Assembly: GCF_000217795.1 (NCBI RefSeq)
Contig: NC_015681.1
Coordinates: 62,001 to 126,000, forward strand
Length of the DNA stretch: 64,000 bases
Reading direction: 5' to 3'
Origin: Thermodesulfatator indicus DSM 15286
GTDB lineage: Bacteria > Desulfobacterota > Thermodesulfobacteria > Thermodesulfobacteriales > Thermodesulfatatoraceae
A program made the translations under genes and the position numbers. Every line of letters starts with the position of its first letter. The stretch's first letter is position 1. This document shows, one piece after another, positions 1 through 64,000 of this stretch. The notes under the pieces are model-generated. The model worked only from the letters and a program-made list of their open reading frames with translations. It was not told the origin of the DNA and did not search any database.

Positions 1-662
1 CCGGAAACATGGGCGTCATTCCCCCAGAGCCTGGCTTTCTTGAGGGCTTGAGAGAGCTTACTAAAAAATATGGCTCTTTACTTATTTTTGATGAGGTTAT
101 AACCGGCTTCAGAGTGAGCCTGGCCGGAGCCCAGGGGCTTTACGGCGTAGAACCTGACCTCACCTGCCTCGGCAAAATTATAGGTGGTGGCCTTCCAGTA
201 GGAGCTTACGGTGGTAAAGCCGAAATCATGGCCCATATTGCTCCTGAAGGCCCGGTTTATCAAGCAGGCACCCTTTCAGGAAACCCTATCGCCGTAGCCG
301 CAGGCATAGCCACTTTAAAAGTCTTGATGCGCCCTGGTGTTTACGAATACCTTGAAGCCCTTTCTGAAAAATTGGCCAATGGTCTTGCTGAAGCAGCTAA
401 AGAAGCCGGAGCCAAGGTCACCTTTAACCGCGTAGGCTCCATGATGACCTGCTTTTTCCGAGAAGGAGAAGTCAAAAACTTTGCTGACGCCGCCGGCTCT
501 GACACTGAGCGTTATGGCCAGTTTTGGCGAGAGATGCTTGCTCGCGGAGTGTATTTAGCACCTTCTCAGTTTGAGGCCGCTTTTGTTTCTCTGGCTCATA
601 CTGAAGAGGAGATAGACCATACGATAGAAGCGGCCCGCGAGGCCTTTGCTATAGTGGCCTAA
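1..662 (+). CDS. hemL: Glutamate-1-semialdehyde 2,1-aminomutase, C-terminal part (gene cut by window start)
   Basis: This is the last part of a PLP enzyme that converts glutamate-1-semialdehyde to 5-aminolevulinate, the tetrapyrrole precursor for heme and siroheme in the cytoplasm. The reading frame is open to base 3 and enters as GNMGVIPP, so the true start lies outside the window. Visible family hallmarks are [10 protein letters not shown] (the PLP-contacting Asp) and [16 protein letters not shown] (the Schiff-base Lys), followed by the typical carboxy-terminal end [17 protein letters not shown]. About 219 of the usual ~425 residues are present. The stop codon sits at the end of a 20-bp near-perfect tandem duplication (643-662 and 663-682). 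Identification is firm. Confidence 0.95.
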
Positions 663-682
663 CCTTCGCTATAGTGGCCTAA
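643..682. repeat. 20-bp tandem duplication at the hemL stop codon
   Basis: Two adjacent 20-bp units, 643-662 and 663-682, differ at one base. The first contains the last codons and stop of hemL. The second contains the stop codon (679-681, TAG on the minus strand) of the convergent gene, so the duplication shapes the ends of both genes. Confidence 0.9.
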
Positions 683-1626
683 TTTTTAAGATATAATTCT
701 ATATTTTTAAGGATTTCTTTGTCAGAAACTACCTTTTGCTGGGCTAATTTTAGAGCCAGCTCAGGATCTTTAATTTTGTAAACTAATTCAAGAGAATCTG
801 TTTGGCCTTTTAAAAAGGCTTCAAGGGCACGGTAGCTTTCGTCTAATTTTTGACAGATGGCAGGCTCGTTTTTTAAGTCTATGCATTCTTTTTTGAACTC
901 TTGATAAAAACTATGGGCATTGGCAAGCTCTGCGCCTATTAAAGCTTTTGGGTCGTTGGGAGATAACCATAAGGCAAGGATTTCAAGCCAATTTCTACCT
1001 TTGATTTTTAAAGAGACATAATCCGGAGTAAAGTATTTATCTGTTTCAGGGGCGGCACTAGTAAAAGCTTTTTCACATTCGGGCAATTTGCAGAAAGGAA
1101 AGTGGGCTTTGCCCGAAAGAGTTACTAAAGGTTCTCTACCTTTTAAAGAAAATTCTTTGACTTCTGTTTCAAGACCTTCTTTTTTGAACTGCCAGCCCCC
1201 GTCAGCTTGTATCTCTAACACTTCGCCGATTTTGATTTTTTCAAGGCTTGGCTTAAGTTCTTGGACACGATAAGGATCAAACTGTTTTAAAAGGCGATAA
1301 ACTGGGACTTCTAAAATTACTCTTCCTTGAGCCTTTTCTGGTATCTGACCTTGAACATCTTTTACCGAAACAGTGGCTAAGCGAATCCTAAAAAGGGGAT
1401 AATCCATAAAAGAAACTACTCCATTTTCAATAGTGACACTATTTTTAAGCCAGGAGACTTTGACCTTTTCAGGCTTTATAGAAATCCCTAGCTCCCCTTT
1501 TATTAATGCCTGCTTAATTTCTTCGGCTTTCTTGTTTTCCTGGTACTTAATATAGGCTCCCGCGGCCAATACAAGTGCCAGAAATAACCCCGCTCCTATA
1601 CATATCACTTTTCCAATCTTTGACAT
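679..1626 (-). CDS. Membrane-anchored protein of unknown function (AsmA-like in style)
   Basis: This is a 315-residue protein with one amino-terminal hydrophobic segment (about residues 5-27) and the rest predicted outside the cytoplasm. The body reads as alternating short beta strands (SWLKNSVTIENGVVSFMDYP), a style seen in periplasmic AsmA/DUF748-like lipid-transfer proteins, but I see no diagnostic motif. Two Cys pairs (FCKLPEC and a later pair, residues ~180-260) could form disulfides. The start is supported by AAGGAGG a few bases upstream of ATG at 1626. It is convergent with hemL and separated by 30 bp from the next upstream minus-strand gene, so the two may be co-transcribed. The function is not recognised. 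Confidence 0.75.
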   Translation of the reverse strand: MSKIGKVICIGAGLFLALVLAAGAYIKYQENKKAEEIKQALIKGELGISIKPEKVKVSWLKNSVTIENGVVSFMDYPLFRIRLATVSVKDVQGQIPEKAQGRVILEVPVYRLLKQFDPYRVQELKPSLEKIKIGEVLEIQADGGWQFKKEGLETEVKEFSLKGREPLVTLSGKAHFPFCKLPECEKAFTSAAPETDKYFTPDYVSLKIKGRNWLEILALWLSPNDPKALIGAELANAHSFYQEFKKECIDLKNEPAICQKLDESYRALEAFLKGQTDSLELVYKIKDPELALKLAQQKVVSDKEILKNIELYLKN

Positions 1627-1656
1627 AATTACCTCCTTTTTGTTTTGAATATGGTC

Positions 1657-2598
1657 TTATTTAAAAAGTTCCTTTTGTTTCGGCATTTTCTCTTTTATCT
1701 CCCACGGCGCGCAGAATTCAAAGGGAAGGTCAGGGTTTTTGCAACCGCAAATTTTTACGGTAAGGCCAAAAGCCCGACCTATTTCCTTAAAAAGCGCGTA
1801 ACCCTTTTCTCTGATTTCTTTTCGGACAAGTTTGGTGGTAGCTGAAGTAATTACCTGGCACCAAGGCTCACCCTGATAGACCGAAAATATTTTTTGCCAG
1901 AAAGCGTAAGGTAATTCTTTTTCCATCTGCTCCATCACCTTTGGCCGAAGCACGAGATAACTAACAGAAACTTCTTTTACACCAGCCATAGCAAGGCGCC
2001 TCATAAGAGACTCAACCATTTCTTCCCGGTCAGTTAGGCCAGGAATTACGGGGTCTATGCGCACTGCAGGTTCAAGACCAAGCTTTGCCGCTTTTTCAAT
2101 CAACCTGAGACGCAGATAAAGCGGAGCCGTCCGCGGTTCAAAAATCAGGCGATAATCCGAACTCAAGCTTACCAGGCCAAATCTCGGCTTAACTAGGCCC
2201 TTATGCTCATTGAAAAGACTAAAAAATTTTTCAGGTATGCGCCCTTTGGTAAGAAACGACACCGCAACGCCTGATTTAAGAAGTATTTTCATGCATTCAA
2301 AAGATATTTGTAAAATTGCTTCGTTAGGCTGAAAGGCGTCACTTGCGGTAGAAAAGGCTACAGCCTTTGGCTTTCGGCCACGCTTAAGTCGTGAGACTAT
2401 CTCTTTTTCAAGCTTTTCCGGAAGATTTTCATAAAGCTGAACCTCATTTTTGGGAGTCTCCGGAAAAACCCTGGCGTAGCAATAAGCACAGCGATGAAGA
2501 CAGCCTCTAGTAACATTCACTGATGGTATATCTTTCAAACACCCAAAGGCTGGATTTTTAAGCACCTGAGACCTACGCTTTACTTTTACAACTTTCAT
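1657..2598 (-). CDS. Radical SAM protein, spore-photoproduct-lyase-like (SPL/Rv2578c type)
   Basis: This is a 313-residue radical SAM enzyme. The cluster-binding motif CLHRCAYCYAR (CxxxCxxC, about residues 34-41) near the amino terminus would ligate a [4Fe-4S] cluster that cleaves S-adenosylmethionine. The sequence after it (VAFSTASDAFQPNE, LTKGRIPEKF, RIDPVIPGLTDRE) is typical of the SplB-like/Rv2578c group, which is widespread in non-sporeformers and whose substrate is not generally known. A carboxy-terminal CGCKNP motif may bind an extra cluster or metal. The true photolyase function should not be assumed. It lies just upstream of a possible partner anchored in the membrane (679-1626). Confidence 0.85.
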   Translation of the reverse strand: MKVVKVKRRSQVLKNPAFGCLKDIPSVNVTRGCLHRCAYCYARVFPETPKNEVQLYENLPEKLEKEIVSRLKRGRKPKAVAFSTASDAFQPNEAILQISFECMKILLKSGVAVSFLTKGRIPEKFFSLFNEHKGLVKPRFGLVSLSSDYRLIFEPRTAPLYLRLRLIEKAAKLGLEPAVRIDPVIPGLTDREEMVESLMRRLAMAGVKEVSVSYLVLRPKVMEQMEKELPYAFWQKIFSVYQGEPWCQVITSATTKLVRKEIREKGYALFKEIGRAFGLTVKICGCKNPDLPFEFCAPWEIKEKMPKQKELFK

Positions 2599-2629
2599 AA
2601 ATTATTTCGCCTGTCCCTAATTTTAACTT

Positions 2630-3574
2630 GTGAAATATTTAGATTTTGACATATCATTTTTAGTTATGAAAAAAGCTCCTTTAAATTTTTTATTTAAAAA
2701 AGTAACCTTTCCCATTTCAGGGGTAAAAACCTGGATATTTTTACCACCTCTGGTGGCATTTTTCTTGGCCTATTTTGGCAGTATGGCTGGAGTAACCGGG
2801 GCCTTTCTCCTTTTACCTTTTCAGATGAGCGTTCTCGGCTATACAACTCCTGGAGTTTCGGCTACTAACTTTTTTTATAATCTTTTTGCCATTCCAGGGA
2901 GCCTTTGGCGCTATACCAAGCAAGGGCGACTTAACTGGCCGCTTAGCCTCTGTATATCTCTTGGAAGTGCTTCTGGAATAGTTCTCGGCTATTTTTTGCG
3001 AATCAAATTTTTGACAGATCCTAGTAAGTTTAAGCCCTTTGCCGGATTTGTTCTACTTTATCTTGCCTTTCGGTTAGGAAAAGATTTAGTTTACGGCAAA
3101 AATAAGCCAACACCTTCTAAGAAAGAAGTAATTGTTTATCTAAAATTATCTTTAAAAGAAATTTCCTTTTCCTTTGATCAGCAGGTCTATTCTTTTTCTC
3201 CAAGCAAAGTCTTTGGTGTTTCTTTTCTAGTTGGAATTGCTGGTGGAGCTTACGGTATTGGCGGCGGAGCTATTATGTCTCCCTATTGTGTAAGTATGTT
3301 AGGCCTCCCCGTTCACACAGTAGCAGGTGCCTCTCTTTTGGGAACTTTTATATCATCTGTTATTGGTGTAACCATTTATACCCTCGGCTTAGGAGCTAAG
3401 GGTATTTCTACAAAACCTGATTATTTACTCGGTGTCTTATTTGGCCTTGGAGGTCTGGCTGGAGGTATTCTGGGGGCGCGTACTCAAAAATTTATTCCCG
3501 AACGACCTATAAAATTGGGCCTCTTTCTGGTGGTGCTGTTGGTTTCCTTGCGATACCTCCTGAGCTGGTTCTAA
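2630..3574 (+). CDS. TauE/SafE family membrane permease (probable sulfite/organosulfonate exporter)
   Basis: This is a polytopic membrane protein with about eight hydrophobic segments and the duplicated TauE/SafE pattern: GSMAGVTGAFLLLPFQ in the first half and GIAGGAYGIGGGAIMSPY in the second. Family members export sulfite, sulfonates or sulfoacetate across the inner membrane. The frame opens at a GTG (2630), but ATG at 2666 (MKKAPLNFLF) is an equally likely start, and neither has a strong Shine-Dalgarno sequence. Relatives of this subfamily with the PISGV.TW..PPLVAF beginning are common in sulfate reducers. The exact substrate cannot be read from sequence. Confidence 0.85.
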   Translation: MKYLDFDISFLVMKKAPLNFLFKKVTFPISGVKTWIFLPPLVAFFLAYFGSMAGVTGAFLLLPFQMSVLGYTTPGVSATNFFYNLFAIPGSLWRYTKQGRLNWPLSLCISLGSASGIVLGYFLRIKFLTDPSKFKPFAGFVLLYLAFRLGKDLVYGKNKPTPSKKEVIVYLKLSLKEISFSFDQQVYSFSPSKVFGVSFLVGIAGGAYGIGGGAIMSPYCVSMLGLPVHTVAGASLLGTFISSVIGVTIYTLGLGAKGISTKPDYLLGVLFGLGGLAGGILGARTQKFIPERPIKLGLFLVVLLVSLRYLLSWF

Positions 3575-3661
3575 AAACTTTATCCGCCTATTTGATAAAT
3601 GCTAATTTTATGTTAAGAGAAATTAAATCATCCTGTATGCCCAGCCCTGTCGTATAAGTCA

Positions 3662-3691
3662 CCTTAATTCCTGCTTGGTCAGGAATTAAGG
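3662..3691. promoter_or_regulatory. 12-bp perfect inverted repeat in the leader before the HMGL-like gene
   Basis: The arms 3662-3673 and 3680-3691 are perfectly complementary with a 6-base loop. No T-run follows, so it is not a clear terminator. A second 7-bp hairpin (3736-3742 with 3753-3759) follows before the next gene. This ~235-base leader could carry an operator or a regulatory RNA structure. The function is unknown. Confidence 0.5.
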
Positions 3692-3809
3692 AATAAAAGT
3701 TATTGATAACTCGTAACAATTAAAGACCTGTGGAGGCTTTAGTCTTTAAGAGCTAAAGCTTTAGTAAAAGCAGGTAGAAGTATGGTCCAATTTAAGAAAG
3801 GAGGGTTTT

Positions 3810-5642
3810 ATGCCTAAGTGGAATCCAGAAAGAAGACTATTAGACCATGAACATACCAAGTTCTGGCAACATCGTTTACAGGATGTAGACGAACCTAACC
3901 TAATGAAAGAAGTTTTTCCTTATGACGACGTCCCCTATGTAGATTTTGACCACAAATACGTTATGCCCATGCCAGCCAAAGACTTCTGGATTACGGATAC
4001 CACCTTTCGTGATGGCCAACAGGCACGCCCCCCTTATACTGTTGACCAGATCGTCAAACTATTTGATTTTTTACACAAGCTAGGGGGGCCAAACGGAGTT
4101 ATTCGGCAGACAGAGTTTTTCCTCTATACCAAAAAAGACAAAGACGCCGTTATTAAATGCCTGGAACGGGGGTATCGCTTTCCAGAAGTTACCGCCTGGA
4201 TTAGGGCTAAAGCTGAAGACTTAAAGCTCGTAAAAGAAATGGGTATAAGGGAAACGGGTATTCTTACTTCCTGTTCCGATTATCATATTTTTCTTAAGCT
4301 AAAAAAAGATCGCCGGCAGGCACTTAATGACTACCTAGCCATTGTTAAAGCTGCTCTCGAAGAGGGGATAGTGCCACGCTGTCACTTTGAAGACGTGACC
4401 CGCGCTGATATCTACGGTTTTGTTATCCCCTTTGCCATTGAACTTATGAAGCTCCGGGAAGAATCAGGTATTGATATCAAAATAAGGCTTTGTGATACCC
4501 TAGGCGTGGGGGTCCCTTATCCCGGAGCGGCACTTCCTCGCAGTGTCCCAAAGCTTGTACGAGCCTTTATTGAAGAGGCCGGGGTGCCAGGCGAACTCCT
4601 CGAATGGCACGGACACAACGATTTTTACAAGGCCGTGATTAACGCCACCACCGCCTGGCTCTATGGCTGTGCGGCTATCAATACAACTCTCCTCGGCTAC
4701 GGTGAGAGAACCGGAAACACTCCACTTGAGGCCATGATATTTGAGTATATCTCATTGAGGGGCACTCATAACGGCGTTGATACCACGGTTATTACCGATG
4801 TGGCCGAGTTTTACCGCCGCGAACTAGGAGACAGGATTCCACCAAATCAACCCTTTGTGGGTTCTGAATTTAACGCTACCAAGGCGGGAATTCACATTGA
4901 CGGACTCCTCAAAAACGAAGAGATTTATAACTCCTTCAATACTCGTAAACTTCTTAAAAGGCCTATCGGTATCATTATCACTGATAAGAGCGGAACAGCT
5001 GGTATTGCCTACTGGATTAATACTCACTTTGGCCTTGAGGGCGATAAGCGTATTGATAAAAAGCATCCAGGTGTGGCCAAGATTTACAAAAAAATTATCA
5101 AGCAATATGAGGCTGGCCGGATAACTCCTATTTCTAACGAAGAGATGATGCACTTGGTAAGACGTTATATCCCTGAACTCTTTGTCTCTGAGCTTGACCG
5201 CATGAAACAAAAGGCCTCAAAGCTTCTGGTAGAGCTGGTGGAAAAGCTGGTGGAACGGCCTGAAATCCGTTCTCTTGATCCCGAAAAAATTGTCCCTCTT
5301 TTAAGAGAAGTCCTCGAAGAGCATCCTTATATCCAGTTCATTTACGTTATCAACCAAGATGGCAAACGGATAACTCCTCTGGTAACCCACTTGGAAGACA
5401 GGTATCGCTACGAACACCTGTTAAAATATGAAGACTATTCAGACCGTGATTGGTTCATAAAACCTTTTAAGACCGGAAAAATTTATGTCTCTGATTTTTA
5501 CTCTTCTAAAGTTACCGGGGCACTTTGTCTAACGGTTTCTGGGCCCATTCGTAACGAATATGAAGAAATAGTCGGTATCCTTGGTATGGACATTCGTTTT
5601 GAAGATCTGGTGAAAATGGAAGAGGAAGAAGGAGAGGAATAA
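3810..5642 (+). CDS. HMGL-like acyl-CoA lyase/synthase (isopropylmalate/homocitrate synthase family) with a C-terminal Cache-like domain
   Basis: This is a 610-residue protein. Residues ~55-350 form an HMGL-like TIM barrel: DTTFRDGQQ (about 63-71) carries the catalytic Asp/Arg, and EWHGHND (about 266-271) carries the metal-binding HxH. This family condenses or cleaves acyl-CoA with 2-oxo acids (isopropylmalate, citramalate, homocitrate, Re-citrate). The usual leucine-binding regulatory domain is not evident. Instead residues ~490-605 look like a PAS/Cache-type sensor fold (IQFIYVINQDGKRITP, DYSDRDWFIKPFKTGKIYVSDFY, GILGMDIRFEDL). AAGGAGGG precedes ATG. Some databases label relatives as histone-lysine methyltransferase, which the sequence does not support. 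The substrate is unknown; an (iso)citrate-type or branched-chain synthase is plausible. Confidence 0.75.
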   Translation: MPKWNPERRLLDHEHTKFWQHRLQDVDEPNLMKEVFPYDDVPYVDFDHKYVMPMPAKDFWITDTTFRDGQQARPPYTVDQIVKLFDFLHKLGGPNGVIRQTEFFLYTKKDKDAVIKCLERGYRFPEVTAWIRAKAEDLKLVKEMGIRETGILTSCSDYHIFLKLKKDRRQALNDYLAIVKAALEEGIVPRCHFEDVTRADIYGFVIPFAIELMKLREESGIDIKIRLCDTLGVGVPYPGAALPRSVPKLVRAFIEEAGVPGELLEWHGHNDFYKAVINATTAWLYGCAAINTTLLGYGERTGNTPLEAMIFEYISLRGTHNGVDTTVITDVAEFYRRELGDRIPPNQPFVGSEFNATKAGIHIDGLLKNEEIYNSFNTRKLLKRPIGIIITDKSGTAGIAYWINTHFGLEGDKRIDKKHPGVAKIYKKIIKQYEAGRITPISNEEMMHLVRRYIPELFVSELDRMKQKASKLLVELVEKLVERPEIRSLDPEKIVPLLREVLEEHPYIQFIYVINQDGKRITPLVTHLEDRYRYEHLLKYEDYSDRDWFIKPFKTGKIYVSDFYSSKVTGALCLTVSGPIRNEYEEIVGILGMDIRFEDLVKMEEEEGEE

Positions 5643-5651
5643 ATAATTAGA

Positions 5652-5686
5652 GGGCGGCAAGTCCGACTTGCCGCCCTGTTTTTTTT
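5652..5686 (+). terminator. Rho-independent terminator after the HMGL-like gene
   Basis: An 11-bp perfect stem (5652-5662 with 5666-5676) with a 3-base loop is followed by a T-run at 5679-5686. It lies in the 42-base gap between convergent genes and may stop transcription from both sides. Confidence 0.92.
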
Positions 5687-7199
5687 ATTCAGGTATTCTT
5701 AGTTCGTAGCAGCCCCTTTCAATAGCCTGATACATTACCTTAAAGATTTGAGTATTGTCTTTTATGTCTCCATCATATTTGGCCTTTAAGGCTCTGGCGC
5801 ACACTCCCTGGGCATAGATCGGTACCAGACTATTGGTATGATGATGCCAGCCTTCACAATTTAGCCCCCAGCATTGTTCTTTTATAACTTCGTCGCCGGT
5901 TACATTTAAAGGCTGGAGATGTCCGGTTTCGTGATCAGCCACTACAACCACCAAAGTATTGTCCCAATTGCTTCCATTATTGGGGTCATTAACCCAATCA
6001 ATAACTGCTTTGACAGCATTATCAAAATCAATTATTTCTTCAAGCATTCTGGTCATGTTGTTAGCGTGGCTAGCCCAATCAATGGCTCCGCCTTCAATCA
6101 TTACAAAAAAGCCGTCTTCGTCCTGTTCAAGCACTTCAAGAGCAGCTCTGGTCATGGTTTCAAGAGAGGGAACATTGGTTATAAAGGCCTGGCCACCGAC
6201 TTTCCAGTCATCAGAAGGATCTCCATCATCTATGTTGCGAGAAGCCTGTAAAGTATTAGCTACCTGAGCCAATCCGAATACCCGTCTAGGCATAGGGCCT
6301 CCGTGAAAGAGTCCGTCACCATCGGCTAAATCCTCAAAATCTTCTTTTTTATCGACAAAAACTCTACCTCTTACTCCGTTTACTACTTTTTCATATAAAG
6401 CTTCACCGTCTTCATCATCGATATAGGGTCCTTTATTGCGAGACCAGTAATAAAAGTTAGGCTCTTCGCGTAGATTGCCGTTGTCATCGTAATAAGGATG
6501 TCCGGCTCCCATAATTACATCCAAGTTAGAAAAAATCATTTGACGAGCTATTTCCCCATAATTTTTACGGTACTGGGTTTTGGCAATAAAAGCAGCGGGA
6601 GTGGCATGGGAGAAAGGAACACTGGTTACTACGCCGGTGGCCATACCTTTGGCCTCGGCAAAATCAACAATGGTGGGATAATATTTGACCGTAAAAGGTT
6701 CATCAGCAGGATATCCTTCAGGCTTAGGAACTACATTCAATGCATATTTTACTGTTTTGTGGCCACTGGCTAGTGCGCTACCAGCAGCTGCCGAATCTGT
6801 AGCCCCCTCATCTACATAAGCAGGAACTGGTTGTATTTCCCACGGAGTACGACCTCCTAGCGCGGGATCATAACTACCAAGTTCGTTAGGATCATCCCAG
6901 TATTCTCCACTAAGTCCACCTTCTCCTGTAGAATTTCTCATAAAAGTAGTCATATAACCAAAGTACCTAAGGCTTTCCATATTGGTTTTGCTTACATTCA
7001 AGTATCTACGTAAGGCATCAACGTGCCAATAGCCCATCCCGTCTCCTATCAAAAGTATGACGTACTTAGCTTTTTTGACCTTAACCTGCGGTTTGTGAAA
7101 AAAGACTCGGTCAGGATAAGTAAAGGCATGGGCTGACAAAACCTGAATAAATAACAGACAAAAACATAACGAAATAATGAAACGTAATTTTTTAAACAT
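5685..7199 (-). CDS. Secreted alkaline phosphatase (PhoA family)
   Basis: This is a 504-residue periplasmic or extracellular metal-dependent phosphomonoesterase. A signal peptide occupies about residues 1-26 (ending in AHA). The zinc/magnesium-site landmarks are present: LLIGDGMG (~50-57), TDSAAAGSALASGHKT with the catalytic Ser (~134-149), EGGAIDWASHANN, and ADHETGHLQ near residue 425. AAGGAGGGGGG lies before ATG. It is 21 bp downstream of a PEP-CTERM protein gene whose ribosome-binding region and first codons (MFKK) are almost the same, so the two are probably co-transcribed and secreted. The enzyme class is firm; the biological substrate is not known. Confidence 0.93.
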   Translation of the reverse strand: MFKKLRFIISLCFCLLFIQVLSAHAFTYPDRVFFHKPQVKVKKAKYVILLIGDGMGYWHVDALRRYLNVSKTNMESLRYFGYMTTFMRNSTGEGGLSGEYWDDPNELGSYDPALGGRTPWEIQPVPAYVDEGATDSAAAGSALASGHKTVKYALNVVPKPEGYPADEPFTVKYYPTIVDFAEAKGMATGVVTSVPFSHATPAAFIAKTQYRKNYGEIARQMIFSNLDVIMGAGHPYYDDNGNLREEPNFYYWSRNKGPYIDDEDGEALYEKVVNGVRGRVFVDKKEDFEDLADGDGLFHGGPMPRRVFGLAQVANTLQASRNIDDGDPSDDWKVGGQAFITNVPSLETMTRAALEVLEQDEDGFFVMIEGGAIDWASHANNMTRMLEEIIDFDNAVKAVIDWVNDPNNGSNWDNTLVVVVADHETGHLQPLNVTGDEVIKEQCWGLNCEGWHHHTNSLVPIYAQGVCARALKAKYDGDIKDNTQIFKVMYQAIERGCYELRIPE

Positions 7200-7220
7200 G
7201 ACCCCCCTCCTTGTTTTAAG

Positions 7221-7868
7221 TTATTTAACGTTATTAACCTTAGATTTGGCTTTAAGGCCTAAAAAACCCAAAATACTTAGAGCAAGACCTACCAAGATAA
7301 TGCTGGCTGGTTCGGGAACATTTACCGGAGAAGAAAAGGTAATAGTGTAATTCACGTCTCCACCAACAACAGGGCCATCCCAGTATGCCAACCAGGGATC
7401 CATTGCTTGAGGTGCAAGTTGAGTATCGTAAGGATAATCTGGAAAGATTTCTTCACCAAAGAGGTTATAGGGATCGTAATCGTAGGCAGAGATTCCCAGG
7501 TAATAGACACCAGGAGCCAGGACATCTTCAATACGGGCATTTAGATTGTAACCACCGTCATCGTTTGCCCAGATTCCATAACCATTTTCATCAAAAAGGA
7601 AAAGCTGAAAGTCGAAATAGTTATTACTACTGGTTTCTGCTCCAAAAGGGCCGCCATTCCACCAGAATACGTAAAGATCTGCTCCGGCGTAGTCATTGAA
7701 AGGATCGGGCCATTCCAAGTAGCCGTTAATCTGAACAGTGCTCTCTGCTACGGGCATGGCTGTGTCAAGCGTCTTTCCTGCATCGCCAATTTCTTGAAAC
7801 AAAGCTGCACGGCTAGTTCCTGCTAGCCAAAAGAGAAAACAAAAACAAAAAATCCATTTTTTAAACAT
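7221..7868 (-). CDS. PEP-CTERM sorting-signal protein
   Basis: This is a 215-residue exported protein with a signal peptide (residues 1-21, ending SRA) and a carboxy-terminal tripartite sorting tag: VPEPAS, a hydrophobic stretch of about 18 residues, and a basic tail (LKAKSKV). Such tags are cut by an EpsH-type exosortase and go with exopolysaccharide production. The mature part is rich in Asp, Asn, Tyr and Trp and resembles the beta-sandwich DVUA0089-type or pre-peptidase domains (AGADLYVFWW, YYLGISAYDYDPYN). No exosortase gene lies in this window. It is the first gene of an apparent operon with alkaline phosphatase. Confidence 0.88.
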   Translation of the reverse strand: MFKKWIFCFCFLFWLAGTSRAALFQEIGDAGKTLDTAMPVAESTVQINGYLEWPDPFNDYAGADLYVFWWNGGPFGAETSSNNYFDFQLFLFDENGYGIWANDDGGYNLNARIEDVLAPGVYYLGISAYDYDPYNLFGEEIFPDYPYDTQLAPQAMDPWLAYWDGPVVGGDVNYTITFSSPVNVPEPASIILVGLALSILGFLGLKAKSKVNNVK

Positions 7869-8153
7869 ACCCCCCTCCTTAATTAGGTTTTGACTTAAAC
7901 TAACGAAAGAGGGTTACAGAGTTTTGCCTGAGTTTTAAAAAAAATGTGACATCAAAAATAGTTTCTTTTATCAAATAAATGTTGAGAGACTACATAGTTG
8001 TCCTAGCAATCTCACAAAGTCACTTCACCTATATCGAAGTAAGGGAAGAGGATTTCCCAAGATTATTCGCTTACACTAGCTAATTTTTAGAGATTGTTTT
8101 ATTTTTTAAAATAGTTACACTTACAAATACATCAAACTTATAATCGTTGCTTT

Positions 8154-8675
8154 ATGTCTCTTTTAATTTTTCAGCGCTTAGCAGAACAGCGTATTCAAGA
8201 GGCTATAAACAGGGGTGAGCTTGAAAATCTCCCTGGTAAAGGGAAACCCCTTGAACTTGAAGATTTAAGTCATGTACCCCAAGAGTTAAGACTGGCTTAT
8301 AAAGTACTTAAAAATGCTGGTTTTTTGCCACCTGAGGCCGAACTCCTTAAAGAGATTCGTACGGTGGAAGATCTTATTGAACACATGGAAGATGAAGAGC
8401 ACAAACTAAGACAAATCAAAAAGCTCAATTATTTGATTCTTAAACTTAATCAATTTCGCCCCAAACCAATGCACCTTGAGAAAGAACAACGCTATTATGA
8501 AAAAATTGTAGAAAAAATAGAAGTCTTTGGAAGTAAAAAAGCTAGAGCTAAACAGCTTGAAAAGTTAGAAGAGGGGCAAATTCCCAAAATAGACTATAAA
8601 CGCATTGAACAACAAACTATTCTTTCTACTGTTGCCCGCCTAGCCAACGCCATTTCTCCTAAGAGAAGGCCTTAA
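8154..8675 (+). CDS. DnaJ homologue subfamily C member 28-like protein (DUF1992)
   Basis: This is a 173-residue cytoplasmic protein. The amino-terminal ~70 residues show the DUF1992 signature: AEQRIQEAINRGELENLPGKGKPL followed by LRLAYKVLKNAGFLPPEAEL. The domain is shared with eukaryotic DNAJC28 but there is no J domain here. The remainder is charged and helical. The bacterial function is not established. It stands alone, 95 bp upstream of holA on the same strand. Confidence 0.85.
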   Translation: MSLLIFQRLAEQRIQEAINRGELENLPGKGKPLELEDLSHVPQELRLAYKVLKNAGFLPPEAELLKEIRTVEDLIEHMEDEEHKLRQIKKLNYLILKLNQFRPKPMHLEKEQRYYEKIVEKIEVFGSKKARAKQLEKLEEGQIPKIDYKRIEQQTILSTVARLANAISPKRRP

Positions 8676-8770
8676 GTTTTGGACTAGTGGAAACCTTGAT
8701 TTCCTCTTAAGCGAGAATCAATGTTGATTTCTTTTTGAATTTTTCAACAACTAAGTTAACTTCTAATTTC

Positions 8771-9865
8771 ATGCCTGTATTCAAACGCCATCATTTTGAA
8801 AGGCTTTTCAAGCTGGCTCAGGAAGGACGTATTGCTCCCCTTTATTTGTTTTTAGGTAACCCACAAACTGGAGAAGAGCTTGCGCGTCGTTTATTTGAGT
8901 TTCTAAAAAAGCAAGGATTTCAAGCTGAAAAGCTTAAAGCTTCAGAAACTAATCAGTTAAGAGAAAAATTATTTAGCCCCTTTCTTTTTGGAAGAAGAGT
9001 TTTTTTTCTAGAAGTAACCAAAGACACCTTAAACTTTTTTGATGAAAAGACTCTTTCTTTTTTAGAACAAAATAAAACCCGCTTAAGCCTTATTATTTCC
9101 ATTAATGCCCTTGATGAAAAACACCCCCTTTATAAATATGCCCAAGAAAGGGCTGTAATAATGCCCCTTTCTGACAAAAAATCAAAAGACCTTCTTTCTT
9201 ATGAAATACCAGAGCTGTTGGCTTCTTTTGGCAAAAAAATGGATCGCGCGGCAGCTGAATCCCTTTTGGCTTTAGTAGGTGAAGACCTAGGAGCCATTAG
9301 GCAAGAAATAGAAAAATTGTCCCTTTTCGTAGGGGAAAGACCGGTTATTACCCTGGCTGACGTTAAAGAAGTGGTCTCCCCTCGCCCTGAACAAGCTCCT
9401 TATATTTTGACCCAGACCCTATTTCAAGAAGGCCCTGAAGCGGCTCTTAAATTTCTACAAAATCTCTTAATTCAGGGAATACATCCCTTAGTGATACTGG
9501 CTACTTTTACAAAATTTTTTAAAAGGCTCTATCTTTTAAGAGAAGTTTTTGAGGCCAATCCAGACCTGGCTTCCATCAAAAACTTTAAAGTTTTTCAAGA
9601 AAAATATAAAAAAACATCAAAAGAAGTTTTCCCAGACAAGGAACCTAAAGATTTAAAAGGTTATCACCCATACGCCATTTTTATGATGAGAAAACCCGCA
9701 AGCCTTCTAGTTTTAGATGACTTTTCTTTTATATTTGAAGAGCTGGCCAAAATAGACCTGGCTCTAAAAACCGGAGCCTTACCAGAAGAAAATTTTTATT
9801 CATTCTTCGTAAAATTAAAGCTTAAAATCAAAAAACGCTTGAAATCTAAAACTCCTCACCGATAA
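8771..9865 (+). CDS. holA: DNA polymerase III subunit delta
   Basis: This is the clamp-loader subunit that opens the beta sliding clamp. The fold order fits HolA: an amino-terminal Rossmann-like domain (PLYLFLGNPQTGEELARRLFEFL), the middle DKKSKDLLSYEIPELLASFGKKMDRAAAESLLALVGEDLGAIRQEIEKLSLF block, and a carboxy-terminal collar domain. I chose ATG at 8771 (MPVFKRHHFERL). The frame also allows a TTG at 8735, and neither start has a good ribosome binding site. Its end overlaps the convergent ParB-like gene by 20 bp. Confidence 0.85.
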   Translation: MPVFKRHHFERLFKLAQEGRIAPLYLFLGNPQTGEELARRLFEFLKKQGFQAEKLKASETNQLREKLFSPFLFGRRVFFLEVTKDTLNFFDEKTLSFLEQNKTRLSLIISINALDEKHPLYKYAQERAVIMPLSDKKSKDLLSYEIPELLASFGKKMDRAAAESLLALVGEDLGAIRQEIEKLSLFVGERPVITLADVKEVVSPRPEQAPYILTQTLFQEGPEAALKFLQNLLIQGIHPLVILATFTKFFKRLYLLREVFEANPDLASIKNFKVFQEKYKKTSKEVFPDKEPKDLKGYHPYAIFMMRKPASLLVLDDFSFIFEELAKIDLALKTGALPEENFYSFFVKLKLKIKKRLKSKTPHR

Positions 9866-10778
9866 TTTCTCTAATTTTGGGCCATTTCTTTTCTATTTCC
9901 TCGGCACTCTTAAAATTAATTTCAAGACACATAGAATCCTTTTCTAAAAAAGGAGTAAACTTGATTTTTGCTCCTAGTTCATGCAAACGACTGGAAATCT
10001 TCTTGATTTTTGCTTCTCTAGCCGAATAAACAGGCATTAATTCTTTGGCCAATTGCTTAAAAAGTTTTTCTGTTTTTTGATGAGGAGAAAGTCTTTCTTC
10101 ATTTAAAAGAGATGTTACAGAAATTTCTTCGATTATTTGTTTAAAACTTTGCGCCTTTTTACGACTTAGATCTTCTAACATCTCCCAGAATAAACGTTGC
10201 CTGCTACTTGAAAGCTTAAGCTTACTCAAAATCTCTAAAAATTTTTTTTGATTTACTTTATCAAGCCCTGCTAGCTTAACCGCCACCTTAGGATTCAAGC
10301 GATTCTCTATCAAAAAATTCCAGGCCATATCTCCTAAAGAAGCTATGGCTTTTAAAACCTCAAAATGATGATAATGAGGAGCAAAGCCGAGGCGTGGCAA
10401 AACCTCTTTTATTATTCTTTCATCGGTTAGATAGGTATGATATTTTCTTACTACTAAAGCCTTTTCTACCAGGTTCAGGCCGCGTGAAGTAAGATTTTCT
10501 TCAATCACTAGGTCCAAACAAAAAGTATCACCCGTCTCATAGGGAAGAACATTGCAAGTGACCTTTTCAATTTTTAATTCTCTGGCTGCCTCAAGCCGGC
10601 CTCGGCCAGAAACTATTTGGAGCCCTCTTGGACTTGGCCTTAAAATCGGAGGGTTAATAATGCCTATACGCTTTATGGATTCGATTAAGAAAACTACCCG
10701 AGGAGGATAGGATATGGCAAATGTTTCATCTTCGAAAAGGACTTCTTGCAAGCTAACAGATTTAAGGTCAATTTTCAA
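9846..10778 (-). CDS. ParB/Srx-fold nuclease-like protein (stand-alone)
   Basis: This is a 310-residue protein with an amino-terminal ParB-like domain: [20 protein letters not shown], then [28 protein letters not shown], matching the catalytic or CTP-binding region with a GRxRLEAA-type motif. The rest is helical and may include an HTH part. No ParA gene is nearby, so it is not a standard chromosome-partition pair. Its start overlaps the end of purC by 11 bp, placing it third in a Rho-N-protein/purC/parB-like operon, and its end overlaps convergent holA. Its role is unknown. Confidence 0.75.
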
Positions 10779-11664
10779 AAAACAATTCCTTTCCTGTTAT
10801 TCGACGATAAGCTTCAAGATAACGTTTTTGTGTCTTTTCAATAATATCAGGAGGCAATTTGGGAGCCGGGGGCTCTTTCTTCCAGCCAATCTCTTCAAGC
10901 CAGTCACGCAAAAATTGCTTGTCAAAACTTTTTTGTGGGCGTCCTGGCTCGTATTCTTCCTTGGGCCAAAAGCGAGAAGAATCAGGGGTTAAAACTTCGT
11001 CTATAAGAATCAACTCGCCGCCCAAAAGACCAAATTCAAACTTAGTATCAGCAATGATAATGCCTCTTTCTTCTGCATAGGAAGCTGCCTTTTGGTAAAT
11101 GGCCAGAGAAAGCTCCTTAACTTTTTCCGCCAGTTCTTTTCCAATAAATTTTGCACATTCGTCAAAAGTTATATTTATGTCGTGCCCCTCTTCGGCTTTA
11201 GTAGAAGGAGTAAAAATAGGCTCTGGGAGTTTTTCGGCCTCTTTAAGACCAGGCGGAAGCTTAATACCGCAAATACAAGCGGTTTTCAAATATTCCTTAA
11301 GACCTGAACCTGCCAGATAACCTCTTACAATGCATTCAACTGGTAAAGGTTTAGCTTTTTTGATTAACATGGAACGACCACGTAATTTGTCGGAAAAAGG
11401 CTGACATTCCTGAGGATAATACTCAACATCAGCGCTAATAAGATGATTAGAAAGTAAATCTTTTAAAAAATCAAACCAGAAAACAGAAATCTGGGTAAGA
11501 ATAATGCCCTTTCCCGGAATGGGATCGGGCATTATTACATCAAAAGCGGAAATACGGTCAGTAGCTACTAAAAGGAGTTTGTCCCCCAGGTCATAAATAT
11601 CACGAACCTTACCTCGCTTAAAGAGCTTTAGACCTGAGAAATTAGTTTCAAAGAGAGCTTTCAC
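10768..11664 (-). CDS. purC: Phosphoribosylaminoimidazole-succinocarboxamide synthase
   Basis: This is SAICAR synthetase of purine biosynthesis, which joins aspartate to CAIR using ATP. The length of 298 residues fits the longer bacterial/yeast-like form. Motifs: [25 protein letters not shown] at the amino end (glycine-rich nucleotide loop), [17 protein letters not shown], and [15 protein letters not shown]. It starts with GTG, sharing one base with the stop of the upstream small gene (TAGTG), which indicates translational coupling. Confidence 0.97.
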
Positions 11665-11996
11665 TAAGCCGCCGCCTTTTTAGCTAGTTTACGCGTACGC
11701 TTCTTAAAACGAGAAGCCAACTTGCGATAACGTTCATATTTTTCTAAATCGCCAGCCTCTTTGGCTTTAGCTGCCAGTTCTTTGAACTTGGCAATCTTGG
11801 CCTTTAACTCTCGCATACTTCCGCCGACTTTACGCGGCTCTTCTTCGATGCCATAAACCTTTTTGAGAGCAGAGATAAGCTCCTCTTTATTCATGCCGTG
11901 GACGCCTTGAATCTCAGGAATCTGAAGAGCAATCTCACGAAGTTCTTTAACCGTCATTTTTTCAAGTTTCTTTTCCAGTTTGGGCAATTCAGCCAT
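11664..11996 (-). CDS. Small protein with Rho N-terminal/SAP-like domain
   Basis: This is a 110-residue basic protein. The first ~60 residues match the Rho N-terminal helix-loop-helix ([37 protein letters not shown]). The rest is a Lys/Arg-rich helix ending [13 protein letters not shown]. Nucleic-acid binding is likely, but no catalytic domain is present. ATG at 11996 is preceded by AAGGAGGGG at good spacing; an upstream in-frame start at 12020 is less likely. It is first in the operon with purC and the ParB-like gene. Confidence 0.78.
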
Positions 11997-12099
11997 GTTT
12001 CCCCTCCTTTTCGAAGTCAAGGCTAATGTAACAAAAAATTTGGTTTATTCAACTATTTTACCATAAAGCGACAAGTAAAATGAGGTTAGATTTGACTGT

Positions 12100-12330
12100 G
12101 TATATTGTCGCCTATTTAAATAACCTAAATAAGGTCATTAAACAGATGATAATTGCATCGTCATTGCGAGCGGAGCGAAGCAATCTCAAAATTGCTCCTG
12201 ATATTACTTCGTCGGTCCTCGCGGACCTCCTCGTAATAACAGAGAAAGAGTCAGTTAGCCTCGTCCACTGCGGAACCTTTGTGATAACGCTTTGTCGTAT
12301 AAAAAACGCTCGGATTAATATCAACAACAA
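12100..12330. repeat. Dispersed extragenic repeat, copy 1
   Basis: This fills most of the 355-base gap before the MgtC gene. It carries the core GTCATTGCGAGCG..GCGAAGCAATCTC (from about 12161), a Cys/Gly-codon-like GC stretch (TCGGTCCTCGCGGACCTCCTCG), and the terminal block AAAAAACGCTCGGATTAATA (about 12301) that recurs at 52659. The start (ATTGTCGCCTATTTA, about 12107) is the reverse complement of a block at 35051 and 52530. Open frames across it are not convincing genes. Confidence 0.8.
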
Positions 12331-12374
12331 ATAACATTTGCGACTTTTTCTGTCCCCTATTATGTTACCAAATT

Positions 12375-13097
12375 ATGACAGAATTTTGGCAAATTTTTGA
12401 CAAAACACTTTTATTTGAAGAGCTGGGAAAGCTTTTACTAGCTGCTACTCTTGGAGCAATTATTGGCTATGAACGTGAAAAACACGGCCAGGCCGCAGGT
12501 TTCCGTACTAATATCATTGTGGCTACATCTTCTTGTCTTTTAATGATTCTTTCTTTTCTTATAGTTGAGCGCTTCGGCGGAGAACCTTCCACTATTTCTT
12601 TAAGGCTTGATCCAGCACGTATCCCGTCTTATGCCGTAGCCGGAATGGGTTTTTTGGGAGCCGGCGCTATTATCAAAGGAAAAGGTTCTGTCCGAGGACT
12701 TACTACCGCTGCTAGCCTCTGGCTAGTTAATGCTATCGGGCTCACCGTAGGCGCTGGTGCCTATTTGCTGGCTATAATTACTACTGTAATAAGTATTATC
12801 TTTCTTTATGTATTTCGTTTGATTTTTAGGCCTTCTTTTGTAAGGGAAACTTATCGAATTTTAACTATTACCTGCACTTGCCCTGTTGAACAATTGGAAA
12901 AAATTAAAGCTATTCTAGTAAATTATAATGTCGAAATACAAAACGCTGATTTTTTCTATGATATAGAAAAAACCATTTATACCATTAAACTTCGCCTACG
13001 CATGACTGACGATATCTCGGTTGAAAAGCTAGTAGAAAATATCTTAGTTCTTGAAAACATAAAAAGTATTATCTGGGAAGAGGCTCCCGTACCCTAA
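12375..13097 (+). CDS. MgtC/SapB family membrane protein
   Basis: This is a 240-residue inner-membrane protein with 4-5 transmembrane segments in residues 1-150 and a cytoplasmic ACT-like carboxy-terminal domain ([21 protein letters not shown]). Family motifs: [25 protein letters not shown] and [27 protein letters not shown]. Relatives are linked to magnesium or acid adaptation and to modulation of the F-ATPase in some bacteria. Its 3' end overlaps the convergent glmM gene by 4 bp. Confidence 0.9.
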
Positions 13098-14443
13098 GAA
13101 AGCTTGGCCTTTATGTGCGCTGCCAGCTCTTCAGCATAGATTTTTATCTTTTCTTCGTCTAACCCCTCTACCATCACCCGATATTTAGGCTCAGTTCCAG
13201 ATGGTCTTATAAGAACGCGACCTTCTTCACCCAGTTCTTTTTCTATCTTAACTATCAGCTCATTGAGACCGGGAATTTCGTCTTTTGGTACCCGTTCCCT
13301 TACTTTAACATTTACTAAAATTTGCGGATACTTTTCTACCAGATTAGCAAGCTCTGAAAGGGGTTTTCCTGCCTTTTTCATAATAGACAGTACCTGAAGA
13401 GCAGCAAGAATTCCGTCTCCGGTAGTAGAGTGGTCTAGAAAAATAATATGACCGGATTGTTCACCTCCCAGGTTATAACCTTTACTCCTCATGGCTTCTA
13501 CTACAAAGCGGTCTCCTACCTTCGTACGGAGAAGACGCAAGCCCATTTTTTCTAAAGCCTTCTCAAGACCCATATTACTCATTACGGTAGCTACTACCGC
13601 ATCTCCCTTAAGCCTTCCTTCTTTTTTCATCTCTAGGGCGCAAAGGGCAAGGATTTGGTCTCCGTCAATTATGTTTCCTTTTTCATCAACCACAATCAAC
13701 CGATCAGCATCCCCATCAAGGGCAAGCCCCAAGTGAGCGTTATTATCTCTCACTAGGCGGGAAAGGTTTTCAGGGCAAAGGGCACCACAGTTTTCATTTA
13801 TATTAAGTCCGTTTGGGGAAACGCCTATTTTTACGACCTCAGCACCCAGTTCTTCAAAAACAGAAGGAGCTACTTTATAAGCAGCACCATTAGCGCAATC
13901 AAGGACAATCTTTATACCTTCTAAATTTTCTTCACGGGGAAATGTGTTTTTTAAGTGCACAATATAGCGGCCAGGAGCATCTTCAATGCGGTAAGCCTTT
14001 CCGATTTCTTCATTCTCTACTCTAAAAGAAGCAATAGTATCGTTTAACACCATGTCTTCTATTTTTTCTTCGAGTTCGTCAGAAAGTTTAAAACCATCTG
14101 AACCAAAAATCTTAATACCGTTGTCATAATAAGGATTATGGGAAGCAGAGATAACAATTCCGGCATCGCAGCGCATATCTACCGTGAGGAAGGCAATAGC
14201 TGGGGTAGGCAAAGGGCCTACAAAAATAGCCTCAGCCCCCATAGAACACAGCCCCGAAGCAATAGCTGTTTCTAAAAGATAGCCAGAAAGACGAGTATCT
14301 TTACCTATCAAAATTTTTTGCCGACCATGATGGTTTTTGAAGATATACCCCACGGCTCGGCCTACTTGCAAAGCCACTTCAGGAGTCATAGGCCACTTGT
14401 TTGCCTTTCCACGTATTCCATCTGTCCCGAAAAGTCTTCCCAT
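13094..14443 (-). CDS. glmM: Phosphoglucosamine mutase
   Basis: This enzyme interconverts glucosamine-6-phosphate and glucosamine-1-phosphate for peptidoglycan and LPS precursors. Features: [15 protein letters not shown] at the start, the phospho-serine loop [18 protein letters not shown], the metal-binding DGDADR, the sugar-binding GEQSGHI, and the phosphate-binding [15 protein letters not shown] chose ATG at 14443, which gives the canonical beginning; in-frame starts at 14455 and a TTG at 14476 are possible. It is last in the ftsH-folP-cdaA-cdaR-glmM run, a linkage of c-di-AMP and wall synthesis known in many bacteria. Confidence 0.96.
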
Positions 14444-14468
14444 ATCTTCCACCATCCCGGGTAAAAAT

Positions 14469-15380
14469 TTATTCAATGATAACTTCTATTTTGCGTGGTT
14501 CAATTTTTAATAGTTTAACTTTCGGTGGCAATATTATTTTTACTTCGACTACATGTTTACCTTTTTCTAGATTTTTAACATCAACTATCGCTTTTATTTT
14601 CTTTTCAGCAGTAAAGGCCCCAATGACATTCTCAGGTCCTTGGAGAATTATGTTAACTTTACTGGGGGTTACTTTTACAGGTCCTTTTTTATTTCCTACA
14701 ACCCTTATAGGAAAATCTTTTAACTCTCGGGTAACAATTTTTTCTACTATTTTTACGATTACTTCAACTGTTTTACGGTCAGTTTTTATCAATGGTGGCA
14801 AGTCCAATAAAACTTCTCGATGGATTTCGCCGGTTAAACTTGAAATATCAACAGGTTTAGTAGGTATTTCTCTAATACGAAAAACAAGCGACCGAGGACC
14901 TCTAATTTTTATCTTAGAGGGCGAAACTTCTATCTTTTCTATCTTCCAGCCAGGCGGAGGAGCCCCATAAATTACAGGCTTAACTTTAACGGTTCTTTTG
15001 GCCTCTTTTTCTAAAACAACTTCCACTTGACTAGGACTAATCTCTTTAACACTTAAGCCAGCTGGCAAATTTAATTTAGAGGGCCTTATTCTTATAATAT
15101 GACGGCCAGCTTCAAAGTTTTTGAGATTTAAAGTAATAACTAACGGATTTTTCTCAAGATTTCTTAAAATACTCCTGGGGCCTGAGACTTTTACATAGAT
15201 AAACGCAGGAGGTTCTTTTACCAGCACCAGGCCTTGGGGAATATTAACGAGTTTGAGTTGGGCTGTAATTTCTTTGTCAACCTTGTCTTCAAGAACAACA
15301 AAAAACCACAGAAGAATGGCGAAAGCGAGAGAAAGAATTTTTAAAAAGAGATTTTGACTAAAAAATCTGAACGGGTTCAT
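14469..15380 (-). CDS. cdaR: YbbR-domain protein, CdaA regulator
   Basis: This is a 303-residue protein with one amino-terminal transmembrane segment ([19 protein letters not shown]) and three extracytoplasmic YbbR-like repeats (for example [24 protein letters not shown]). In CdaA/CdaR systems this protein binds and tunes the diadenylate cyclase across the membrane. It overlaps cdaA by 4 bp (ATGA), supporting coupled translation. Confidence 0.9.
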
Positions 15381-16177
15381 TTAAAAATCTTTCTCCGCCA
15401 CCATTTATTTTGACCTGATTCAAAACCAAGCAGGTTTAGCAAAAGCTGTCTCAAGTTAGAAGGCTGAATATCTCTATTTATCTTGCCCCCAAGAGCTACT
15501 GAAATGCTTCCTGTCTCTTCGGAAACTACAATAGCCACTGCATCACTAACTTCAGAAATACCTATAGCCGCCCTATGTCTGGTCCCCAGACGACGACTAA
15601 TTTTAGGATTAGTAGACAAAGGTAAAATAGCTCCAGCCACTGCTATTCGGCCTTCTCTAATAATAACAGCTCCGTCATGGAGGGGAGAATTTTTCTGAAA
15701 AATCGATATTAAAAGATCTCTAGTAACTCTGGCCTCAATAGGGGTTCCACTTTCAATAAACTCCCCAAGCCCGGTATTCCTTTCTATAACTATTAATGCC
15801 CCAATTTTTTTTTCAGAAAGAGTGGCTACTGCCTTTACTATTTCTTCAATAATTTGGCTATATTCGGTCCGAGCTTTAATAAACGGTGTCTGCCCCATCT
15901 GGATAAGGGCCCGTCTAATATCGTCCTGAAAAACTATAATCACTACCAAAAAAATCGAAGAAAGAAACGTTCCTAAAAGCCAGTGAAGAGTGAGCAACTG
16001 GAGATTGGCGGCCACAAAATACATCATCACCAACATGGCCAGCCCAGCTGCCATTTGAATAGCTCGAGTTCCACGGATCAACAAAAGAATACGGTAAAAA
16101 AGATAAGCTACAATGAGTATGTCAACGATGTCTTGCCAGCGGAGGAGATGATAATACTGCCTGAGGAGGTCTTTCAC
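15377..16177 (-). CDS. cdaA: Diadenylate cyclase CdaA
   Basis: This is a membrane-bound synthase of the second messenger c-di-AMP from two ATP. Three hydrophobic helices (residues ~17-95) precede the DAC domain, with the catalytic DGA in SPLHDGAVIIREGRI and the RHR in LGTRHRAAIGISE. It starts with GTG overlapping the folP stop by 4 bp. Its position between folP, cdaR and glmM matches the well-known arrangement. Confidence 0.95.
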   Translation of the reverse strand: MKDLLRQYYHLLRWQDIVDILIVAYLFYRILLLIRGTRAIQMAAGLAMLVMMYFVAANLQLLTLHWLLGTFLSSIFLVVIIVFQDDIRRALIQMGQTPFIKARTEYSQIIEEIVKAVATLSEKKIGALIVIERNTGLGEFIESGTPIEARVTRDLLISIFQKNSPLHDGAVIIREGRIAVAGAILPLSTNPKISRRLGTRHRAAIGISEVSDAVAIVVSEETGSISVALGGKINRDIQPSNLRQLLLNLLGFESGQNKWWRRKIFK

Positions 16178-17016
16178 CTAACCTCCCTTATGGCTTCAAT
16201 AACTTTAATAACATCGCGAGCCATGGCTACGTTGTGAACTCTTATTAAATCCACTTTCTTTAAAGAGAGATAAGCAACTGTAGCCATGGTGCCGGCATCT
16301 CTTTCTCGGGCCTCTTTGTTTACTATATGACCAATAAATGATTTTCTTGAAGGTCCTATTAGGATGGGTAGTCTATATTTTTTAAAAAAGTCTATTTCTT
16401 TGATGATTTTTAAATTATCTTCAAACCTTTTACCAAAGCCCAAACCAGGATCAATTATAATTTTTTCCCGCGCGATACCAGCTCCTTCGGCAAAAGCCAC
16501 CCTTTCCTCAAAAAAGGAGCTGATTTCCGAAAGGACGTCTTCATAATATGGATCAAGCTGCATAGTCTGGGGGTTCCCCTTCATATGCATAAGAATTACC
16601 GGCACCCCGTTTTTGGCCACTACTTCGGCCATACGAGGATCAAAACGTAGAGCACTAATGTCATTAACTACATCCGCGCCAGCTTTAAGGGCTTTTTCGG
16701 CTACTCCGGCCTTATATGTGTCAATAGAAATAGGAATATCCCAATATTTCCTAATAGCCTCGATTATCGGGATAGTTCTCTTGATCTCTTCTTCTTCAGG
16801 AACTGGCTTAGCAAAAGGTCTAGTAGATTCGCCGCCAATATCAATTATATCAACTCCAGCCTCTATCATTTCTTCGGCCCGCTTAAGGGCTTGTTTGGGA
16901 TTTAAGTAGAGCCCCCCATCAGAAAAGGAATCCGGGGTAACGTTCAAAACACCTACCAAATAAGTTTTTTTACCCCATTCAAAAACCTTGTTTCTAACTT
17001 TAAGAGGCTTAAGCAT
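16174..17016 (-). CDS. folP: Dihydropteroate synthase
   Basis: This is a folate-pathway enzyme that joins 4-aminobenzoate to dihydropterin pyrophosphate. Motifs: LVGVLNVTPDSFSDGG, DIIDIGGESTRPF, DVVNDISALRFDP, IIIDPGLGFGKRFEDN and ILIGPSRKSFIG, in the usual order; 280 residues is the normal length. It lies 6 bp downstream of ftsH and overlaps cdaA. Confidence 0.97.
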   Translation of the reverse strand: MLKPLKVRNKVFEWGKKTYLVGVLNVTPDSFSDGGLYLNPKQALKRAEEMIEAGVDIIDIGGESTRPFAKPVPEEEEIKRTIPIIEAIRKYWDIPISIDTYKAGVAEKALKAGADVVNDISALRFDPRMAEVVAKNGVPVILMHMKGNPQTMQLDPYYEDVLSEISSFFEERVAFAEGAGIAREKIIIDPGLGFGKRFEDNLKIIKEIDFFKKYRLPILIGPSRKSFIGHIVNKEARERDAGTMATVAYLSLKKVDLIRVHNVAMARDVIKVIEAIREVR

Positions 17017-17022
17017 TAGTAG

Positions 17023-18852
17023 TTAGGCTGCCCCTTCAGCCGGTCTTTCCTGAGAAAGACCGAGAATATTATCAATGTCTTTGGCATCAAGAGTTTCTTT
17101 TTCAAGCAAGGCGTTTGCCAGACGATGAAGCAACTCAATGTTATCTTCCAGCAATTTTTTGGCCTTGTTATAGCAAGAAAGTACTATCTCTCGAATTTCA
17201 TTATCAATAGCCAGAGCTGTAGCCTCACTATAATTTTTAATCTGAGAAAGCTCTTTACCTAAAAAGACGGGCTCATGACGCTGGCCAAAGGCTACAGGGC
17301 CAAGTTTTTCACTCATCCCCCACTCACAAACCATGCGGCGGGCAATTTCGGTAGCTCTCTCGATATCGTTTCCAGCCCCGGTAGTAAACTCATTAAAAAT
17401 CAACTCTTCGGCAGCTCTACCACCTAAAAGGACCATCAACCTTTTGAGAAGATAGTCCTTAGAATAAGTATGCCTCTCATCTAAGGGAAGTTGCTGGGTT
17501 ATCCCTAGCGCCTGGCCGCGAGGGATGATACTTACTTTGTGAACAGGATCAGTCCCCGGCAAAAGTTTGGCCACCATGGTGTGTCCAGCCTCATGATAAG
17601 CAGTGATTCTCTTTTCTTCATCACTTATAACAGCAGTTTTTCGCTCACGCCCCATAAGAAGTTTGTCTTTAGCCTCTTCGAAGTCTTCCATGGTGACTTT
17701 ATCCTTTCCCTTGCGTGCGGCAATAAGAGCAGCTTCGTTTACCAGGTTCTGAAGGTCTGCTCCAGTAAAACCAGGTGTTCCCTTAGCAATGATTTCGAGA
17801 TTTACATCATCACCTAATGGCACTTTTTTGGTGTGGACTTTAAGTATCTTTTCTCTTCCTTTTACGTCTGGAGGTGGCACAACCACTTGGCGATCAAAGC
17901 GCCCAGGCCTTAAAAGAGCAGGGTCTAAAATGTCGGGTCGGTTAGTAGCCGCCACCACAATAATGCCTTCATTACCTTCAAACCCGTCCATCTCTACTAA
18001 AAGCTGGTTTAAAGTCTGCTCACGTTCATCATGGCCACCACCAAGGCCTGCTCCACGATGACGACCAACAGCGTCTATCTCGTCTATAAAGATGATACAC
18101 GGGGCATTTTTCTTAGCCTGGGTAAAAAGGTCTCTAACACGGGCAGCGCCAACTCCCACAAACATTTCCACAAAGTCTGAGCCGCTGATACTAAAGAAAG
18201 GCACTCCCGCTTCACCAGCGATAGCTTTGGCCAAAAGGGTTTTACCTGTTCCTGGAGGGCCTACCAGAAGGACTCCTTTGGGAATTCGACCACCAAGCTT
18301 GGTAAACTTGTGAGGATCCTTCAAAAATTCGATAACTTCTGCAAGTTCTTCTTTAGCTTCATCAACACCAGCCACATCATCAAAGGTAACTTTCACCTCT
18401 TCGCCAGAAACCATACGAGCCCGACTTCTACCAAAAGAAAAAGCTCGGCCACTTCCTGCCTGCATTTGGCGCATGAAAAATATCCATACCCCCACTAACA
18501 AGAGCATAGGTAGCCAGGAAATAAGAAAAGAAAGATACCACGGGTTTTTGTCTTCAGGTTTTACATTTATACGCACCCCTGCTTTGCGTAACATAGGGAT
18601 TAATTCCGTTTCGCCATCGGGAACATAGGTTACAAAAGTCTCTTTTTTGTCAGCTACGACCCCGTGGATCTCTTTCCCTTTAATAGTAACTTCTGTTATC
18701 TGTCCTTTTTGGACCATAGAGATAAAATCAGTATAGGATATCTCCGTAGCCCTTTTATGAGGAGTACTAACAAAATTGAAAAGGAGTATCATGGCCAGGG
18801 CGATCAATAGCCAAATTGTCAGATTACGATAAAAGCTTCGCAATTCTTTCAC
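17023..18852 (-). CDS. ftsH: ATP-dependent zinc metalloprotease FtsH
   Basis: This is a 609-residue membrane AAA+ protease that degrades unneeded membrane and regulatory proteins. Two transmembrane helices (residues ~12-28 and ~105-127) flank a periplasmic domain. Walker [20 protein letters not shown], Walker B IIFIDEID, the second region of homology [20 protein letters not shown], and the zinc site HEAGH are present. It starts with GTG. It is first of the five-gene run and so probably carries the promoter. Confidence 0.97.
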
Positions 18853-19017
18853 CTCTAAATTTTTTGAATGAAATTTTTTTAAATTTTAAATCTTTATGAA
18901 CATTTTGCAATTGGGGAATCGTTATCAATACTTTTATCGGAAAAATAATATAATTTTTTCATGATTGCACAATTAAATATATTTTGCTAAAACCAATTTG
19001 AGAACAAGGAGAAGGCC

Positions 19018-19398
19018 ATGCCTAGAAAAATTTTACTAATAGAAGATGACGACAACCTAAGGAGTCAACTGGCAGAATATTTATCCTTAAAGGGCGGCTT
19101 CCAGGTCGAAGAAGCCGAAGACGGCTTAAAGGGCTTAGAAAAGCTAAAAAAAGAACCCTTTGATCTGGTAATCACCGATATAACCATGCCATATATTAGC
19201 GGGATCGGTATTATAACCGTCTTAAAAAGAGAAAATCCTGATATCCCAGTAGTAGCCATAACTGGTTATGGGGCTGAAGTAGAAAGTCTCGCCCAGGAAA
19301 AAGAAGCTGACGCTGTACTTCCCAAACCCATCGAAACTGAAAAGATGATAAAACTCCTCGAGGAGCTCCTCTCAAAAGGAGGCAAAGATGGCTCTTAA
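19018..19398 (+). CDS. Single-domain response regulator (CheY-like)
   Basis: This is a 126-residue receiver domain with no output domain. It has the acidic pocket EDDDN, the phospho-acceptor Asp in DLVITDITMP, Thr in VVAITGYG, and Lys in VLPKPIE. It starts at ATG 19018 after AAGGAGAAGG. Its end overlaps the next gene by 11 bp, which suggests the two act together. No histidine kinase is adjacent. Confidence 0.92.
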   Translation: MPRKILLIEDDDNLRSQLAEYLSLKGGFQVEEAEDGLKGLEKLKKEPFDLVITDITMPYISGIGIITVLKRENPDIPVVAITGYGAEVESLAQEKEADAVLPKPIETEKMIKLLEELLSKGGKDGS

Positions 19399-19630
19399 AG
19401 CTTATATTCTGATAAACACCCAAATAGGTAAAACTTCTGAAGTAGCTGAAACGCTTAAAAATATGCCAGAAGTAAAGAGATTAGACATTATTATGGGCCC
19501 TTATGATATAATTGCGGAAGTAGAAACCAAAGATCACGACGAACTCTCTGACATGGTAATCAGAAAATTACAGAGAATCGATTATATCCAACACACTATG
19601 ACCTGCCCGGTTATAAAAGTTGAAAGCTAA
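19388..19630 (+). CDS. Lrp/AsnC ligand-binding (RAM) domain protein without a DNA-binding domain
   Basis: This is an 80-residue stand-alone RAM domain: KAYILINTQIGKTSEVAETL, MGPYDIIAEVETKDHDELSDMV and TMTCPVIKVES match the effector domain of Lrp/AsnC regulators, but the HTH is absent. Such SMARC-type proteins are thought to sense amino acids or other ligands as oligomers. It is translationally coupled to the response regulator, with its own GGAGG inside the upstream gene. Confidence 0.9.
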   Translation: MALKAYILINTQIGKTSEVAETLKNMPEVKRLDIIMGPYDIIAEVETKDHDELSDMVIRKLQRIDYIQHTMTCPVIKVES

Positions 19631-19638
19631 ATTGTTGA

Positions 19639-19678
19639 GTGGGTGAGTGGTTAAGTGGGTGAGTGGTTGAGTAGTTAA
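19639..19678. repeat. Five tandem 8-bp units (GTGGGTGA type)
   Basis: Five adjacent 8-base units (GTGGGTGA, GTGGTTAA, GTGGGTGA, GTGGTTGA, GTAGTTAA) lie just after the RAM-domain gene. This is a simple-sequence repeat with no visible coding role. Confidence 0.85.
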
Positions 19679-19711
19679 AAGCTCATATTTAAATTTTCAT
19701 TCAGTTAACAA

Positions 19712-20065
19712 GAGACCTTAGCAAAATCTTTTATTTAGAGACTGCTTCGTCGGCCCTGCGGGCCTCCTCGCAGTGACGAGCGAGGGGTTGCTCCTCGCCG
19801 TGACAGTAGGGACCGTCTCCTCGCCGTGACAGTAGGGGGAGTGCTCCTTGCAGTGACGGGCTGGTTGATGGCTGGTGGTGCTAAAGACTGCTCGCTGCGC
19901 TCGCAGTGACACCAGAAGTGAGTCATTGCGAGGGGCGAAGCCCCGAAGCAATCTCTCGTAAGCAGGACAAGCCACCCTCTATCATCGCGAGGCGATGTAG
20001 TCGCCGTGACGATCTCGGAGATTCCCTTTGCTACGCTCGGGACAGGAGCTCGCAGTGACACCGGG
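19712..20065. repeat. Dispersed extragenic repeat cluster, copy 2 (several joined units)
   Basis: This begins with the conserved end module (GAGACCTTAGCAAAAT..AGAGACTGCTTCG, 19712-19749). It continues with at least five related segments ending CGCAGTGAC or CGCCGTGAC and one GTCATTGCGAGG..GAAGCAATCTC. The segments are variations of one motif in both orientations, so the area can fold into long hairpins. Open frames here are low-complexity by-products. It lies directly upstream of the IS110-type element. Confidence 0.85.
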
Positions 20066-20070
20066 AGAGA

Positions 20071-20115
20071 GTCATTGTATGGTTTTAATTTAACCCTGTC
20101 ATTGTATGGTTTTAA
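20071..20115. repeat. 18-bp direct repeat at the left side of the IS110-type element
   Basis: The same 18 bases (starting GTCATTGTATGG) occur at 20071-20088 and 20098-20115. They resemble the GTCATTGCGAGG start of the dispersed repeat. They may mark the left insertion boundary or a target/donor duplication, but the exact end of the element cannot be fixed from one copy. Confidence 0.6.
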
Positions 20116-20145
20116 GTAAAGGGCAAAAGCATTAAAGTAAAAAAA

Positions 20146-20313
20146 GTTGGTAGGGAGGGACAGGCTGTTGAGTCATGGAACGTTTGCTTTTTAGCAAACT
20201 GTTCGATCGCAAGATTAGCCGTCCTTCCCTGTGTTTGAACAGTATCCGGGACGTTTCCAATTACGGAAACTGTCCGTATACAAGGCTAAACCTGGAAGGA
20301 CCTCCCTACCAAC
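20146..20313 (+). ncRNA. Candidate bridge RNA of the IS110-family element
   Basis: This is a ~168-nt noncoding leader closed by a perfect 13-bp stem (20146-20158 with 20301-20313). Inside are a hairpin 20182-20188/20193-20199 extended by 20178-20181/20201-20204 past a bulged T, and a hairpin 20253-20258/20265-20270 extended by 20249-20252/20272-20275 past another bulged T. A further 6-bp pairing is 20215-20220/20284-20289. An alternative 8-bp pairing 20221-20228/20294-20301 could form a pseudoknot. Position (5' of the recombinase), size and two internal loops agree with IS110 bridge RNAs, which guide target and donor choice. There is no direct evidence of transcription. Confidence 0.65.
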
Positions 20314-20353
20314 AATCTTTATTTTATCTCAAAGAAAGGAGAATTGAAGACCT

Positions 20354-21322
20354 ATGAAAAATTTATCTTTTCTTGGGGTGGATGTGGCCAAGGATACATT
20401 GGTTATTTTTGATGGCCAGAAGGTTTACGAGTTTCAAAATGAAAGGGGTTTAAAGAAATTTAAGAGGAAGTTTTTTAAGAAGAAAGAAGACAGGAAGAAA
20501 AGGGTGGTGATATACGAGCCCACAGGGCCATATTCGGCATTTCTGGAGGAGTTCTGTGCTACGAATATGATAAAAGTAGTATCCCTTAACCCCAGAAAAG
20601 TCCCCCGTTTAAGAGAAGTATTAGGTCATAGAGCAAAAACAGATAATCTTGATGCGAAACTGTTATACGAATATCACAAGATAGTTAGCGAAGAAGAGAT
20701 CAAAGAAATAGAATATAACGAAAATTTAGAGAAATTATCTTTATTGTTAAGTGAGTATCAATTATATCAAAATATAGAAAACAAGTTATCTAATTTTCTA
20801 GAGTATTTAGATAGAGTACCAGTAGATAGTAAAGAAAGCAAAAAACACATACAGAAAAACTTAGAAGAAACAAGGCAGAGGCTTCAGAAGATAAAGAAAG
20901 AGATGGAGGAATTAGTAAATAAAGATGACGACATAAACAGAGGGGTTAGAGAAATAGAGAAAGTTAAAGGAATAGGGAAGATGATAGCGACATATTGTTA
21001 CATCTTTTTTCGGAAGAGGCGGATAAGAAACCGGCGGGAGGTAGTAGCTCTAGCAGGATTGGACCCGGAAGTAAAGGAATCTGGTAAGAGGAAGCTGGTA
21101 ACTAGGATAAGCAAGAAAGGGGATAATAGGTTAAGGAGTTTGCTTTTTATGGGGGCGCTTAGTGCCATAAGATGTAAAGAAGGGGGACTAAAAGAGTATT
21201 ACGAAAGTTTGATAAAGAGAGGAAAACCGAAGAAAGTGGCCATAATAGCCTGTGCCAGAAAATTATTGATATTTGCTTTCTATAATTACAAAAAATGGCA
21301 AATGGAAGCTCAAAGTGCTTGA
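20354..21322 (+). CDS. IS110-family transposase (DEDD recombinase)
   Basis: This is a 322-residue recombinase. The amino-terminal RuvC-like domain shows the acidic residues in FLGVDVAKD, IYEPTGP and AKTDNLDAK. A coiled-coil middle is followed by the Transposase_20 domain (EKVKGIGKMIATYCYIFF, ALAGLDPEV.ESGKRK, GDNRLRSLLFMGALSA) with its conserved Ser region replaced by GALSA. It appears intact. Codon use is more A/G-rich than its neighbours. It follows the structured leader by 40 bases. Confidence 0.95.
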   Translation: MKNLSFLGVDVAKDTLVIFDGQKVYEFQNERGLKKFKRKFFKKKEDRKKRVVIYEPTGPYSAFLEEFCATNMIKVVSLNPRKVPRLREVLGHRAKTDNLDAKLLYEYHKIVSEEEIKEIEYNENLEKLSLLLSEYQLYQNIENKLSNFLEYLDRVPVDSKESKKHIQKNLEETRQRLQKIKKEMEELVNKDDDINRGVREIEKVKGIGKMIATYCYIFFRKRRIRNRREVVALAGLDPEVKESGKRKLVTRISKKGDNRLRSLLFMGALSAIRCKEGGLKEYYESLIKRGKPKKVAIIACARKLLIFAFYNYKKWQMEAQSA

Positions 21323-21417
21323 CAAAAACCACAGTATCTTGCGAGCTCCTGTCCCCTCCCTGAGCAATTCGTTACCGCAAAAGTCCTCTGGCTAACGTTC
21401 GGACAAGCAAAACAATG

Positions 21418-21453
21418 TTTATTTTATAGTTTATTTTATAGTTTATTTTATAA
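21418..21453. repeat. Three tandem 12-bp units at the 3' end of waaA
   Basis: Three copies of a TTTATTTTATAG-type unit (the last ends AA) run across the stop codon of waaA and form its last residues. It is probably slippage-derived and shows no clear function. Confidence 0.85.
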
Positions 21454-22651
21454 AAATCTCTTCTAAGAGAGAGACGTACCTTGTGGTTGCCCCTAAAAAC
21501 TTTTTAAAACTTTCAAAGGCAGCCTCACCGGTTTTTTGGGTTAGTTTTTCGTCAGTAAAAAACCCCTTTATAGCCTGGGCTAATTCATCTGGTGTTTTAA
21601 CTATCTGCGCCCCGCCAGCTGTAACTAAGGCCTTGGCCTCATAAGAAAAGTTTTCCATATAAGGACCAAAGAGTACAGGTTTTTTAAAAACCGCTGGTTC
21701 AAAGGGATTTTGCCCGCCCTTAGGACAAAGGCTTCCTCCCACAAAAGCAGCTTTAGAAAGGGCGTAAATGCCAAAAAGTGGGCCTATTTCATCAACTATC
21801 GTTACCAAAGAGTCATTTACTGGCTTGCTATAAAGCCTAAAAGAAAGTCCCCTTTGGCTTAACTCATTTTTTATCCCGGGAATAAACGTAAGATGCCGTG
21901 GCACCAAAATGAAATGCACCTTAGGCAAAGTTTTTTGTAATAAAGAAAGAACTTCTCCTATGATTTTCTCTTCTCCTTTACGGATACTTCCAAACACAAA
22001 AAGAGGTTTTTGTGGGAGCCTGGATACTATTTTTTTCAGGTCCAGCTTTTTATGCCTTTCCCAAAGGAGGTCGTATTTGGCATTTCCTTCTATAGAAACC
22101 TTTTCAGGAGGAGCTCCTAAGGCAAGATATCTTTCCTTTTCCTCTGGCCCAATAACAGCAATATGTTCAAACTTAAAAAAAAGTTCCTTAAGAAGGGGCC
22201 TAATAAGCTTATATTTTTTAAAACTGCGGGATGAAAGCCTACCATTCAATATAAGTAGTTTGGTTCCGCTGGCATGGGCTTCACAAATTAAGTTTGGCCA
22301 GAGTTCGGTTTCTACTATGGCAAAAACTTTAGGGCTTACTGAAAGTAGTGCTTTTTTAACAAAGCTTGGAGTATCAAAAGGAGCCCAAGAAATGAAAACC
22401 GGAAAGTCTTCCAATAAATCTTTGGCTTTTTTAATACCAGTGGAAGTATGAAGAGTTAATAAGATTTTTACCTCAGGATGATATCTTAAAAAGTTTGAAA
22501 TGATACTTGCGGCCACATTGGCCTCACCGACAGAAGCCGCATGGATCCAGATATCTGCTTTAGGGAGTTCTCCTTTTCGTTCTTTGGGTATGCCTTTAGC
22601 TAGAAAAAAAGGTGTCAGTAACTGCCCTATTAACCGGTAAGCCTTAAGCAT
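21443..22651 (-). CDS. waaA: 3-deoxy-D-manno-octulosonic acid (Kdo) transferase
   Basis: This is a 402-residue inner-membrane-associated GT30 glycosyltransferase that adds Kdo to the lipid A precursor. Motifs: WIHAASVGEANVAASII, the acidic active-site region VAIVETELWPNLI, GRLSSRSF, GNAKYD, and GGSLCPKGGQNPFEPA. It shows that the organism makes LPS. Its ATG directly follows the stop of rlmB. It is last in the yicC-remA-gmk-rlmB-waaA run. Confidence 0.95.
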   Translation of the reverse strand: MLKAYRLIGQLLTPFFLAKGIPKERKGELPKADIWIHAASVGEANVAASIISNFLRYHPEVKILLTLHTSTGIKKAKDLLEDFPVFISWAPFDTPSFVKKALLSVSPKVFAIVETELWPNLICEAHASGTKLLILNGRLSSRSFKKYKLIRPLLKELFFKFEHIAVIGPEEKERYLALGAPPEKVSIEGNAKYDLLWERHKKLDLKKIVSRLPQKPLFVFGSIRKGEEKIIGEVLSLLQKTLPKVHFILVPRHLTFIPGIKNELSQRGLSFRLYSKPVNDSLVTIVDEIGPLFGIYALSKAAFVGGSLCPKGGQNPFEPAVFKKPVLFGPYMENFSYEAKALVTAGGAQIVKTPDELAQAIKGFFTDEKLTQKTGEAAFESFKKFLGATTRYVSLLEEIFIK

Positions 22652-23392
22652 TTACGAATGATAACGCTGCCTTTGGGTTTCAAAAAGGGCAATTGCTCCA
22701 GCTACCGCTGCGTTAAGCGAATCTATCGGCCCGCGCATGGGAATAGAAGCCAGAAAATCACATTTTTCCTTAATAGAAGGACGAAGACCCTTTTCCTCGC
22801 TTCCCACTACCCAGACTAGTGGAAGCTTGAGGTCTAATTGGTAAATAGTATTTTTGGTCCTGGCCTCAAGGCCAGCTATCCAAAAATTTCTTTCTTTTAA
22901 TTCTTCTAAAGTGCGGCCTAGGTTTTTGGCCTGGTGCACTAAAAGATGAGAAATGGCCCCAGCGGAAGCTTTTACCACTGTGCCTGTAATACCTGCGGCT
23001 CTTCTTTCGGGAATGATTAAGCCGTGAGCCCCAGCAGCTACAGCACTTCTTATCAAAGAACCAAGGTTTTGGGGATCTGTTAGCCCATCTACAGCCACTA
23101 TTAAACCAAGTTCTTGGCTTTTTTTAGCTTTTTCAAGAATATCTTCAAGATCAACATAGTCAAAATCTTTTACTACAGCAACAACACCTTGAGTTTTAAC
23201 CTCCGGAGGCAATCCTAAGCCTGTTAGTTCCTTTTTGATTTTTACGGAAATGTCCTTCTTACGCGCCCTTTCTACTATTTGATAAACCCGCCCCTTTAGC
23301 TCCTTTTTTTGGATATAAATCTCTTTTATTTTGGAAGGGTTAGTGCGAAGGAGTTCAAGAACAGGATTTATTCCCCAAATAACTTCTGGCAT
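22652..23392 (-). CDS. rlmB: 23S rRNA (guanosine-2'-O-)-methyltransferase RlmB / TrmH family
   Basis: This is a 246-residue SPOUT methyltransferase. The amino-terminal substrate-binding domain begins VIWGINPVLELLRTNPSKIKEIY. The SPOUT knot motifs are DGLTDPQNLGSLIRSA, VVGSEEKGLRP and PMRGPIDSLNAAVAGAIALFE. The target is most probably a 2'-O-ribose guanosine of 23S rRNA, although TrmH-type paralogues can differ. It is separated from gmk by 1 bp. Confidence 0.92.
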   Translation of the reverse strand: MPEVIWGINPVLELLRTNPSKIKEIYIQKKELKGRVYQIVERARKKDISVKIKKELTGLGLPPEVKTQGVVAVVKDFDYVDLEDILEKAKKSQELGLIVAVDGLTDPQNLGSLIRSAVAAGAHGLIIPERRAAGITGTVVKASAGAISHLLVHQAKNLGRTLEELKERNFWIAGLEARTKNTIYQLDLKLPLVWVVGSEEKGLRPSIKEKCDFLASIPMRGPIDSLNAAVAGAIALFETQRQRYHS

Positions 23393-23393
23393 T

Positions 23394-23996
23394 TTAAAAA
23401 AACCTCATAATAAGGTCACTTCGGCGGAACGTGCGCTGTCTTTCTGCCTTCAAAATAGAATACAACCTATCGAGAGCCTCTTCTAAAACATCATTAACGA
23501 TCAAATAGTCAAAGGCCTGGGCCTTGGCTATTTCTTCTTTGGCCACTGAAAGCCTGAGCTCAAGTTCTTTAGGGTCTTCAGTGCCTCGTTTTTTAAGTCG
23601 CTTTTCAAGTTCTTCAAAAGAGGGTGGTAAAATAAAGACTAAAACAGCTTCTCTACCGAGCTTTTCTCTAACCTGAAAAGCCCCTTGAACATCTATGTCA
23701 AGCAAAACATCTTTCCCTGAAGAGATAGCCTCTTTTACCTGTTCAAGGGAGGTGCCATAGAAGTTTCCGTGTACCTCAGCCCACTCGAGAAAGGCACCTT
23801 CATTTATCATCTTTTTAAAAGTCTCTTTATCTACAAAAAAATAATCAACACCATTTCTTTCATTAGGGCGAGGTGATCTGGTGGTGTAAGAGACTGAAAA
23901 AGAAATCTCTGAGTCAAGAGAAAGTAAACGGCGACAAAGGGTAGTTTTGCCGGCCCCAGAAGGGGCCGAGACTACTAAGACCAAACCTTTTCTCAT
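23394..23996 (-). CDS. gmk: Guanylate kinase
   Basis: This is a 200-residue enzyme that phosphorylates GMP to GDP. The P-loop is SAPSGAGKTTLCRR. The GMP-binding region includes FSVSYTTRSPRPNERNGVDY and GAFLEWAEVHGNFYGTS, followed by DVLLDIDVQGA. It has normal length. It lies between remA and rlmB with gaps of a few bases, so it is certainly in an operon. Confidence 0.97.
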   Translation of the reverse strand: MRKGLVLVVSAPSGAGKTTLCRRLLSLDSEISFSVSYTTRSPRPNERNGVDYFFVDKETFKKMINEGAFLEWAEVHGNFYGTSLEQVKEAISSGKDVLLDIDVQGAFQVREKLGREAVLVFILPPSFEELEKRLKKRGTEDPKELELRLSVAKEEIAKAQAFDYLIVNDVLEEALDRLYSILKAERQRTFRRSDLIMRFF

Positions 23997-23998
23997 AA

Positions 23999-24304
23999 TT
24001 ATTTGCCGGAATTTTTGCTTTCACATTCTTCTTCGTCATCATGGCCAGCCTTGAGAAGATCAGAGGCAAGACGCTGAGAAATGGTTTCCGCCTGAATGGC
24101 TGAAAGGATAACATGGTTGCTGTCAGTAATAATGATAGAACGGGTTCTGCGACCCTGGGTAGCATCAATAAGACGCTTTGACTCACGGGCTTCTTCACGA
24201 AGCCTTTTCATTGGAGCAGAATTTGGATTCACAATAGCAATAATACGTTCAGCCACCACCGAGTTACCAAAGCCGATGTTTAAAAGACGACACTTGCAGC
24301 TCAT
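23999..24304 (-). CDS. remA: RemA/DUF370 family regulator
   Basis: This is a 101-residue protein matching the RemA family ([55 protein letters not shown]). In Bacillus RemA is a DNA-binding activator of matrix genes. In other phyla the gene is usually next to gmk, as here. This copy carries an extra acidic, Cys/Glu-rich tail ([13 protein letters not shown]). An AT-rich gap of ~95 bp precedes it. Confidence 0.92.
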
Positions 24305-24398
24305 AACTAATCCTCCAAAATTTTCTAAATTTCGCCAAAGATGTTAATCAAAACGCCAATAAATGTCAATATATGAAAAATTTACTTGTTTTCTAAAG

Positions 24399-25280
24399 TT
24401 ATTCAATATTTTGAATTTGTTCCCTCATCTTCTCTAAGGTACATTTGACCTCTACAGCCAACTGGGAAATTTCGGCATTAGCGGCCTTATTGGAAAGGGT
24501 ATTTATTTCACGAAACATCTCCTGAATCAAAAAATCAAGTTTGCGGCCATGAGGCCCTGGCTCTTCTATTGCCTTTTCAAACTGTCCTATATGACTTTTA
24601 AGACGATCTAGTTCTTCGGTAAAATCTGTCCTATCAGCAAGTATTACCACTTCTTGATGAAGACGTAAGGGGTCAAGTTCTTTATCTGATAAAAGTTTTT
24701 TTATGCGGTCTTCAAGACGTTTTTTAGCCGTTAAAAAAGCGCTTTCTCGTCTTTTTTCTATTTCTTCCACCAAAAGCTTAAGCTTTGAAAGCTGGTCTCT
24801 AAGAACTCCTTCCAAAAACTTCCCCTCTTCTTCCCTCATGGTGGCCAGATGGTCAAGGGCCTCGATTAAAGCCGGAGATAATTCCTCCCAAAGGGCCTCA
24901 AGGTCTTCTTCTGCTTCTACAGCCTGAAAAACTTCGCGCATACGAAGCAAATCTTTAATTTCAATGTCTCCGGCCAAGCCTAGAACCACTTTTAAATACC
25001 TCAGACTTTCGACATACTGGCGCGCGAGAGTCTCATTGAAACTCAAACTTTGGGCCGTGGGAGGACTTCCCACGAGCTGGACGTAAATATCAAATCTTCC
25101 CCGCGAGAATCTTTCTCGGAGGGTTCTTCTTATCCTTTCTTCAAGGACCTGATAACGCCTAGGAAGTCTTACTACTATTTCTAGAAATCTGTGATTTACA
25201 CTTTTTATCTCTACCCGGAGCGACCAGGTATCTCTAACTTCCTCGGCTCGGCCAAAGCCGGTCATACTTTTTAAACTCAT
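24399..25280 (-). CDS. yicC: YicC family endoribonuclease-like protein
   Basis: This is a 293-residue protein with the YicC amino-terminal block (SMTGFGRAE, VEIKSVNHRFLEIVVRLPRR) and the DUF1732 carboxy-terminal block (GPHGRKLDFLIQEMFREINTLSNKA). The E. coli member is a ribonuclease that acts on RyhB. It is first of the yicC-remA-gmk-rlmB-waaA run, and an AGGAGG-type site precedes its ATG. Divergent from the next gene, 56 bp away. Confidence 0.92.
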   Translation of the reverse strand: MSLKSMTGFGRAEEVRDTWSLRVEIKSVNHRFLEIVVRLPRRYQVLEERIRRTLRERFSRGRFDIYVQLVGSPPTAQSLSFNETLARQYVESLRYLKVVLGLAGDIEIKDLLRMREVFQAVEAEEDLEALWEELSPALIEALDHLATMREEEGKFLEGVLRDQLSKLKLLVEEIEKRRESAFLTAKKRLEDRIKKLLSDKELDPLRLHQEVVILADRTDFTEELDRLKSHIGQFEKAIEEPGPHGRKLDFLIQEMFREINTLSNKAANAEISQLAVEVKCTLEKMREQIQNIE

Positions 25281-25335
25281 TAAATTCCTCCTTTTGTCTC
25301 TTTTAGGCCTCCAATTTTAATGGTAAATAAGCACT

Positions 25336-25896
25336 ATGCGATATCTCCGTGCTAAAAGACCTGACCCTACACGTCTTATAGAAGAAAAAATAGAAACTGC
25401 CAAAGAAATTTTTATCATCTGGGGAGACGATTTACGCCAGGATCCTGAAATCGCTCCCCTTCTTTCTCCATACGTAAAAGCCATAGAGGCTTCCAATCAG
25501 GCTATGGAAGAGGCTGGCACTTTCCATGAATGTTATGTTTGTACGGTCATTGACGGCAAAGGCTGCTGCAAAATAGGCCTAGAAAACGAGTGTACAGTTT
25601 TAATTTTGCTTTTAAACTTACTTTTAGGGCAAAAATTCCCTGAGGAAAGAGAAGTCCCTGGCAGGTGTTTTTTTGTAGGGCCAAGGGGGTGTAAAATTTT
25701 AGCTCGCCCTATGCTTTGTAGGGATTATTTTTGTTTAAGACATTTAAATATGCTTTCTGATAAAGAAATGGCCCACATTACCCAGGTTTTAAATGATGAA
25801 CTAACTTTATTGCATAGATTGACTTCTCTTATGCGCCAAAGGCTTGAAGAGTGGACAGGAAAATTTTTGTTAGAATATGACCTTACCGGTTATTAA
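25336..25896 (+). CDS. Cysteine-rich protein of unknown function (YkgJ-like)
   Basis: This is a 186-residue soluble protein with about nine Cys in two groups: CYVCTVIDGKGCCKIGLENEC (about residues 67-87) and a later CFFVGPRGCKILARPMLCRDYFC region (about 112-134). The spacing recalls YkgJ/Fe-S or zinc cluster proteins (CRDYFC) but is not a perfect match. No transmembrane segment is seen. It lies 20 bp upstream of pal and may be the first gene of that operon. It probably binds a metal or Fe-S cluster; the function is unknown. Confidence 0.7.
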   Translation: MRYLRAKRPDPTRLIEEKIETAKEIFIIWGDDLRQDPEIAPLLSPYVKAIEASNQAMEEAGTFHECYVCTVIDGKGCCKIGLENECTVLILLLNLLLGQKFPEEREVPGRCFFVGPRGCKILARPMLCRDYFCLRHLNMLSDKEMAHITQVLNDELTLLHRLTSLMRQRLEEWTGKFLLEYDLTGY

Positions 25897-25915
25897 ACAT
25901 AAGAAAGGAGGCTTT

Positions 25916-26530
25916 ATGAAAAAACTTAATTTGTTGTTAATTTTGATGGTAGGATTGTTTGTTGTCTCTTGTGCCAAAAAAGAAATACCAACTGGAGTAG
26001 AAGAAGCACCTCCACCTGCAGTAAAAAAAGAATCTGCTCCGCAGACAAAGCCGGCCGAAGAAGCCAAAGTTCCCTCTCAAGAAACTCCTAAGCTTTCAGA
26101 ACCCCCTATATTTGAAGAAGTAGGCCTTGAACCCCAAAATCCGGAATGGATAGACGCCCACCGTGAAGAACTTTTACTTTATGGCCGCAGCACCAGACCT
26201 TTTAAGGCCATCTTTTTTGACTTTGATTCCTATTATATTCGTGATGACATGAAAGATCGTTTGCAAGAGAACGCCCGGTTTCTCTTAGAAAATCCAGAAA
26301 TAAAAGTAGAACTTCAGGGCAACTGTGACGAACGCGGCTCAAGCGAATATAACTTGGCTCTTGGAGAAAAAAGGGCCCTTGCCGTGAAACGCTATCTTAT
26401 AAACCTGGGTGTTTCTCCAGAAAGGCTTATCACCGTAAGTTTTGGCGAAGAGCGGCCTCTTGATCCCAGGCATAACGAAGAGGCATGGGCGCTTAACCGC
26501 CGAGTTGACTTTGTGGTAATCAAAAAATAA
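25916..26530 (+). CDS. pal: Peptidoglycan-associated lipoprotein (Pal/OmpA family)
   Basis: This is a 204-residue outer-membrane lipoprotein. The signal peptide ends in the lipobox VVSC, with the acylated Cys at about residue 19. A Pro/Ala/Lys-rich linker follows (residues ~25-70), then an OmpA-like peptidoglycan-binding domain (IFFDFDSYYIRDD, ELQGNCDERGSSEYNLALGEKRA, SFGEERPLDP). ATG at 25916 has AAAGGAGG at ideal spacing; an upstream in-frame start lies before that site and is unlikely. TolB/TolA are not nearby. Confidence 0.93.
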   Translation: MKKLNLLLILMVGLFVVSCAKKEIPTGVEEAPPPAVKKESAPQTKPAEEAKVPSQETPKLSEPPIFEEVGLEPQNPEWIDAHREELLLYGRSTRPFKAIFFDFDSYYIRDDMKDRLQENARFLLENPEIKVELQGNCDERGSSEYNLALGEKRALAVKRYLINLGVSPERLITVSFGEERPLDPRHNEEAWALNRRVDFVVIKK

Positions 26531-26549
26531 CCAACAATAAGGAGGTTTT

Positions 26550-27077
26550 ATGAAAAGGCTGGCAATTTTAATAGTTTTTGGGATTTTACTTTTGAGTACA
26601 AATAGCTGGGCCACTGAAGCCAAAATTGGCGTGGTTGATATCCAGACAGTAGTCAGAAACTCTCAGGCCGGGCAAGAGGCTCTTAAAAAACTTCAGGCCA
26701 AGTTTGAAACTTTAAAAGCCAAACTCCAAAAAAAAGAAAGCGAATTACGTAAATTTAAAACAGAACTTGAAAAGAAAGCGCCTCTCCTCTCCCCAGAGGC
26801 ACGCAAAGAAAAAGAACGGGAATACCAAAAAATGCTAAGAGAATATCAGGCCGCCAGAGAAGATGCCCAGTTTGAAATGAAGCAAGAAGAAGAAAAGGCC
26901 TTAAAACCCATAATGCAGGATTTAGATAAAATAATAAAAGACATGGCTAAAAAAGAAGGTTACGACCTTATCCTTGAAAAAAGGATGCCCGGGCTTTATT
27001 GGGCTTCAGAAAAAATAGACATTACCAAACATTTGATTGAACTTTACAACAAGTACTGGACCACCAAGAAAAAGTAA
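26550..27077 (+). CDS. OmpH/Skp family periplasmic chaperone
   Basis: This is a 175-residue secreted coiled-coil protein. A signal peptide (residues 1-21, ending SWA) is followed by KIGVVDIQTVVRNSQAGQEALKKL and a long charged helix pair (residues ~50-140). It ends with the conserved part GYDLILEKRMPGLYWASEKIDIT. Skp holds unfolded outer-membrane proteins. It lies 20 bp after pal with GGAGG before the ATG, and overlaps glk by one base (TAATGA). Confidence 0.9.
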   Translation: MKRLAILIVFGILLLSTNSWATEAKIGVVDIQTVVRNSQAGQEALKKLQAKFETLKAKLQKKESELRKFKTELEKKAPLLSPEARKEKEREYQKMLREYQAAREDAQFEMKQEEEKALKPIMQDLDKIIKDMAKKEGYDLILEKRMPGLYWASEKIDITKHLIELYNKYWTTKKK

Positions 27078-28060
27078 TGATTTTAGCAGGAGACATAGGC
27101 GGGACTAAGGCCCTACTGGCCATCTACGAAACAACTGGTCCCGCCAGGCCCAAAAAATTACGTCTCCTTTATACAAAAAATTTTTCAAGTATTACTGAGC
27201 TCTTAAAAACCTACGTTTCAGAGTTCTCATTTAAGCCTAAGTATCTCGCTTTAGCTGTAGCTGGCCCGGTAATCAAAGGCTGGGTAAATATGGTAAACGT
27301 GGGCTGGCGCTTCTCAGCCAATCAACTGGCTAAAAAGTTCGGTTGTTCAGAGGTTTTTCTTTTGAATGACCTTGAGGCCATGGCCTATTCACTTCCTTTT
27401 ATTTCTAGAAAACACTTATACTCAATAAAAGCCGGGCACCAGGATAAAAAAGGAAATATAGCAGTCATCGCTGCTGGCACCGGCCTTGGCGAAGCTCTAT
27501 TAATAAGGAAAGAAGATTCAATTTTTCCTGTAGCCACCGAAGGTGGGCACGCTGATTTTGCTCCGTGGGACGAACTTACCTACCGTTTGCATGCTTATCT
27601 TGCTAAAAAATTTGGTCACGTGAGCTGGGAAAGGGTAGTCTCCGGCCCAGGAATTGAAAACATATACTTTTTTCTCTGCCAAGAAAAAGGCATTACTCCT
27701 CGTCTATCTTCTGCTAAAGAAATAGGCCCAGCAGGCTTAGAAGCTAAAGATCCTCTAGCAGAAAAGACCCTGGAAATATTTTTTTACGCTTACGGTGCTG
27801 AAGCCGGAAATCTGGCCTTAAAAAGTCTGGCTACTGGCGGAGTTTTTATAGGAGGCGGGATTGCCCCAAAACTTTTTCCCTTTTTTGAAAGGGGAATTTT
27901 TCAAAAGGCTTTTTTAGCTAAAGGAAGACACCAAGAATTACTAGAAGGAATGCCCATCTGGCTGGTGAAACACCCTTATCCCGCCTTACAAGGAGCAGCC
28001 CTATTTGCCCGTCACCGATTGGCAAAAGGTCAAAGGAAAGAGCATGAATTTTCTAGCTAG
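27077..28060 (+). CDS. glk: Glucokinase (ROK/Glk, Pfam Glucokinase family)
   Basis: This is a 327-residue ATP-dependent hexose kinase. Motifs: LAGDIGGTKALLAIYE (phosphate-1 loop), LAVAGPVIKGWVNMVNVGW, FLLNDLEAMAYSLP with the catalytic Asp, and AAGTGLGEALL. Glucokinase channels glucose to glycolysis or glycogen. It overlaps the stop of the OmpH gene, and its 3' end overlaps the next small gene by 17 bp. Confidence 0.93.
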   Translation: MILAGDIGGTKALLAIYETTGPARPKKLRLLYTKNFSSITELLKTYVSEFSFKPKYLALAVAGPVIKGWVNMVNVGWRFSANQLAKKFGCSEVFLLNDLEAMAYSLPFISRKHLYSIKAGHQDKKGNIAVIAAGTGLGEALLIRKEDSIFPVATEGGHADFAPWDELTYRLHAYLAKKFGHVSWERVVSGPGIENIYFFLCQEKGITPRLSSAKEIGPAGLEAKDPLAEKTLEIFFYAYGAEAGNLALKSLATGGVFIGGGIAPKLFPFFERGIFQKAFLAKGRHQELLEGMPIWLVKHPYPALQGAALFARHRLAKGQRKEHEFSS

Positions 28061-28382
28061 CATCCTTTTATGGTTAGCCTATCTCCTTTTGGCCGCTCAC
28101 TTTTGGCGACACGCCCAGATAGAATTAGCCTTGATCCTGGCCGTTTTACCCTCTTTATTAGTACTAAAAAGATGGCCAATCAGACTAATTCTAAGCCTGG
28201 GACTTCTGGCCGGATTGGGGCTTTGGGTTAAGACATTTTATTATTTAAAGAATTTTTACGCAGTGCATAATATTCCTTTTTTAAAAGCTGGTTTTATTTT
28301 GGGAGGGGTGGTTGTTTTAACTTTATTAGCATCGCTGTTTAATTTATACCAGGCTCTTAAGTCCAGATCTTCTCAATCCTAG
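28044..28382 (+). CDS. Small membrane protein of unknown function
   Basis: This is a 112-residue protein with three or four hydrophobic segments (LASILLWLAYLLLAAHF, LALILAVLPSLLVL, LILSLGLLAGLGLWV, GFILGGVVVLTLLASLF). ATG at 28044 follows AAAGAGC; an upstream start inside glk is less likely. It ends directly before the ATG of murJ, so it is certainly co-transcribed with it. The pattern is like small COG4648-type membrane proteins, but I cannot name the family with confidence. Confidence 0.7.
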   Translation: MNFLASILLWLAYLLLAAHFWRHAQIELALILAVLPSLLVLKRWPIRLILSLGLLAGLGLWVKTFYYLKNFYAVHNIPFLKAGFILGGVVVLTLLASLFNLYQALKSRSSQS

Positions 28383-29954
28383 ATGTCTCAAGAACAAAAA
28401 GCCTTTAAAAAAATAGCCTCTGGAGCCCGAGCAGTAACCATTGCGGTATTGTTAAGCCGCCTCTTGGGTCTTATCCGCGAACAGGTACTAGCAGGTTTTT
28501 TTGGTGCCGGGCTCCAGATGGACGCCTACGTAGTGGCCTACCGGATACCCAATCTTTTAAGGGATCTCCTGGCTGAAGGAGCCCTGGCTACGGCTTTTGT
28601 TACGGTCTTCACCCAACACAAAGAGAAATATGGTCTCGAGAAGACCTGGCGTCTGGCCGGCAAGGCTTTAGGCACAGTATTAGTCCTGGTAATATTTCTT
28701 GTCCTTTTGGGAGAGCTGTTTGCTCCCTATTTGGTTGGTCTTCTTGCCCCGGGATTTAAGGTCAACCCCGAAAAACTCCAACTTGCCACTTTTCTTACTC
28801 GCATCATGTTCCCTTTCCTGGCTTTAATAAGTACTTCAGCGGTAATAGCTGGTATGCTAAACTCCCTTGGCACTTTCTTTTTACCAGCGGCTTCCTCAGC
28901 AGTCTTCAACCTAATTTCCATATTAACAGGGGTCTCTCTCTATTTTGTCTTTGTAAAAGCAGGGGTTACTCCTATAACCGCTATGGCAATTGGTGTAATA
29001 GCTGGGGGCATAGCCCAGGTAGGCATTCAAACACCGGCTATCTGGAAAAAGGGGTTTCGTTTCAAACTCTCCTTCGCTCCAAAAGACCCTTATGTAAAAG
29101 AAATTTTTAAGCTAATGGCTCCGGCAGTGATTGGGCTATCAGCGGTACAATTAAATATTTTTATCAACACTTATTTTGCCTCTCTTTGTGAGGAAGGTTC
29201 CCTTTCCTGGCTTTCGTATGCCTTTAGGCTAATGTATGTGCCTCTAGGGCTTTTTGGAGTAGCACTCGCTACAGCTATTCTTCCGGTGGTTTCAGCTCAA
29301 GCGGCTCGTAAAGATTTTTTCAGCCTTCGTTCTACTTACGCCTCTGCAATACTTATGGCCCAAGCCCTAGCCCTTCCTTCAGCCGTTGGGCTAATTATTC
29401 TAGCCAAACCTATTGTGAGGATAATTTTTGAAAGGGGTCAGTTTGGCCCGGCTGATACCATAGCCACGGCTACGGCCCTTTCTTTATTTTCTATTTCGCT
29501 TCCTGCTTATGCCCTTACCAAAGTCACCGCGCCTGTTTTTTATGCGCTTCACAAGCCAAAGATACCTATGCTTTCAAGTTTTCTCTCAGTAGCTGTTAAC
29601 CTTCTTACAGTTACCACTTTGGTCAAAACTTGGGGCTTCAAAGCTGTAGCCTTGGGAATGAGTCTCGGTATCGTGGCCCAGGCCATCTTTCAAGTAGTTG
29701 TTCTTACCAAAAAGCTTGAGGGAATAGAATTTACTAAAGTAGTAAGTGGTTTAGCCCGTATTTTATTGGCTACTTTTGGGCTAGGGCTTATCGCTTTCTA
29801 TGGGGACAAATATTTAAAAAGCTTTTCTGGCCTTGATTTTACTTTTGGTCTCCTGGGCCTGATAGTTTTTTGTGCCGTTTTTTATTTTGGACTGATAAGG
29901 CTAATAGGCCCGAGAGAAGGTCTCTATCTCTTTCGCTTTCGCACTAAGAAGTGA
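28383..29954 (+). CDS. murJ: Lipid II flippase MurJ
   Basis: This is a 523-residue MOP-family transporter that moves lipid II across the inner membrane for peptidoglycan synthesis. About 14 transmembrane helices are visible. Signature motifs: SRLLGLIREQVLAGFFGAG, MDAYVVAYRIPNLLRDLLAEGALATAFVTVF, and SYAFRLMYVPLGLFGVALATAILP. It begins immediately after the preceding stop and overlaps convergent iorB by 11 bp. Confidence 0.96.
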   Translation: MSQEQKAFKKIASGARAVTIAVLLSRLLGLIREQVLAGFFGAGLQMDAYVVAYRIPNLLRDLLAEGALATAFVTVFTQHKEKYGLEKTWRLAGKALGTVLVLVIFLVLLGELFAPYLVGLLAPGFKVNPEKLQLATFLTRIMFPFLALISTSAVIAGMLNSLGTFFLPAASSAVFNLISILTGVSLYFVFVKAGVTPITAMAIGVIAGGIAQVGIQTPAIWKKGFRFKLSFAPKDPYVKEIFKLMAPAVIGLSAVQLNIFINTYFASLCEEGSLSWLSYAFRLMYVPLGLFGVALATAILPVVSAQAARKDFFSLRSTYASAILMAQALALPSAVGLIILAKPIVRIIFERGQFGPADTIATATALSLFSISLPAYALTKVTAPVFYALHKPKIPMLSSFLSVAVNLLTVTTLVKTWGFKAVALGMSLGIVAQAIFQVVVLTKKLEGIEFTKVVSGLARILLATFGLGLIAFYGDKYLKSFSGLDFTFGLLGLIVFCAVFYFGLIRLIGPREGLYLFRFRTKK

Positions 29955-30534
29955 CCGCCTGATAACCCAGATCAAAGGCCTTAAGGTTAGGCTCTAAAAA
30001 TTGAGGTTTAACTGCCTTTTTTATGGCCTCAATCATATCTTCGTTATCAAAAGGCAAAATACCTGTTCCTATTAAAGCCCCAAGGGTAACTACGTTTAAA
30101 GCACGACTGGTACCTGCCTCTTTAGCCAGTTTTTCGCCAGGGAAAAGATATACCTTTTCAAAGGCCCTTTTTAATTTTTCAAAAAGAGGAGAGAGCTCTG
30201 GATATTCTGCCAGGCCGTCTTTTACTATTTGAGGAACAACTGGATCTGTACTCGAGATGATAACCGTATTTTTACTAGCTCGAGGAAGAGCCCTCAACGT
30301 CTCTACTGGTTCAAGGCCTACTAATACATCGGCCTCTCCTTTAGCAATAAGAGGACTTTTTATCCCACCTAAAACAATATTGGTCTCAACCACGCCGCCT
30401 CGCTGGGCCATACCGTGAACCTCAGACATGGTCACAGGAATATCAGCTCTAAGGCAGGCTTCCCCCAAAATTTTAGAGAAAAGAAGTATGCCTTGCCCTC
30501 CTACGCCTACCGTTAAAATGCGAAGTTTCTTCAT
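29944..30534 (-). CDS. iorB: Indolepyruvate ferredoxin oxidoreductase subunit beta
   Basis: This is a 196-residue gamma-type 2-oxoacid oxidoreductase domain (ILTVGVGGQGILLFSKILGEA, SEVHGMAQRGGVVETNIVLG). With IorA it oxidises aryl pyruvates to aryl-acetyl-CoA and reduces ferredoxin in the cytoplasm; the reverse carboxylating direction is also possible in anaerobes. It lies 14 bp downstream of iorA and is last of the perR-to-iorB run. Confidence 0.93.
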   Translation of the reverse strand: MKKLRILTVGVGGQGILLFSKILGEACLRADIPVTMSEVHGMAQRGGVVETNIVLGGIKSPLIAKGEADVLVGLEPVETLRALPRASKNTVIISSTDPVVPQIVKDGLAEYPELSPLFEKLKRAFEKVYLFPGEKLAKEAGTSRALNVVTLGALIGTGILPFDNEDMIEAIKKAVKPQFLEPNLKAFDLGYQAVTS

Positions 30535-30548
30535 AAGTCCTCCCGCAA

Positions 30549-32243
30549 CTACTTTTTCTTAGCCAAGCGGGCCCGGTAAAGCACACAAGGGGCCTTGGCA
30601 ATAATCACCGAAAGTTCATTTTTTTCAAGTATAGGGCGCACTGCCTCTTTGGCCTTTTCTTTTTGATACGGGTTTATAGTGACTACATTCTTAACTCCTA
30701 AGGCTCTCACTACTTCTTCAATATCTATTCTAGGACGGTCCTCAAGGACTTTGGGACGTAATTCCTGAGAAGGAACCGGCTGATGACCAGTCATAGCTGT
30801 GGTCTCGTTATCAAGAACAACTAAAGTAAATTTGTGTTTATTGAAAACAGCGCTGGCTAAGGGTGAAAGCCCCGCATGGAAAAAGGTAGAATCACCTATA
30901 AAAGAGACTATACGGTGGTCAGTAGCTACAGAAAAACCACAAGGAGCCCCTACACTTGAACCCATGCAAATGAGATAATCAGCCATTTGAATGGGAGGCA
31001 AAATCCCCAGGGTGTAACAGCCGATATCTGTAGGAAAGATAGTATTTTCAAGGATGCCTAGTTCTTTTAAAACATCTTTAATAACGTTGTAAGTCTCACG
31101 GTGAGGGCAGCCAGGGCAAAGAGTGGGAGGTCTTGGCGGAAGCTCCGGCACCCAGGAAATATCAGGTGTTTCAGGCTTAGGCAAGTCAAGAGAAAAAGCT
31201 CTAGCTATGGCCAGTTTGACCTGGCCAGGATCAAACTCAAGATACCTGGGAAGATGCCCGGTATGTTTGCCTAAGATAGCAACCTTTATACCCTCTTCCT
31301 GAGCCACTACTTTGACGGCTTCTTCAAGATAAGGTTCAAGTTCTTCTACCACTAAAACTTTTTCCACTTGCTTCAAGAAGTCTGCTATCAGCTTGACTGG
31401 CCAAGGGTGTGTAAAACCAAGGTTTAATACTTTGATTTGTTCAAAGAGATTGAGGTCTTGAAAAGCGTCTTCAACATAGTTGGCGGCAACACTACTGGTG
31501 ATTATACCCAGAGGACCTTTTCCGTAGGTACGATTCCAGGAAGAAGACTCTGCCAGCCTTTGAGCTTCTTTCATCTTCTCAAGGAGCACCTGGTGCCTAA
31601 CTCTTGCTACCGCAGGGATAGGCACCCAGCGATGTGTATCTTTTTCAAACTTACCTTTGATAGGCTGGTCATAAGAAGGCAGTGTTCCTACTTCTACAAC
31701 CCCTCGCGCGTGAGAAACCCTAGTAGTAGTGCGCAAAAGCACGGGAAGCTCAAGCTTTTCTGAAAGCTCAAAGGCAAAGCGTGTCATCTGATAGGCTTCT
31801 TCAGGGGTAGCTGGCTCAAGCAAAGGAAGGCCTGATAGCCTGGCGTAATAGCGGCTGTCCTGCTCATTTTGGCTTGAGTGACAGGAAGGATCATCTGCCA
31901 CCACAATGACCATACCACCGCGCACACCGATATAGGCAAGGGTCATTAACGGATCAGAGGCCACGTTCAACCCTACATGTTTCATACAGGTAAGGCTTCT
32001 TAAACCGGTAGCAGCTGCAGCAGCCGCTACTTCCATGGCCACTTTCTCATTAGTAGAAAATTCGAAGTAAAGACCAGGAAGTTCATGCTGGATCTGAAAC
32101 AGATTGTTACCTATCTCAGAAGAAGGAGTCCCAGGATAAGCGGCTCCTACTCTAAGACCCGCTTCTAAGGCTCCTCTGGCAATAGCTTCATTCCCTAATA
32201 ACAAAAGTTTTTGACCGGCTCTCGCCTCTATTAATGGATGCAT
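30549..32243 (-). CDS. iorA: Indolepyruvate ferredoxin oxidoreductase subunit alpha, lacking the C-terminal ferredoxin domain
   Basis: This is a 564-residue TPP-dependent subunit. The amino-terminal pyrimidine-binding domain has GLRVGAAYPGTPSSEIG. The TPP/metal part has CPGCPHRETYNVI, FPTDIGCYTLG, CMGSSVGAPCGFSVA and FIGDSTFFHAG. It ends at APCVLYRARLAKKK, where usual IorA proteins continue into a 2[4Fe-4S] ferredoxin domain with CxxCxxC motifs; here those are absent. ATG at 32243 is preceded by GGGAGG; an upstream extension to 32423 would overlap the neighbour and is rejected. Confidence 0.93.
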   Translation of the reverse strand: MHPLIEARAGQKLLLLGNEAIARGALEAGLRVGAAYPGTPSSEIGNNLFQIQHELPGLYFEFSTNEKVAMEVAAAAAATGLRSLTCMKHVGLNVASDPLMTLAYIGVRGGMVIVVADDPSCHSSQNEQDSRYYARLSGLPLLEPATPEEAYQMTRFAFELSEKLELPVLLRTTTRVSHARGVVEVGTLPSYDQPIKGKFEKDTHRWVPIPAVARVRHQVLLEKMKEAQRLAESSSWNRTYGKGPLGIITSSVAANYVEDAFQDLNLFEQIKVLNLGFTHPWPVKLIADFLKQVEKVLVVEELEPYLEEAVKVVAQEEGIKVAILGKHTGHLPRYLEFDPGQVKLAIARAFSLDLPKPETPDISWVPELPPRPPTLCPGCPHRETYNVIKDVLKELGILENTIFPTDIGCYTLGILPPIQMADYLICMGSSVGAPCGFSVATDHRIVSFIGDSTFFHAGLSPLASAVFNKHKFTLVVLDNETTAMTGHQPVPSQELRPKVLEDRPRIDIEEVVRALGVKNVVTINPYQKEKAKEAVRPILEKNELSVIIAKAPCVLYRARLAKKK

Positions 32244-32307
32244 AGAAGACCTCCCGCCACTGGTTAGAAAGGTATTACCTGTTAAGGAGAAAAATATCAA
32301 GCTAATT

Positions 32308-32751
32308 TCAGATAAATCTGGCCTTGCGCCAGCCTTCTTCCTTAAGACGGGCCATGCGGGCGTTGGCCCAATTTCTAAGTTCTTTAAAGTACCTTTGAGG
32401 GTCTTCTTTAAGAATGGCCACAATGGCTTCTTTTTCTTCTTTGATATCTTCTAATTCTCCTGGATAAAGCTCTTTCCAGGTGGCATAACCCTCGTCAAAA
32501 AGAAAAGCAGGCGTTACCTCCTCGGCAGAAATACCAAGCTTGGCTAGCGCCATAAAACGGGCAAGATCCATGTCATACTCTATAAGCCAGCCGTTATCCA
32601 AGATCATAGTGGTCTCGTCAAACTCCACTTTAGAAGAACAAAGCGGGCAATAGAGGCCCAAAATTACTTCTTGGGGCATGATATTATCTCTCATATTAAA
32701 ACTGGCCTCTTTTTGCCCGCATTTACAGCGTATTTTAAGTTCTATACACAT
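32308..32751 (-). CDS. Unknown protein with an amino-terminal zinc-ribbon-like motif
   Basis: This is a 147-residue cytoplasmic protein. Two CxxC-type pairs near the start (RCKCGQ at ~9-11 and YCPLCSS at ~34-37) probably bind zinc or iron. The rest is acidic and helical (EELYPGELEDIKEEKEAIV). It lies between the rubredoxin-like gene and iorA in the same run, so it may help iron/redox-dependent oxidoreductase function. The family is not recognised. Confidence 0.7.
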   Translation of the reverse strand: MCIELKIRCKCGQKEASFNMRDNIMPQEVILGLYCPLCSSKVEFDETTMILDNGWLIEYDMDLARFMALAKLGISAEEVTPAFLFDEGYATWKELYPGELEDIKEEKEAIVAILKEDPQRYFKELRNWANARMARLKEEGWRKARFI

Positions 32752-32760
32752 AAAAATCCT

Positions 32761-32868
32761 CTAGCTTTCTTTTTTCATGGTACCCTGTTCACCACATTTA
32801 GGGCATTTACGCGGTTTACAACGGCCTTCTTTAGTGGCTCCACACTTTTCACAACGGAAAACCGCCAT
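32761..32868 (-). CDS. Small rubredoxin-like (RCKP-type) protein
   Basis: This is a 35-residue protein: MAVFRCEKCGATKEGRCKPR then KCPKCGEQGTMKKES. Two CxxC pairs (residues 6-9 and 22-25) plus the central GRCKP motif identify the RCKP rubredoxin-like zinc/iron ribbon. An AGGAGG site lies 7-8 bases before ATG 32868. It begins 2 bp after the perR stop. Such small ribbons often accompany PerR/Fur regulators and rubrerythrins in anaerobes and may act in metal or redox handling. Confidence 0.85.
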   Translation of the reverse strand: MAVFRCEKCGATKEGRCKPRKCPKCGEQGTMKKES

Positions 32869-32870
32869 AA

Positions 32871-33296
32871 CTACACCTCCTTTCTTTTGCAATCTGCACA
32901 AATACCACGGAAAATGATCTCACATTCTCTTATCTCAAATTGCTTTTGATATTCCTCAGGAAGATTTATCTGAAAATCTTCAAAAATATCATAGACTTGA
33001 TGGCATCTTTCACAAATAAAATGATGGTGAGGAGAAGGGTTCGGATCAAAACGTTTTTTACCCGGTTCTATGCTCAGCTCTCGTATCAAACCCTTTTCTT
33101 TTAAGGCTTCTAAGGTGTTATAAACCGTGGCAAAAGACATGCTGGGGAACTTTCCCTCCACGTGACGATAAATATCTTCAGCCGAAGGATGAGAGGTATT
33201 ACCGTCTAAAAATTCTAAAATGGCCAAACGCTGCGGAGTCATCTTAAGCCCTAACTTACGATAGTATTCAATCTTTTCTTTGGTCACCGCTATCAC
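32871..33296 (-). CDS. Fur-family transcriptional regulator, PerR-like
   Basis: This is a 141-residue DNA-binding repressor. The winged helix covers residues ~1-80 (GLKMTPQRLAILEFLDGN, FPSMSFATVYNTLEALKEKGLI). The metal sites include PSPHHHFICERCHQVYDI and the structural-zinc pairs CERC and CADC. The absence of a strong Fur His cluster favours a PerR-type peroxide sensor. It heads an operon-like run of perR, rubredoxin-like, zinc-ribbon, iorA and iorB. The AT-rich upstream region (33301-33360) is a likely promoter/operator, but I see no convincing consensus box. Confidence 0.88.
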   Translation of the reverse strand: MIAVTKEKIEYYRKLGLKMTPQRLAILEFLDGNTSHPSAEDIYRHVEGKFPSMSFATVYNTLEALKEKGLIRELSIEPGKKRFDPNPSPHHHFICERCHQVYDIFEDFQINLPEEYQKQFEIRECEIIFRGICADCKRKEV

Positions 33297-33490
33297 CTCA
33301 TAAAAATTTTTTGTTTAGATCGTTTATAAATTAATAAAAAATTTGTTTTTTGCAAGTTTGTTACACAAATTTTATGAGCGGCTAAAAATAAAAATCACTG
33401 ATTATGATATTTTGAATATTTAAATTATTATTTTTTTAGTTTTTGCATCATATTTCGGCAGAAATAAAATTTAAATTCCCTCTGAATACT

Positions 33491-33556
33491 ACAACCGTAT
33501 TTACGGTGGTTGTTAATATTAACCTCCATGCCCCAAAGGGGCACAACGAAGGCATG
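33491..33556 (+). other. Structured leader of the second IS110-type element
   Basis: This contains a hairpin 33491-33496 with 33508-33513 (an alternative pairing is 33494-33499 with 33502-33507), and a 6-bp hairpin 33529-33534 with 33538-33543. An alternative 6-bp pairing reaches 33551-33556. It could be part of the element's guide RNA or a translation-control leader. Confidence 0.4.
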
Positions 33557-33628
33557 AAAACATTGAAAAGAGAGGAGCCATGGATATTTTGTTGCTTCAA
33601 AAAGTCTTTAAAAAGGAGGTATATACCC

Positions 33629-34882
33629 ATGGCTCCTGAAAAAGAAAATAACCAGGTTTTAAGAATTATTCATCCCATTTGTTGTGGCCTTGACGTTCAT
33701 AAGCGTTTCGTCTCAGCATGTATCCTAAAGACTCTTCCTGATGGTTCTATAGAAGTCGAAGTTCGAGAATTTGAAACTTTTACCGACGATCTTATAGCCC
33801 TGAGAGAATGGCTGATCGAAAAAGATTGTCCCATTGTAGCCATGGAAAGCACAGGTGTTTACTGGCAGCCTATACACAATATTTTAGAAGGCTATGTGGA
33901 AGTGATCTTAGTCAATGCCAGGCATATCAAAAATGTCCCTGGACGAAAGACGGATGTCTCAGACAGCCGCTGGTTAGCAGAATTACTTCGTGTAGGTCTG
34001 CTACGGGCAAGTTATATTCCCCCAAAACAAGTTCGTTTCTGGAGAGAGCTAGTACGACTTAGACAGAAACATGTCAAAACGCTTGCTGATTATAAGAAAA
34101 GAGTTCAAAAGCTTTTTGAATCAGCAAATATTAAGCTAGACAATGTAGTTTCAGATTTGTTTGGGGAAACAGGTCGTCAAATCATGAGATTACTTTTAGA
34201 GACCCCCAAGCCTAGCCTTGAAGAAGTTAGGGCTTGTGCTAAAGGGAAACTTAAGAAGAAAGTAGAAGAGCTCTATCGCTCTATTTGTGGCTTTTTCGAA
34301 GAGCATCATCGTTTTCTTTTGCATTCGCTCTTAAGTATAATAGAGACTCTGGAAAAAGAGATAGGGATTATGGATATAAGGATCAAGGAAGTAATGAGAC
34401 ACCATGAAGATTTAATAGAGAGATTAAAAGGGATACCAGGAGTAAGTGAAGTTTCAGCGCGAGCTATTTTGGCAGAAGTAGGGCCGGATCTGAGAAGTTT
34501 TCCAAATGAGAGGGCGCTAGCCAGTTGGGCAGGAGTTTGTCCAGGGAATAACGAAAGTGGAGGAAAGAGGATTAGCGGCAAGAGCCCGGTAAAGAAACAT
34601 CCTTTAAGAAGCGTTTTGATAGAGGTGTCTTGGGCGGCCACGAGGAAGAAAGGGACATATTATGCGGCAAAATATAGGCAACTTCGTGCTCGTCGAGGGC
34701 CTAAGAAAGCCATAGGGGCCATAGCGCATAAGATATTGAAAGCGGTGTATTTTATCATCAAAGAGGGTCAGGAATACAGGGAATTAGGGGCAAATCATCT
34801 GAAGCAGATAAATAGGGAGAGATTATTGACAAAAATAAAAGAAGAAGCAGAAAGACTTGGGTATAAAGTGGTAGCGGCATAA
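33629..34882 (+). CDS. IS110/IS1111-type transposase (DEDD recombinase)
   Basis: This is a 417-residue recombinase. RuvC-like residues lie in CCGLDVHKRFVSACIL, IVAMESTGVYW and VPGRKTDVSDSRWLAELL. The carboxy-terminal Transposase_20 domain has LKGIPGVSEVSARAILAEVG, LASWAGVCPGNNESGGKR and SVLIEVSWAATR. The true start is ATG 33629, after AAGGAGG; the frame can be read upstream but without a ribosome site. It appears full-length and intact. It is not closely similar to the other IS110 transposase here. Confidence 0.95.
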   Translation: MAPEKENNQVLRIIHPICCGLDVHKRFVSACILKTLPDGSIEVEVREFETFTDDLIALREWLIEKDCPIVAMESTGVYWQPIHNILEGYVEVILVNARHIKNVPGRKTDVSDSRWLAELLRVGLLRASYIPPKQVRFWRELVRLRQKHVKTLADYKKRVQKLFESANIKLDNVVSDLFGETGRQIMRLLLETPKPSLEEVRACAKGKLKKKVEELYRSICGFFEEHHRFLLHSLLSIIETLEKEIGIMDIRIKEVMRHHEDLIERLKGIPGVSEVSARAILAEVGPDLRSFPNERALASWAGVCPGNNESGGKRISGKSPVKKHPLRSVLIEVSWAATRKKGTYYAAKYRQLRARRGPKKAIGAIAHKILKAVYFIIKEGQEYRELGANHLKQINRERLLTKIKEEAERLGYKVVAA

Positions 34883-35039
34883 AACAGCGAGGTAAGGTCG
34901 TAGCCCCCACTGAAGCCAAAGAGCGCGATATTAACCTGACCGACCACCAGCAGGCACAACAAATTGTAGGCTTTGACCACGCACAGGAATCTCTCTTGAA
35001 CTAGAGTTGGTGGTTATTGGTCGATGTTTTCACAGGAAT
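34883..35039 (+). ncRNA. Possible guide RNA region 3' of the second IS110-type transposase
   Basis: The 157 bases after the stop carry a long-range pairing: 34938-34941 with 35019-35022 and 34943-34949 with 35008-35014, separated by a small internal loop. IS1111-type elements encode their guide (seekRNA/bridge RNA) in the 3' noncoding end, so this is a candidate. It is weaker than the first element's leader. Confidence 0.4.
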
Positions 35040-35185
35040 GGGGTCACTAAATAGGCGACAATTGAGTCATTGTGTGGCGGGGCCTTATATGCCCACTACC
35101 TATACAAGCCTGGTTGTAGTATTAAGCGGGATCCCTATCGCCAGGCGCCGGTGGCGCCGTGGCTATCTACTCTCTGTTTTTTTAA
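35040..35185. repeat. Dispersed extragenic repeat, copy 3
   Basis: This starts GGTCACTAAATAGGCGACA then ATTGAGTCATTG, a ~34-base block shared with 52522-52555. It continues to GTGTGGCGGGG and a GC-rich palindromic tail (GGCGCCGGTGGCGCC near 35144). It fills the gap between the IS and the chemoreceptor gene. Confidence 0.75.
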
Positions 35186-35207
35186 TTTTGCAAAAGTCTC
35201 AATTAAA

Positions 35208-36707
35208 TTAAACTTTAAAGTTAGAAGCTAGTTCTTTAAGACGATTAGCTAAGGCTATCATTTCTTGAGAAAGTTCTCGACTTTTATTGCCCTTTTCTGC
35301 CGTATCTTTAATAGCCCGTGACATTTTTTCTATTTTTTCTCTTATTTGCTCTGCACTTTCAGCAGACATATTGGCCGCCTGGCTTATCTCTCCCATCATG
35401 GCAGTCTGTTCTTCTACAGCACTGGCTATCATATTTGATATATCATTTATTCGACTTATAACTTCAGTAATCTCTTGGATAGCTTTTACTGAAGCGCGAG
35501 CATCTGTCTGAATGGCTTGAATTTTTCTGGATATCTTTTCTGTAGCTTTAGTAGTTTGCCGTGAAAGCTCTTTTACCTCACCAGCTACTACGGCAAAGCC
35601 TTTACCAGCCTCTCCAGCCCGGGCTGCCTCAATCGTGGCGTTTAAGGCTAAAAGGTTAGTTTGTTCGGCAATACTCTGGATAAGACTTATAACCTCTCCT
35701 ATTTCTTCAGAAGAAACACCTAGTTTATTAACTATATCGTTAGTTTCCTTGGCCTTAGTCTCTGCCTCACTGGCAATACGGGCTGCCTCAGAAGTATTGC
35801 GAGAGATCTCGGTGATGGCTTCTACCATCTGCTCAGAAGCCGCAGAAACTGCTCGCACACTATTATTTATAGCCTTTTCTGCCTCTTTTACTTCCTCTCC
35901 TTCTTGGGCCAATCTTACGGCCTTTTCGGCTACTTCTTCTCCGGCTCGGTAAATTTCTTGAGAAGACGAATATACTTGATCTGAAGACGTAACAACGTTT
36001 CTCAAGGTCTCTCTCAAACGTTCGGTCATTTCTTCAAGGGCGGCTAGTAATCTTCCTATTTCGTCTTTACTAGTTTTGGGAAACTTAACGGTAAAATCCC
36101 CTTCTGCTACCCTCATAACTAAAGCTACAGCCTTATCAATGGGAGCAATAATCTTGGTCCTTGCCATCCACCAGATAGCGGCCAGTAAAAACATGGTAAA
36201 ACTCAATATGGCTATCTGATAAATCTTTAATCTATTGAGGTTACTGATAGCCTTTTCTTCAAATTTTTTGGTTAGGGTATTGGCCAAAGAAAGAATTTTT
36301 AAATTGTGATCAAGGAGATAATTAAGGTCTGTTTTATTACCGGTAATAAGATAACGATCAAAAGCTTTTTTGAAATCTTGCCAACAAGAGTGAAGGTCTT
36401 CCCAAGCCGCCAATATTTTAGGATCAGTAATAGGCTCCAAGCCTTTGTTTCTATCTCCGTTTTTAAGAATTTGGAGACTATTTTCAAAGAGATTGGCTGT
36501 GTTCCTAGCTGATGCAAAATCTTTAGATAAAATTTCTTTGGTCATTTTTTGCACCAGCATCCTTTGGCGCCCAGCAAGGTTAATATACTGGGCATCTCCA
36601 GCATTTTTTTGTAAAACCATAAATACCATGCCGGCATTTAGGATACTCAATAGGAACATTACAAGAATGATGGCCTGGATACGAGCCTTAATAGTGTCAA
36701 ACTTCAT
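35208..36707 (-). CDS. Methyl-accepting chemotaxis protein with PilJ-type sensor
   Basis: This is a 499-residue transmembrane chemoreceptor. A first transmembrane helix (residues ~11-31) precedes a periplasmic PilJ-like helical domain ([18 protein letters not shown]), then comes a second helix (~165-185) and a HAMP domain ([22 protein letters not shown]). The long cytoplasmic coiled coil has the signalling tip [20 protein letters not shown]. PilJ domains occur in type IV pilus or nitrate-type sensors (NIT-like). No other chemotaxis genes lie in the window. Confidence 0.92.
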
Positions 36708-36840
36708 ACCCGACCTCCTTATCTATTTTTATATTTTTTCGACGAGAAGAGATTTTTCTTTAATCATTTGTGATGAACTCAAATCTCTTCAACGCTTCAC
36801 CCTTCGTATGACTTTCTAACGTTGTCACGGTGAGCCTTAA

Positions 36841-36879
36841 GCGAAACAGTCTCTTGAATAAAGTATTTCGCAAGGTCTC
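36841..36879. repeat. End module of the dispersed extragenic repeat
   Basis: GCGAAACAGTCTCTTG..AAGTATTTCGCAAGGTCTC is a diverged copy of the end module found at 19712, 41645, 47302 and 60442. A degenerate GTCACGGTGAG precedes it, so it is probably an old copy of the repeat. Confidence 0.65.
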
Positions 36880-36930
36880 TAGTAATATCTATGGTTGTAT
36901 TTCTACGTCTTTGGTTTATGTTTGAGCGCC

Positions 36931-38196
36931 ATGAGTATAGAACTCAAAAAAGAATTGTTCCCCTCTGGCCTGCGGGTGGTAACAGAAAACATTGCAGATT
37001 TTCCTACAGTTTCTTTAGGCCTGTGGTTAAGCATTGGTAGCCGAGACGAAGAAGATTATCAAAACGGGCTTACGCATTTTATAGAACACCTGTTCTTCAA
37101 AGGTACCCATCGGCGCACGGCTTTAGAGATTGCTAAAGAGCTTGACCGTTTGGGAGGCTACTCCAACGCCTTCACGGCCAAAGAATACACATGTCTTCAC
37201 GGAAAGGTGTTGCCTGAAGACTTGCCTCGTTTTTTAGACCTCTTGGCCGATATCTTCTTAAATCCACTTTTTTCGCCCGAAGACATTGAACGCGAAAAAC
37301 AAATCATCCTTCAAGAAATAAAGATGCTTGAAGATTCCCCTGAAGAACTGGTTCATGAACTATTCAGCACCCTACTTTGGGGAAAACATCCTCTTGCTCG
37401 CCCAATTCTTGGCCAGTGGGAAGTTATTTCTCGCGTATCCAAAAATGATGTTCTTGAATTTTACGAAAAATATTACAAAGCCTCTAACCTGGTAATAGCC
37501 GCCGCGGGGAAGGTAGAACATGAAGAACTGGTAAACCTTGTCCAAAACAACTTTGGCAAACTTGCTCCTGGAGAAACTAAAAAGCGCCTCCGGCCTAAAC
37601 CCATTTCCAGATGTGACGTTCAGAGGCGAGAGCTTGAACAGGTACACCTGGTTCTGGGCGTAGCCACACCAGGAACAAGAGATGAAAGTCGCTACGCCGC
37701 TCTATTTTTTAACACCCTGCTTGGTGGCAACATGAGTTCGCGTCTTTTTCAAGAAGTCCGCGAAAAGCGCGGGCTAGCTTACGCCATTTATTCTTATCTT
37801 TCTCTTTACGAAGATGTCGGCCAGCTTGGCATTTACGCAGCGGTGGAAAAGGAAAAGCTTAAAGAGACCCTTTCTGTTATCAAGAACGAACTTGATGCTT
37901 TGATGGAAAATCAAATTAGCCAGGAAGAATTTGAAGCTGCCTTTGATAACCTGAAATGCGCCCTTTTACTTTCAGCAGATAACCCCGATAGCCGCATGAC
38001 CCGCTTGGCCAGAAATGAATTCATCTTTGGCCGTTATATTCCTTACGAAGAAACCGTTGAGAAAATAAAGGCCCTTACCCCTCAAGATATCACCGCCTTT
38101 GCCAGAAAGGTTTTTGGAGTAAAACCAACCCTTGCCCTTCTCGGGCCGATTGGTAAAGACGAAGGGCTTTCTCTTTACGAAGAAATATTCTGTTAA
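36931..38196 (+). CDS. M16 family zinc metallopeptidase
   Basis: This is a 421-residue peptidase of the processing-peptidase/PqqL type. The inverted zinc motif HFIEHLFFKGT (HxxEH) lies at about residues 53-57, with a downstream Glu in the ENNEK-like region EREKQIILQEIKMLED. A second inactive-like half carries SSRLFQEVREKRGLAYAIYSYL. I chose ATG 36931 (MSIELKKELFPSG), matching the usual beginning, over a frame open from 36895. It may degrade peptides in the cytoplasm or periplasm; no signal peptide is seen. Confidence 0.9.
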   Translation: MSIELKKELFPSGLRVVTENIADFPTVSLGLWLSIGSRDEEDYQNGLTHFIEHLFFKGTHRRTALEIAKELDRLGGYSNAFTAKEYTCLHGKVLPEDLPRFLDLLADIFLNPLFSPEDIEREKQIILQEIKMLEDSPEELVHELFSTLLWGKHPLARPILGQWEVISRVSKNDVLEFYEKYYKASNLVIAAAGKVEHEELVNLVQNNFGKLAPGETKKRLRPKPISRCDVQRRELEQVHLVLGVATPGTRDESRYAALFFNTLLGGNMSSRLFQEVREKRGLAYAIYSYLSLYEDVGQLGIYAAVEKEKLKETLSVIKNELDALMENQISQEEFEAAFDNLKCALLLSADNPDSRMTRLARNEFIFGRYIPYEETVEKIKALTPQDITAFARKVFGVKPTLALLGPIGKDEGLSLYEEIFC

Positions 38197-38204
38197 TTGT
38201 TATA

Positions 38205-38325
38205 TAGACTGCTTCGCCTGTCCTGAGCACAGCGAAGGGATCTCTCCTAACAGGCCTCCTCGCAGTGACAGAATGGTAGATGGCCGATAGTAGATAGCCG
38301 GTGGTGAAACAGCGGGATCCCTGGC
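38205..38325. repeat. Dispersed extragenic repeat, copy 4
   Basis: AGACTGCTTCGCCTGTCCTGAG..GCGAAGGGATCTC and CCTCCTCGCAGTGACAG are recognisable repeat parts. A simple tail GGTAGATGGCCGATAGTAGATAGC follows, of the type also found near 47245 and 60385. Confidence 0.75.
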
Positions 38326-38351
38326 GAAATTTTAGAAAAAGATCAAAATCT

Positions 38352-38370
38352 GGCCCCCAAATTGGGGGCC
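38352..38370 (-). terminator. Terminator between the M16 peptidase and mrpORP genes
   Basis: A GC-rich stem (38352-38359 with 38363-38370) lies 6 bases beyond the stop of the minus-strand gene. On that strand a T-containing tract follows (ATTTTGATCTTTTT). A T-run also follows on the plus strand after 10 bases, so it may act in both directions. Confidence 0.75.
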
Positions 38371-38376
38371 CTAAAA

Positions 38377-39561
38377 TTATTTTTTAATCACTCCGGCTAT
38401 CAAGTCCTGCACGGCCATGTCAGACTTCATCTTGGCCGGGATATTTTCAATCACGTGGACTCCCATGTTAGTGAGGCTTTCTTTTAATTTCTTAGAAATT
38501 TGAGGCGTTAAAAGATGAGTAATCACCTGCTCTTTAAGCCATAAGTCCATGGGAGCATCATCAGGTTTGGGAACCACGTCTTTCACTTTGACGACACCTT
38601 TTTCTACGTCGTAAATGGCAAACATAGAGGCCTCATCGGCTTTATCAGTTACCAGTGGACCTTCCACCGGAACAGCCACCCGCATAAAACGCCCTTCTTC
38701 AATGTCTTTCAAGAGTTCTTCAGTGGCGGCTACCACGTTTCTGACCAGCTCCTCAAAGGCCTCAGCGGTTTTGGACTCTGGAAAAGCCGCAATCATGGGT
38801 TTACCTGAATCGCCTGCGGCTACTACTCTTGGGTCAACGGGAATGCGACCTAAAAATTTAATACCAAGCTCTTCGGCTAAACGCTCACCTCCACCGCGCT
38901 TGAAAAGGTCAACTTCCTTGCCGCAATGAGGGCAAATAAAACCACTCATGTTCTCCACCAGCCCCAGGATGCGCATCTTCACCTTTTTGCAAAAATTGTA
39001 AGACTTTTTTACGTCAATCAAGGAAACTTCCTGGGGTGTAGTTACCAAAAGGGCATAAGCATCAGGAATAGTCTGAGCAATAGTCATGGGTTCGTCACCT
39101 GTGCCAGGAGGGGCGTCTATGACCAGATAATCAAGTTTTCCCCAGTCAATATCGCCGATGAACTGTTTGATGGCAGAAATCTTTAATGGCCCACGCCAGA
39201 TGATGGCTGAATCTTCTTCAGGAAGTAAAGGCTCAATAGAGAGAAACTTGAGGTTTGGCGAATAAACCACCGGGCCGATACGGCCATCAGGACGGCGAGG
39301 AAGATGAGCCCGCCTTAAACCAAGCATTTTGGGAACATTTGGACCGTGAAGGTCAACATCTAAGAGGCCGACCATAAAGTCCTGTAAAGAAAGGCCTACC
39401 GCCAGGTTAACCGCCACCGAACTTTTTCCTACCCCGCCCTTGCCGGACATAACCATGATTTTGTGACGGATCCTGGTAAGCTGCTCTTTGACACGGCGGT
39501 CTTGTTGTTCAATTATGGCACTTTTATCCATTCCAGGCATACCTTTAGCTACGTTTTCCAT
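38377..39561 (-). CDS. Mrp/NBP35 iron-sulfur carrier fused to an orange-protein-like (NifX) domain, MrpORP type
   Basis: This is a 394-residue protein. Residues ~30-280 are the P-loop Mrp/ApbC carrier (VMSGKGGVGKSSVAVNLA deviant Walker A, DYLVIDAPPGTGDEP, FICPHCGKE with the cluster-binding CxxC). The last ~110 residues are a dinitrogenase-iron-molybdenum cofactor/orange-protein-like domain (MRVAVPVEGPLVTDKADEA, VITHLLTPQISKKLKESL). Such MrpORP fusions are characteristic of sulfate-reducing bacteria and are linked to Fe-S or Mo-Cu cluster handling. AGGAGG precedes ATG 39561. It is next to a DsrE-like gene. Confidence 0.92.
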   Translation of the reverse strand: MENVAKGMPGMDKSAIIEQQDRRVKEQLTRIRHKIMVMSGKGGVGKSSVAVNLAVGLSLQDFMVGLLDVDLHGPNVPKMLGLRRAHLPRRPDGRIGPVVYSPNLKFLSIEPLLPEEDSAIIWRGPLKISAIKQFIGDIDWGKLDYLVIDAPPGTGDEPMTIAQTIPDAYALLVTTPQEVSLIDVKKSYNFCKKVKMRILGLVENMSGFICPHCGKEVDLFKRGGGERLAEELGIKFLGRIPVDPRVVAAGDSGKPMIAAFPESKTAEAFEELVRNVVAATEELLKDIEEGRFMRVAVPVEGPLVTDKADEASMFAIYDVEKGVVKVKDVVPKPDDAPMDLWLKEQVITHLLTPQISKKLKESLTNMGVHVIENIPAKMKSDMAVQDLIAGVIKK

Positions 39562-39623
39562 ATCATTTCCTCCTAAAAACTTTCCGCTAAAACTAACAGG
39601 TGCTAGCTGTTTGGGCAAATTAA

Positions 39624-39968
39624 TTAAGCTCTTACGTAGCGAAAACCGTTATCCTGCCATTCTACCAGCGCCCTTATTCCCGCGGAAACTATATGGCAGT
39701 TAGCCGGGACCTTTTCTTCAGGCACATTGAAGGCCTTCATAGCGTTGCGGCAGAAATGAACCTCCCCGCCTAAAGAGATGAATTCTTCCATGAGTTTTGT
39801 GATTTCTTCATCAAGTTCTAGAAGCACCGTAATGCCCTGGGCATTTACCAGGACACGCGCCAGAAGTTCCTCACCATCGGCCTTGGTTTTAAAGAAATTT
39901 ACACCCATTTTTAAGGCTATCTTGTAACGAGTTGAGTCAGGCACGTGAATTACCAGTTTAAGCGACAT
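39624..39968 (-). CDS. DsrE/F-like sulfur-transfer family protein
   Basis: This is a 114-residue small cytoplasmic protein with the DsrE-like alpha/beta fold (LKLVIHVPDSTRYKIAL, ITVLLELDEEITKLMEEF, GGEVHFCRNAMKAFNV). The single Cys in FCRNAM is at the position used for sulfur transfer in DsrE-type proteins. It lies just upstream of the MrpORP gene on the same strand. An AGGAGG-like site precedes the ATG. It probably delivers sulfur for cluster or sulfur metabolism. Confidence 0.85.
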   Translation of the reverse strand: MSLKLVIHVPDSTRYKIALKMGVNFFKTKADGEELLARVLVNAQGITVLLELDEEITKLMEEFISLGGEVHFCRNAMKAFNVPEEKVPANCHIVSAGIRALVEWQDNGFRYVRA

Positions 39969-40044
39969 AATAAGGCCTCCTTGACCTTTTGTTTGGCATA
40001 ATGCTTACTAAAGCATTTAAAGCACTAACTCATAAATATCAACA

Positions 40045-41049
40045 CTAAGGTTCTCGCTTAAGTGAAAATCTTGGGTCAATAAAAGTTTTCAGATACTCTA
40101 TCACCATCTTAGCGGGAAAAGTAGGAAACGCCTTTTTAAGGGCCAGCAAACAGGAAGTACAGGCTGTGGCCAGGTAACGGGGCTTACTCTTTTCAATCTC
40201 TTTAAAAAGGGGCCGCCTTATTTGCTCGGCCTTTTTGGAGAAAAGATAACCAAAAGCCCCTGCCTGGCCGCAACAGCCTTCATAGTAGAGAAGGCCTAAA
40301 TCTCGCCACCAAGGGAAGGTGTCTAAATTTTTCAAATGACAGGGCACCTGAAAAAAAATGTCTTCTTTAGGCACACTAAACTCTAAATCCTGATTTTTAG
40401 CCAGATAGGCCATGGCGTCCAGAGTTTTGGCTGATATCCCATCGTCTCCGGTGAACGCGGGATAAATTTTTTTAAGAGTAAAAAGGCAGGAAGCACAAAG
40501 GGTTATAATAAGCTCAGCCTGCTTAAAGGCCTTAAGGTTTGTTTCTAAGTGTTCTTTAAAGGCCTTCTCATCACCTGCCGCCAGGAAAGGAAGCCCGCAA
40601 CAGGTTTGTTCTTGAGGCACAAACAGGTCAGCAGGCCGTGGACATAAACTTATTAAGTGCTTTATGGCCTGTGGATAAAGAAGCTCACCACCACAGCCGA
40701 GAAAAATAGCTATTTTCTTTCCCTTTAAAGAAACTAGTTCTTTTTTAATAGAAAACCTTTCCGAGGCTATTGGCTTTAATTTATCAGCCGCGGCCAGCAA
40801 ATATCGCGTAGGTATGGGATGAGCTAACTTGGCCTTAACCAGTGTTTCCAGAAGGGGAACATTATTAGGGCAGGTCTTCTCACAGGCACCGCACAAAAGA
40901 CAGCTAGCCCAAAAACTAAAAGAGGCCTTCTTCTCCTCGAGGGCCATTAGCCTTCCCCTGGGAGAAAAGGTCTCGCGTCTGGTGGCCTTAAACACAGGAC
41001 AGGCCACCAGGCATTTACCACAACGGGCACAAAGCTCAGTTGGTTTCAT
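40045..41049 (-). CDS. Fe-S oxidoreductase with two 4Fe-4S and CCG domains (GlcF/LutA-like)
   Basis: This is a 334-residue cytoplasmic or membrane-peripheral electron carrier. Residues ~7-60 bind two [4Fe-4S] clusters (CARCGKCLVACPVF, CLLCGACEKTCP). Two CCG domains follow (EQTCCGLPF, a carboxy-terminal CHLKNL and EGCCGQAG). This layout is typical of glycolate/lactate oxidase iron-sulfur subunits and HdrD-like proteins. It starts at ATG 41049, overlapping the HD-domain gene stop by 14 bp. No FAD oxidase subunit is adjacent, so the donor is unknown. Confidence 0.88.
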   Translation of the reverse strand: MKPTELCARCGKCLVACPVFKATRRETFSPRGRLMALEEKKASFSFWASCLLCGACEKTCPNNVPLLETLVKAKLAHPIPTRYLLAAADKLKPIASERFSIKKELVSLKGKKIAIFLGCGGELLYPQAIKHLISLCPRPADLFVPQEQTCCGLPFLAAGDEKAFKEHLETNLKAFKQAELIITLCASCLFTLKKIYPAFTGDDGISAKTLDAMAYLAKNQDLEFSVPKEDIFFQVPCHLKNLDTFPWWRDLGLLYYEGCCGQAGAFGYLFSKKAEQIRRPLFKEIEKSKPRYLATACTSCLLALKKAFPTFPAKMVIEYLKTFIDPRFSLKREP

Positions 41050-41608
41050 CTTTGGCCACAAATTGGTCAAGCCACCAGGAGGCCCAATCTGTTTCGGTAA
41101 TGGCCTCTGCAAGTTTACGGCCAATATCGGTACGAAGCCTTCTTTTGGCGTAAACCAGCCAGCGGCGGGCGTAAGGGTTTCCCAGGTCATGCTGCTCCTT
41201 GAGCATAACCATGAGGTCTAGCTGGTCGGCATCATGGACTAGTTGGGCCTCAAGGGTCTTGGCCTCGCGGTATTCTCTTAAAAGCTCCTGCCATTCTTCC
41301 TCCCAAGGAAGACCAGAGAAGGCATCGTTAGCCGCGGCCTCTTCGTCAACTCTGTCATAGAGTTTGTTTACCGAATTGAGGTCCCCGGTGCGTGCCTCTA
41401 AAAAATCATGCAAAATGGCCATCTTAAGCAGTTTAGTTTCGTCAACTTCTGGAACGAGCTTGGCAAGCATCATAGCGGCCAAGGAAACACCAAAGGAATG
41501 GGCCGCTATGTTCTCTTTGCCTGTCCCCAAATAGGCATATCCCGTGCGTTCAAGGCGTTTCAACATAGCTCCTTCAAAGAGGAGCTTGGCTAACCTGTGC
41601 CAAAACAT
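41036..41608 (-). CDS. HD-domain phosphohydrolase (YfbR-like)
   Basis: This is a 190-residue HD superfamily protein. The metal-binding motif is spread as ENIAAHSFGVSLAA, AILHDFLEARTGDLN and VHDADQLD. YfbR relatives are 5'-deoxynucleotidases. It lies upstream of, and overlaps, the Fe-S oxidoreductase gene, which may reflect coupling rather than shared function. Confidence 0.85.
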   Translation of the reverse strand: MFWHRLAKLLFEGAMLKRLERTGYAYLGTGKENIAAHSFGVSLAAMMLAKLVPEVDETKLLKMAILHDFLEARTGDLNSVNKLYDRVDEEAAANDAFSGLPWEEEWQELLREYREAKTLEAQLVHDADQLDLMVMLKEQHDLGNPYARRWLVYAKRRLRTDIGRKLAEAITETDWASWWLDQFVAKDETN

Positions 41609-41644
41609 ATTTCCTCCTAATCGGTTGCTGAAAAATTCTATTTT

Positions 41645-41790
41645 GGAGATCTTTACAAAATGCTATACTTTAGAGACTGCTTCGCCCATACGGGCTCGCA
41701 GTGACACCCTAAAGGAGTCATGGCGAGGCTGCGTCAACAGCCGAAGCAATCCCTGTCACGAGGCACCAATGCCGCCGTGGTGATCTATTT
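41645..41790. repeat. Dispersed extragenic repeat, copy 5
   Basis: This begins with the end module (GGAGATCTTTACAAAATG..AGAGACTGCTTCGCC, 41645-41686). CGGGCTCGCAGTGACACC, GAGTCATGGCGAGG and CCGAAGCAATCCC follow. The GAGTCATGG part (41715-41723) is identical to nine bases of the candidate bridge RNA at 20170-20178. Confidence 0.8.
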
Positions 41791-41875
41791 ATGTTTTTTA
41801 AATTTTACAGACGTCTCTCTATTCTGAATAGTAAACTCAATATATTCAAGAGGGAAATAAATTAGCGAGGTGCTT

Positions 41876-42793
41876 ATGACTTTACGTGAACGATATACCG
41901 GTTGCCTTTTGGGGCTGGCCGTGGGAGACGCCTTAGGGGCTCCTCTTGAGTTCCAGGCAAGAGACCTCTTTGAGCCTGTCACGGACATGATTGGCGGAGG
42001 CCCACATTTCCTTGAACCCGGACAGTGGACAGACGATACCTCCATGGCCCTTTGTCTGGCCGAAAGCCTTATTGAAAAAGGCGGCTTTGACCCTCACGAC
42101 CAGATGGAACGTTACTGCCGTTGGTACGAGGAAGGATATTTGAGCAGCACAGGGGTGTGCTTTGACATAGGAAATACGGTTAAAAAGGCCCTTGAAAAGT
42201 TTCGCCAAACCGGAAACCCCTTTGCCGGCTCAAAAGACCCCTGGTCTGCTGGTAACGGCTGCATTATGCGGCTGGCTCCAGTGCCTATGTTTTTCTACCC
42301 GGACATAGAAAAGGCCGAATGGTACGCCCAGGAAAGCGCCAGAACCACCCACGGAGCCCAAGAATGCCTGGACGCCGCGCGTCTTTTTGCTCGAATGCTG
42401 ATAAGAGCTCTTGCCGGGAAGCCCAAAGAAGAAATCCTTCTTGCTGATAGCGAAAATTTTGAAGCCAGTCCCAAAATTCTTGATATAGCCAGAGGTGCCT
42501 ATTTTGAAAAAGAAGAATACGAAATAAGAGGCACGGGATACGTGGTAGAAAGCCTTGAAGCCGCTCTCTGGTGTTTCTGGCAAAGTGAGTCCTTTGAAGA
42601 GGCTGTTTTAATGGCCATTAATCTTGGTGATGACGCAGATACCACCGGTGCCGTGTGCGGGCAGATTGCTGGTGCCTATTACGGCGAGAAGGCCATCCCT
42701 GAAAGATGGCTTAAAAAGCTTACCATGGCCGAAAAAATCAGAAATACAGCCTTAAAACTCCTTGAAGCTGCTACAAGAAGAAGTGAAAAGTGA
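41876..42793 (+). CDS. ADP-ribosylglycohydrolase family protein
   Basis: This is a 305-residue DraG-like hydrolase that removes ADP-ribose from proteins or small molecules. The binuclear-metal motifs are WTDDTSMALCLAESL and NLGDDADTTGAVCGQIAGAYYG, with the usual start GCLLGLAVGDALGAPLEF. GAGGTG lies before ATG 41876; a GTG start two codons earlier is possible. No nitrogenase genes or DraT partner are in the window, so the target is unknown. Confidence 0.92.
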   Translation: MTLRERYTGCLLGLAVGDALGAPLEFQARDLFEPVTDMIGGGPHFLEPGQWTDDTSMALCLAESLIEKGGFDPHDQMERYCRWYEEGYLSSTGVCFDIGNTVKKALEKFRQTGNPFAGSKDPWSAGNGCIMRLAPVPMFFYPDIEKAEWYAQESARTTHGAQECLDAARLFARMLIRALAGKPKEEILLADSENFEASPKILDIARGAYFEKEEYEIRGTGYVVESLEAALWCFWQSESFEEAVLMAINLGDDADTTGAVCGQIAGAYYGEKAIPERWLKKLTMAEKIRNTALKLLEAATRRSEK

Positions 42794-42817
42794 AAAGTGA
42801 AAGGTGAAAGGTGAGAA
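42783..42817. repeat. Tandem 7-bp repeat (GTGAAAA/GTGAAAG)
   Basis: Five adjacent 7-base units (two GTGAAAA, two GTGAAAG, one GTGAGAA) overlap the stop codon of the ADP-ribosylglycohydrolase gene. Related single units occur near 47226. Confidence 0.85.
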
Positions 42818-42884
42818 GGCGTGTAAGGCCAACGAGGTAATCTCCTGAGAGGCGAAGCCGTCTCAAACAGCTAAGCAAGTCTCC

Positions 42885-45800
42885 TCACTCCTTACTTTCT
42901 TCTGGTAAGCCTAGGAGGCAGGCGGCTATCATCTTTTCTACCGGGTCTTTGGTCTTCACGTTTGCCAAAAGGCTCTTTAGTTCTTCTGTGGTCAGAGGGT
43001 TTTCTCGCAAGTATGTTTTCAGGTCTTTTAGGAGAAAAGGGCCTCTTTTCTGGGTCGTTTTTATGAATTCCTGAAGTTTTGGCACCAGAAGCTCAAGGCA
43101 CAGGCGGGAGAAGTGATAGAGGTCAAGGTTTTCTTCGCGGTAGTTTTCAATCAAATAAAGAAGGCGCGCCACCACGGCCCTTCTTTCGTGGCCCCTATCC
43201 CTGCGGTGGTAATACCTTAAAATTTCTTGGAAGACCTTTAAAGCCCGCTTATGTCTGGCCGGCAATAGTAAAAATTCTGCCCTTTTGAGGTCTTCAAGAA
43301 AGCTCTGCAAAAGCTCATCAGCCCCTTTTAACCAGGGGATAGAAGCCTCGTCAGGGGTTAAATTCTCTCGTAGTTTCTGACAAATTTCTGAAATATCAGT
43401 TATCGGTTCTTTCCCTTTTTCAAGGAAAACCCATGAAGGCGCGGTATTAGCCTTCTTTGAACCTTTGAGACACAAAAAGCACCACGGCCTTTTGGCCTTT
43501 ACCGCGCTAACCAACGAACCCTTTATCTTGAGGCCCTTTATCTCTCTAAAAGTCTTTTCAGGTACTAATGGGTTTTCACCTTCCATAAGTTTTTTGACCG
43601 GTTGAAAGGCATCAGCCAGCCCGTCCCAAAAACTGGCCTCAAATTCCTTTCTTTTTTGTTCAAAAAGCTCAAGCATCATGCGCCCGGTAATCTTTTCTTC
43701 CTGATAGCCCTGGGCGTATTCCAGAAACTCTTCAGGGATGTTGATATTGCTTCCCAGTATGTTTTCCACTAGCAGGTGGCGCTCAACAAGACGCCTGTCA
43801 GTGGAAACACAGAATTCTTGCGAGTCATTTGGCCAGTAAATTTCAACTTCTTCGTGAGGGCTATCAAGGCGCTCAATACGGCCGATGCGTTGCTCAGCAA
43901 GCCTTATAACCGAAGGTAGATCAAAAAACACCACCGCTCCTGCCTGCTGAAGGTTTACACCTTCAGCCACCGCGTCAGAACAAAGGGCAAGCACATTCTT
44001 GGCCGGCGACCCCAGAGAAAAGAAGCGCTTAAGGAGGCGTCTTTCCTTTGGCCTTCCCCCGGTAACGAAAAGTATCTTTATCTCCGGGTCAAGCCTCTTT
44101 ACAAGGCCTTCCAGATAGGCCAGCGTGATTAAACGGCTGTCATAAGCCAGAATAAGTTTGTGTTTTTTGAAAAGCTCAAGTACAAAGCGGGCCTTGGTTT
44201 CTTCGCGAGCAGGGGATATTTCCCGACAAAGACTGGCTATCCGGCCATAGATTTTCATCTCCTGGTCAAGGGCCTCAAGAAAGGCCTCTTTGCTTTTAAG
44301 CCAGAGAGGCGCTTCAGCAGTCTCCGGCAAAGGCCTGAAAAGCTCCTTGGCTTTAAGCTTCCAGTCAGCCAGGGCACTTAGAATGTCGCCAGTGGCGTGC
44401 TTGAACTTGCCGCTAAGCCCAAAGGCCCTTTGGGCGGCTTCAGTGCCTTCAATGTGCTCCACGAGAGCCACTCTTGAGGAGCGCAGCATGGCCTTGACAT
44501 TAAACCGGGCCAGGGCCGGGGCTGCAGAAAGCCTTTTACTTAAAAAATTAGCGTCAAAGGCGTTTTCGTTTTGCCAGAGATCAAAGATAGTTTTTCGCAA
44601 CCAGACAAGGCCTTTGAGTTCCCGCGAAAGCTCGTCAATCTTAAGAGCTAACTCGCGGTCGCGTTGGGTTTCTCCTGTAGGGTAAAGTTTGCTAATTTCT
44701 TTCGGGAAACGGCAGAGACGCCCAAATTTGTCACGATATTCCTCTGGTTTTTCTTCAATGAGACGGTTTAACTCCTGTTTGGTGCGCCGCACGGTAAAGA
44801 GCTGAACATAACGCCTAAGCTTTTCCAGCTGATCACGAGAAAATTTCCCGGTGGTTTCAATCTCACGTCTTAGTTTCTGATAGGTCTCAAGGCCCTCTTC
44901 AGAAAGGTTATCAAGGCCAAGGACTTCCATTAAACGCAGGAGGTCTTCCACGCCGCGATTTATGGGCGTGGCGGTCATGAGGATTACGTGTTCAGCCAGG
45001 CTGTTTAACTGGATACTCTGCGAACGCCTGGAAGTACGGGAAAGGTAATTATGGGCTTCGTCGATGAGGAGGATATTGGCCCGCCTAATCTTTTCAAGGG
45101 CACGGCTTCTGGCCTCACCGTGTGACACACTTAATAGCCCCTGAGAAATGGCCTCTGGCACAAAGGGAATGTCTTCGCTTAAAGCCTCTTCTTCCCACTG
45201 GTCTTTAACACCAGGTGGGCAGATTACGTAGCTTGAAAGGCGTCTTAACTCCTGCCGGGAAAGAAACCTGAAACTTAGCGCCGTAAGCACCGCAAGCCCT
45301 ACTTTGGTCTTCCCGGCGCCGGTGGGGTCAGCAATGAGCACACTTCCGTGGTTATCAAGCACCCATAGGGCCTGAGCCACGGCCTGCCGCTGGGAAGGCC
45401 AAAGCTTTAGCCTGGCAAGCACCCGGCTTAAACCCTCGTGCTGAGTAAGCCATTCGTCGCCCATTATCTGGCAAATGGCATAGGCCAGCACCTCCTGCCA
45501 GCTTACGTAGCGCAAAAGCTGCTCTAGAAGGGCTATTATCTCCTCCTGGTAATCCTGACTGTCTTTAACAAAGTTTGAGACAATAAGCTTTAAGTCTTCG
45601 TAGCGTGGGTCTGTGGCTGAGAGGCGAATATTGGCCTCTTTTTGAAAAACAAAGCCAGCCCGGGAAAAATTGCTTGAGCCCAAAATAGCATGGGTATCTC
45701 CCAGATAGACCTTGGCGTGAAGCTCTCGGCCCAGGCGAAAGACAATATTTCTCGCCTTTAACTCTTCGAGAAAATTGAGAAGAGCACCACTAAGGGTTAC

Positions 45801-46133
45801 AGAGATACCCTTTTCAAGCCAGTATTCCTTTATCTCCTGAGAGAGGTTAACTTTGGGCCAGGGAGCCTTTAACTGCTCTTCAGGGAGATCAAGCTCGTGG
45901 CCTAACACCACGGTAATCTTGCGGTTAGGGAAATGACCCTCGCCAAAGAACGAAATAAGGTATTCAAGAGAAGAATAGCCGGTAACGATGGTATAGCGAC
46001 TTGAAGAGAGAATATCTTCACGGACAATGTTTTCTATTTTTTGATAAGGAGTATTCAAGGGAAAAAATTCTACCGATGGCCAGACACGCTCTTCAACGCG
46101 CTCAAAAATAGAAATCTGTTTTAGTTTTTCCAT
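42885..46133 (-). CDS. PLD-nuclease/SNF2 helicase fusion (possible defence protein)
   Basis: This is a 1082-residue cytoplasmic protein. Residues ~1-200 hold a phospholipase-D-like domain with the HxK motif and Asn/Ser block (ELHAKVYLG, ILGSSNFSRAG, ~141-160). Residues ~235-450 are a SNF2/DEAD helicase core (ADPTGAGKTKVG Walker A ~268, LLIDEAHNYLS ~356, TATPINRG ~388). The helicase C part is near 640-790 (AEGVNLQQAGAVVFFDLP, EQRIGRIERL). The last ~280 residues are helical with two CxxC-like cysteines (CFLC). Such PLD-SNF2 fusions are typical of defence islands or nucleic-acid surveillance. It is single here, with no methylase partner identified. Confidence 0.88.
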   Translation of the reverse strand: MEKLKQISIFERVEERVWPSVEFFPLNTPYQKIENIVREDILSSSRYTIVTGYSSLEYLISFFGEGHFPNRKITVVLGHELDLPEEQLKAPWPKVNLSQEIKEYWLEKGISVTLSGALLNFLEELKARNIVFRLGRELHAKVYLGDTHAILGSSNFSRAGFVFQKEANIRLSATDPRYEDLKLIVSNFVKDSQDYQEEIIALLEQLLRYVSWQEVLAYAICQIMGDEWLTQHEGLSRVLARLKLWPSQRQAVAQALWVLDNHGSVLIADPTGAGKTKVGLAVLTALSFRFLSRQELRRLSSYVICPPGVKDQWEEEALSEDIPFVPEAISQGLLSVSHGEARSRALEKIRRANILLIDEAHNYLSRTSRRSQSIQLNSLAEHVILMTATPINRGVEDLLRLMEVLGLDNLSEEGLETYQKLRREIETTGKFSRDQLEKLRRYVQLFTVRRTKQELNRLIEEKPEEYRDKFGRLCRFPKEISKLYPTGETQRDRELALKIDELSRELKGLVWLRKTIFDLWQNENAFDANFLSKRLSAAPALARFNVKAMLRSSRVALVEHIEGTEAAQRAFGLSGKFKHATGDILSALADWKLKAKELFRPLPETAEAPLWLKSKEAFLEALDQEMKIYGRIASLCREISPAREETKARFVLELFKKHKLILAYDSRLITLAYLEGLVKRLDPEIKILFVTGGRPKERRLLKRFFSLGSPAKNVLALCSDAVAEGVNLQQAGAVVFFDLPSVIRLAEQRIGRIERLDSPHEEVEIYWPNDSQEFCVSTDRRLVERHLLVENILGSNINIPEEFLEYAQGYQEEKITGRMMLELFEQKRKEFEASFWDGLADAFQPVKKLMEGENPLVPEKTFREIKGLKIKGSLVSAVKAKRPWCFLCLKGSKKANTAPSWVFLEKGKEPITDISEICQKLRENLTPDEASIPWLKGADELLQSFLEDLKRAEFLLLPARHKRALKVFQEILRYYHRRDRGHERRAVVARLLYLIENYREENLDLYHFSRLCLELLVPKLQEFIKTTQKRGPFLLKDLKTYLRENPLTTEELKSLLANVKTKDPVEKMIAACLLGLPEESKE

Positions 46134-46340
46134 GTTGTAAAGAGATCTTTGCCGGAGGTTTTACTTAAAAGCTGCTTCGCCCGTACGACAAATAAGGTTT
46201 CCATAAATTTTTACCTGGTTCACAATCTCTCTTTACCTTACAATGCCTTAGCAAAGAGGCCAATAGCTGAGAATTTCCCGTTATTAGCCCTGAGATATCA
46301 AAAGTGCATTTTAAGGAAAACGAGATTTAAATTATAAAAC

Positions 46341-47132
46341 ATGAGTTACAAATGGAATCCTGAAGAATATCGCATTAGCTCTTCGAATCAAAAAAGATGG
46401 GGTCAAGAACTACTTTCAAAAATTGATTTTAAAGGCGATGAAAAAGTTTTAGATATTGGTTGCGGAGACGGAGAAATAACAGCCCTTATTGCCCAGAGAG
46501 TTCCCAAAGGATTTGTTGTAGGAATTGATAGCTCAAAAGATATGATAAACATGGCTAAGAAAAATTTTTTGTCAAAAGAATATCCAAATCTCAGTTTTTT
46601 GGTAAAAGATGTAAGAGAAATCACTTTTGAGAAGGAATTTGATATCGTATTTTCAAATGCTTGTCTACATTGGGTAATAGATCACCTTTCTGTCCTTAAA
46701 AGAATAAAAACAAGTTTAAAACCTTCTGGAAAAATCTTTTTTCAAATGGGTGGTAAGGGAAATGCAGAAGAAATTATAAAGGTCTTAGAAAATATTATAA
46801 GACAACCAAAGTGGTCTAAATTTTTTAAAAATTTCTCATTTCCTTATGGTTTTTATAGCCCTAAAGAATACAGTAAATGGCTAAAGATAGCTGGCTTTAA
46901 ACCAAAAAGGATTGAGCTATTAACAAAAGATATGATTCATCAAGACGAGAAAACTTTTGCTTCATGGCTCCTCTCTACCTGGCTTCCTTACCTCCAAAGA
47001 ATTCCTGAAAATAATAGAGAAGAGTTTATAAGCGAGGTGATAAAAAGATATCTTGAAAAACACCCTCAAGACAAAAACGGGTGTATTCATGTTCAAATGG
47101 TAAGATTAGAAGTCGAAGCCGAAATACACTAA
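46341..47132 (+). CDS. Class I SAM-dependent methyltransferase (trans-aconitate-methyltransferase-like)
   Basis: This is a 263-residue enzyme with a Rossmann-type SAM fold: VLDIGCGDGEITALIAQRVP (motif I), VGIDSSKDMINMAKKNF and FDIVFSNACLHWVIDHLS. The substrate is unknown; Tam/BioC-type carboxyl methylation is one possibility. The gene is clearly more AT-rich (for example AAATTTTTTAAAAATTTC) than most neighbours, which suggests recent transfer or low expression. A Lys-rich carboxy-terminal tail follows. Confidence 0.85.
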   Translation: MSYKWNPEEYRISSSNQKRWGQELLSKIDFKGDEKVLDIGCGDGEITALIAQRVPKGFVVGIDSSKDMINMAKKNFLSKEYPNLSFLVKDVREITFEKEFDIVFSNACLHWVIDHLSVLKRIKTSLKPSGKIFFQMGGKGNAEEIIKVLENIIRQPKWSKFFKNFSFPYGFYSPKEYSKWLKIAGFKPKRIELLTKDMIHQDEKTFASWLLSTWLPYLQRIPENNREEFISEVIKRYLEKHPQDKNGCIHVQMVRLEVEAEIH

Positions 47133-47169
47133 AAGGCCATAAAAACATGTAACCACCATAATCCTGCTT

Positions 47170-47339
47170 AAACATTGGTGGCTTAGCCACCTGCCATCGA
47201 CCAACTGCCATTTAGCAAGTTAAGTGAGAAGTGAAAAGTTTTAGTACTATCAGCTATCCACCATTAGCCATTTACCATTTAGTTACTGCGAGCCCGACAG
47301 GGCGAAGCAGTCTCTTAAGTAACATTTTGCAGAGGTCTC
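47170..47339. repeat. Dispersed extragenic repeat, copy 6
   Basis: This contains a 6-bp hairpin 47177-47182/47186-47191, a simple CCATTAGCCATTTACCATTT stretch, ACTGCGAGCCCGACAGG, and the end module (GCGAAGCAGTCTCTTAAG..CATTTTGCAGAGGTCTC, 47302-47339). It fills the 300-base gap before the tandem A/B array. Confidence 0.75.
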
Positions 47340-47367
47340 GTCTCTAATAAAATTAAATAGGTATTTC

Positions 47368-47396
47368 TTGACAAAGTGTGAAAAGATAAGTATTTA
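47368..47396 (+). promoter_or_regulatory. Promoter of gene A1
   Basis: TTGACA (47368-47373), a 17-base spacer and TATTTA (47391-47396) form a near-consensus sigma-70 promoter. The spacer and -10 region are spanned by a 7-bp inverted repeat (TGTGAAA..TTTCACA), which could be an operator. The block is identical in front of A2 and A3. Confidence 0.85.
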
Positions 47397-47437
47397 TTTC
47401 ACAATTTTGCTCCTAGCGGAACTTGAGGGAAGACACA

Positions 47438-47989
47438 ATGGCATATGAACATTGGAAAAAATTCGTTGTTGGGTCTTTGGTAGGTGCTGTTGCATTTGCA
47501 AGTGCTTACATCTTGCCTGCTAAAAAGGCAAGGGCTGAAGACAGGATATTTGCTGCGGTTAGCTTTCCGTTAAGCAGGGATTTCCTTAAAGGTGCAAGGG
47601 TTGAAGGCGGCTTTGCGCATCTTGATGACAACACAGGTTACAGTGCTGAACTATTCGTAGCACCTTTTCAGAAAACAATCGGAGTAGGTGCTGACTTATA
47701 CGCTGGAACAGAAGACCTTGGCGGCTCTTTAGGTGCAGAACTTGGCTACAACATACCAAACCATAGCATTCAAGAAGCACTAAGGGCAAGAATTGAAGCT
47801 CTCAAAGGAGCAACAAACCTCGGCGTTAGATTACCTTTAGACGGCATTAAGCCAAAGCTTTCCGGGTTAGAACTTACCATAGGTGGTGGCACTCAAAAAT
47901 GGGTTGAAGATAAAAAAGAAGACCCTGCTACTACAAGCAGCAGCAATTCTGCTACTCCTACTGGCCCACCTATTAGTGGCGATTTTTAA
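47438..47989 (+). CDS. Secreted small protein A1 (tandem array, unknown family)
   Basis: This is a 183-residue protein with a signal peptide (residues ~1-33, FVVGSLVGAVAFASAYILPA, ending ARA). The mature part has alternating strand-like pieces (VFAAVSFPLSR, EGGFAHLDDNTGYSAELFVAP, GVGADLYAGTEDLGGSLGAELGY, LELTIGGGTQKWVED). It ends in a Ser/Thr/Pro tail of about 24 residues. It may be a surface or small beta-rich protein. ATG 47438 follows GAGGGAAG; a TTG 5 codons earlier is part of the ribosome site. It is nearly identical to A2 and A3 except in the tail. I do not recognise the family. Confidence 0.85.
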   Translation: MAYEHWKKFVVGSLVGAVAFASAYILPAKKARAEDRIFAAVSFPLSRDFLKGARVEGGFAHLDDNTGYSAELFVAPFQKTIGVGADLYAGTEDLGGSLGAELGYNIPNHSIQEALRARIEALKGATNLGVRLPLDGIKPKLSGLELTIGGGTQKWVEDKKEDPATTSSSNSATPTGPPISGDF

Positions 47990-48099
47990 ACTCTCTCTCC
48001 TTTAATCCCTCCTTATTTCACTTCCTTTTAATCTCTTTTAATTTCATCTCTTTCGAATAATAAAAAACATTTAAATTAAAGTGGCTTGCCTGCATAGGT

Positions 48100-49485
48100 A
48101 TGGCAACCTTAAGAAACCTGTGGGCAAGTTTATTTCTCGTGCTCTTCCTGTTTGGCTTGGCCAACGGAGCCGGTGTAGAATATTATCGTGACCTCAGTTA
48201 CACTTACCAAGTATACAGGACGGATAGCACTTACACAAACATACAAGGCTCTGATCTCCTGGCTCAAGGAACGAGTTCTTATAAAAATACTCCCGGCATC
48301 CCTCAACACTGGTGGGCTTTTGTAGGAACGGATGTAGGAAATAACTATGGTTACGGTATAATATTCTTTGAACCAAACGACGAAAACCATCTATTACTAA
48401 AAACTTGGATTGACTTTAAACCTGTTGATTATAACACCACCGTAAACGCCGACTTCCCTAAACACTACCGCCAATCTGATCCCACACACCAATACGAACT
48501 CCCCGCAGGTGCCAAATGCCAAGCAACATACATCTCTCACAACTATAACGATGCCACCAAAACACTCTCCGTCACCATACAAAACAACCTAAACCCATTA
48601 CAAACCATCAGCGGCATCCCAATAAAATACAACGGCGTCGAGCTCCACAAAGCAAGCTACTTGCCCCCCGCTCTGGCCGAAACCCTCAAAAAAAACTACT
48701 ACACCAAATACTTCGCATACCTAAAACTAACCTCAACCACAGGCTCACCCTACAAAGACCTCTACATCTTACCCCAAGAGCTCCAAAAAGACAGCTCCGG
48801 CAAACTCAAAACCTACTCCTACCCAAACAACCTATACCCTAACCCAACCACCCTAAAATCCGAACTAGACGACTCCGACACCCTCTCAAACGGCGACTAC
48901 CTCTACTACAACGGCAGAGAATACCCCAGCTGGTATAACTCAAACCCTCTCTACTATTACTACTCATTCATCGGCGCACTAAGTTCTGCCAACAAAATCG
49001 ACACCTCAAATTACAACATCCCTTCCATAGGAGCCATGGAAGCTTACCCCTATATGACCCTAAAACCCGGCCAAAACACCCTAACCTTCAACCTCACCCC
49101 AATCTACAACACACTCCAAAAAGCAGGAATATTTGGCACCTGGACCGCAACACTCTACCTAATCCCTATTGACGGAAAATGCGACCTAAACGAAAATAAC
49201 CAGCTCAACACCAACGACGCCATAACAACCACCCACGCACTCACCTACCAACTAAACGCCATCAACATCATCCCCGACACAACAAACATAGGCACAGAAC
49301 TAGTAGACACCCACGCCATGCACAGATTCCGCCACTGCCGCTGGAACACGCTTTCCCACGAACTAGAACTCTCCGACCACACAACTATCCCCTTACCCAC
49401 CATCACTCCTAAAATAACACTAATAGAAAAAATCAACGGCATAACAATCACCAAAAAAACCATCCCAATAAACCCTGTCTTCTGA
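48100..49485 (+). CDS. Secreted protein B1 (tandem array, unknown family, dockerin-like loop)
   Basis: This is a 461-residue protein with a signal peptide (residues ~1-23, LWASLFLVLFLFGLANG). Residues ~24-110 differ between B1 and B2; the remaining ~350 are almost identical. It is rich in Tyr, Asn and Thr with YYYYSF-like stretches. Near residues ~360-375 lies DLNENNQLNTND, an EF-hand/dockerin-type calcium loop pattern. Three Cys occur (AKCQ, GKCDL, RHCRW). From about codon 105 on, the coding strand is extremely C-rich and G-poor. The gap after A1 has no own promoter, so it is probably co-transcribed with A1. The function is unknown. Confidence 0.85.
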   Translation: MATLRNLWASLFLVLFLFGLANGAGVEYYRDLSYTYQVYRTDSTYTNIQGSDLLAQGTSSYKNTPGIPQHWWAFVGTDVGNNYGYGIIFFEPNDENHLLLKTWIDFKPVDYNTTVNADFPKHYRQSDPTHQYELPAGAKCQATYISHNYNDATKTLSVTIQNNLNPLQTISGIPIKYNGVELHKASYLPPALAETLKKNYYTKYFAYLKLTSTTGSPYKDLYILPQELQKDSSGKLKTYSYPNNLYPNPTTLKSELDDSDTLSNGDYLYYNGREYPSWYNSNPLYYYYSFIGALSSANKIDTSNYNIPSIGAMEAYPYMTLKPGQNTLTFNLTPIYNTLQKAGIFGTWTATLYLIPIDGKCDLNENNQLNTNDAITTTHALTYQLNAINIIPDTTNIGTELVDTHAMHRFRHCRWNTLSHELELSDHTTIPLPTITPKITLIEKINGITITKKTIPINPVF

Positions 49486-49577
49486 AAGAAACGAAGTCCA
49501 GGGGTATACTACCTATGTGGCTCTCTCTTACCCTTGAGGGAAAAATCCTGGCCCCCTAACACTCCAACAAATATTTC

Positions 49578-49606
49578 TTGACAAAGTGTGAAAAGATAAG
49601 TATTTA
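49578..49606 (+). promoter_or_regulatory. Promoter of gene A2
   Basis: TTGACA 49578-49583 and TATTTA 49601-49606 with a 17-base spacer. It is identical to the A1 and A3 promoters, including the TGTGAAA..TTTCACA inverted repeat. Confidence 0.85.
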
Positions 49607-49647
49607 TTTCACAATTTTGCTCCTAGCGGAACCTGAGGGAAGACGCA

Positions 49648-50199
49648 ATGGCATATGAGCATTGGAAAAAATTCGTTGTTGGGTCTTTGGTAGGTGCTGT
49701 TGCATTTGCAAGTGCTTACATCTTGCCTGCTAAAAAGGCGAGGGCTGAAGACAGGATATTTGCTGCGGTTAGCTTTCCGTTAAGCAGGGATTTCCTTAAA
49801 GGTGCAAGGGTTGAAGGCGGCTTTGCGCATCTTGATGACAACACAGGTTACAGTGCTGAACTATTCGTAGCACCTTTTCAGAAAACAATCGGTGTAGGTG
49901 CTGACTTATACGCTGGAACAGAAGACCTTGGCGGCTCTTTAGGTGCAGAACTTGGCTACAACATACCAAACCACAGCATTCAAGAAGCACTAAGGGCAAG
50001 AATTGAAGCTCTCAAAGGAGCAACAAACCTCGGCGTTAGATTACCTTTAGACGGCATTAAGCCAAAGCTTTCCGGGTTAGAGCTTACCATAGGCGGTGGC
50101 ACTCAAAAATGGGTTGAAGACAAAAAAGAAGACCCTGCTACTACTACAAGCAGCAGTAACACTTCCACCCCTACTACCCCTCCTGGTGGGCTTGATTAA
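49648..50199 (+). CDS. Secreted small protein A2 (tandem array)
   Basis: This is a 183-residue copy of A1. The signal peptide and mature body are the same, with silent and few amino-acid changes. The tail after KKEDPATT is different: TSSSNTSTPTTPPGGLD instead of the SSNSATPTGPPISGDF of A1. ATG 49648 is preceded by GAGGGAAG. Confidence 0.85.
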   Translation: MAYEHWKKFVVGSLVGAVAFASAYILPAKKARAEDRIFAAVSFPLSRDFLKGARVEGGFAHLDDNTGYSAELFVAPFQKTIGVGADLYAGTEDLGGSLGAELGYNIPNHSIQEALRARIEALKGATNLGVRLPLDGIKPKLSGLELTIGGGTQKWVEDKKEDPATTTSSSNTSTPTTPPGGLD

Positions 50200-50309
50200 A
50201 CTTTCTTTCCTTTAATCCCTCCTTGTTTCACTTCCTTTTAATCTCTTTTAATTTCATCTCTTTTGAATAATAAAAAACATTTAAATTAAAACAGCTTGCC
50301 TGCATAGTT

Positions 50310-51719
50310 ATGGCAACCTTAAGAAACCTGTGGGCAAGTTTATTTCTCGTGCTCTTCCTATTTGGCTTGGCCAACGGAGCAGGTATGGAATTTTATTTTG
50401 AACCTGATTACACTTATCAAGTATATAGGACGGATAGCACTTACACAGACATACAAAGCTCTGATCTCCTGGCTCAAGGAACGAGTTCTTATCAAGATAG
50501 CCTTCCTTCCGGCATTACCCAACACTGGATGGCTTCTATAGGAACGGATGTAGGAAGTAACTATGGTTACGGTAGAATATTCTTTGAACCAAACGATGAA
50601 AACCATCTATTACTAAAAAGTTGGATAAACTTTGACCCTAATGCTTACAATGGCTATCCTGATCAAACCTATACCGTAAACGCCGACTTCCCCAAACACT
50701 ACCGCCAATCTGATCCCACACACCATTACGAACTCCCCGCAGGAGCCAAATGCCAAGCAACATACATCTCTGACAACTATAACGATGCCACCAAAACACT
50801 CTCCGTCACCATACAAAACAACCTAAACCCATTACAAACCATCAGCGGCATCCCAATAAAATACAACGGTGTCGAGCTCCACAAAGCAAGCTACTTGCCC
50901 CCTGCTCTGGCCGAAACCCTCAAAAAAAACTACTACACCAAATACTTCGCATACCTAAAACTAACCTCAACCACAGGCTCACCCTACAAAGACCTCTACA
51001 TCTTACCCCAAGAGCTCCAAAAAGACAGCTCCGGCAAACTCAAAACCTACTCCTACCCAAACAACCTATACCCTAACCCAACCACCCTAAAATCCGAACT
51101 AGACGACTCCGACACCCTCTCAAACGGCGACTACCTCTACTACAACGGCAGAGAATACCCCAGCTGGTATAACTCAAACCCTCTCTACTATTACTACTCA
51201 TTCGTCGGCGCACTAAGTTCTGCCAGCAAAATCGACACCTCAAATTACAACATCCCTTCCATAGGAGCCATGAAAGCTTACCCCTATATAACCCTAAAAC
51301 CCGGCCAAAACACCCTAACCTTCAACCTCACCCCAATCTACAACACACTCCAAAAAGCAGGAATATTTGGCACCTGGACCGCAACACTCTACCTAATCCC
51401 TATTGACGGAAAATGCGACCTAAACGAAAATAACCAGCTCAACACCAACGACGCCATAACAACCACCCACGCACTCACCTACCAACTAAACGCCATCAAC
51501 ATCATCCCCGACATAACAAACACAAGCACAGAAATAGTAGATACCAACGCCATGCACAGATTCCGCCACTGCCGCTGGAACACGCTCTCCCACGAACTAG
51601 AACTCTCCGACCACACAACTATCCCCTTACCCACCATCACTCCTAAAATAACACTAATAGAAAAAATCAACGGCATAACAATCACCAAAAAAACCATCCC
51701 AATAAACCCCGTCTTCTGA
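50310..51719 (+). CDS. Secreted protein B2 (tandem array)
   Basis: This is a 469-residue copy of B1. The signal peptide is identical. Residues ~25-118 contain many substitutions and two small insertions (MEFYFEPDYTYQVY, SYQDSLPSGITQHWMASIG, the NGYPDQTYT segment), while the rest is nearly identical, including the calcium-loop-like DLNENNQLNTND. The C-rich composition begins after the variable part. It lies 110 bp downstream of A2. Confidence 0.85.
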   Translation: MATLRNLWASLFLVLFLFGLANGAGMEFYFEPDYTYQVYRTDSTYTDIQSSDLLAQGTSSYQDSLPSGITQHWMASIGTDVGSNYGYGRIFFEPNDENHLLLKSWINFDPNAYNGYPDQTYTVNADFPKHYRQSDPTHHYELPAGAKCQATYISDNYNDATKTLSVTIQNNLNPLQTISGIPIKYNGVELHKASYLPPALAETLKKNYYTKYFAYLKLTSTTGSPYKDLYILPQELQKDSSGKLKTYSYPNNLYPNPTTLKSELDDSDTLSNGDYLYYNGREYPSWYNSNPLYYYYSFVGALSSASKIDTSNYNIPSIGAMKAYPYITLKPGQNTLTFNLTPIYNTLQKAGIFGTWTATLYLIPIDGKCDLNENNQLNTNDAITTTHALTYQLNAINIIPDITNTSTEIVDTNAMHRFRHCRWNTLSHELELSDHTTIPLPTITPKITLIEKINGITITKKTIPINPVF

Positions 51720-51811
51720 AAGAAACGAAGTCCAGGGGTATACTACCTATGTGGCTCTCTCTTACCCTTGAGGGAAAAATCCTGGCCCCCTAACACTCCA
51801 ACAAATATTTC

Positions 51812-51840
51812 TTGACAAAGTGTGAAAAGATAAGTATTTA
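51812..51840 (+). promoter_or_regulatory. Promoter of gene A3
   Basis: TTGACA 51812-51817 and TATTTA 51835-51840 with a 17-base spacer. It is identical to the A1 and A2 promoters. Confidence 0.85.
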
Positions 51841-51881
51841 TTTCACAATTTTGCTCCTCGTGGAACCTGAGGGAAGACGCA

Positions 51882-52436
51882 ATGGCATATGAGCATTGGA
51901 AAAAATTCGTTGTTGGGTCTTTGGTAGGTGCTGTTGCATTTGCAAGTGCTTACATGTTGCCTGCTAAAAAGGCGAGGGCTGAAGACAGGGTATTTGCTGC
52001 GGTTAGCTTTCCCTTAAGCAGGGGTTTCCTTAAAGGTGCAAGGGTTGAAGGCGGCTTTGCGCATCTTGATGACAACACAGGTTACAGTGCTGAACTATTC
52101 GTAGCACCTTTTCAGAAAACAATCGGTGTAGGTGCTGACTTATACGCTGGAACAGAAGACCTTGGCGGCTCTTTAGGTGCAGAACTTGGCTACAACATAC
52201 CAAATCACAGCATTCAAGAAGCACTAAGGGCAAGAATTGAAGCTCTCAAAGGAGCAACAAACCTCGGCGTTAGATTACCTTTAGACGGCATTAAGCCAAA
52301 GCTTTCCGGGTTAGAGCTTACCATAGGTGGTGGCACTCAAAAATGGGTTGAAGACAAAAAAGAAGACCCTGCTGCTACTACAAACAGCAGCAACTCTGCT
52401 ACTCCTACTGGCCCACCTATTGGTTGGGATGATTAA
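51882..52436 (+). CDS. Secreted small protein A3 (tandem array)
   Basis: This is a 184-residue third copy of A. It differs from A1/A2 at a few sites (YMLPAKK, DRVFAA, SRGFLKG) and in the tail (AATTNSSNSATPTGPPIGWDD). It keeps the promoter, signal peptide and ribosome site. No intact B gene follows; a dispersed repeat (from 52511) and a B remnant lie downstream. Confidence 0.85.
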   Translation: MAYEHWKKFVVGSLVGAVAFASAYMLPAKKARAEDRVFAAVSFPLSRGFLKGARVEGGFAHLDDNTGYSAELFVAPFQKTIGVGADLYAGTEDLGGSLGAELGYNIPNHSIQEALRARIEALKGATNLGVRLPLDGIKPKLSGLELTIGGGTQKWVEDKKEDPAATTNSSNSATPTGPPIGWDD

Positions 52437-52510
52437 ACTCTCTTTCCTTTAATCCCTCCTTGTTTCACTTCTTTTTAATCTCTTTTAATTTTATCTCTCT
52501 CGAATAATAA

Positions 52511-52684
52511 TGAGGTATAATGAGGTCACTAAATAGGCGGCAATTGAGTCATTGCGAGCGCAGCGAAGCAATCCCTGAGACTGCTTCGATCTCTAATGAG
52601 GCCTTGCTGTGACAGCGAGGGTTGCTTTGCTTTAGCGATTATGTCAGCGGCGATACTTTGTCGTGTAAAAAACGCTCGGATTAA
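52511..52684. repeat. Dispersed extragenic repeat, copy 7 (inside the array end)
   Basis: GGTCACTAAATAGGCGGCA then ATTGAGTCATTGCGAGCG (about 52522-52561), GCGAAGCAATCCC, and the end block AAAAAACGCTCGGATTAATA (about 52664-52684) match copies at 12100-12330 and 35040. It separates A3 from the B remnant exactly where homology to units 1 and 2 stops. Confidence 0.85.
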
Positions 52685-52726
52685 TATAGGAACTGATGTA
52701 GGGGGTAACACTGGTTACGGTAGAAT
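52685..52726 (+). pseudogene. Remnant of a third B gene
   Basis: The 42 bases resemble the B2 segment at about 50537-50577 (B residues ~76-89, reading IGTDVGGNTGYGRI) at about 85% by eye. A stop codon (TAG) follows directly. Start, signal peptide and the large conserved body are missing. This shows that the array once continued. Confidence 0.7.
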
Positions 52727-52784
52727 TTAGGTATAAATTCAAAGTTAGGTTAAAATAATAAGCTAAATTGCCAAAGGAGTTTTT

Positions 52785-53876
52785 ATGCCAGGAAATACTT
52801 TGGGCCAGGCCTTTAGGATTACCACTTTTGGTGAGTCACACGGAAGGGCCCTAGGCGTAGTAATAGATGGCTGTCCGCCAGGGCTTGAACTTGACGAAGC
52901 TTACATCCAGGAAGAACTTGATAAACGTCGCCCTGGAAAGGCCTTAGGTGAGACACCTCGCAAGGAAAAAGACCGTGTTCACCTGCTTTCAGGTGTTTTT
53001 GAAGGTCGCACCACCGGTACACCCATTGCCCTCCTAATTTATAACGAAGACGCCCGCTCTAGCGCCTACGAAACCATAAAAGACATTTTTAGACCAGGCC
53101 ACGGAGACTGTACTTATTTCTGGAAATACGGATTGCGTGACTGGCGTGGAGGAGGACGCTCAAGCGGGAGAGAAACCGCTGCCCGCGTAGCCGCAGGGGC
53201 CGTAGCCAAACGATTGCTTGAAACCTGGAACATAGAAGTCCACGCCTATACTGTGGCCTTAGGCGGGGTTAAGGCCAGTAAAAGAGACCTATCTTTTATT
53301 TACCAAAATCGCCTTTTTTGCCCGGACCCAGAAGCTCTCTCCAAAATGGAAGAACGTATAAAAGAAATTAGAGCCAAGGGAGACTCTATAGGCGGCGTTG
53401 TGGAAATTGTGGCTCAGGGAGTGCCTGCAGGTTTAGGCGAGCCTGTTTTTGACAAACTAGATGCAGACTTGGCTAAGGCCCTTATGAGTATCGGCGCGGT
53501 AAAAGGCGTAGAAATTGGCGCCGGTTTTGCCGCGGCTGAACTCCTGGGCTCAGAAAATAATGACGAAATTACGCCACACGGTTTTAAAACCAATAACGCC
53601 GGAGGAATTCTTGCCGGCATCTCAAACGGAGATGAAATCATCTGCCGCGTGGCGGTAAAGCCCATACCCAGTATTAGCAAAGAACAGGAAACCGTAGATG
53701 AAAGATTAAACCCGAGAAAAATAAAAATTGGTGGCCGCCATGATGCCTCAGCTATCCCTCGCATTGTGCCTGTCTGCCAGGCCATGGTACGCCTGGTCCT
53801 GGCTGACCACCTACTACGGCAGCTAAGCCTCTCCCCTTTTACCAAATGGACTAAATACCCTTTCTCTGAAAAATAA
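52785..53876 (+). CDS. aroC: Chorismate synthase
   Basis: This is a 363-residue FMN-dependent enzyme that turns EPSP into chorismate, the last shikimate step. Motifs: [84 protein letters not shown], and RHDAS in the carboxy end. AAAGGAG precedes ATG. It starts 350 bp after the array. Confidence 0.97.
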
Positions 53877-53910
53877 AGACTAAAACCGATTTGGCCGAAA
53901 ATAAATACAA

Positions 53911-54423
53911 ATGAAAAAACAATACGTATATATTGCCCTTCTGTTAACTATTTTGATTTTGGGAGGACTTTTGGTATTCGGCCCTACCAAAATCATTTTC
54001 AAAAATAGGGCCCCCTCAAAAGAAGAAATTCCCTCTATGCTAAAGGCCCTCCCGTTTGAAAATAAAAAACCAAGGCCTCAGAAATACGAAAAACTTATGG
54101 CCAGTCTTAAAGATAACGAAATATTCATCGAAAAATTGATCTTTTCTCCTAAAAACGCTCCCCGAGGAACTTATGTATATTTTGACCTGGTAATCCGTTT
54201 TAAAGAAAAAAAGACAGCTAAAAAGTTCAAAGAAGCCAAAGACCTTTTGGAACACGAAATGATTTCTAGGCTAAGCCAGTGGGATTGGCTTGATTTTCAA
54301 AACGCTGACGGGCTCCAACTAATTAAGAATGATCTTTTGCGTTATCTCCAACAGAAACACGGCTCACAAATAGCAAGTGTCTATTTTATCCGTTTTAAAA
54401 TTGGCAAACAAAAGGGGTTGTAG
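53911..54423 (+). CDS. Membrane-anchored protein of unknown function
   Basis: This is a 170-residue protein with one amino-terminal transmembrane helix (YIALLLTILILGGLLVFG, residues ~5-22). A Lys-rich, probably periplasmic domain of mixed strands and helices follows (DLVIRFKEKKTAKKFKEAKDL, VYFIRFKIGKQKGL). The form recalls FliL-like single-pass proteins, but a firm family match is not possible. It lies 34 bp after aroC and is convergent with the Crp/Fnr gene. Confidence 0.7.
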   Translation: MKKQYVYIALLLTILILGGLLVFGPTKIIFKNRAPSKEEIPSMLKALPFENKKPRPQKYEKLMASLKDNEIFIEKLIFSPKNAPRGTYVYFDLVIRFKEKKTAKKFKEAKDLLEHEMISRLSQWDWLDFQNADGLQLIKNDLLRYLQQKHGSQIASVYFIRFKIGKQKGL

Positions 54424-54428
54424 GAAAT

Positions 54429-55118
54429 TCATACACTAAAAGGCTTGATACCAGCAGCGATTTCCGAAAGCCCTTCCCTGTCAATAATTTTTACCTGTTT
54501 CCCTCGACTTTCTATAAGGCCAAGTTTTTGTAGTTTGCTGAACATACGGGAAAGAGTTTCAGGGGAAGTACCCAAAAAACTGGCTAGCTGGGTTTTGTTC
54601 ATACCGAGGTCAAACTCCTCTGCCCCTGTTTGCTCATGCCGATAAAGCAAATAAGAGGCAAGCCTTTCAGAAACTTCTTTCAAGGCCAGAGCTTCTACCA
54701 TGGCCACTAGTTGGCGTAATCTTTGCGACAAAACACCCAGTATATTCAAAGCCAGAGAGGGATCCTTTTTAATCAAATCAAGAAACTCCTGGCGGGAAAA
54801 ATATAAAAGTTCTCCGTTGGTTAAGGCCATAGCGTGGGCCGGAAAGTCAAATCCAGCAAAGACCGGGACTTCGCCAAAGGGCTCTCCCGGACCGAAAAGA
54901 TGAATAATTTGCTCTTTGCCGCTGGGAGATTCTTTATAAATTTTCACCTGGCCCTTATAAACAATGTAAAAACCCCGGGCCGGATCACCTTCTTGAAATA
55001 TAAATTCGCCTTTGCGCATTTTTTTAACGTGAGCAATACGGCTAACAGCCTCTAAATATTTGTCAGAAAGGCCTTTAAAAAAGAAGGTCCGGGCCAGGAA
55101 TTCTTTTTTATTTTCCAT
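54429..55118 (-). CDS. Crp/Fnr family transcriptional regulator
   Basis: This is a 229-residue regulator. Residues ~15-130 are the cyclic-nucleotide-type beta-roll (MRKGEFIFQEGDPARGFYIVYKGQVKIYK). A dimer helix and a Crp-type HTH follow (KTQLASFLGTSPETLSRMFSKLQKLGLI). No amino-terminal Cys cluster is visible, so an Fnr Fe-S sensor is unlikely. ATG 55118 is preferred; a TTG three codons upstream is possible. The target promoters are unknown. Confidence 0.92.
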   Translation of the reverse strand: MENKKEFLARTFFFKGLSDKYLEAVSRIAHVKKMRKGEFIFQEGDPARGFYIVYKGQVKIYKESPSGKEQIIHLFGPGEPFGEVPVFAGFDFPAHAMALTNGELLYFSRQEFLDLIKKDPSLALNILGVLSQRLRQLVAMVEALALKEVSERLASYLLYRHEQTGAEEFDLGMNKTQLASFLGTSPETLSRMFSKLQKLGLIESRGKQVKIIDREGLSEIAAGIKPFSV

Positions 55119-55158
55119 GGCTTGCAAAACTCCTTTCTCCGCCTATCATAACCAGAAT

Positions 55159-55881
55159 ATGAGTAACCTGAAAAGTGAAAGCCCTTTAATTCTTGCTATA
55201 GAAACAGCAAGCCCTTGCGGTGGAGTAGCCATAGTAGGAAAAGAATTACTTGGCGAAATAACGCTGGCCAGCCAGGAAACCCACTCGCGCCGTCTGATGC
55301 TGGCCATTGATTACCTTTTAAAACAACTAAAACTTGATTTGAAGGACTTAGCGGCTATTGGTATTGGGCTTGGCCCTGGAAGTTTTACTGGCTTGCGCAT
55401 AGGGCTGGCCACAGCTAAAGGGCTTCACTTGGCCAGCGGACTCCCCTTGATTGGCATTTCAACCCTTGAAGCCTTAGCGTATTCTCTCATCATATCAGAG
55501 AAACCTGTCTGTGCTCTCCTTGATGCCCGAAGAAACCAGGTCTATACCGCTATTTATCAACCAAAAGATGAAGGCCTTGAAGAAATTATGCCCCCTGCCC
55601 TTCTTACCCCTGAAAAGCTCGCCAAGCGCATAAAAGAGCCGACTTATTTTGTAGGCGATGGAGCCAAGGTTTATAATGCTTTGTTTCAAGAAATGCTAGG
55701 AGACAAGTTTTTACTAGCTCCGCCTAATTTGCGTCACCTAAGAGCGGCCAATGTAGCCTTTTTAGCGAGAAAGCGCTATTTGGACGGAGAAATTGATGAC
55801 CCCTTTAAATTATTACCTATTTATTTAAGGCCTTCAGAGGCGGAACTCAAAAAAGTAAAGCTAGGAGCTTCAAAGCCATGA
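55159..55881 (+). CDS. tsaB: tRNA threonylcarbamoyladenosine biosynthesis protein TsaB
   Basis: This is a 240-residue ASKHA-fold protein of the t6A37 tRNA modification complex. Motifs: [38 protein letters not shown], and [26 protein letters not shown] 55159 begins the canonical protein; the open frame extends upstream but overlaps the divergent gene. It overlaps the permease gene by 4 bp. Confidence 0.93.
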
Positions 55882-56861
55882 TACGCTGGCTGGCCCGCCG
55901 GTTATTAACCCTTATCGTCACCTTTTGGGGAATCACTATTATTTCGTTTCTGGTAATAAGGCTTGCCCCTGGAGAACCCATAAGCCCTATGGCCGATTTT
56001 AACCCTAAGTTCACGCCCGAGATGCGCGAGAGGCTTCGTGCTCAATACGGCCTTGATAAACCCTTGTACGTTCAGTACTTCCGCTGGGTAAAAGGTCTTT
56101 TAACCCTTGACCTTGGCCGTTCTTTTGCCCCTGACCGCCGCCCAGTCTGGGATAAAATAAAAGAGCGACTGCCGATAACCATTCTCATAAACGTCCTTTC
56201 CATGGTGATAATCTTTGCCGTGGCCTTACCTATAGGTGTAGCCTCAGCTGTTAGGGAGGGTAGCCTTTTTGACCGGGCTACTACGGTTTTTGTCTTCATA
56301 GGCTACGCCATGCCGGGCTTCTGGCTAGCTCTCCTTCTCATGTGGCTTTTCGGCATCAAGTGGCCTATTTTACCTATCTCTGGCGTCCACTCCCTTATGG
56401 GCTATGAAAGCATGAGCACTTTTGAAAAAATCCTTGATTGGGCGAGACACTTGGTTTTGCCGGTGCTGGTATCGGCCTTTGGCGGCCTGGCCGGGCTCTC
56501 GCGTTTTATGCGCTCTTCTATGATAGAAGTTCTGCGTCAGGATTTTATTGTCACCGCGAGAGCTAAAGGCCTTCCCGAAAGGGTGGTCATATATAAACAC
56601 GCCCTTAGAAACGCCCTTCTTCCCGTAATCACTCTGCTGGGCCTTTCGGTGCCAGGTTTGGTGGGTGGAAGCGTAATCTTTGAATCTATTTTTAGCATTC
56701 CAGGGGTTGGCCAGCTCATGTGGCAGGCGGTTATGGCCAGAGACTACCCGGTGATTATGGGCAGTCTGGTAATCGTTTCGGTGCTCACTCTCCTTGGCAA
56801 CTTGATTGCTGACATTTGCTACGCCTTAGCTGACCCAAGAATCAGGTTAGGGAAGACTTAA
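55878..56861 (+). CDS. Peptide/nickel ABC transporter permease, DppB/OppB type
   Basis: This is a 327-residue inner-membrane permease with six transmembrane helices. The DppB beginning [34 protein letters not shown] and the EAA-type loop ([29 protein letters not shown]) are clear. It acts with the next gene and ATPase/binding proteins that are not in the window. The substrate could be oligopeptides, dipeptides or nickel. Confidence 0.94.
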
Positions 56862-57686
56862 ATGTTTAGGGAACTCTTGCGTAATCCATTAGGGCTTGCT
56901 GGTGGATTGGTAGTCTTGCTCTTGATAATAGTGGCGGTGTTTGCGCCTTACCTTGCTCCCTATGACCCTCTAGCCATTAACGTAGAGGCCGTGCTAAGCC
57001 CTCCAAGTTTTGCTCACCCGTGTGGGACGGACCTTTTGGGACGCGATGTTTTATCACGTCTTGTTTACGGAGCAAGGGTTTCCTTAGAAGTGGGAGTCAT
57101 CGCTGTGGGTATTTCTCTGGCCATTGGGGTGGTACTTGGGGCTCTTGCTGGCTACTACGGTGGTTTTGTAGATAACATAATTTCACGCTTTATAGACATA
57201 ATGCTTTGTTTTCCATCTATTTTTCTAATACTGGCTGTTATTGCCTACCTTGAGCCGTCAATCGTAAACATCATGATAGTCATAGGGCTTACCAGCTGGA
57301 TGGGAGTAGCGAGACTTGTGCGTGCCGAGTTTTTGAGCCTAAAAGAAAGAGAGTTCGTCCTGGCGGAGAAGGCCTTGGGAGCTAATAACTGGCGTATCAT
57401 CTTTTTTCATATTTTGCCCAATGCCTTGCCCCCAATTTTGGTATCCGCTACTTTAGGAGTGGGAAGTGCCATTCTCGTAGAATCAGCCCTTTCTTTTTTG
57501 GGCCTTGGCGTCCAGCCGCCCATGCCTTCCTGGGGGAACATGTTAACCGAGGGTAAGGAAACCCTTGACATTGCCTGGTGGCTTTCGGTTTTCCCGGGAA
57601 TGGCCATTTTAATCACCGTGCTTGCCTTTAACCTCCTTGGTGAAGCTATTCAGGAAGCAACTGATCCTCGCCGCCAGAAACGCTAA
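56862..57686 (+). CDS. Peptide/nickel ABC transporter permease, DppC/OppC type
   Basis: This is a 274-residue second permease subunit. The family features are the start FRELLRNPLGLAGGLVVLLLI, HPCGTDLLGRDVLSRLVYGAR, and the EAA loop KALGANNWRIIFFHILPNALPPILV. The ATG directly follows the stop of the first permease gene. The ATP-binding subunits must be encoded elsewhere. Confidence 0.94.
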   Translation: MFRELLRNPLGLAGGLVVLLLIIVAVFAPYLAPYDPLAINVEAVLSPPSFAHPCGTDLLGRDVLSRLVYGARVSLEVGVIAVGISLAIGVVLGALAGYYGGFVDNIISRFIDIMLCFPSIFLILAVIAYLEPSIVNIMIVIGLTSWMGVARLVRAEFLSLKEREFVLAEKALGANNWRIIFFHILPNALPPILVSATLGVGSAILVESALSFLGLGVQPPMPSWGNMLTEGKETLDIAWWLSVFPGMAILITVLAFNLLGEAIQEATDPRRQKR

Positions 57687-57696
57687 TTCAGGGAGA

Positions 57697-57724
57697 TTGA
57701 CTCCACTTTTGCTGAACTTATCTT
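57697..57724 (+). promoter_or_regulatory. Possible promoter of the Hsp20 gene
   Basis: TTGACT (57697-57702) and TATCTT (57719-57724) with a 16-base spacer lie 33 bases before the start codon. The match is moderate. No CIRCE-type inverted repeat is visible. Confidence 0.45.
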
Positions 57725-57756
57725 TTTGGTAGAAAAACTAAAAGGAGGTGATAACC

Positions 57757-58197
57757 ATGCCTGAGCTCGTACCTTTCAGACCACTTCGTGAGCTCAAGCG
57801 TGAAATGGATAGACTCTGGACGGAATTCTTCGGTAAAGAGACTTTACCTGAAGTATTTGAAGCTGAATGGGTGCCAGCCCTTGATGTTTCAGAAACTCAA
57901 GATGCCGTTATTGTAAGGGCTGATGTCCCAGGAATTGACCCGAATGAACTGGAAATTACAGTTTCTGGAAATACGTTAACTATTCGCGGTGAAAAGAAAC
58001 AGGAACGTGAAGAAAAAGGCGAAAACTTTTACCGGATTGAACGCAGCTACGGAAGCTTTGTGCGGAGTATCCAACTCCCTGCTGATGTAGATACCGATAA
58101 AGTAGAAGCCACTTATAAAAACGGTGTACTGAAGATAGTCTTACCCAAAAAGGCCGAAGCTAAAGGTAAACAAATCCCCGTCAAAGTAGAAAAATAG
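57757..58197 (+). CDS. Hsp20/alpha-crystallin small heat-shock protein
   Basis: This is a 146-residue chaperone that binds unfolding proteins without ATP. The alpha-crystallin domain runs from about residue 42 (WVPALDVSETQDAVIVRADVPG) to the conserved VEATYKNGVLKIVLPKK; the usual GVL motif and a short IPV-like tail (KQIPVKVEK) are present. AAAGGAGGTG lies 8 bases before ATG 57757. It is followed by a strong terminator. Confidence 0.96.
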   Translation: MPELVPFRPLRELKREMDRLWTEFFGKETLPEVFEAEWVPALDVSETQDAVIVRADVPGIDPNELEITVSGNTLTIRGEKKQEREEKGENFYRIERSYGSFVRSIQLPADVDTDKVEATYKNGVLKIVLPKKAEAKGKQIPVKVEK

Positions 58198-58212
58198 GCA
58201 AACCTCCCGCCT

Positions 58213-58238
58213 GGCCCGCCAAAAGGCGGGCCTTTCTT
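58213..58238 (+). terminator. Rho-independent terminator after the Hsp20 gene
   Basis: An 8-bp GC stem (58213-58220 with 58225-58232) with an AAAA loop is followed by TTTCTT. Confidence 0.9.
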
Positions 58239-58287
58239 ATAAAGCCCTCTTGACGAATGCCTATTTTCTTGACAATTTGAAAGGGCC

Positions 58288-58375
58288 GCGGGAGTGGCGG
58301 AATTGGTAGACGCTCCGGACTTAGGATCCGGTGGGGCTATTCCCCGTGGGGGTTCAAGTCCCCCCTCCCGCACCA
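58288..58375 (+). tRNA. tRNA-Leu (anticodon UAG)
   Basis: The 7-bp acceptor stem GCGGGAG (58288-58294) pairs with CTCCCGC (58365-58371). Anticodon arm CCGGA-loop-TCCGG has loop CTTAGGA with anticodon TAG at 58322-58324. A long variable arm (class II, as in Leu) and GGTTCAAGTCC in the T arm are present. The CCA end is encoded (58373-58375). Confidence 0.96.
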
Positions 58376-58459
58376 AGCTTTTTAAATCCCCTCTTGTTAA
58401 AATGGACTAGTTTAAATTATGTAAGCTATTTCTTCTGAGTTTCAATAAAGGAGGGCATT

Positions 58460-59104
58460 ATGCAACCAGGTCTTATTCCTCAAAAAGATGGAAGCGTGGC
58501 TATAAGTTTTGAACTACCTCAAGCCCAAGTTTCTGCAGAGATCTTACAAGTACTTGCTGAACTAGCCCGCGAAGGGGCCATTATTCATCCCACTACTGCC
58601 CAAAAAATAATGATTTTGAGGCTTGACGAAGAAAAAGCTCTCGACGCCTTAAAGCGTCTAGAAAAAGCTGGAGCTTTCATCCGCAAGGCTGGCAAAAGTC
58701 TTCAGCCCCGCACCTGTGTAGGATTACCTTTTTGTAAAATTGCCCTTAAAGAAACTTTCCCTCTTTCAGAAGCTATATGGGAGGCCTTCCCCGCAGAAGA
58801 ACTTCCACATAAATTCAAAGTAGCCGTTGCTGGCTGTCCGGCTTGTTGTTGCTGGGCCAACACTGTGGACCTTGGTTTTGTGGGCGTACGAGAAGGATAC
58901 AAAATTTTGGTGGGTGGAAAAGGCGGCTATAAACCCAAAGCAGCTACTTATTTGACCACGGTTTCTTCAAAAGAAGAAGCCATTTCTATTATGAGAGGTG
59001 TGCTTAACTTTTTTAAAGAAAAAGGTGAAGAGAAAAAACGTTTTGCCGTTCTACTAGAAAAAGAAGGGATAGATAGCCTTAAAAAGTATCTCAATTTGTC
59101 GTAA
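58460..59104 (+). CDS. Small nitrite/sulfite reductase-like protein (siroheme/Fe-S domain)
   Basis: This is a 214-residue protein that carries only one reductase-like unit. The siroheme-[4Fe-4S] ligand pattern is CVGLPFC (Cx5C) at ~91-97 and GCPACCC near residues ~130-136. An amino-terminal part with HTH-like helices (residues ~10-75) precedes it. Such single-domain proteins are shorter than dissimilatory sulfite reductase subunits and occur in sulfate reducers and related anaerobes. The substrate is unknown. GGAGG precedes ATG. Confidence 0.85.
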   Translation: MQPGLIPQKDGSVAISFELPQAQVSAEILQVLAELAREGAIIHPTTAQKIMILRLDEEKALDALKRLEKAGAFIRKAGKSLQPRTCVGLPFCKIALKETFPLSEAIWEAFPAEELPHKFKVAVAGCPACCCWANTVDLGFVGVREGYKILVGGKGGYKPKAATYLTTVSSKEEAISIMRGVLNFFKEKGEEKKRFAVLLEKEGIDSLKKYLNLS

Positions 59105-59119
59105 TAAGAAGGCCCAAAA

Positions 59120-60121
59120 TTAGATAAGTCTCTGATAACCTTGTAGTTTCATAAGTTCTTCATAAAGCTTGCGCAGTTTAATAAAGGCTTCGTGCTCACC
59201 CCCTTGGTCGGGGTGTAGCTCTCTTGCTTTACGCCTAAAGAGAGTTGAAAGTTCGTCTTTATTTAAGCGAATAATTTTTTCAGGCGAAAGGCCAAATAGG
59301 CCTGCGGCTTCATGGGCTACATGATATAAGTCAGCCCGACGTTTTTCGAGTAGTCTGGCTTCACGTTCTTCAAAAAAGCGGCGTTCTTGAGCTAACCGAT
59401 CAAAATACATAATCACGTAACGGGAAAGATATTCTTTTAATACCTGGTTTGGCTCAAGCCCCATAAGGTACTTTTCGTCTTCCAGCAAAAGACATAATTC
59501 ACAAAGAAAGGCCTCATCTATCTTTTCCATTGCTTGGGCCTCAGGCATATAACGGCTTAAACGATTGGGAAAGTGCTTGGCTAGACCAAAAGATGTGTAA
59601 ATATAGGCTAATGTCTCCCGAGGACGCAATTTTTCTTCAGCAACCATGATGTATTGTTCTATTTCGTCTCGACTTTTCTGATAAAGAACATTTAAAAAGC
59701 CGAGAGGCCGCTTTAATAAGAAATCAACTTCAGTTCCGCCAAATTTTAAAAAAAGAAGCCTCCGACAATCAAATATGTGGTATTTCTGCTGAAGTGCTAA
59801 TTGTTCACGAGCAGAAAGACGATTTCTTTTAACAACCTGGTGCGCCGAAAAATTTTCTATTACGCGGCGGATATGAGGATCTACAAAAGGCCAAAATATC
59901 TTTTCTAGTTCCCACTGGTCAGTTTTAACTCCTTTTTCCGCAAGGCTTTCGATTATTTCTTCTTTAATATAAAAGCTATTGCCACCAGGATAGACAATAA
60001 AACGAGAAGGATCTCTTCCTAAAGCTATTAAATCACGACTTCGCCAAAGCCCATCAGCAAAATATGATTCTCGCAGAAAAAAATAAGTGTATTTTCCTCT
60101 TTTTTGCCGCGCTAAGTACAT
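59120..60121 (-). CDS. Protein with C-terminal J domain
   Basis: This is a 333-residue protein. Residues ~265-330 are a DnaJ-like J domain with the HPD tripeptide (ARELHPDQGGEHEAFIKL). The first ~260 residues are not recognised; they are rich in aromatic and charged residues (DAFLK/ILFLKFGGTEVDFLLKRP-type stretches). The J domain at the carboxy end suggests it directs Hsp70 (DnaK) to a specific partner. No other chaperone gene is next to it. Confidence 0.8.
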   Translation of the reverse strand: MYLARQKRGKYTYFFLRESYFADGLWRSRDLIALGRDPSRFIVYPGGNSFYIKEEIIESLAEKGVKTDQWELEKIFWPFVDPHIRRVIENFSAHQVVKRNRLSAREQLALQQKYHIFDCRRLLFLKFGGTEVDFLLKRPLGFLNVLYQKSRDEIEQYIMVAEEKLRPRETLAYIYTSFGLAKHFPNRLSRYMPEAQAMEKIDEAFLCELCLLLEDEKYLMGLEPNQVLKEYLSRYVIMYFDRLAQERRFFEEREARLLEKRRADLYHVAHEAAGLFGLSPEKIIRLNKDELSTLFRRKARELHPDQGGEHEAFIKLRKLYEELMKLQGYQRLI

Positions 60122-60244
60122 AAATTAAATATAGCACCTGAATACACAAAATCTATAAACTCAGACATAAAAGCCCAAAAGATTGTCTGTGTTTTATGTT
60201 CCGACAACAAATAGACCGTTATAAAATCCCAAAAGTATAAATTG

Positions 60245-60479
60245 GGATTGCTTCGGCTGCTCTCGCTGCCTCGCATGACTGCTACATTGTCACTGCAAGC
60301 CCTTACCATATTTGTCACTGCGAGGAGCCGGAGTGAGATCCCTTCGCTAGCGCTCGGAACAGGCGAAGCAGTCTCTTCCGCCATCCTCCATCTACCACCA
60401 GCCATCGGCCATCTACCATTTACTCACGGCGAGCCTGGAGGGCGAAGCAGTCTCTTAAAAAAGCATTTTGCCAAGATGT
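60245..60479. repeat. Dispersed extragenic repeat, copy 8
   Basis: This contains TTGTCACTGCGAGGAGCC, GAGATCCCTTCGCTAGCG, GGCGAAGCAGTCTCTTCC, a simple CCATCTACCACCAGCCATC stretch, and the end module (60442-60479, GCGAAGCAGTCTCTTAAAA..CATTTTGCCAAGATG). It occupies most of the 420-base gap between the J-domain gene and the small glycyl-radical gene. Confidence 0.8.
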
Positions 60480-60540
60480 TAATAACAAAAACGAGGTGAA
60501 AAAGACGTGATAGATGTAAGGGGGGAAGGCCCCCCTTGAT

Positions 60541-60717
60541 TTAACGGCAGCCGCAACCAGTTAAGCGGCTTATAGGAATGTGTTTTCTTTCTTTGAATTC
60601 CTGCTGTTTACCTTTATTCCAGTTCTGTACTGGGCGAAAATAACCCACTACCCGAGAATAGACTTCAACTGGTACGGCTTTTACCTTAACCTTAGGCATA
60701 ACGGTTTTATTTTCCAT
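60541..60717 (-). CDS. Separate glycyl-radical domain of anaerobic ribonucleotide reductase
   Basis: This is a 58-residue protein matching the carboxy end of class III NrdD: VYSRVVGYFRPVQNWNKGKQ, then EFKERK. The Gly in RVVGYF (residue 25, codon 60643-60645) is where the NrdG-generated radical would reside. The tail GCGCR adds two Cys. ATG 60717 is preceded by AGGAGGAG at 7-base spacing. It lies in the same frame as nrdD, 15 bases after its TAG stop. It likely associates with the nrdD product, as GrcA (YfiD) does with pyruvate formate-lyase. Confidence 0.88.
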   Translation of the reverse strand: MENKTVMPKVKVKAVPVEVYSRVVGYFRPVQNWNKGKQQEFKERKHIPISRLTGCGCR

Positions 60718-60732
60718 TCTTTTACTCCTCCT

Positions 60733-62805
60733 CTAATTTATTTTGCGATAAGCTTTATCTGCCAAAGTAGCAAGATCTAATTCGTTTAGTTCTACTTCAC
60801 GTCCAAAAAGGGCAAGCTCCTTTTCGGTATGAGGATACGGACACACTACGTGTTTCCCGGGAATATAGCCGTGCACCGGACAAACTGAAAAGGTAGGCGT
60901 AATAGAGAAATAAGGGAGTTTAAAACGATTGACAATAGTGCGTACCAACTGCTTTACGATATTGGTATCAGGAATCTCCTCACCAATAAAGAGGTGAACT
61001 ACTGTTCCCCCGGTAAAAAGGGTTTGCAGGTCGTCCTGATGGGTAAGGATTTCAAAGATATCATCGGTATAGTTTACCGGAAGATGGACTGAGTTAGTGT
61101 AATAAGGAACTTCGTCAGTACCAGCGGTGATGATACGGCTAAATTTCTTTTTATCAATTTTTGCCAATCGGTAACTTGCCCCCTCTGCTGGGGTAGCCTC
61201 AAGGTTATACAGATTTCCTGTCTCTTCCTGAAATTCAAATATCTTTTCACGCATGAAAAGGAGCACTTTCTTGGCCCATTCTTTGCCAACTTCAGTGTAG
61301 ATAGGCTCACCTACAAAGTTCAAACAGGCTTCGTTCATACCAATGATACCAATAGTGGAAAAGTGATTTGTCCAGTAGGCACCAGTTTGTTCTTTAACCC
61401 CGGCGAGATAAACTTTTGAATAGGGATAAAGTCCTTTTTCCGTAAAGTCTTCAATTACTTTGCGTTTAATCTCTAGAGAGACTTTTGCAAGCTCCATAAG
61501 ACGAATAAGCCGGTCAAAGAAGTCTTCCTCACAGGTAGCCAGATAGGCAATGCGAGGCATATTAAGGGTAACCACCCCAATTGAACCAGTAAGGGGGGCT
61601 GAACCAAAAAGACCACCTAACCGTTTGCGAAGTTCGCGATTATCAAGACGCAAGCGACAACACATAGAACGGGCATCGTTAGGGTCCATGTCAGAGTTAA
61701 CAAAGTTGGCAAAATAAGGAATGCCGTATTTCCTCGTCATCTCCCAAAGGGGTTCAAGTTTTTCGTTATCCCAATCAAAATCAGCGGAGATATTGTAAGT
61801 TGGAATGGGGAAGGTAAAGATACGGCCTTTGGCATCGCCTTCCATCATGAGCTCACAAAAGGCCTGATTAATCATGTCCATTTCTTCCTGAAAATCAGCA
61901 TAAGTTTCCTCTTTTAATGCTCCGCCAATAACTACTGCCTGGTCTTTAAGGGTTTCAGGAACCTTCAAGTCCATGGTGAGATTCGTAAAAGGCGTCTGAA
62001 AACCCACCCTCGTTGGTACGTTTACATTGAAAAGGAATTCCTGAAGGGCTTGTTTTACCTCGCGGTAAGAAAGATTATCGTAGCGCACAAAAGGAGCCAA
62101 CAAGGTATCAAAATTAGAAAAGGCCTGAGCGCCAGCAGCTTCTCCTTGAAGGGTATAGAAAAAATTGACTATCTGACCAAGGGCGGTACGAAAGTGTTTG
62201 GCAGGAGTTGATTCTACTTTGCCTGGCACTCCGCCAAAGCCCCTGAGTAAGAGATCGTAAAGGTCCCATCCTACGCAGTAAGGACCTAGGATACCAAGGT
62301 CATGGACATGAAAATCTCCTTCACGATGACCTTCACCAATCTCAGCTGGGTAAAGCTTGGTAAGCCAATAACGGGCAACAACTGAAGAAGAAATGTGAAA
62401 ATTAAGCCCCTGAAGGGAATAATTCATATTTGAGTTTTCCTGAACACGCCAGTCTTCCTGGGTGAGATAGTCTTCAATAAGGTTTATGCCGTCAACAATG
62501 GCCTTACCAATTTCACGGGCTTGTTTGCGTTTTTCACGGTAGAGGATATAAGCCTTGGCAATATCTCCGTGGCCGTGGGCAATGAGAGTGTCTTCTATTA
62601 AATCCTGAATTTGTTCTACGTGCGGAACGTTTCCAAACTTAAAAAAATTGCGGTAAAGCTTTAAAGCTACCTCATCGGCGATTTCTTCTGCTATTTTACG
62701 GTCATCTTTACCAACGGCTTTTACCGCTTTAAAAACTGCACTGGCAATACGACGCCTATCAAAAGGCACAAAACTCCCATCACGCTTTCTAACTAAAGGT
62801 TCCAT
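60733..62805 (-). CDS. nrdD: Anaerobic (class III) ribonucleoside-triphosphate reductase, catalytic part without glycyl-radical domain
   Basis: This is a 690-residue oxygen-sensitive enzyme making deoxyribonucleotides. An amino-terminal ATP-cone (VRKRDGSFVPFDRRRIASAV, residues ~5-95) precedes the 10-stranded barrel with the active-site Cys region SMCCRLRLDNREL (~375-390). Near the end lies CPVHGYIPGKHVVCPYPH, a zinc-type site with His in place of two of the usual Cys. The protein then ends with ~35 acidic/helical residues and TAG, before any glycyl-radical sequence, which is in the next small gene. NrdG is not in the window. Confidence 0.95.
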   Translation of the reverse strand: MEPLVRKRDGSFVPFDRRRIASAVFKAVKAVGKDDRKIAEEIADEVALKLYRNFFKFGNVPHVEQIQDLIEDTLIAHGHGDIAKAYILYREKRKQAREIGKAIVDGINLIEDYLTQEDWRVQENSNMNYSLQGLNFHISSSVVARYWLTKLYPAEIGEGHREGDFHVHDLGILGPYCVGWDLYDLLLRGFGGVPGKVESTPAKHFRTALGQIVNFFYTLQGEAAGAQAFSNFDTLLAPFVRYDNLSYREVKQALQEFLFNVNVPTRVGFQTPFTNLTMDLKVPETLKDQAVVIGGALKEETYADFQEEMDMINQAFCELMMEGDAKGRIFTFPIPTYNISADFDWDNEKLEPLWEMTRKYGIPYFANFVNSDMDPNDARSMCCRLRLDNRELRKRLGGLFGSAPLTGSIGVVTLNMPRIAYLATCEEDFFDRLIRLMELAKVSLEIKRKVIEDFTEKGLYPYSKVYLAGVKEQTGAYWTNHFSTIGIIGMNEACLNFVGEPIYTEVGKEWAKKVLLFMREKIFEFQEETGNLYNLEATPAEGASYRLAKIDKKKFSRIITAGTDEVPYYTNSVHLPVNYTDDIFEILTHQDDLQTLFTGGTVVHLFIGEEIPDTNIVKQLVRTIVNRFKLPYFSITPTFSVCPVHGYIPGKHVVCPYPHTEKELALFGREVELNELDLATLADKAYRKIN

Positions 62806-62876
62806 CTCTACCCCCTTGTTTTTGTGGAACTAAATGGCAAGCTAACCCATTTTGTTGTGGTTGTCAATTGCTACAT

Positions 62877-62892
62877 ACACAACATGTTGTAT
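62877..62892. promoter_or_regulatory. NrdR-box-like palindrome upstream of nrdD
   Basis: ACACAACATGTTGTAT fits the NrdR-box consensus (acaCwATATaTwGtgt) at about 14 of 16 positions. A degenerate second site (62845-62860) is centred 32 bp closer to the gene, matching the usual three-turn spacing of paired boxes. NrdR represses ribonucleotide reductase genes when dATP is plentiful. Confidence 0.75.
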
Positions 62893-63041
62893 CAATTGGG
62901 CTTTAAACCTTTTACGCTAGCCTGGGTACTTAAGATACATTTTTTAAGTATCACCCTTAAAACAGTCAAAAACTTGTAAAAAAAACAGAAAACAATCTTA
63001 TTTTTACCGAGAAATTTCCCTTTGAGACAGGATTATAGGTT

Positions 63042-63070
63042 TAAAAAATGGCATTGGGGGTCACCCCCAA
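63042..63070 (-). terminator. Terminator after the ZnuA-like gene
   Basis: A 7-bp stem (63054-63060 with 63064-63070, loop TCA) is followed on the minus strand by TGCCATTTTTT. It lies 47 bases beyond the stop codon. Confidence 0.7.
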
Positions 63071-63116
63071 GCCCCCGTTATCTTGCTCCCTATACAAACG
63101 CGGTTGTAGGGTTAAT

Positions 63117-64000
63117 TTAGTTCGGGCAAGAACATTCTAATCCGATACACAGATAGCGTAAATTGCGCCACATAAGATCCCAGAAACTAACTTTTTTAGA
63201 TATTTCTTCTTGGGTAAGAATAGCACCTGAGGATAGATAAAAGATTTGGGCTCCGGTTTCATGGGCTATTACTTCGGCAAATTTACGATACCGAGGTTCA
63301 TCATAATAAATAGCTTTTAAGCCTTCTTTTTTCATGATTTTGATAAGCTGATAGAGGGTTTTAGGGGTAGGTTCAGCTTCTGGGGAAAGACCAGCCAAGG
63401 CAACAAAATGCAAGCCGTAATTTTTTTCCCAATAACCAAAGGCCTTGTGACCAGCTAAAGGAACTATTTTTTTAGAACAAGAACTCAAACTTTTCACATA
63501 GGCTTCGTGTAAGGCTTTAAGCTTAGTCTGAGTCTCTTTGGCATTTTTTAAAAAAATATCTTTTTTGGTTGGAAATATTTTTCCAAAAGTTTGGGCTAAT
63601 CTTTCAACAAATTGTATGTCTCTAGGAAAATCAAGCCACACGTGAGGATCTAAACCATAATGGTGGTTATGGTTTCTATGAACGCGTTTCACTTTCTCAG
63701 GTAGCATAAAAATCACGTTTAGATTTTTAGAAGAAAAGCTGCCTAAAAAGTCATCAAGCCAAGGCTCAAGCCCGCCACCTACCGCTACTAAGACCTTGGC
63801 CTTTTTCATCATAAGTACATCTTGCGGCGTAATCTCCCAGGAATGAGGATCTGCCCCGGGAGGAAGTAAGAGCTTTACTTCTATTTCTTGGCCACCAACA
63901 GCTTTGGCCAATTCAGCCAGAGGAAAAATGCTAGCAACTACCAATGGCTTTTCTTGGGCCCTCCCCCATTTAGGAAGAAGCAATAAAAAAGTTAAACAAA
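63117..64000 (-). CDS. Metal ABC transporter substrate-binding protein, ZnuA-like (5' end outside the window)
   Basis: This is a periplasmic binding protein (A-1 cluster) for zinc or manganese. Features: LVVASIFPLAELAKAVGG, LLLPPGADPHSWEITPQD, a His-containing loop (HRNHNHHYGLDPHVWLD) and the carboxy-terminal lobe (VPLAGHKAFGYWEKNYGLHFVALAGLSPEAEPT, YYDEPRYRKFAEVIAHETGA). The frame continues through a signal-peptide-like stretch (CLTFLLLLPKWGRA) to the window edge, so the true start is missing. It ends CIGLECSCPN. The His loop favours zinc. Confidence 0.93.
   Translation of the reverse strand, partial: CLTFLLLLPKWGRAQEKPLVVASIFPLAELAKAVGGQEIEVKLLLPPGADPHSWEITPQDVLMMKKAKVLVAVGGGLEPWLDDFLGSFSSKNLNVIFMLPEKVKRVHRNHNHHYGLDPHVWLDFPRDIQFVERLAQTFGKIFPTKKDIFLKNAKETQTKLKALHEAYVKSLSSCSKKIVPLAGHKAFGYWEKNYGLHFVALAGLSPEAEPTPKTLYQLIKIMKKEGLKAIYYDEPRYRKFAEVIAHETGAQIFYLSSGAILTQEEISKKVSFWDLMWRNLRYLCIGLECSCPN

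Follow-up and report, generated by a model that had tools for sequence, protein, structure and literature searches.

Layout of the A–B array and its promoters

Thermodesulfatator indicus is a thermophilic vent sulfate reducer. Its genome is a single contig of 2,322,224 bases (99.9% completeness), of which the window, the whole 64,000-nt stretch analysed here, covers bases 62001–126000. Positions 47362–52726 of the window contain two complete units of two genes, A and B, followed by a third A gene and what is left of a third B gene, 42 bp. Direct repeats of 300 nt, carrying the promoter and A sequence, begin at 47362, 49572, and 51806, with spacings of 2,210 and 2,234 bp and 97–99% identity, and the remainder of the A–B unit is spanned by additional repeat families. 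The repeats and the open reading frames (ORFs) confirm the A-B-A-B-A-remnant order given by the initial annotation of this DNA. Its count of three 2.2-kb copies holds for the promoters and the A genes, but only two units are full and the third is partial. The array is flanked by a putative methyltransferase gene (46341–47132) and the chorismate synthase gene aroC (52785–53876), and its features are as follows.

47362–47437, + strand: promoter and leader of unit 1; −35 element TTGACA at 47368, inverted repeat TGTGAAA-N13-TTTCACA at 47377–47403, Shine-Dalgarno-like GAGGGAAG before A1
47438–47989, + strand: A1, 183 aa, predicted exported small protein with an S/T/P tail (ORF, alignment)
47990–48099, + strand: A1–B1 spacer, first half pyrimidine-rich, unstructured, no clear Shine-Dalgarno sequence before B1
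48100–49485, + strand: B1, 461 aa, predicted exported larger protein (ORF, alignment)
48175–48438, + strand: variable N-terminal domain of B1, residues 26–113, base composition host-like
48439–49485, + strand: constant body of B1, A+C 0.73, third-position G 0.03, dockerin-like loop DLNENNQLNTND at residues 362–373
49486–49571, + strand: spacer after B1, same sequence as the spacer after B2, no T-run terminator found
49572–49647, + strand: promoter and leader of unit 2 (repeats, shared core, inverted repeat)
49648–50199, + strand: A2, 183 aa (ORF)
50310–51719, + strand: B2, 469 aa; variable domain 50385–50672, constant A+C-rich body 50673–51719
51806–51881, + strand: promoter and leader of unit 3 (repeats, shared core, inverted repeat)
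51882–52436, + strand: A3, 184 aa (ORF)
52685–52726, + strand: 42-nt remnant of the variable domain of a third B (repeat comparison, 88% identity)

The remnant translates to IGTDVGGNTGYGRI followed by a stop codon, consistent with a third variable-domain allele of B. Behind each A gene lies a pyrimidine-rich, almost G-free stretch (47990–48055, 50200–50265, and 52437–52500). A short palindromic intergenic element, GCGAGCGNAGCGAAGCAATC, occurs in near-identical copies at 12166–12185 and 52554–52573, the second of which is positioned between A3 and the B remnant.

Among the sister species compared, the closest one (AroC 93% identical) carries different genes upstream of aroC (the region corresponding to 41000–52785), and we therefore judge that the locus of the array has been rearranged. 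A large SNF2-type helicase is encoded near the array (42885–46133, − strand), with a weak PLD-like match at its N-terminus and a weak likeness to the defence-system helicases DpdE and DrmD (PADLOC). Elsewhere in the window are two IS110-type transposase genes (20354–21322 and 33443–34882) and a gene (7221–7868, − strand) for an exported protein with a PEP-CTERM-like C-terminal motif, VPEPASIILVGLALSILGFLGLKAK, recognised by eye, which adjoins an alkaline-phosphatase-like gene.

The three promoters share the same 42-nt core, where no such match is expected by chance. The −35 element is a perfect TTGACA, and the −10 element at a spacing of 17 bp is TATTTA, matching three of six positions. An identical strong promoter with an inverted repeat had been proposed for the three copies. 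The core and the repeat are indeed common to all of them, but the strength is doubtful, with a −10 element matching at only half of its positions and the array promoter absent from the listing of a consensus promoter scan. In the whole 2.32-Mb genome, TGTGAAA-N13-TTTCACA occurs only in the three array promoters, which suggests that the inverted repeat overlapping the promoter is the site for a dedicated regulator.

Proteins A and B

Both A and B are predicted to be exported, as their N-termini are signal-peptide-like when judged by eye, in agreement with the secretion initially proposed for them. Mature A has an alternating hydrophobic, beta-type amphipathic pattern (z = 3.7) and ends in a low-complexity, slippage-prone S/T/P repeat. 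A would be a small exported beta-rich protein, possibly associated with the outer membrane.

B is a two-part mosaic of a variable N-terminal domain and a constant body. A frame artefact is ruled out, since the other forward frames contain 31 and 18–21 stops. The body presents a loop with the pattern D-x-N-x-N-N-x-L-N-x-x-D at residues 362–373 of B1 and 370–381 of B2, with a helix-like stretch behind it. Dockerin-type calcium loops are part of a duplicated loop-helix as a family feature. The loop of B, like them, is followed by a helix-like stretch; unlike them, it is present in a single copy, and the Pfam dockerin profile does not recognise the loop fragment at E-values up to 10. A generic EF-hand-like pattern arises in 1% of shuffles, and a stricter pattern, chosen post hoc from the sequence, arises in 0 of 20,000. 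The constant module may bind calcium. One B fragment gives a sub-threshold match to a binary-toxin calcium domain of Pfam (E 0.054, 14.1 bits, cut-off 25).

A and B are orphans in everything searched. The whole proteins match no Pfam family at E-values up to 1, and their fragments give only chance-level scores; in particular, Pfam recognises in neither protein a domain of two-partner secretion or of a known outer-membrane barrel family, nor a lipoprotein, sortase, or other outer-membrane signature. Searches of NCBIfam, PHROGs, and PADLOC give no match, and sequence matches in the PDB (e.g., albumin and beta-secretase) have chance-level scores and were rejected. The initial statement that no described system contains these two proteins therefore stands.

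Relatives of A or B are absent from 98 related genomes, including seven of the same genus, and from ~394–395 other genomes of the phylum, on which the profile search suggested at the outset was carried out. Pattern scans for A and B in 85,000 species genomes and in viral contigs, a method that reaches close relatives only, found none, and tblastn found no relative in plasmids (A and B) or phages (B only). Three weak matches were discarded: the reading frame of L008 looks like an FAD-type oxidoreductase, and stop codons interrupt the frame of L006 and L010, both of them short. As the closest species lack both genes, the function of A and B would be dispensable in the genus. Structure prediction, also suggested at the outset, was performed with AlphaFold for A and B, but the models, which rested on only two or three near-identical sequences, have pLDDT of 34 and 32 and are too poor for use.

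Divergence between copies

The copies are near-identical over most of their length. The differences amount to 2–4 of 76 nt in the promoter and leader, 6–11 of 489 nt in the A body (1–2%), 8 of 110 nt in the A–B spacer, 2 of 75 nt in the B signal peptide, 18 of 1047 nt in the B body (1.7%), and 0 of 86 nt in the post-B spacer. The A tail differs at 7–19 of ~60 nt (up to 32%), and the B variable domain (residues 26–113 of B1 and 26–121 of B2) differs at 39 of 264 nt (15%), with 24 gap positions in addition. This part-by-part comparison bears out the earlier description of near-identical bodies with diverging A tails and B amino-terminal regions.

The array had been read as a system under selection for variation or dosage. 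The copies are amplified, and dosage is a possible driver of the amplification. Selection for variation is only partly borne out, because the segments rich in protein differences are also rich in synonymous ones. In the comparison of B1 with B2, residues 26–125 have 10.5 synonymous differences over 56.7 sites (ps 0.185) and 30.5 nonsynonymous differences over 219 sites (pn 0.139), which gives a pn/ps of 0.75; for residues 126–400, ps is 0.022 and pn is 0.009. The synonymous excess is significant for B residues 26–125 over the rest of B (Fisher p = 5e-4) and for the A tail (p = 1e-3). Since synonymous differences also rise, selection at the protein level would be insufficient by itself, and older divergence spared by patchy recombinational homogenisation offers a simpler account of the variable segments, one that needs no strong positive selection. 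Mild diversifying selection may add to the divergence. A diversity-generating retroelement, which would substitute at adenines and leave no indels, was rejected as the source of the variable domain: 22 of the 39 differences involve A, C/T differences are as common as A/G differences, and 24 nt lie in indels.

Bacterial antigen-variation loci (reviewed in PMC4534519) are tandem arrays of paralogous surface-protein genes that recombine between copies. The A–B array resembles them in its tandem copies, its near-identical frames around variable segments, and its uneven synonymous divergence. In contrast to them, each full A–B copy has its own promoter and silent cassettes are absent, the only promoterless piece being the 42-nt remnant. 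A and B are also unrelated to known families, and they belong to a free-living thermophile with no known host.

Base composition of B and the origin of the array

The strongest anomaly of the locus, overlooked by the initial annotation, is that the B body is extremely rich in A+C. Its third codon positions have frequencies of A 0.32, C 0.57, G 0.03, and T 0.08. The maximum-likelihood change point is at codon 111 in B1 and codon 121 in B2, where the variable domain of the respective copy ends. The boundary between the variable and constant parts thus coincides with the composition break. Over 1,044 nt of the B body, A+C is 0.735, which lies 8 sd from the host and compares with a maximum of 0.611 in ~435,000 other windows, the host background being 20 sampled stretches (~400 kb) together with the 64-kb window. 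At third positions, A+C is 0.89 in the B body versus no more than 0.64 in any gene of the twenty sampled stretches. A, the N-terminus of B, and the spacers have a host-like composition. Strand asymmetry of the mitochondrial type makes third positions rich in A and C and nearly G-free. The third positions of the B body are likewise A/C-rich with almost no G, but here the asymmetry is confined to one module within a bacterial gene of otherwise ordinary composition.

Two explanations of the bias were rejected. Translational codon selection in the host does not account for it, as the codons preferred in ribosomal proteins and EF-Tu end in T or G. The recent differences between the copies, mostly ordinary transitions of both kinds, give no sign of strand-biased mutation still at work; the bias therefore seems to be an old one. 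Three causes remain for the composition break: capture of the body from a strand-asymmetric replicon, selection for an unstructured, G-poor mRNA, and a long Rho-loading tract. CCA, ACC, and CAC are enriched 2.4–3.7-fold on the coding strand. Given the DNA-sequence preference of RecA (PMC3763553), one idea is that the TG-rich complementary strand might favour RecA filaments and hence gene conversion.

We prefer, tentatively and at somewhat less than an even chance, to read the array as a cell-surface cassette specific to this lineage, whose tandem copies arose through unequal recombination. Array anatomy, uneven synonymous divergence, the beta pattern of A, the loop of B, and the match between domain boundary and change point are all consistent with this reading. 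Against it, Pfam recognises no outer-membrane, lipoprotein, sortase, or two-partner-secretion signature, and the closest species lack both genes. The surface role is deduced from features of the sequence, because neither protein has a homologue with an established function or a structure model good enough to use; export, calcium binding, the surface location, the partnership of A and B, an adhesive or ligand-binding role, and gene conversion as the homogeniser are what we infer from these features. Each unit would be driven by a separate promoter, overlapped by the inverted repeat as its operator. A, exported and beta-rich with a disordered S/T/P tail, would help to anchor or export B, and B would display its variable N-terminal domain on the constant C-terminal module in a surface or extracellular complex. 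Recombination between copies would prevent the promoter, the signal peptides, and the bodies of A and B from diverging, and older differences would survive in the A tail and the N-terminal domain of B, giving at least two B variants per cell. Duplication would in addition raise the dose.

A rather unlikely alternative, though the strongest of those considered, is that the array derives from a mobile or foreign element, a B body from a virus or plasmid with extreme strand asymmetry having been fused behind an N-terminal domain of host-like composition; the anomaly would then be a mark of origin with no function of its own. The distance of the body from the ~435,000 host windows, its departure from the codon use of ribosomal proteins and EF-Tu, and the rearranged locus upstream of aroC argue for such an origin, and the lack of ongoing strand bias in recent copy differences is as expected for an inherited bias. 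However, viral contigs, phages (searched for B), plasmids, and genome contigs contain no relative, the host-like composition extends over A, the B N-terminus, and the spacers, and no integrase or transposase gene adjoins the array.

Selection on the B body at the RNA level appears improbable. Rho prefers unstructured, C-rich, G-poor RNA (PMC6407284), and the body would form a long coding tract of this kind that loads Rho when translation lags, making the expression of B depend on translation. In line with this, the predicted folding energy of B-body RNA is −29.6 kcal/mol per 300 nt versus −47.9 ± 3.9 for the same protein in host codons, the two B bodies account for 827 of the 926 windows across the 64 kb whose C/G is 4 or more, no clear Shine-Dalgarno sequence precedes B, and the genome encodes Rho. 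With similarly low probability, the body would be held poor in G and U across 1 kb to keep its mRNA unstructured and C-rich, and Rho-aborted transcription of B would let each unit yield either A alone or A plus B, the nucleotide sequence being a selected regulatory element across the whole domain. The body is like a rut site in being C-rich, G-poor, and poorly folding in a genome that has Rho. In contrast to rut sites, which are ribosome-free and need just 70–80 nt (PMC6407284), it is ~1,050 nt of open coding sequence, and selection across 1 kb that includes the amino-acid make-up would be unusual.

It is also improbable that A and B form a pair of the effector/immunity or toxin/antitoxin type whose amplification was driven by an arms race. 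A tandem two-gene cassette with paralogous variation is what such a pair could look like, but A and B both look like exported proteins, B varies at its N-terminus rather than in a C-terminal toxin domain, one A persists without B, and neither PADLOC nor Pfam gives a match. An assembly artefact with a different true number of units is very improbable: near-identical tandem units can be miscounted and these copies are 97–99% identical over long stretches, but they differ consistently at many sites, have distinct variable domains and a distinct remnant, and lie in a single-contig genome.

As an amplified surface cassette, the array is of a common kind; the switch in composition limited to one module is its unusual part. 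Tandem orphan surface genes alone are common, and the interest of the locus comes mainly from the composition anomaly. If our preferred reading is correct, a thermophilic bacterium would have a surface system built from two protein families to which no relative is known, and the abrupt composition switch within one open frame would reflect either domain capture from a strongly asymmetric replicon or sequence-level selection on a coding mRNA.
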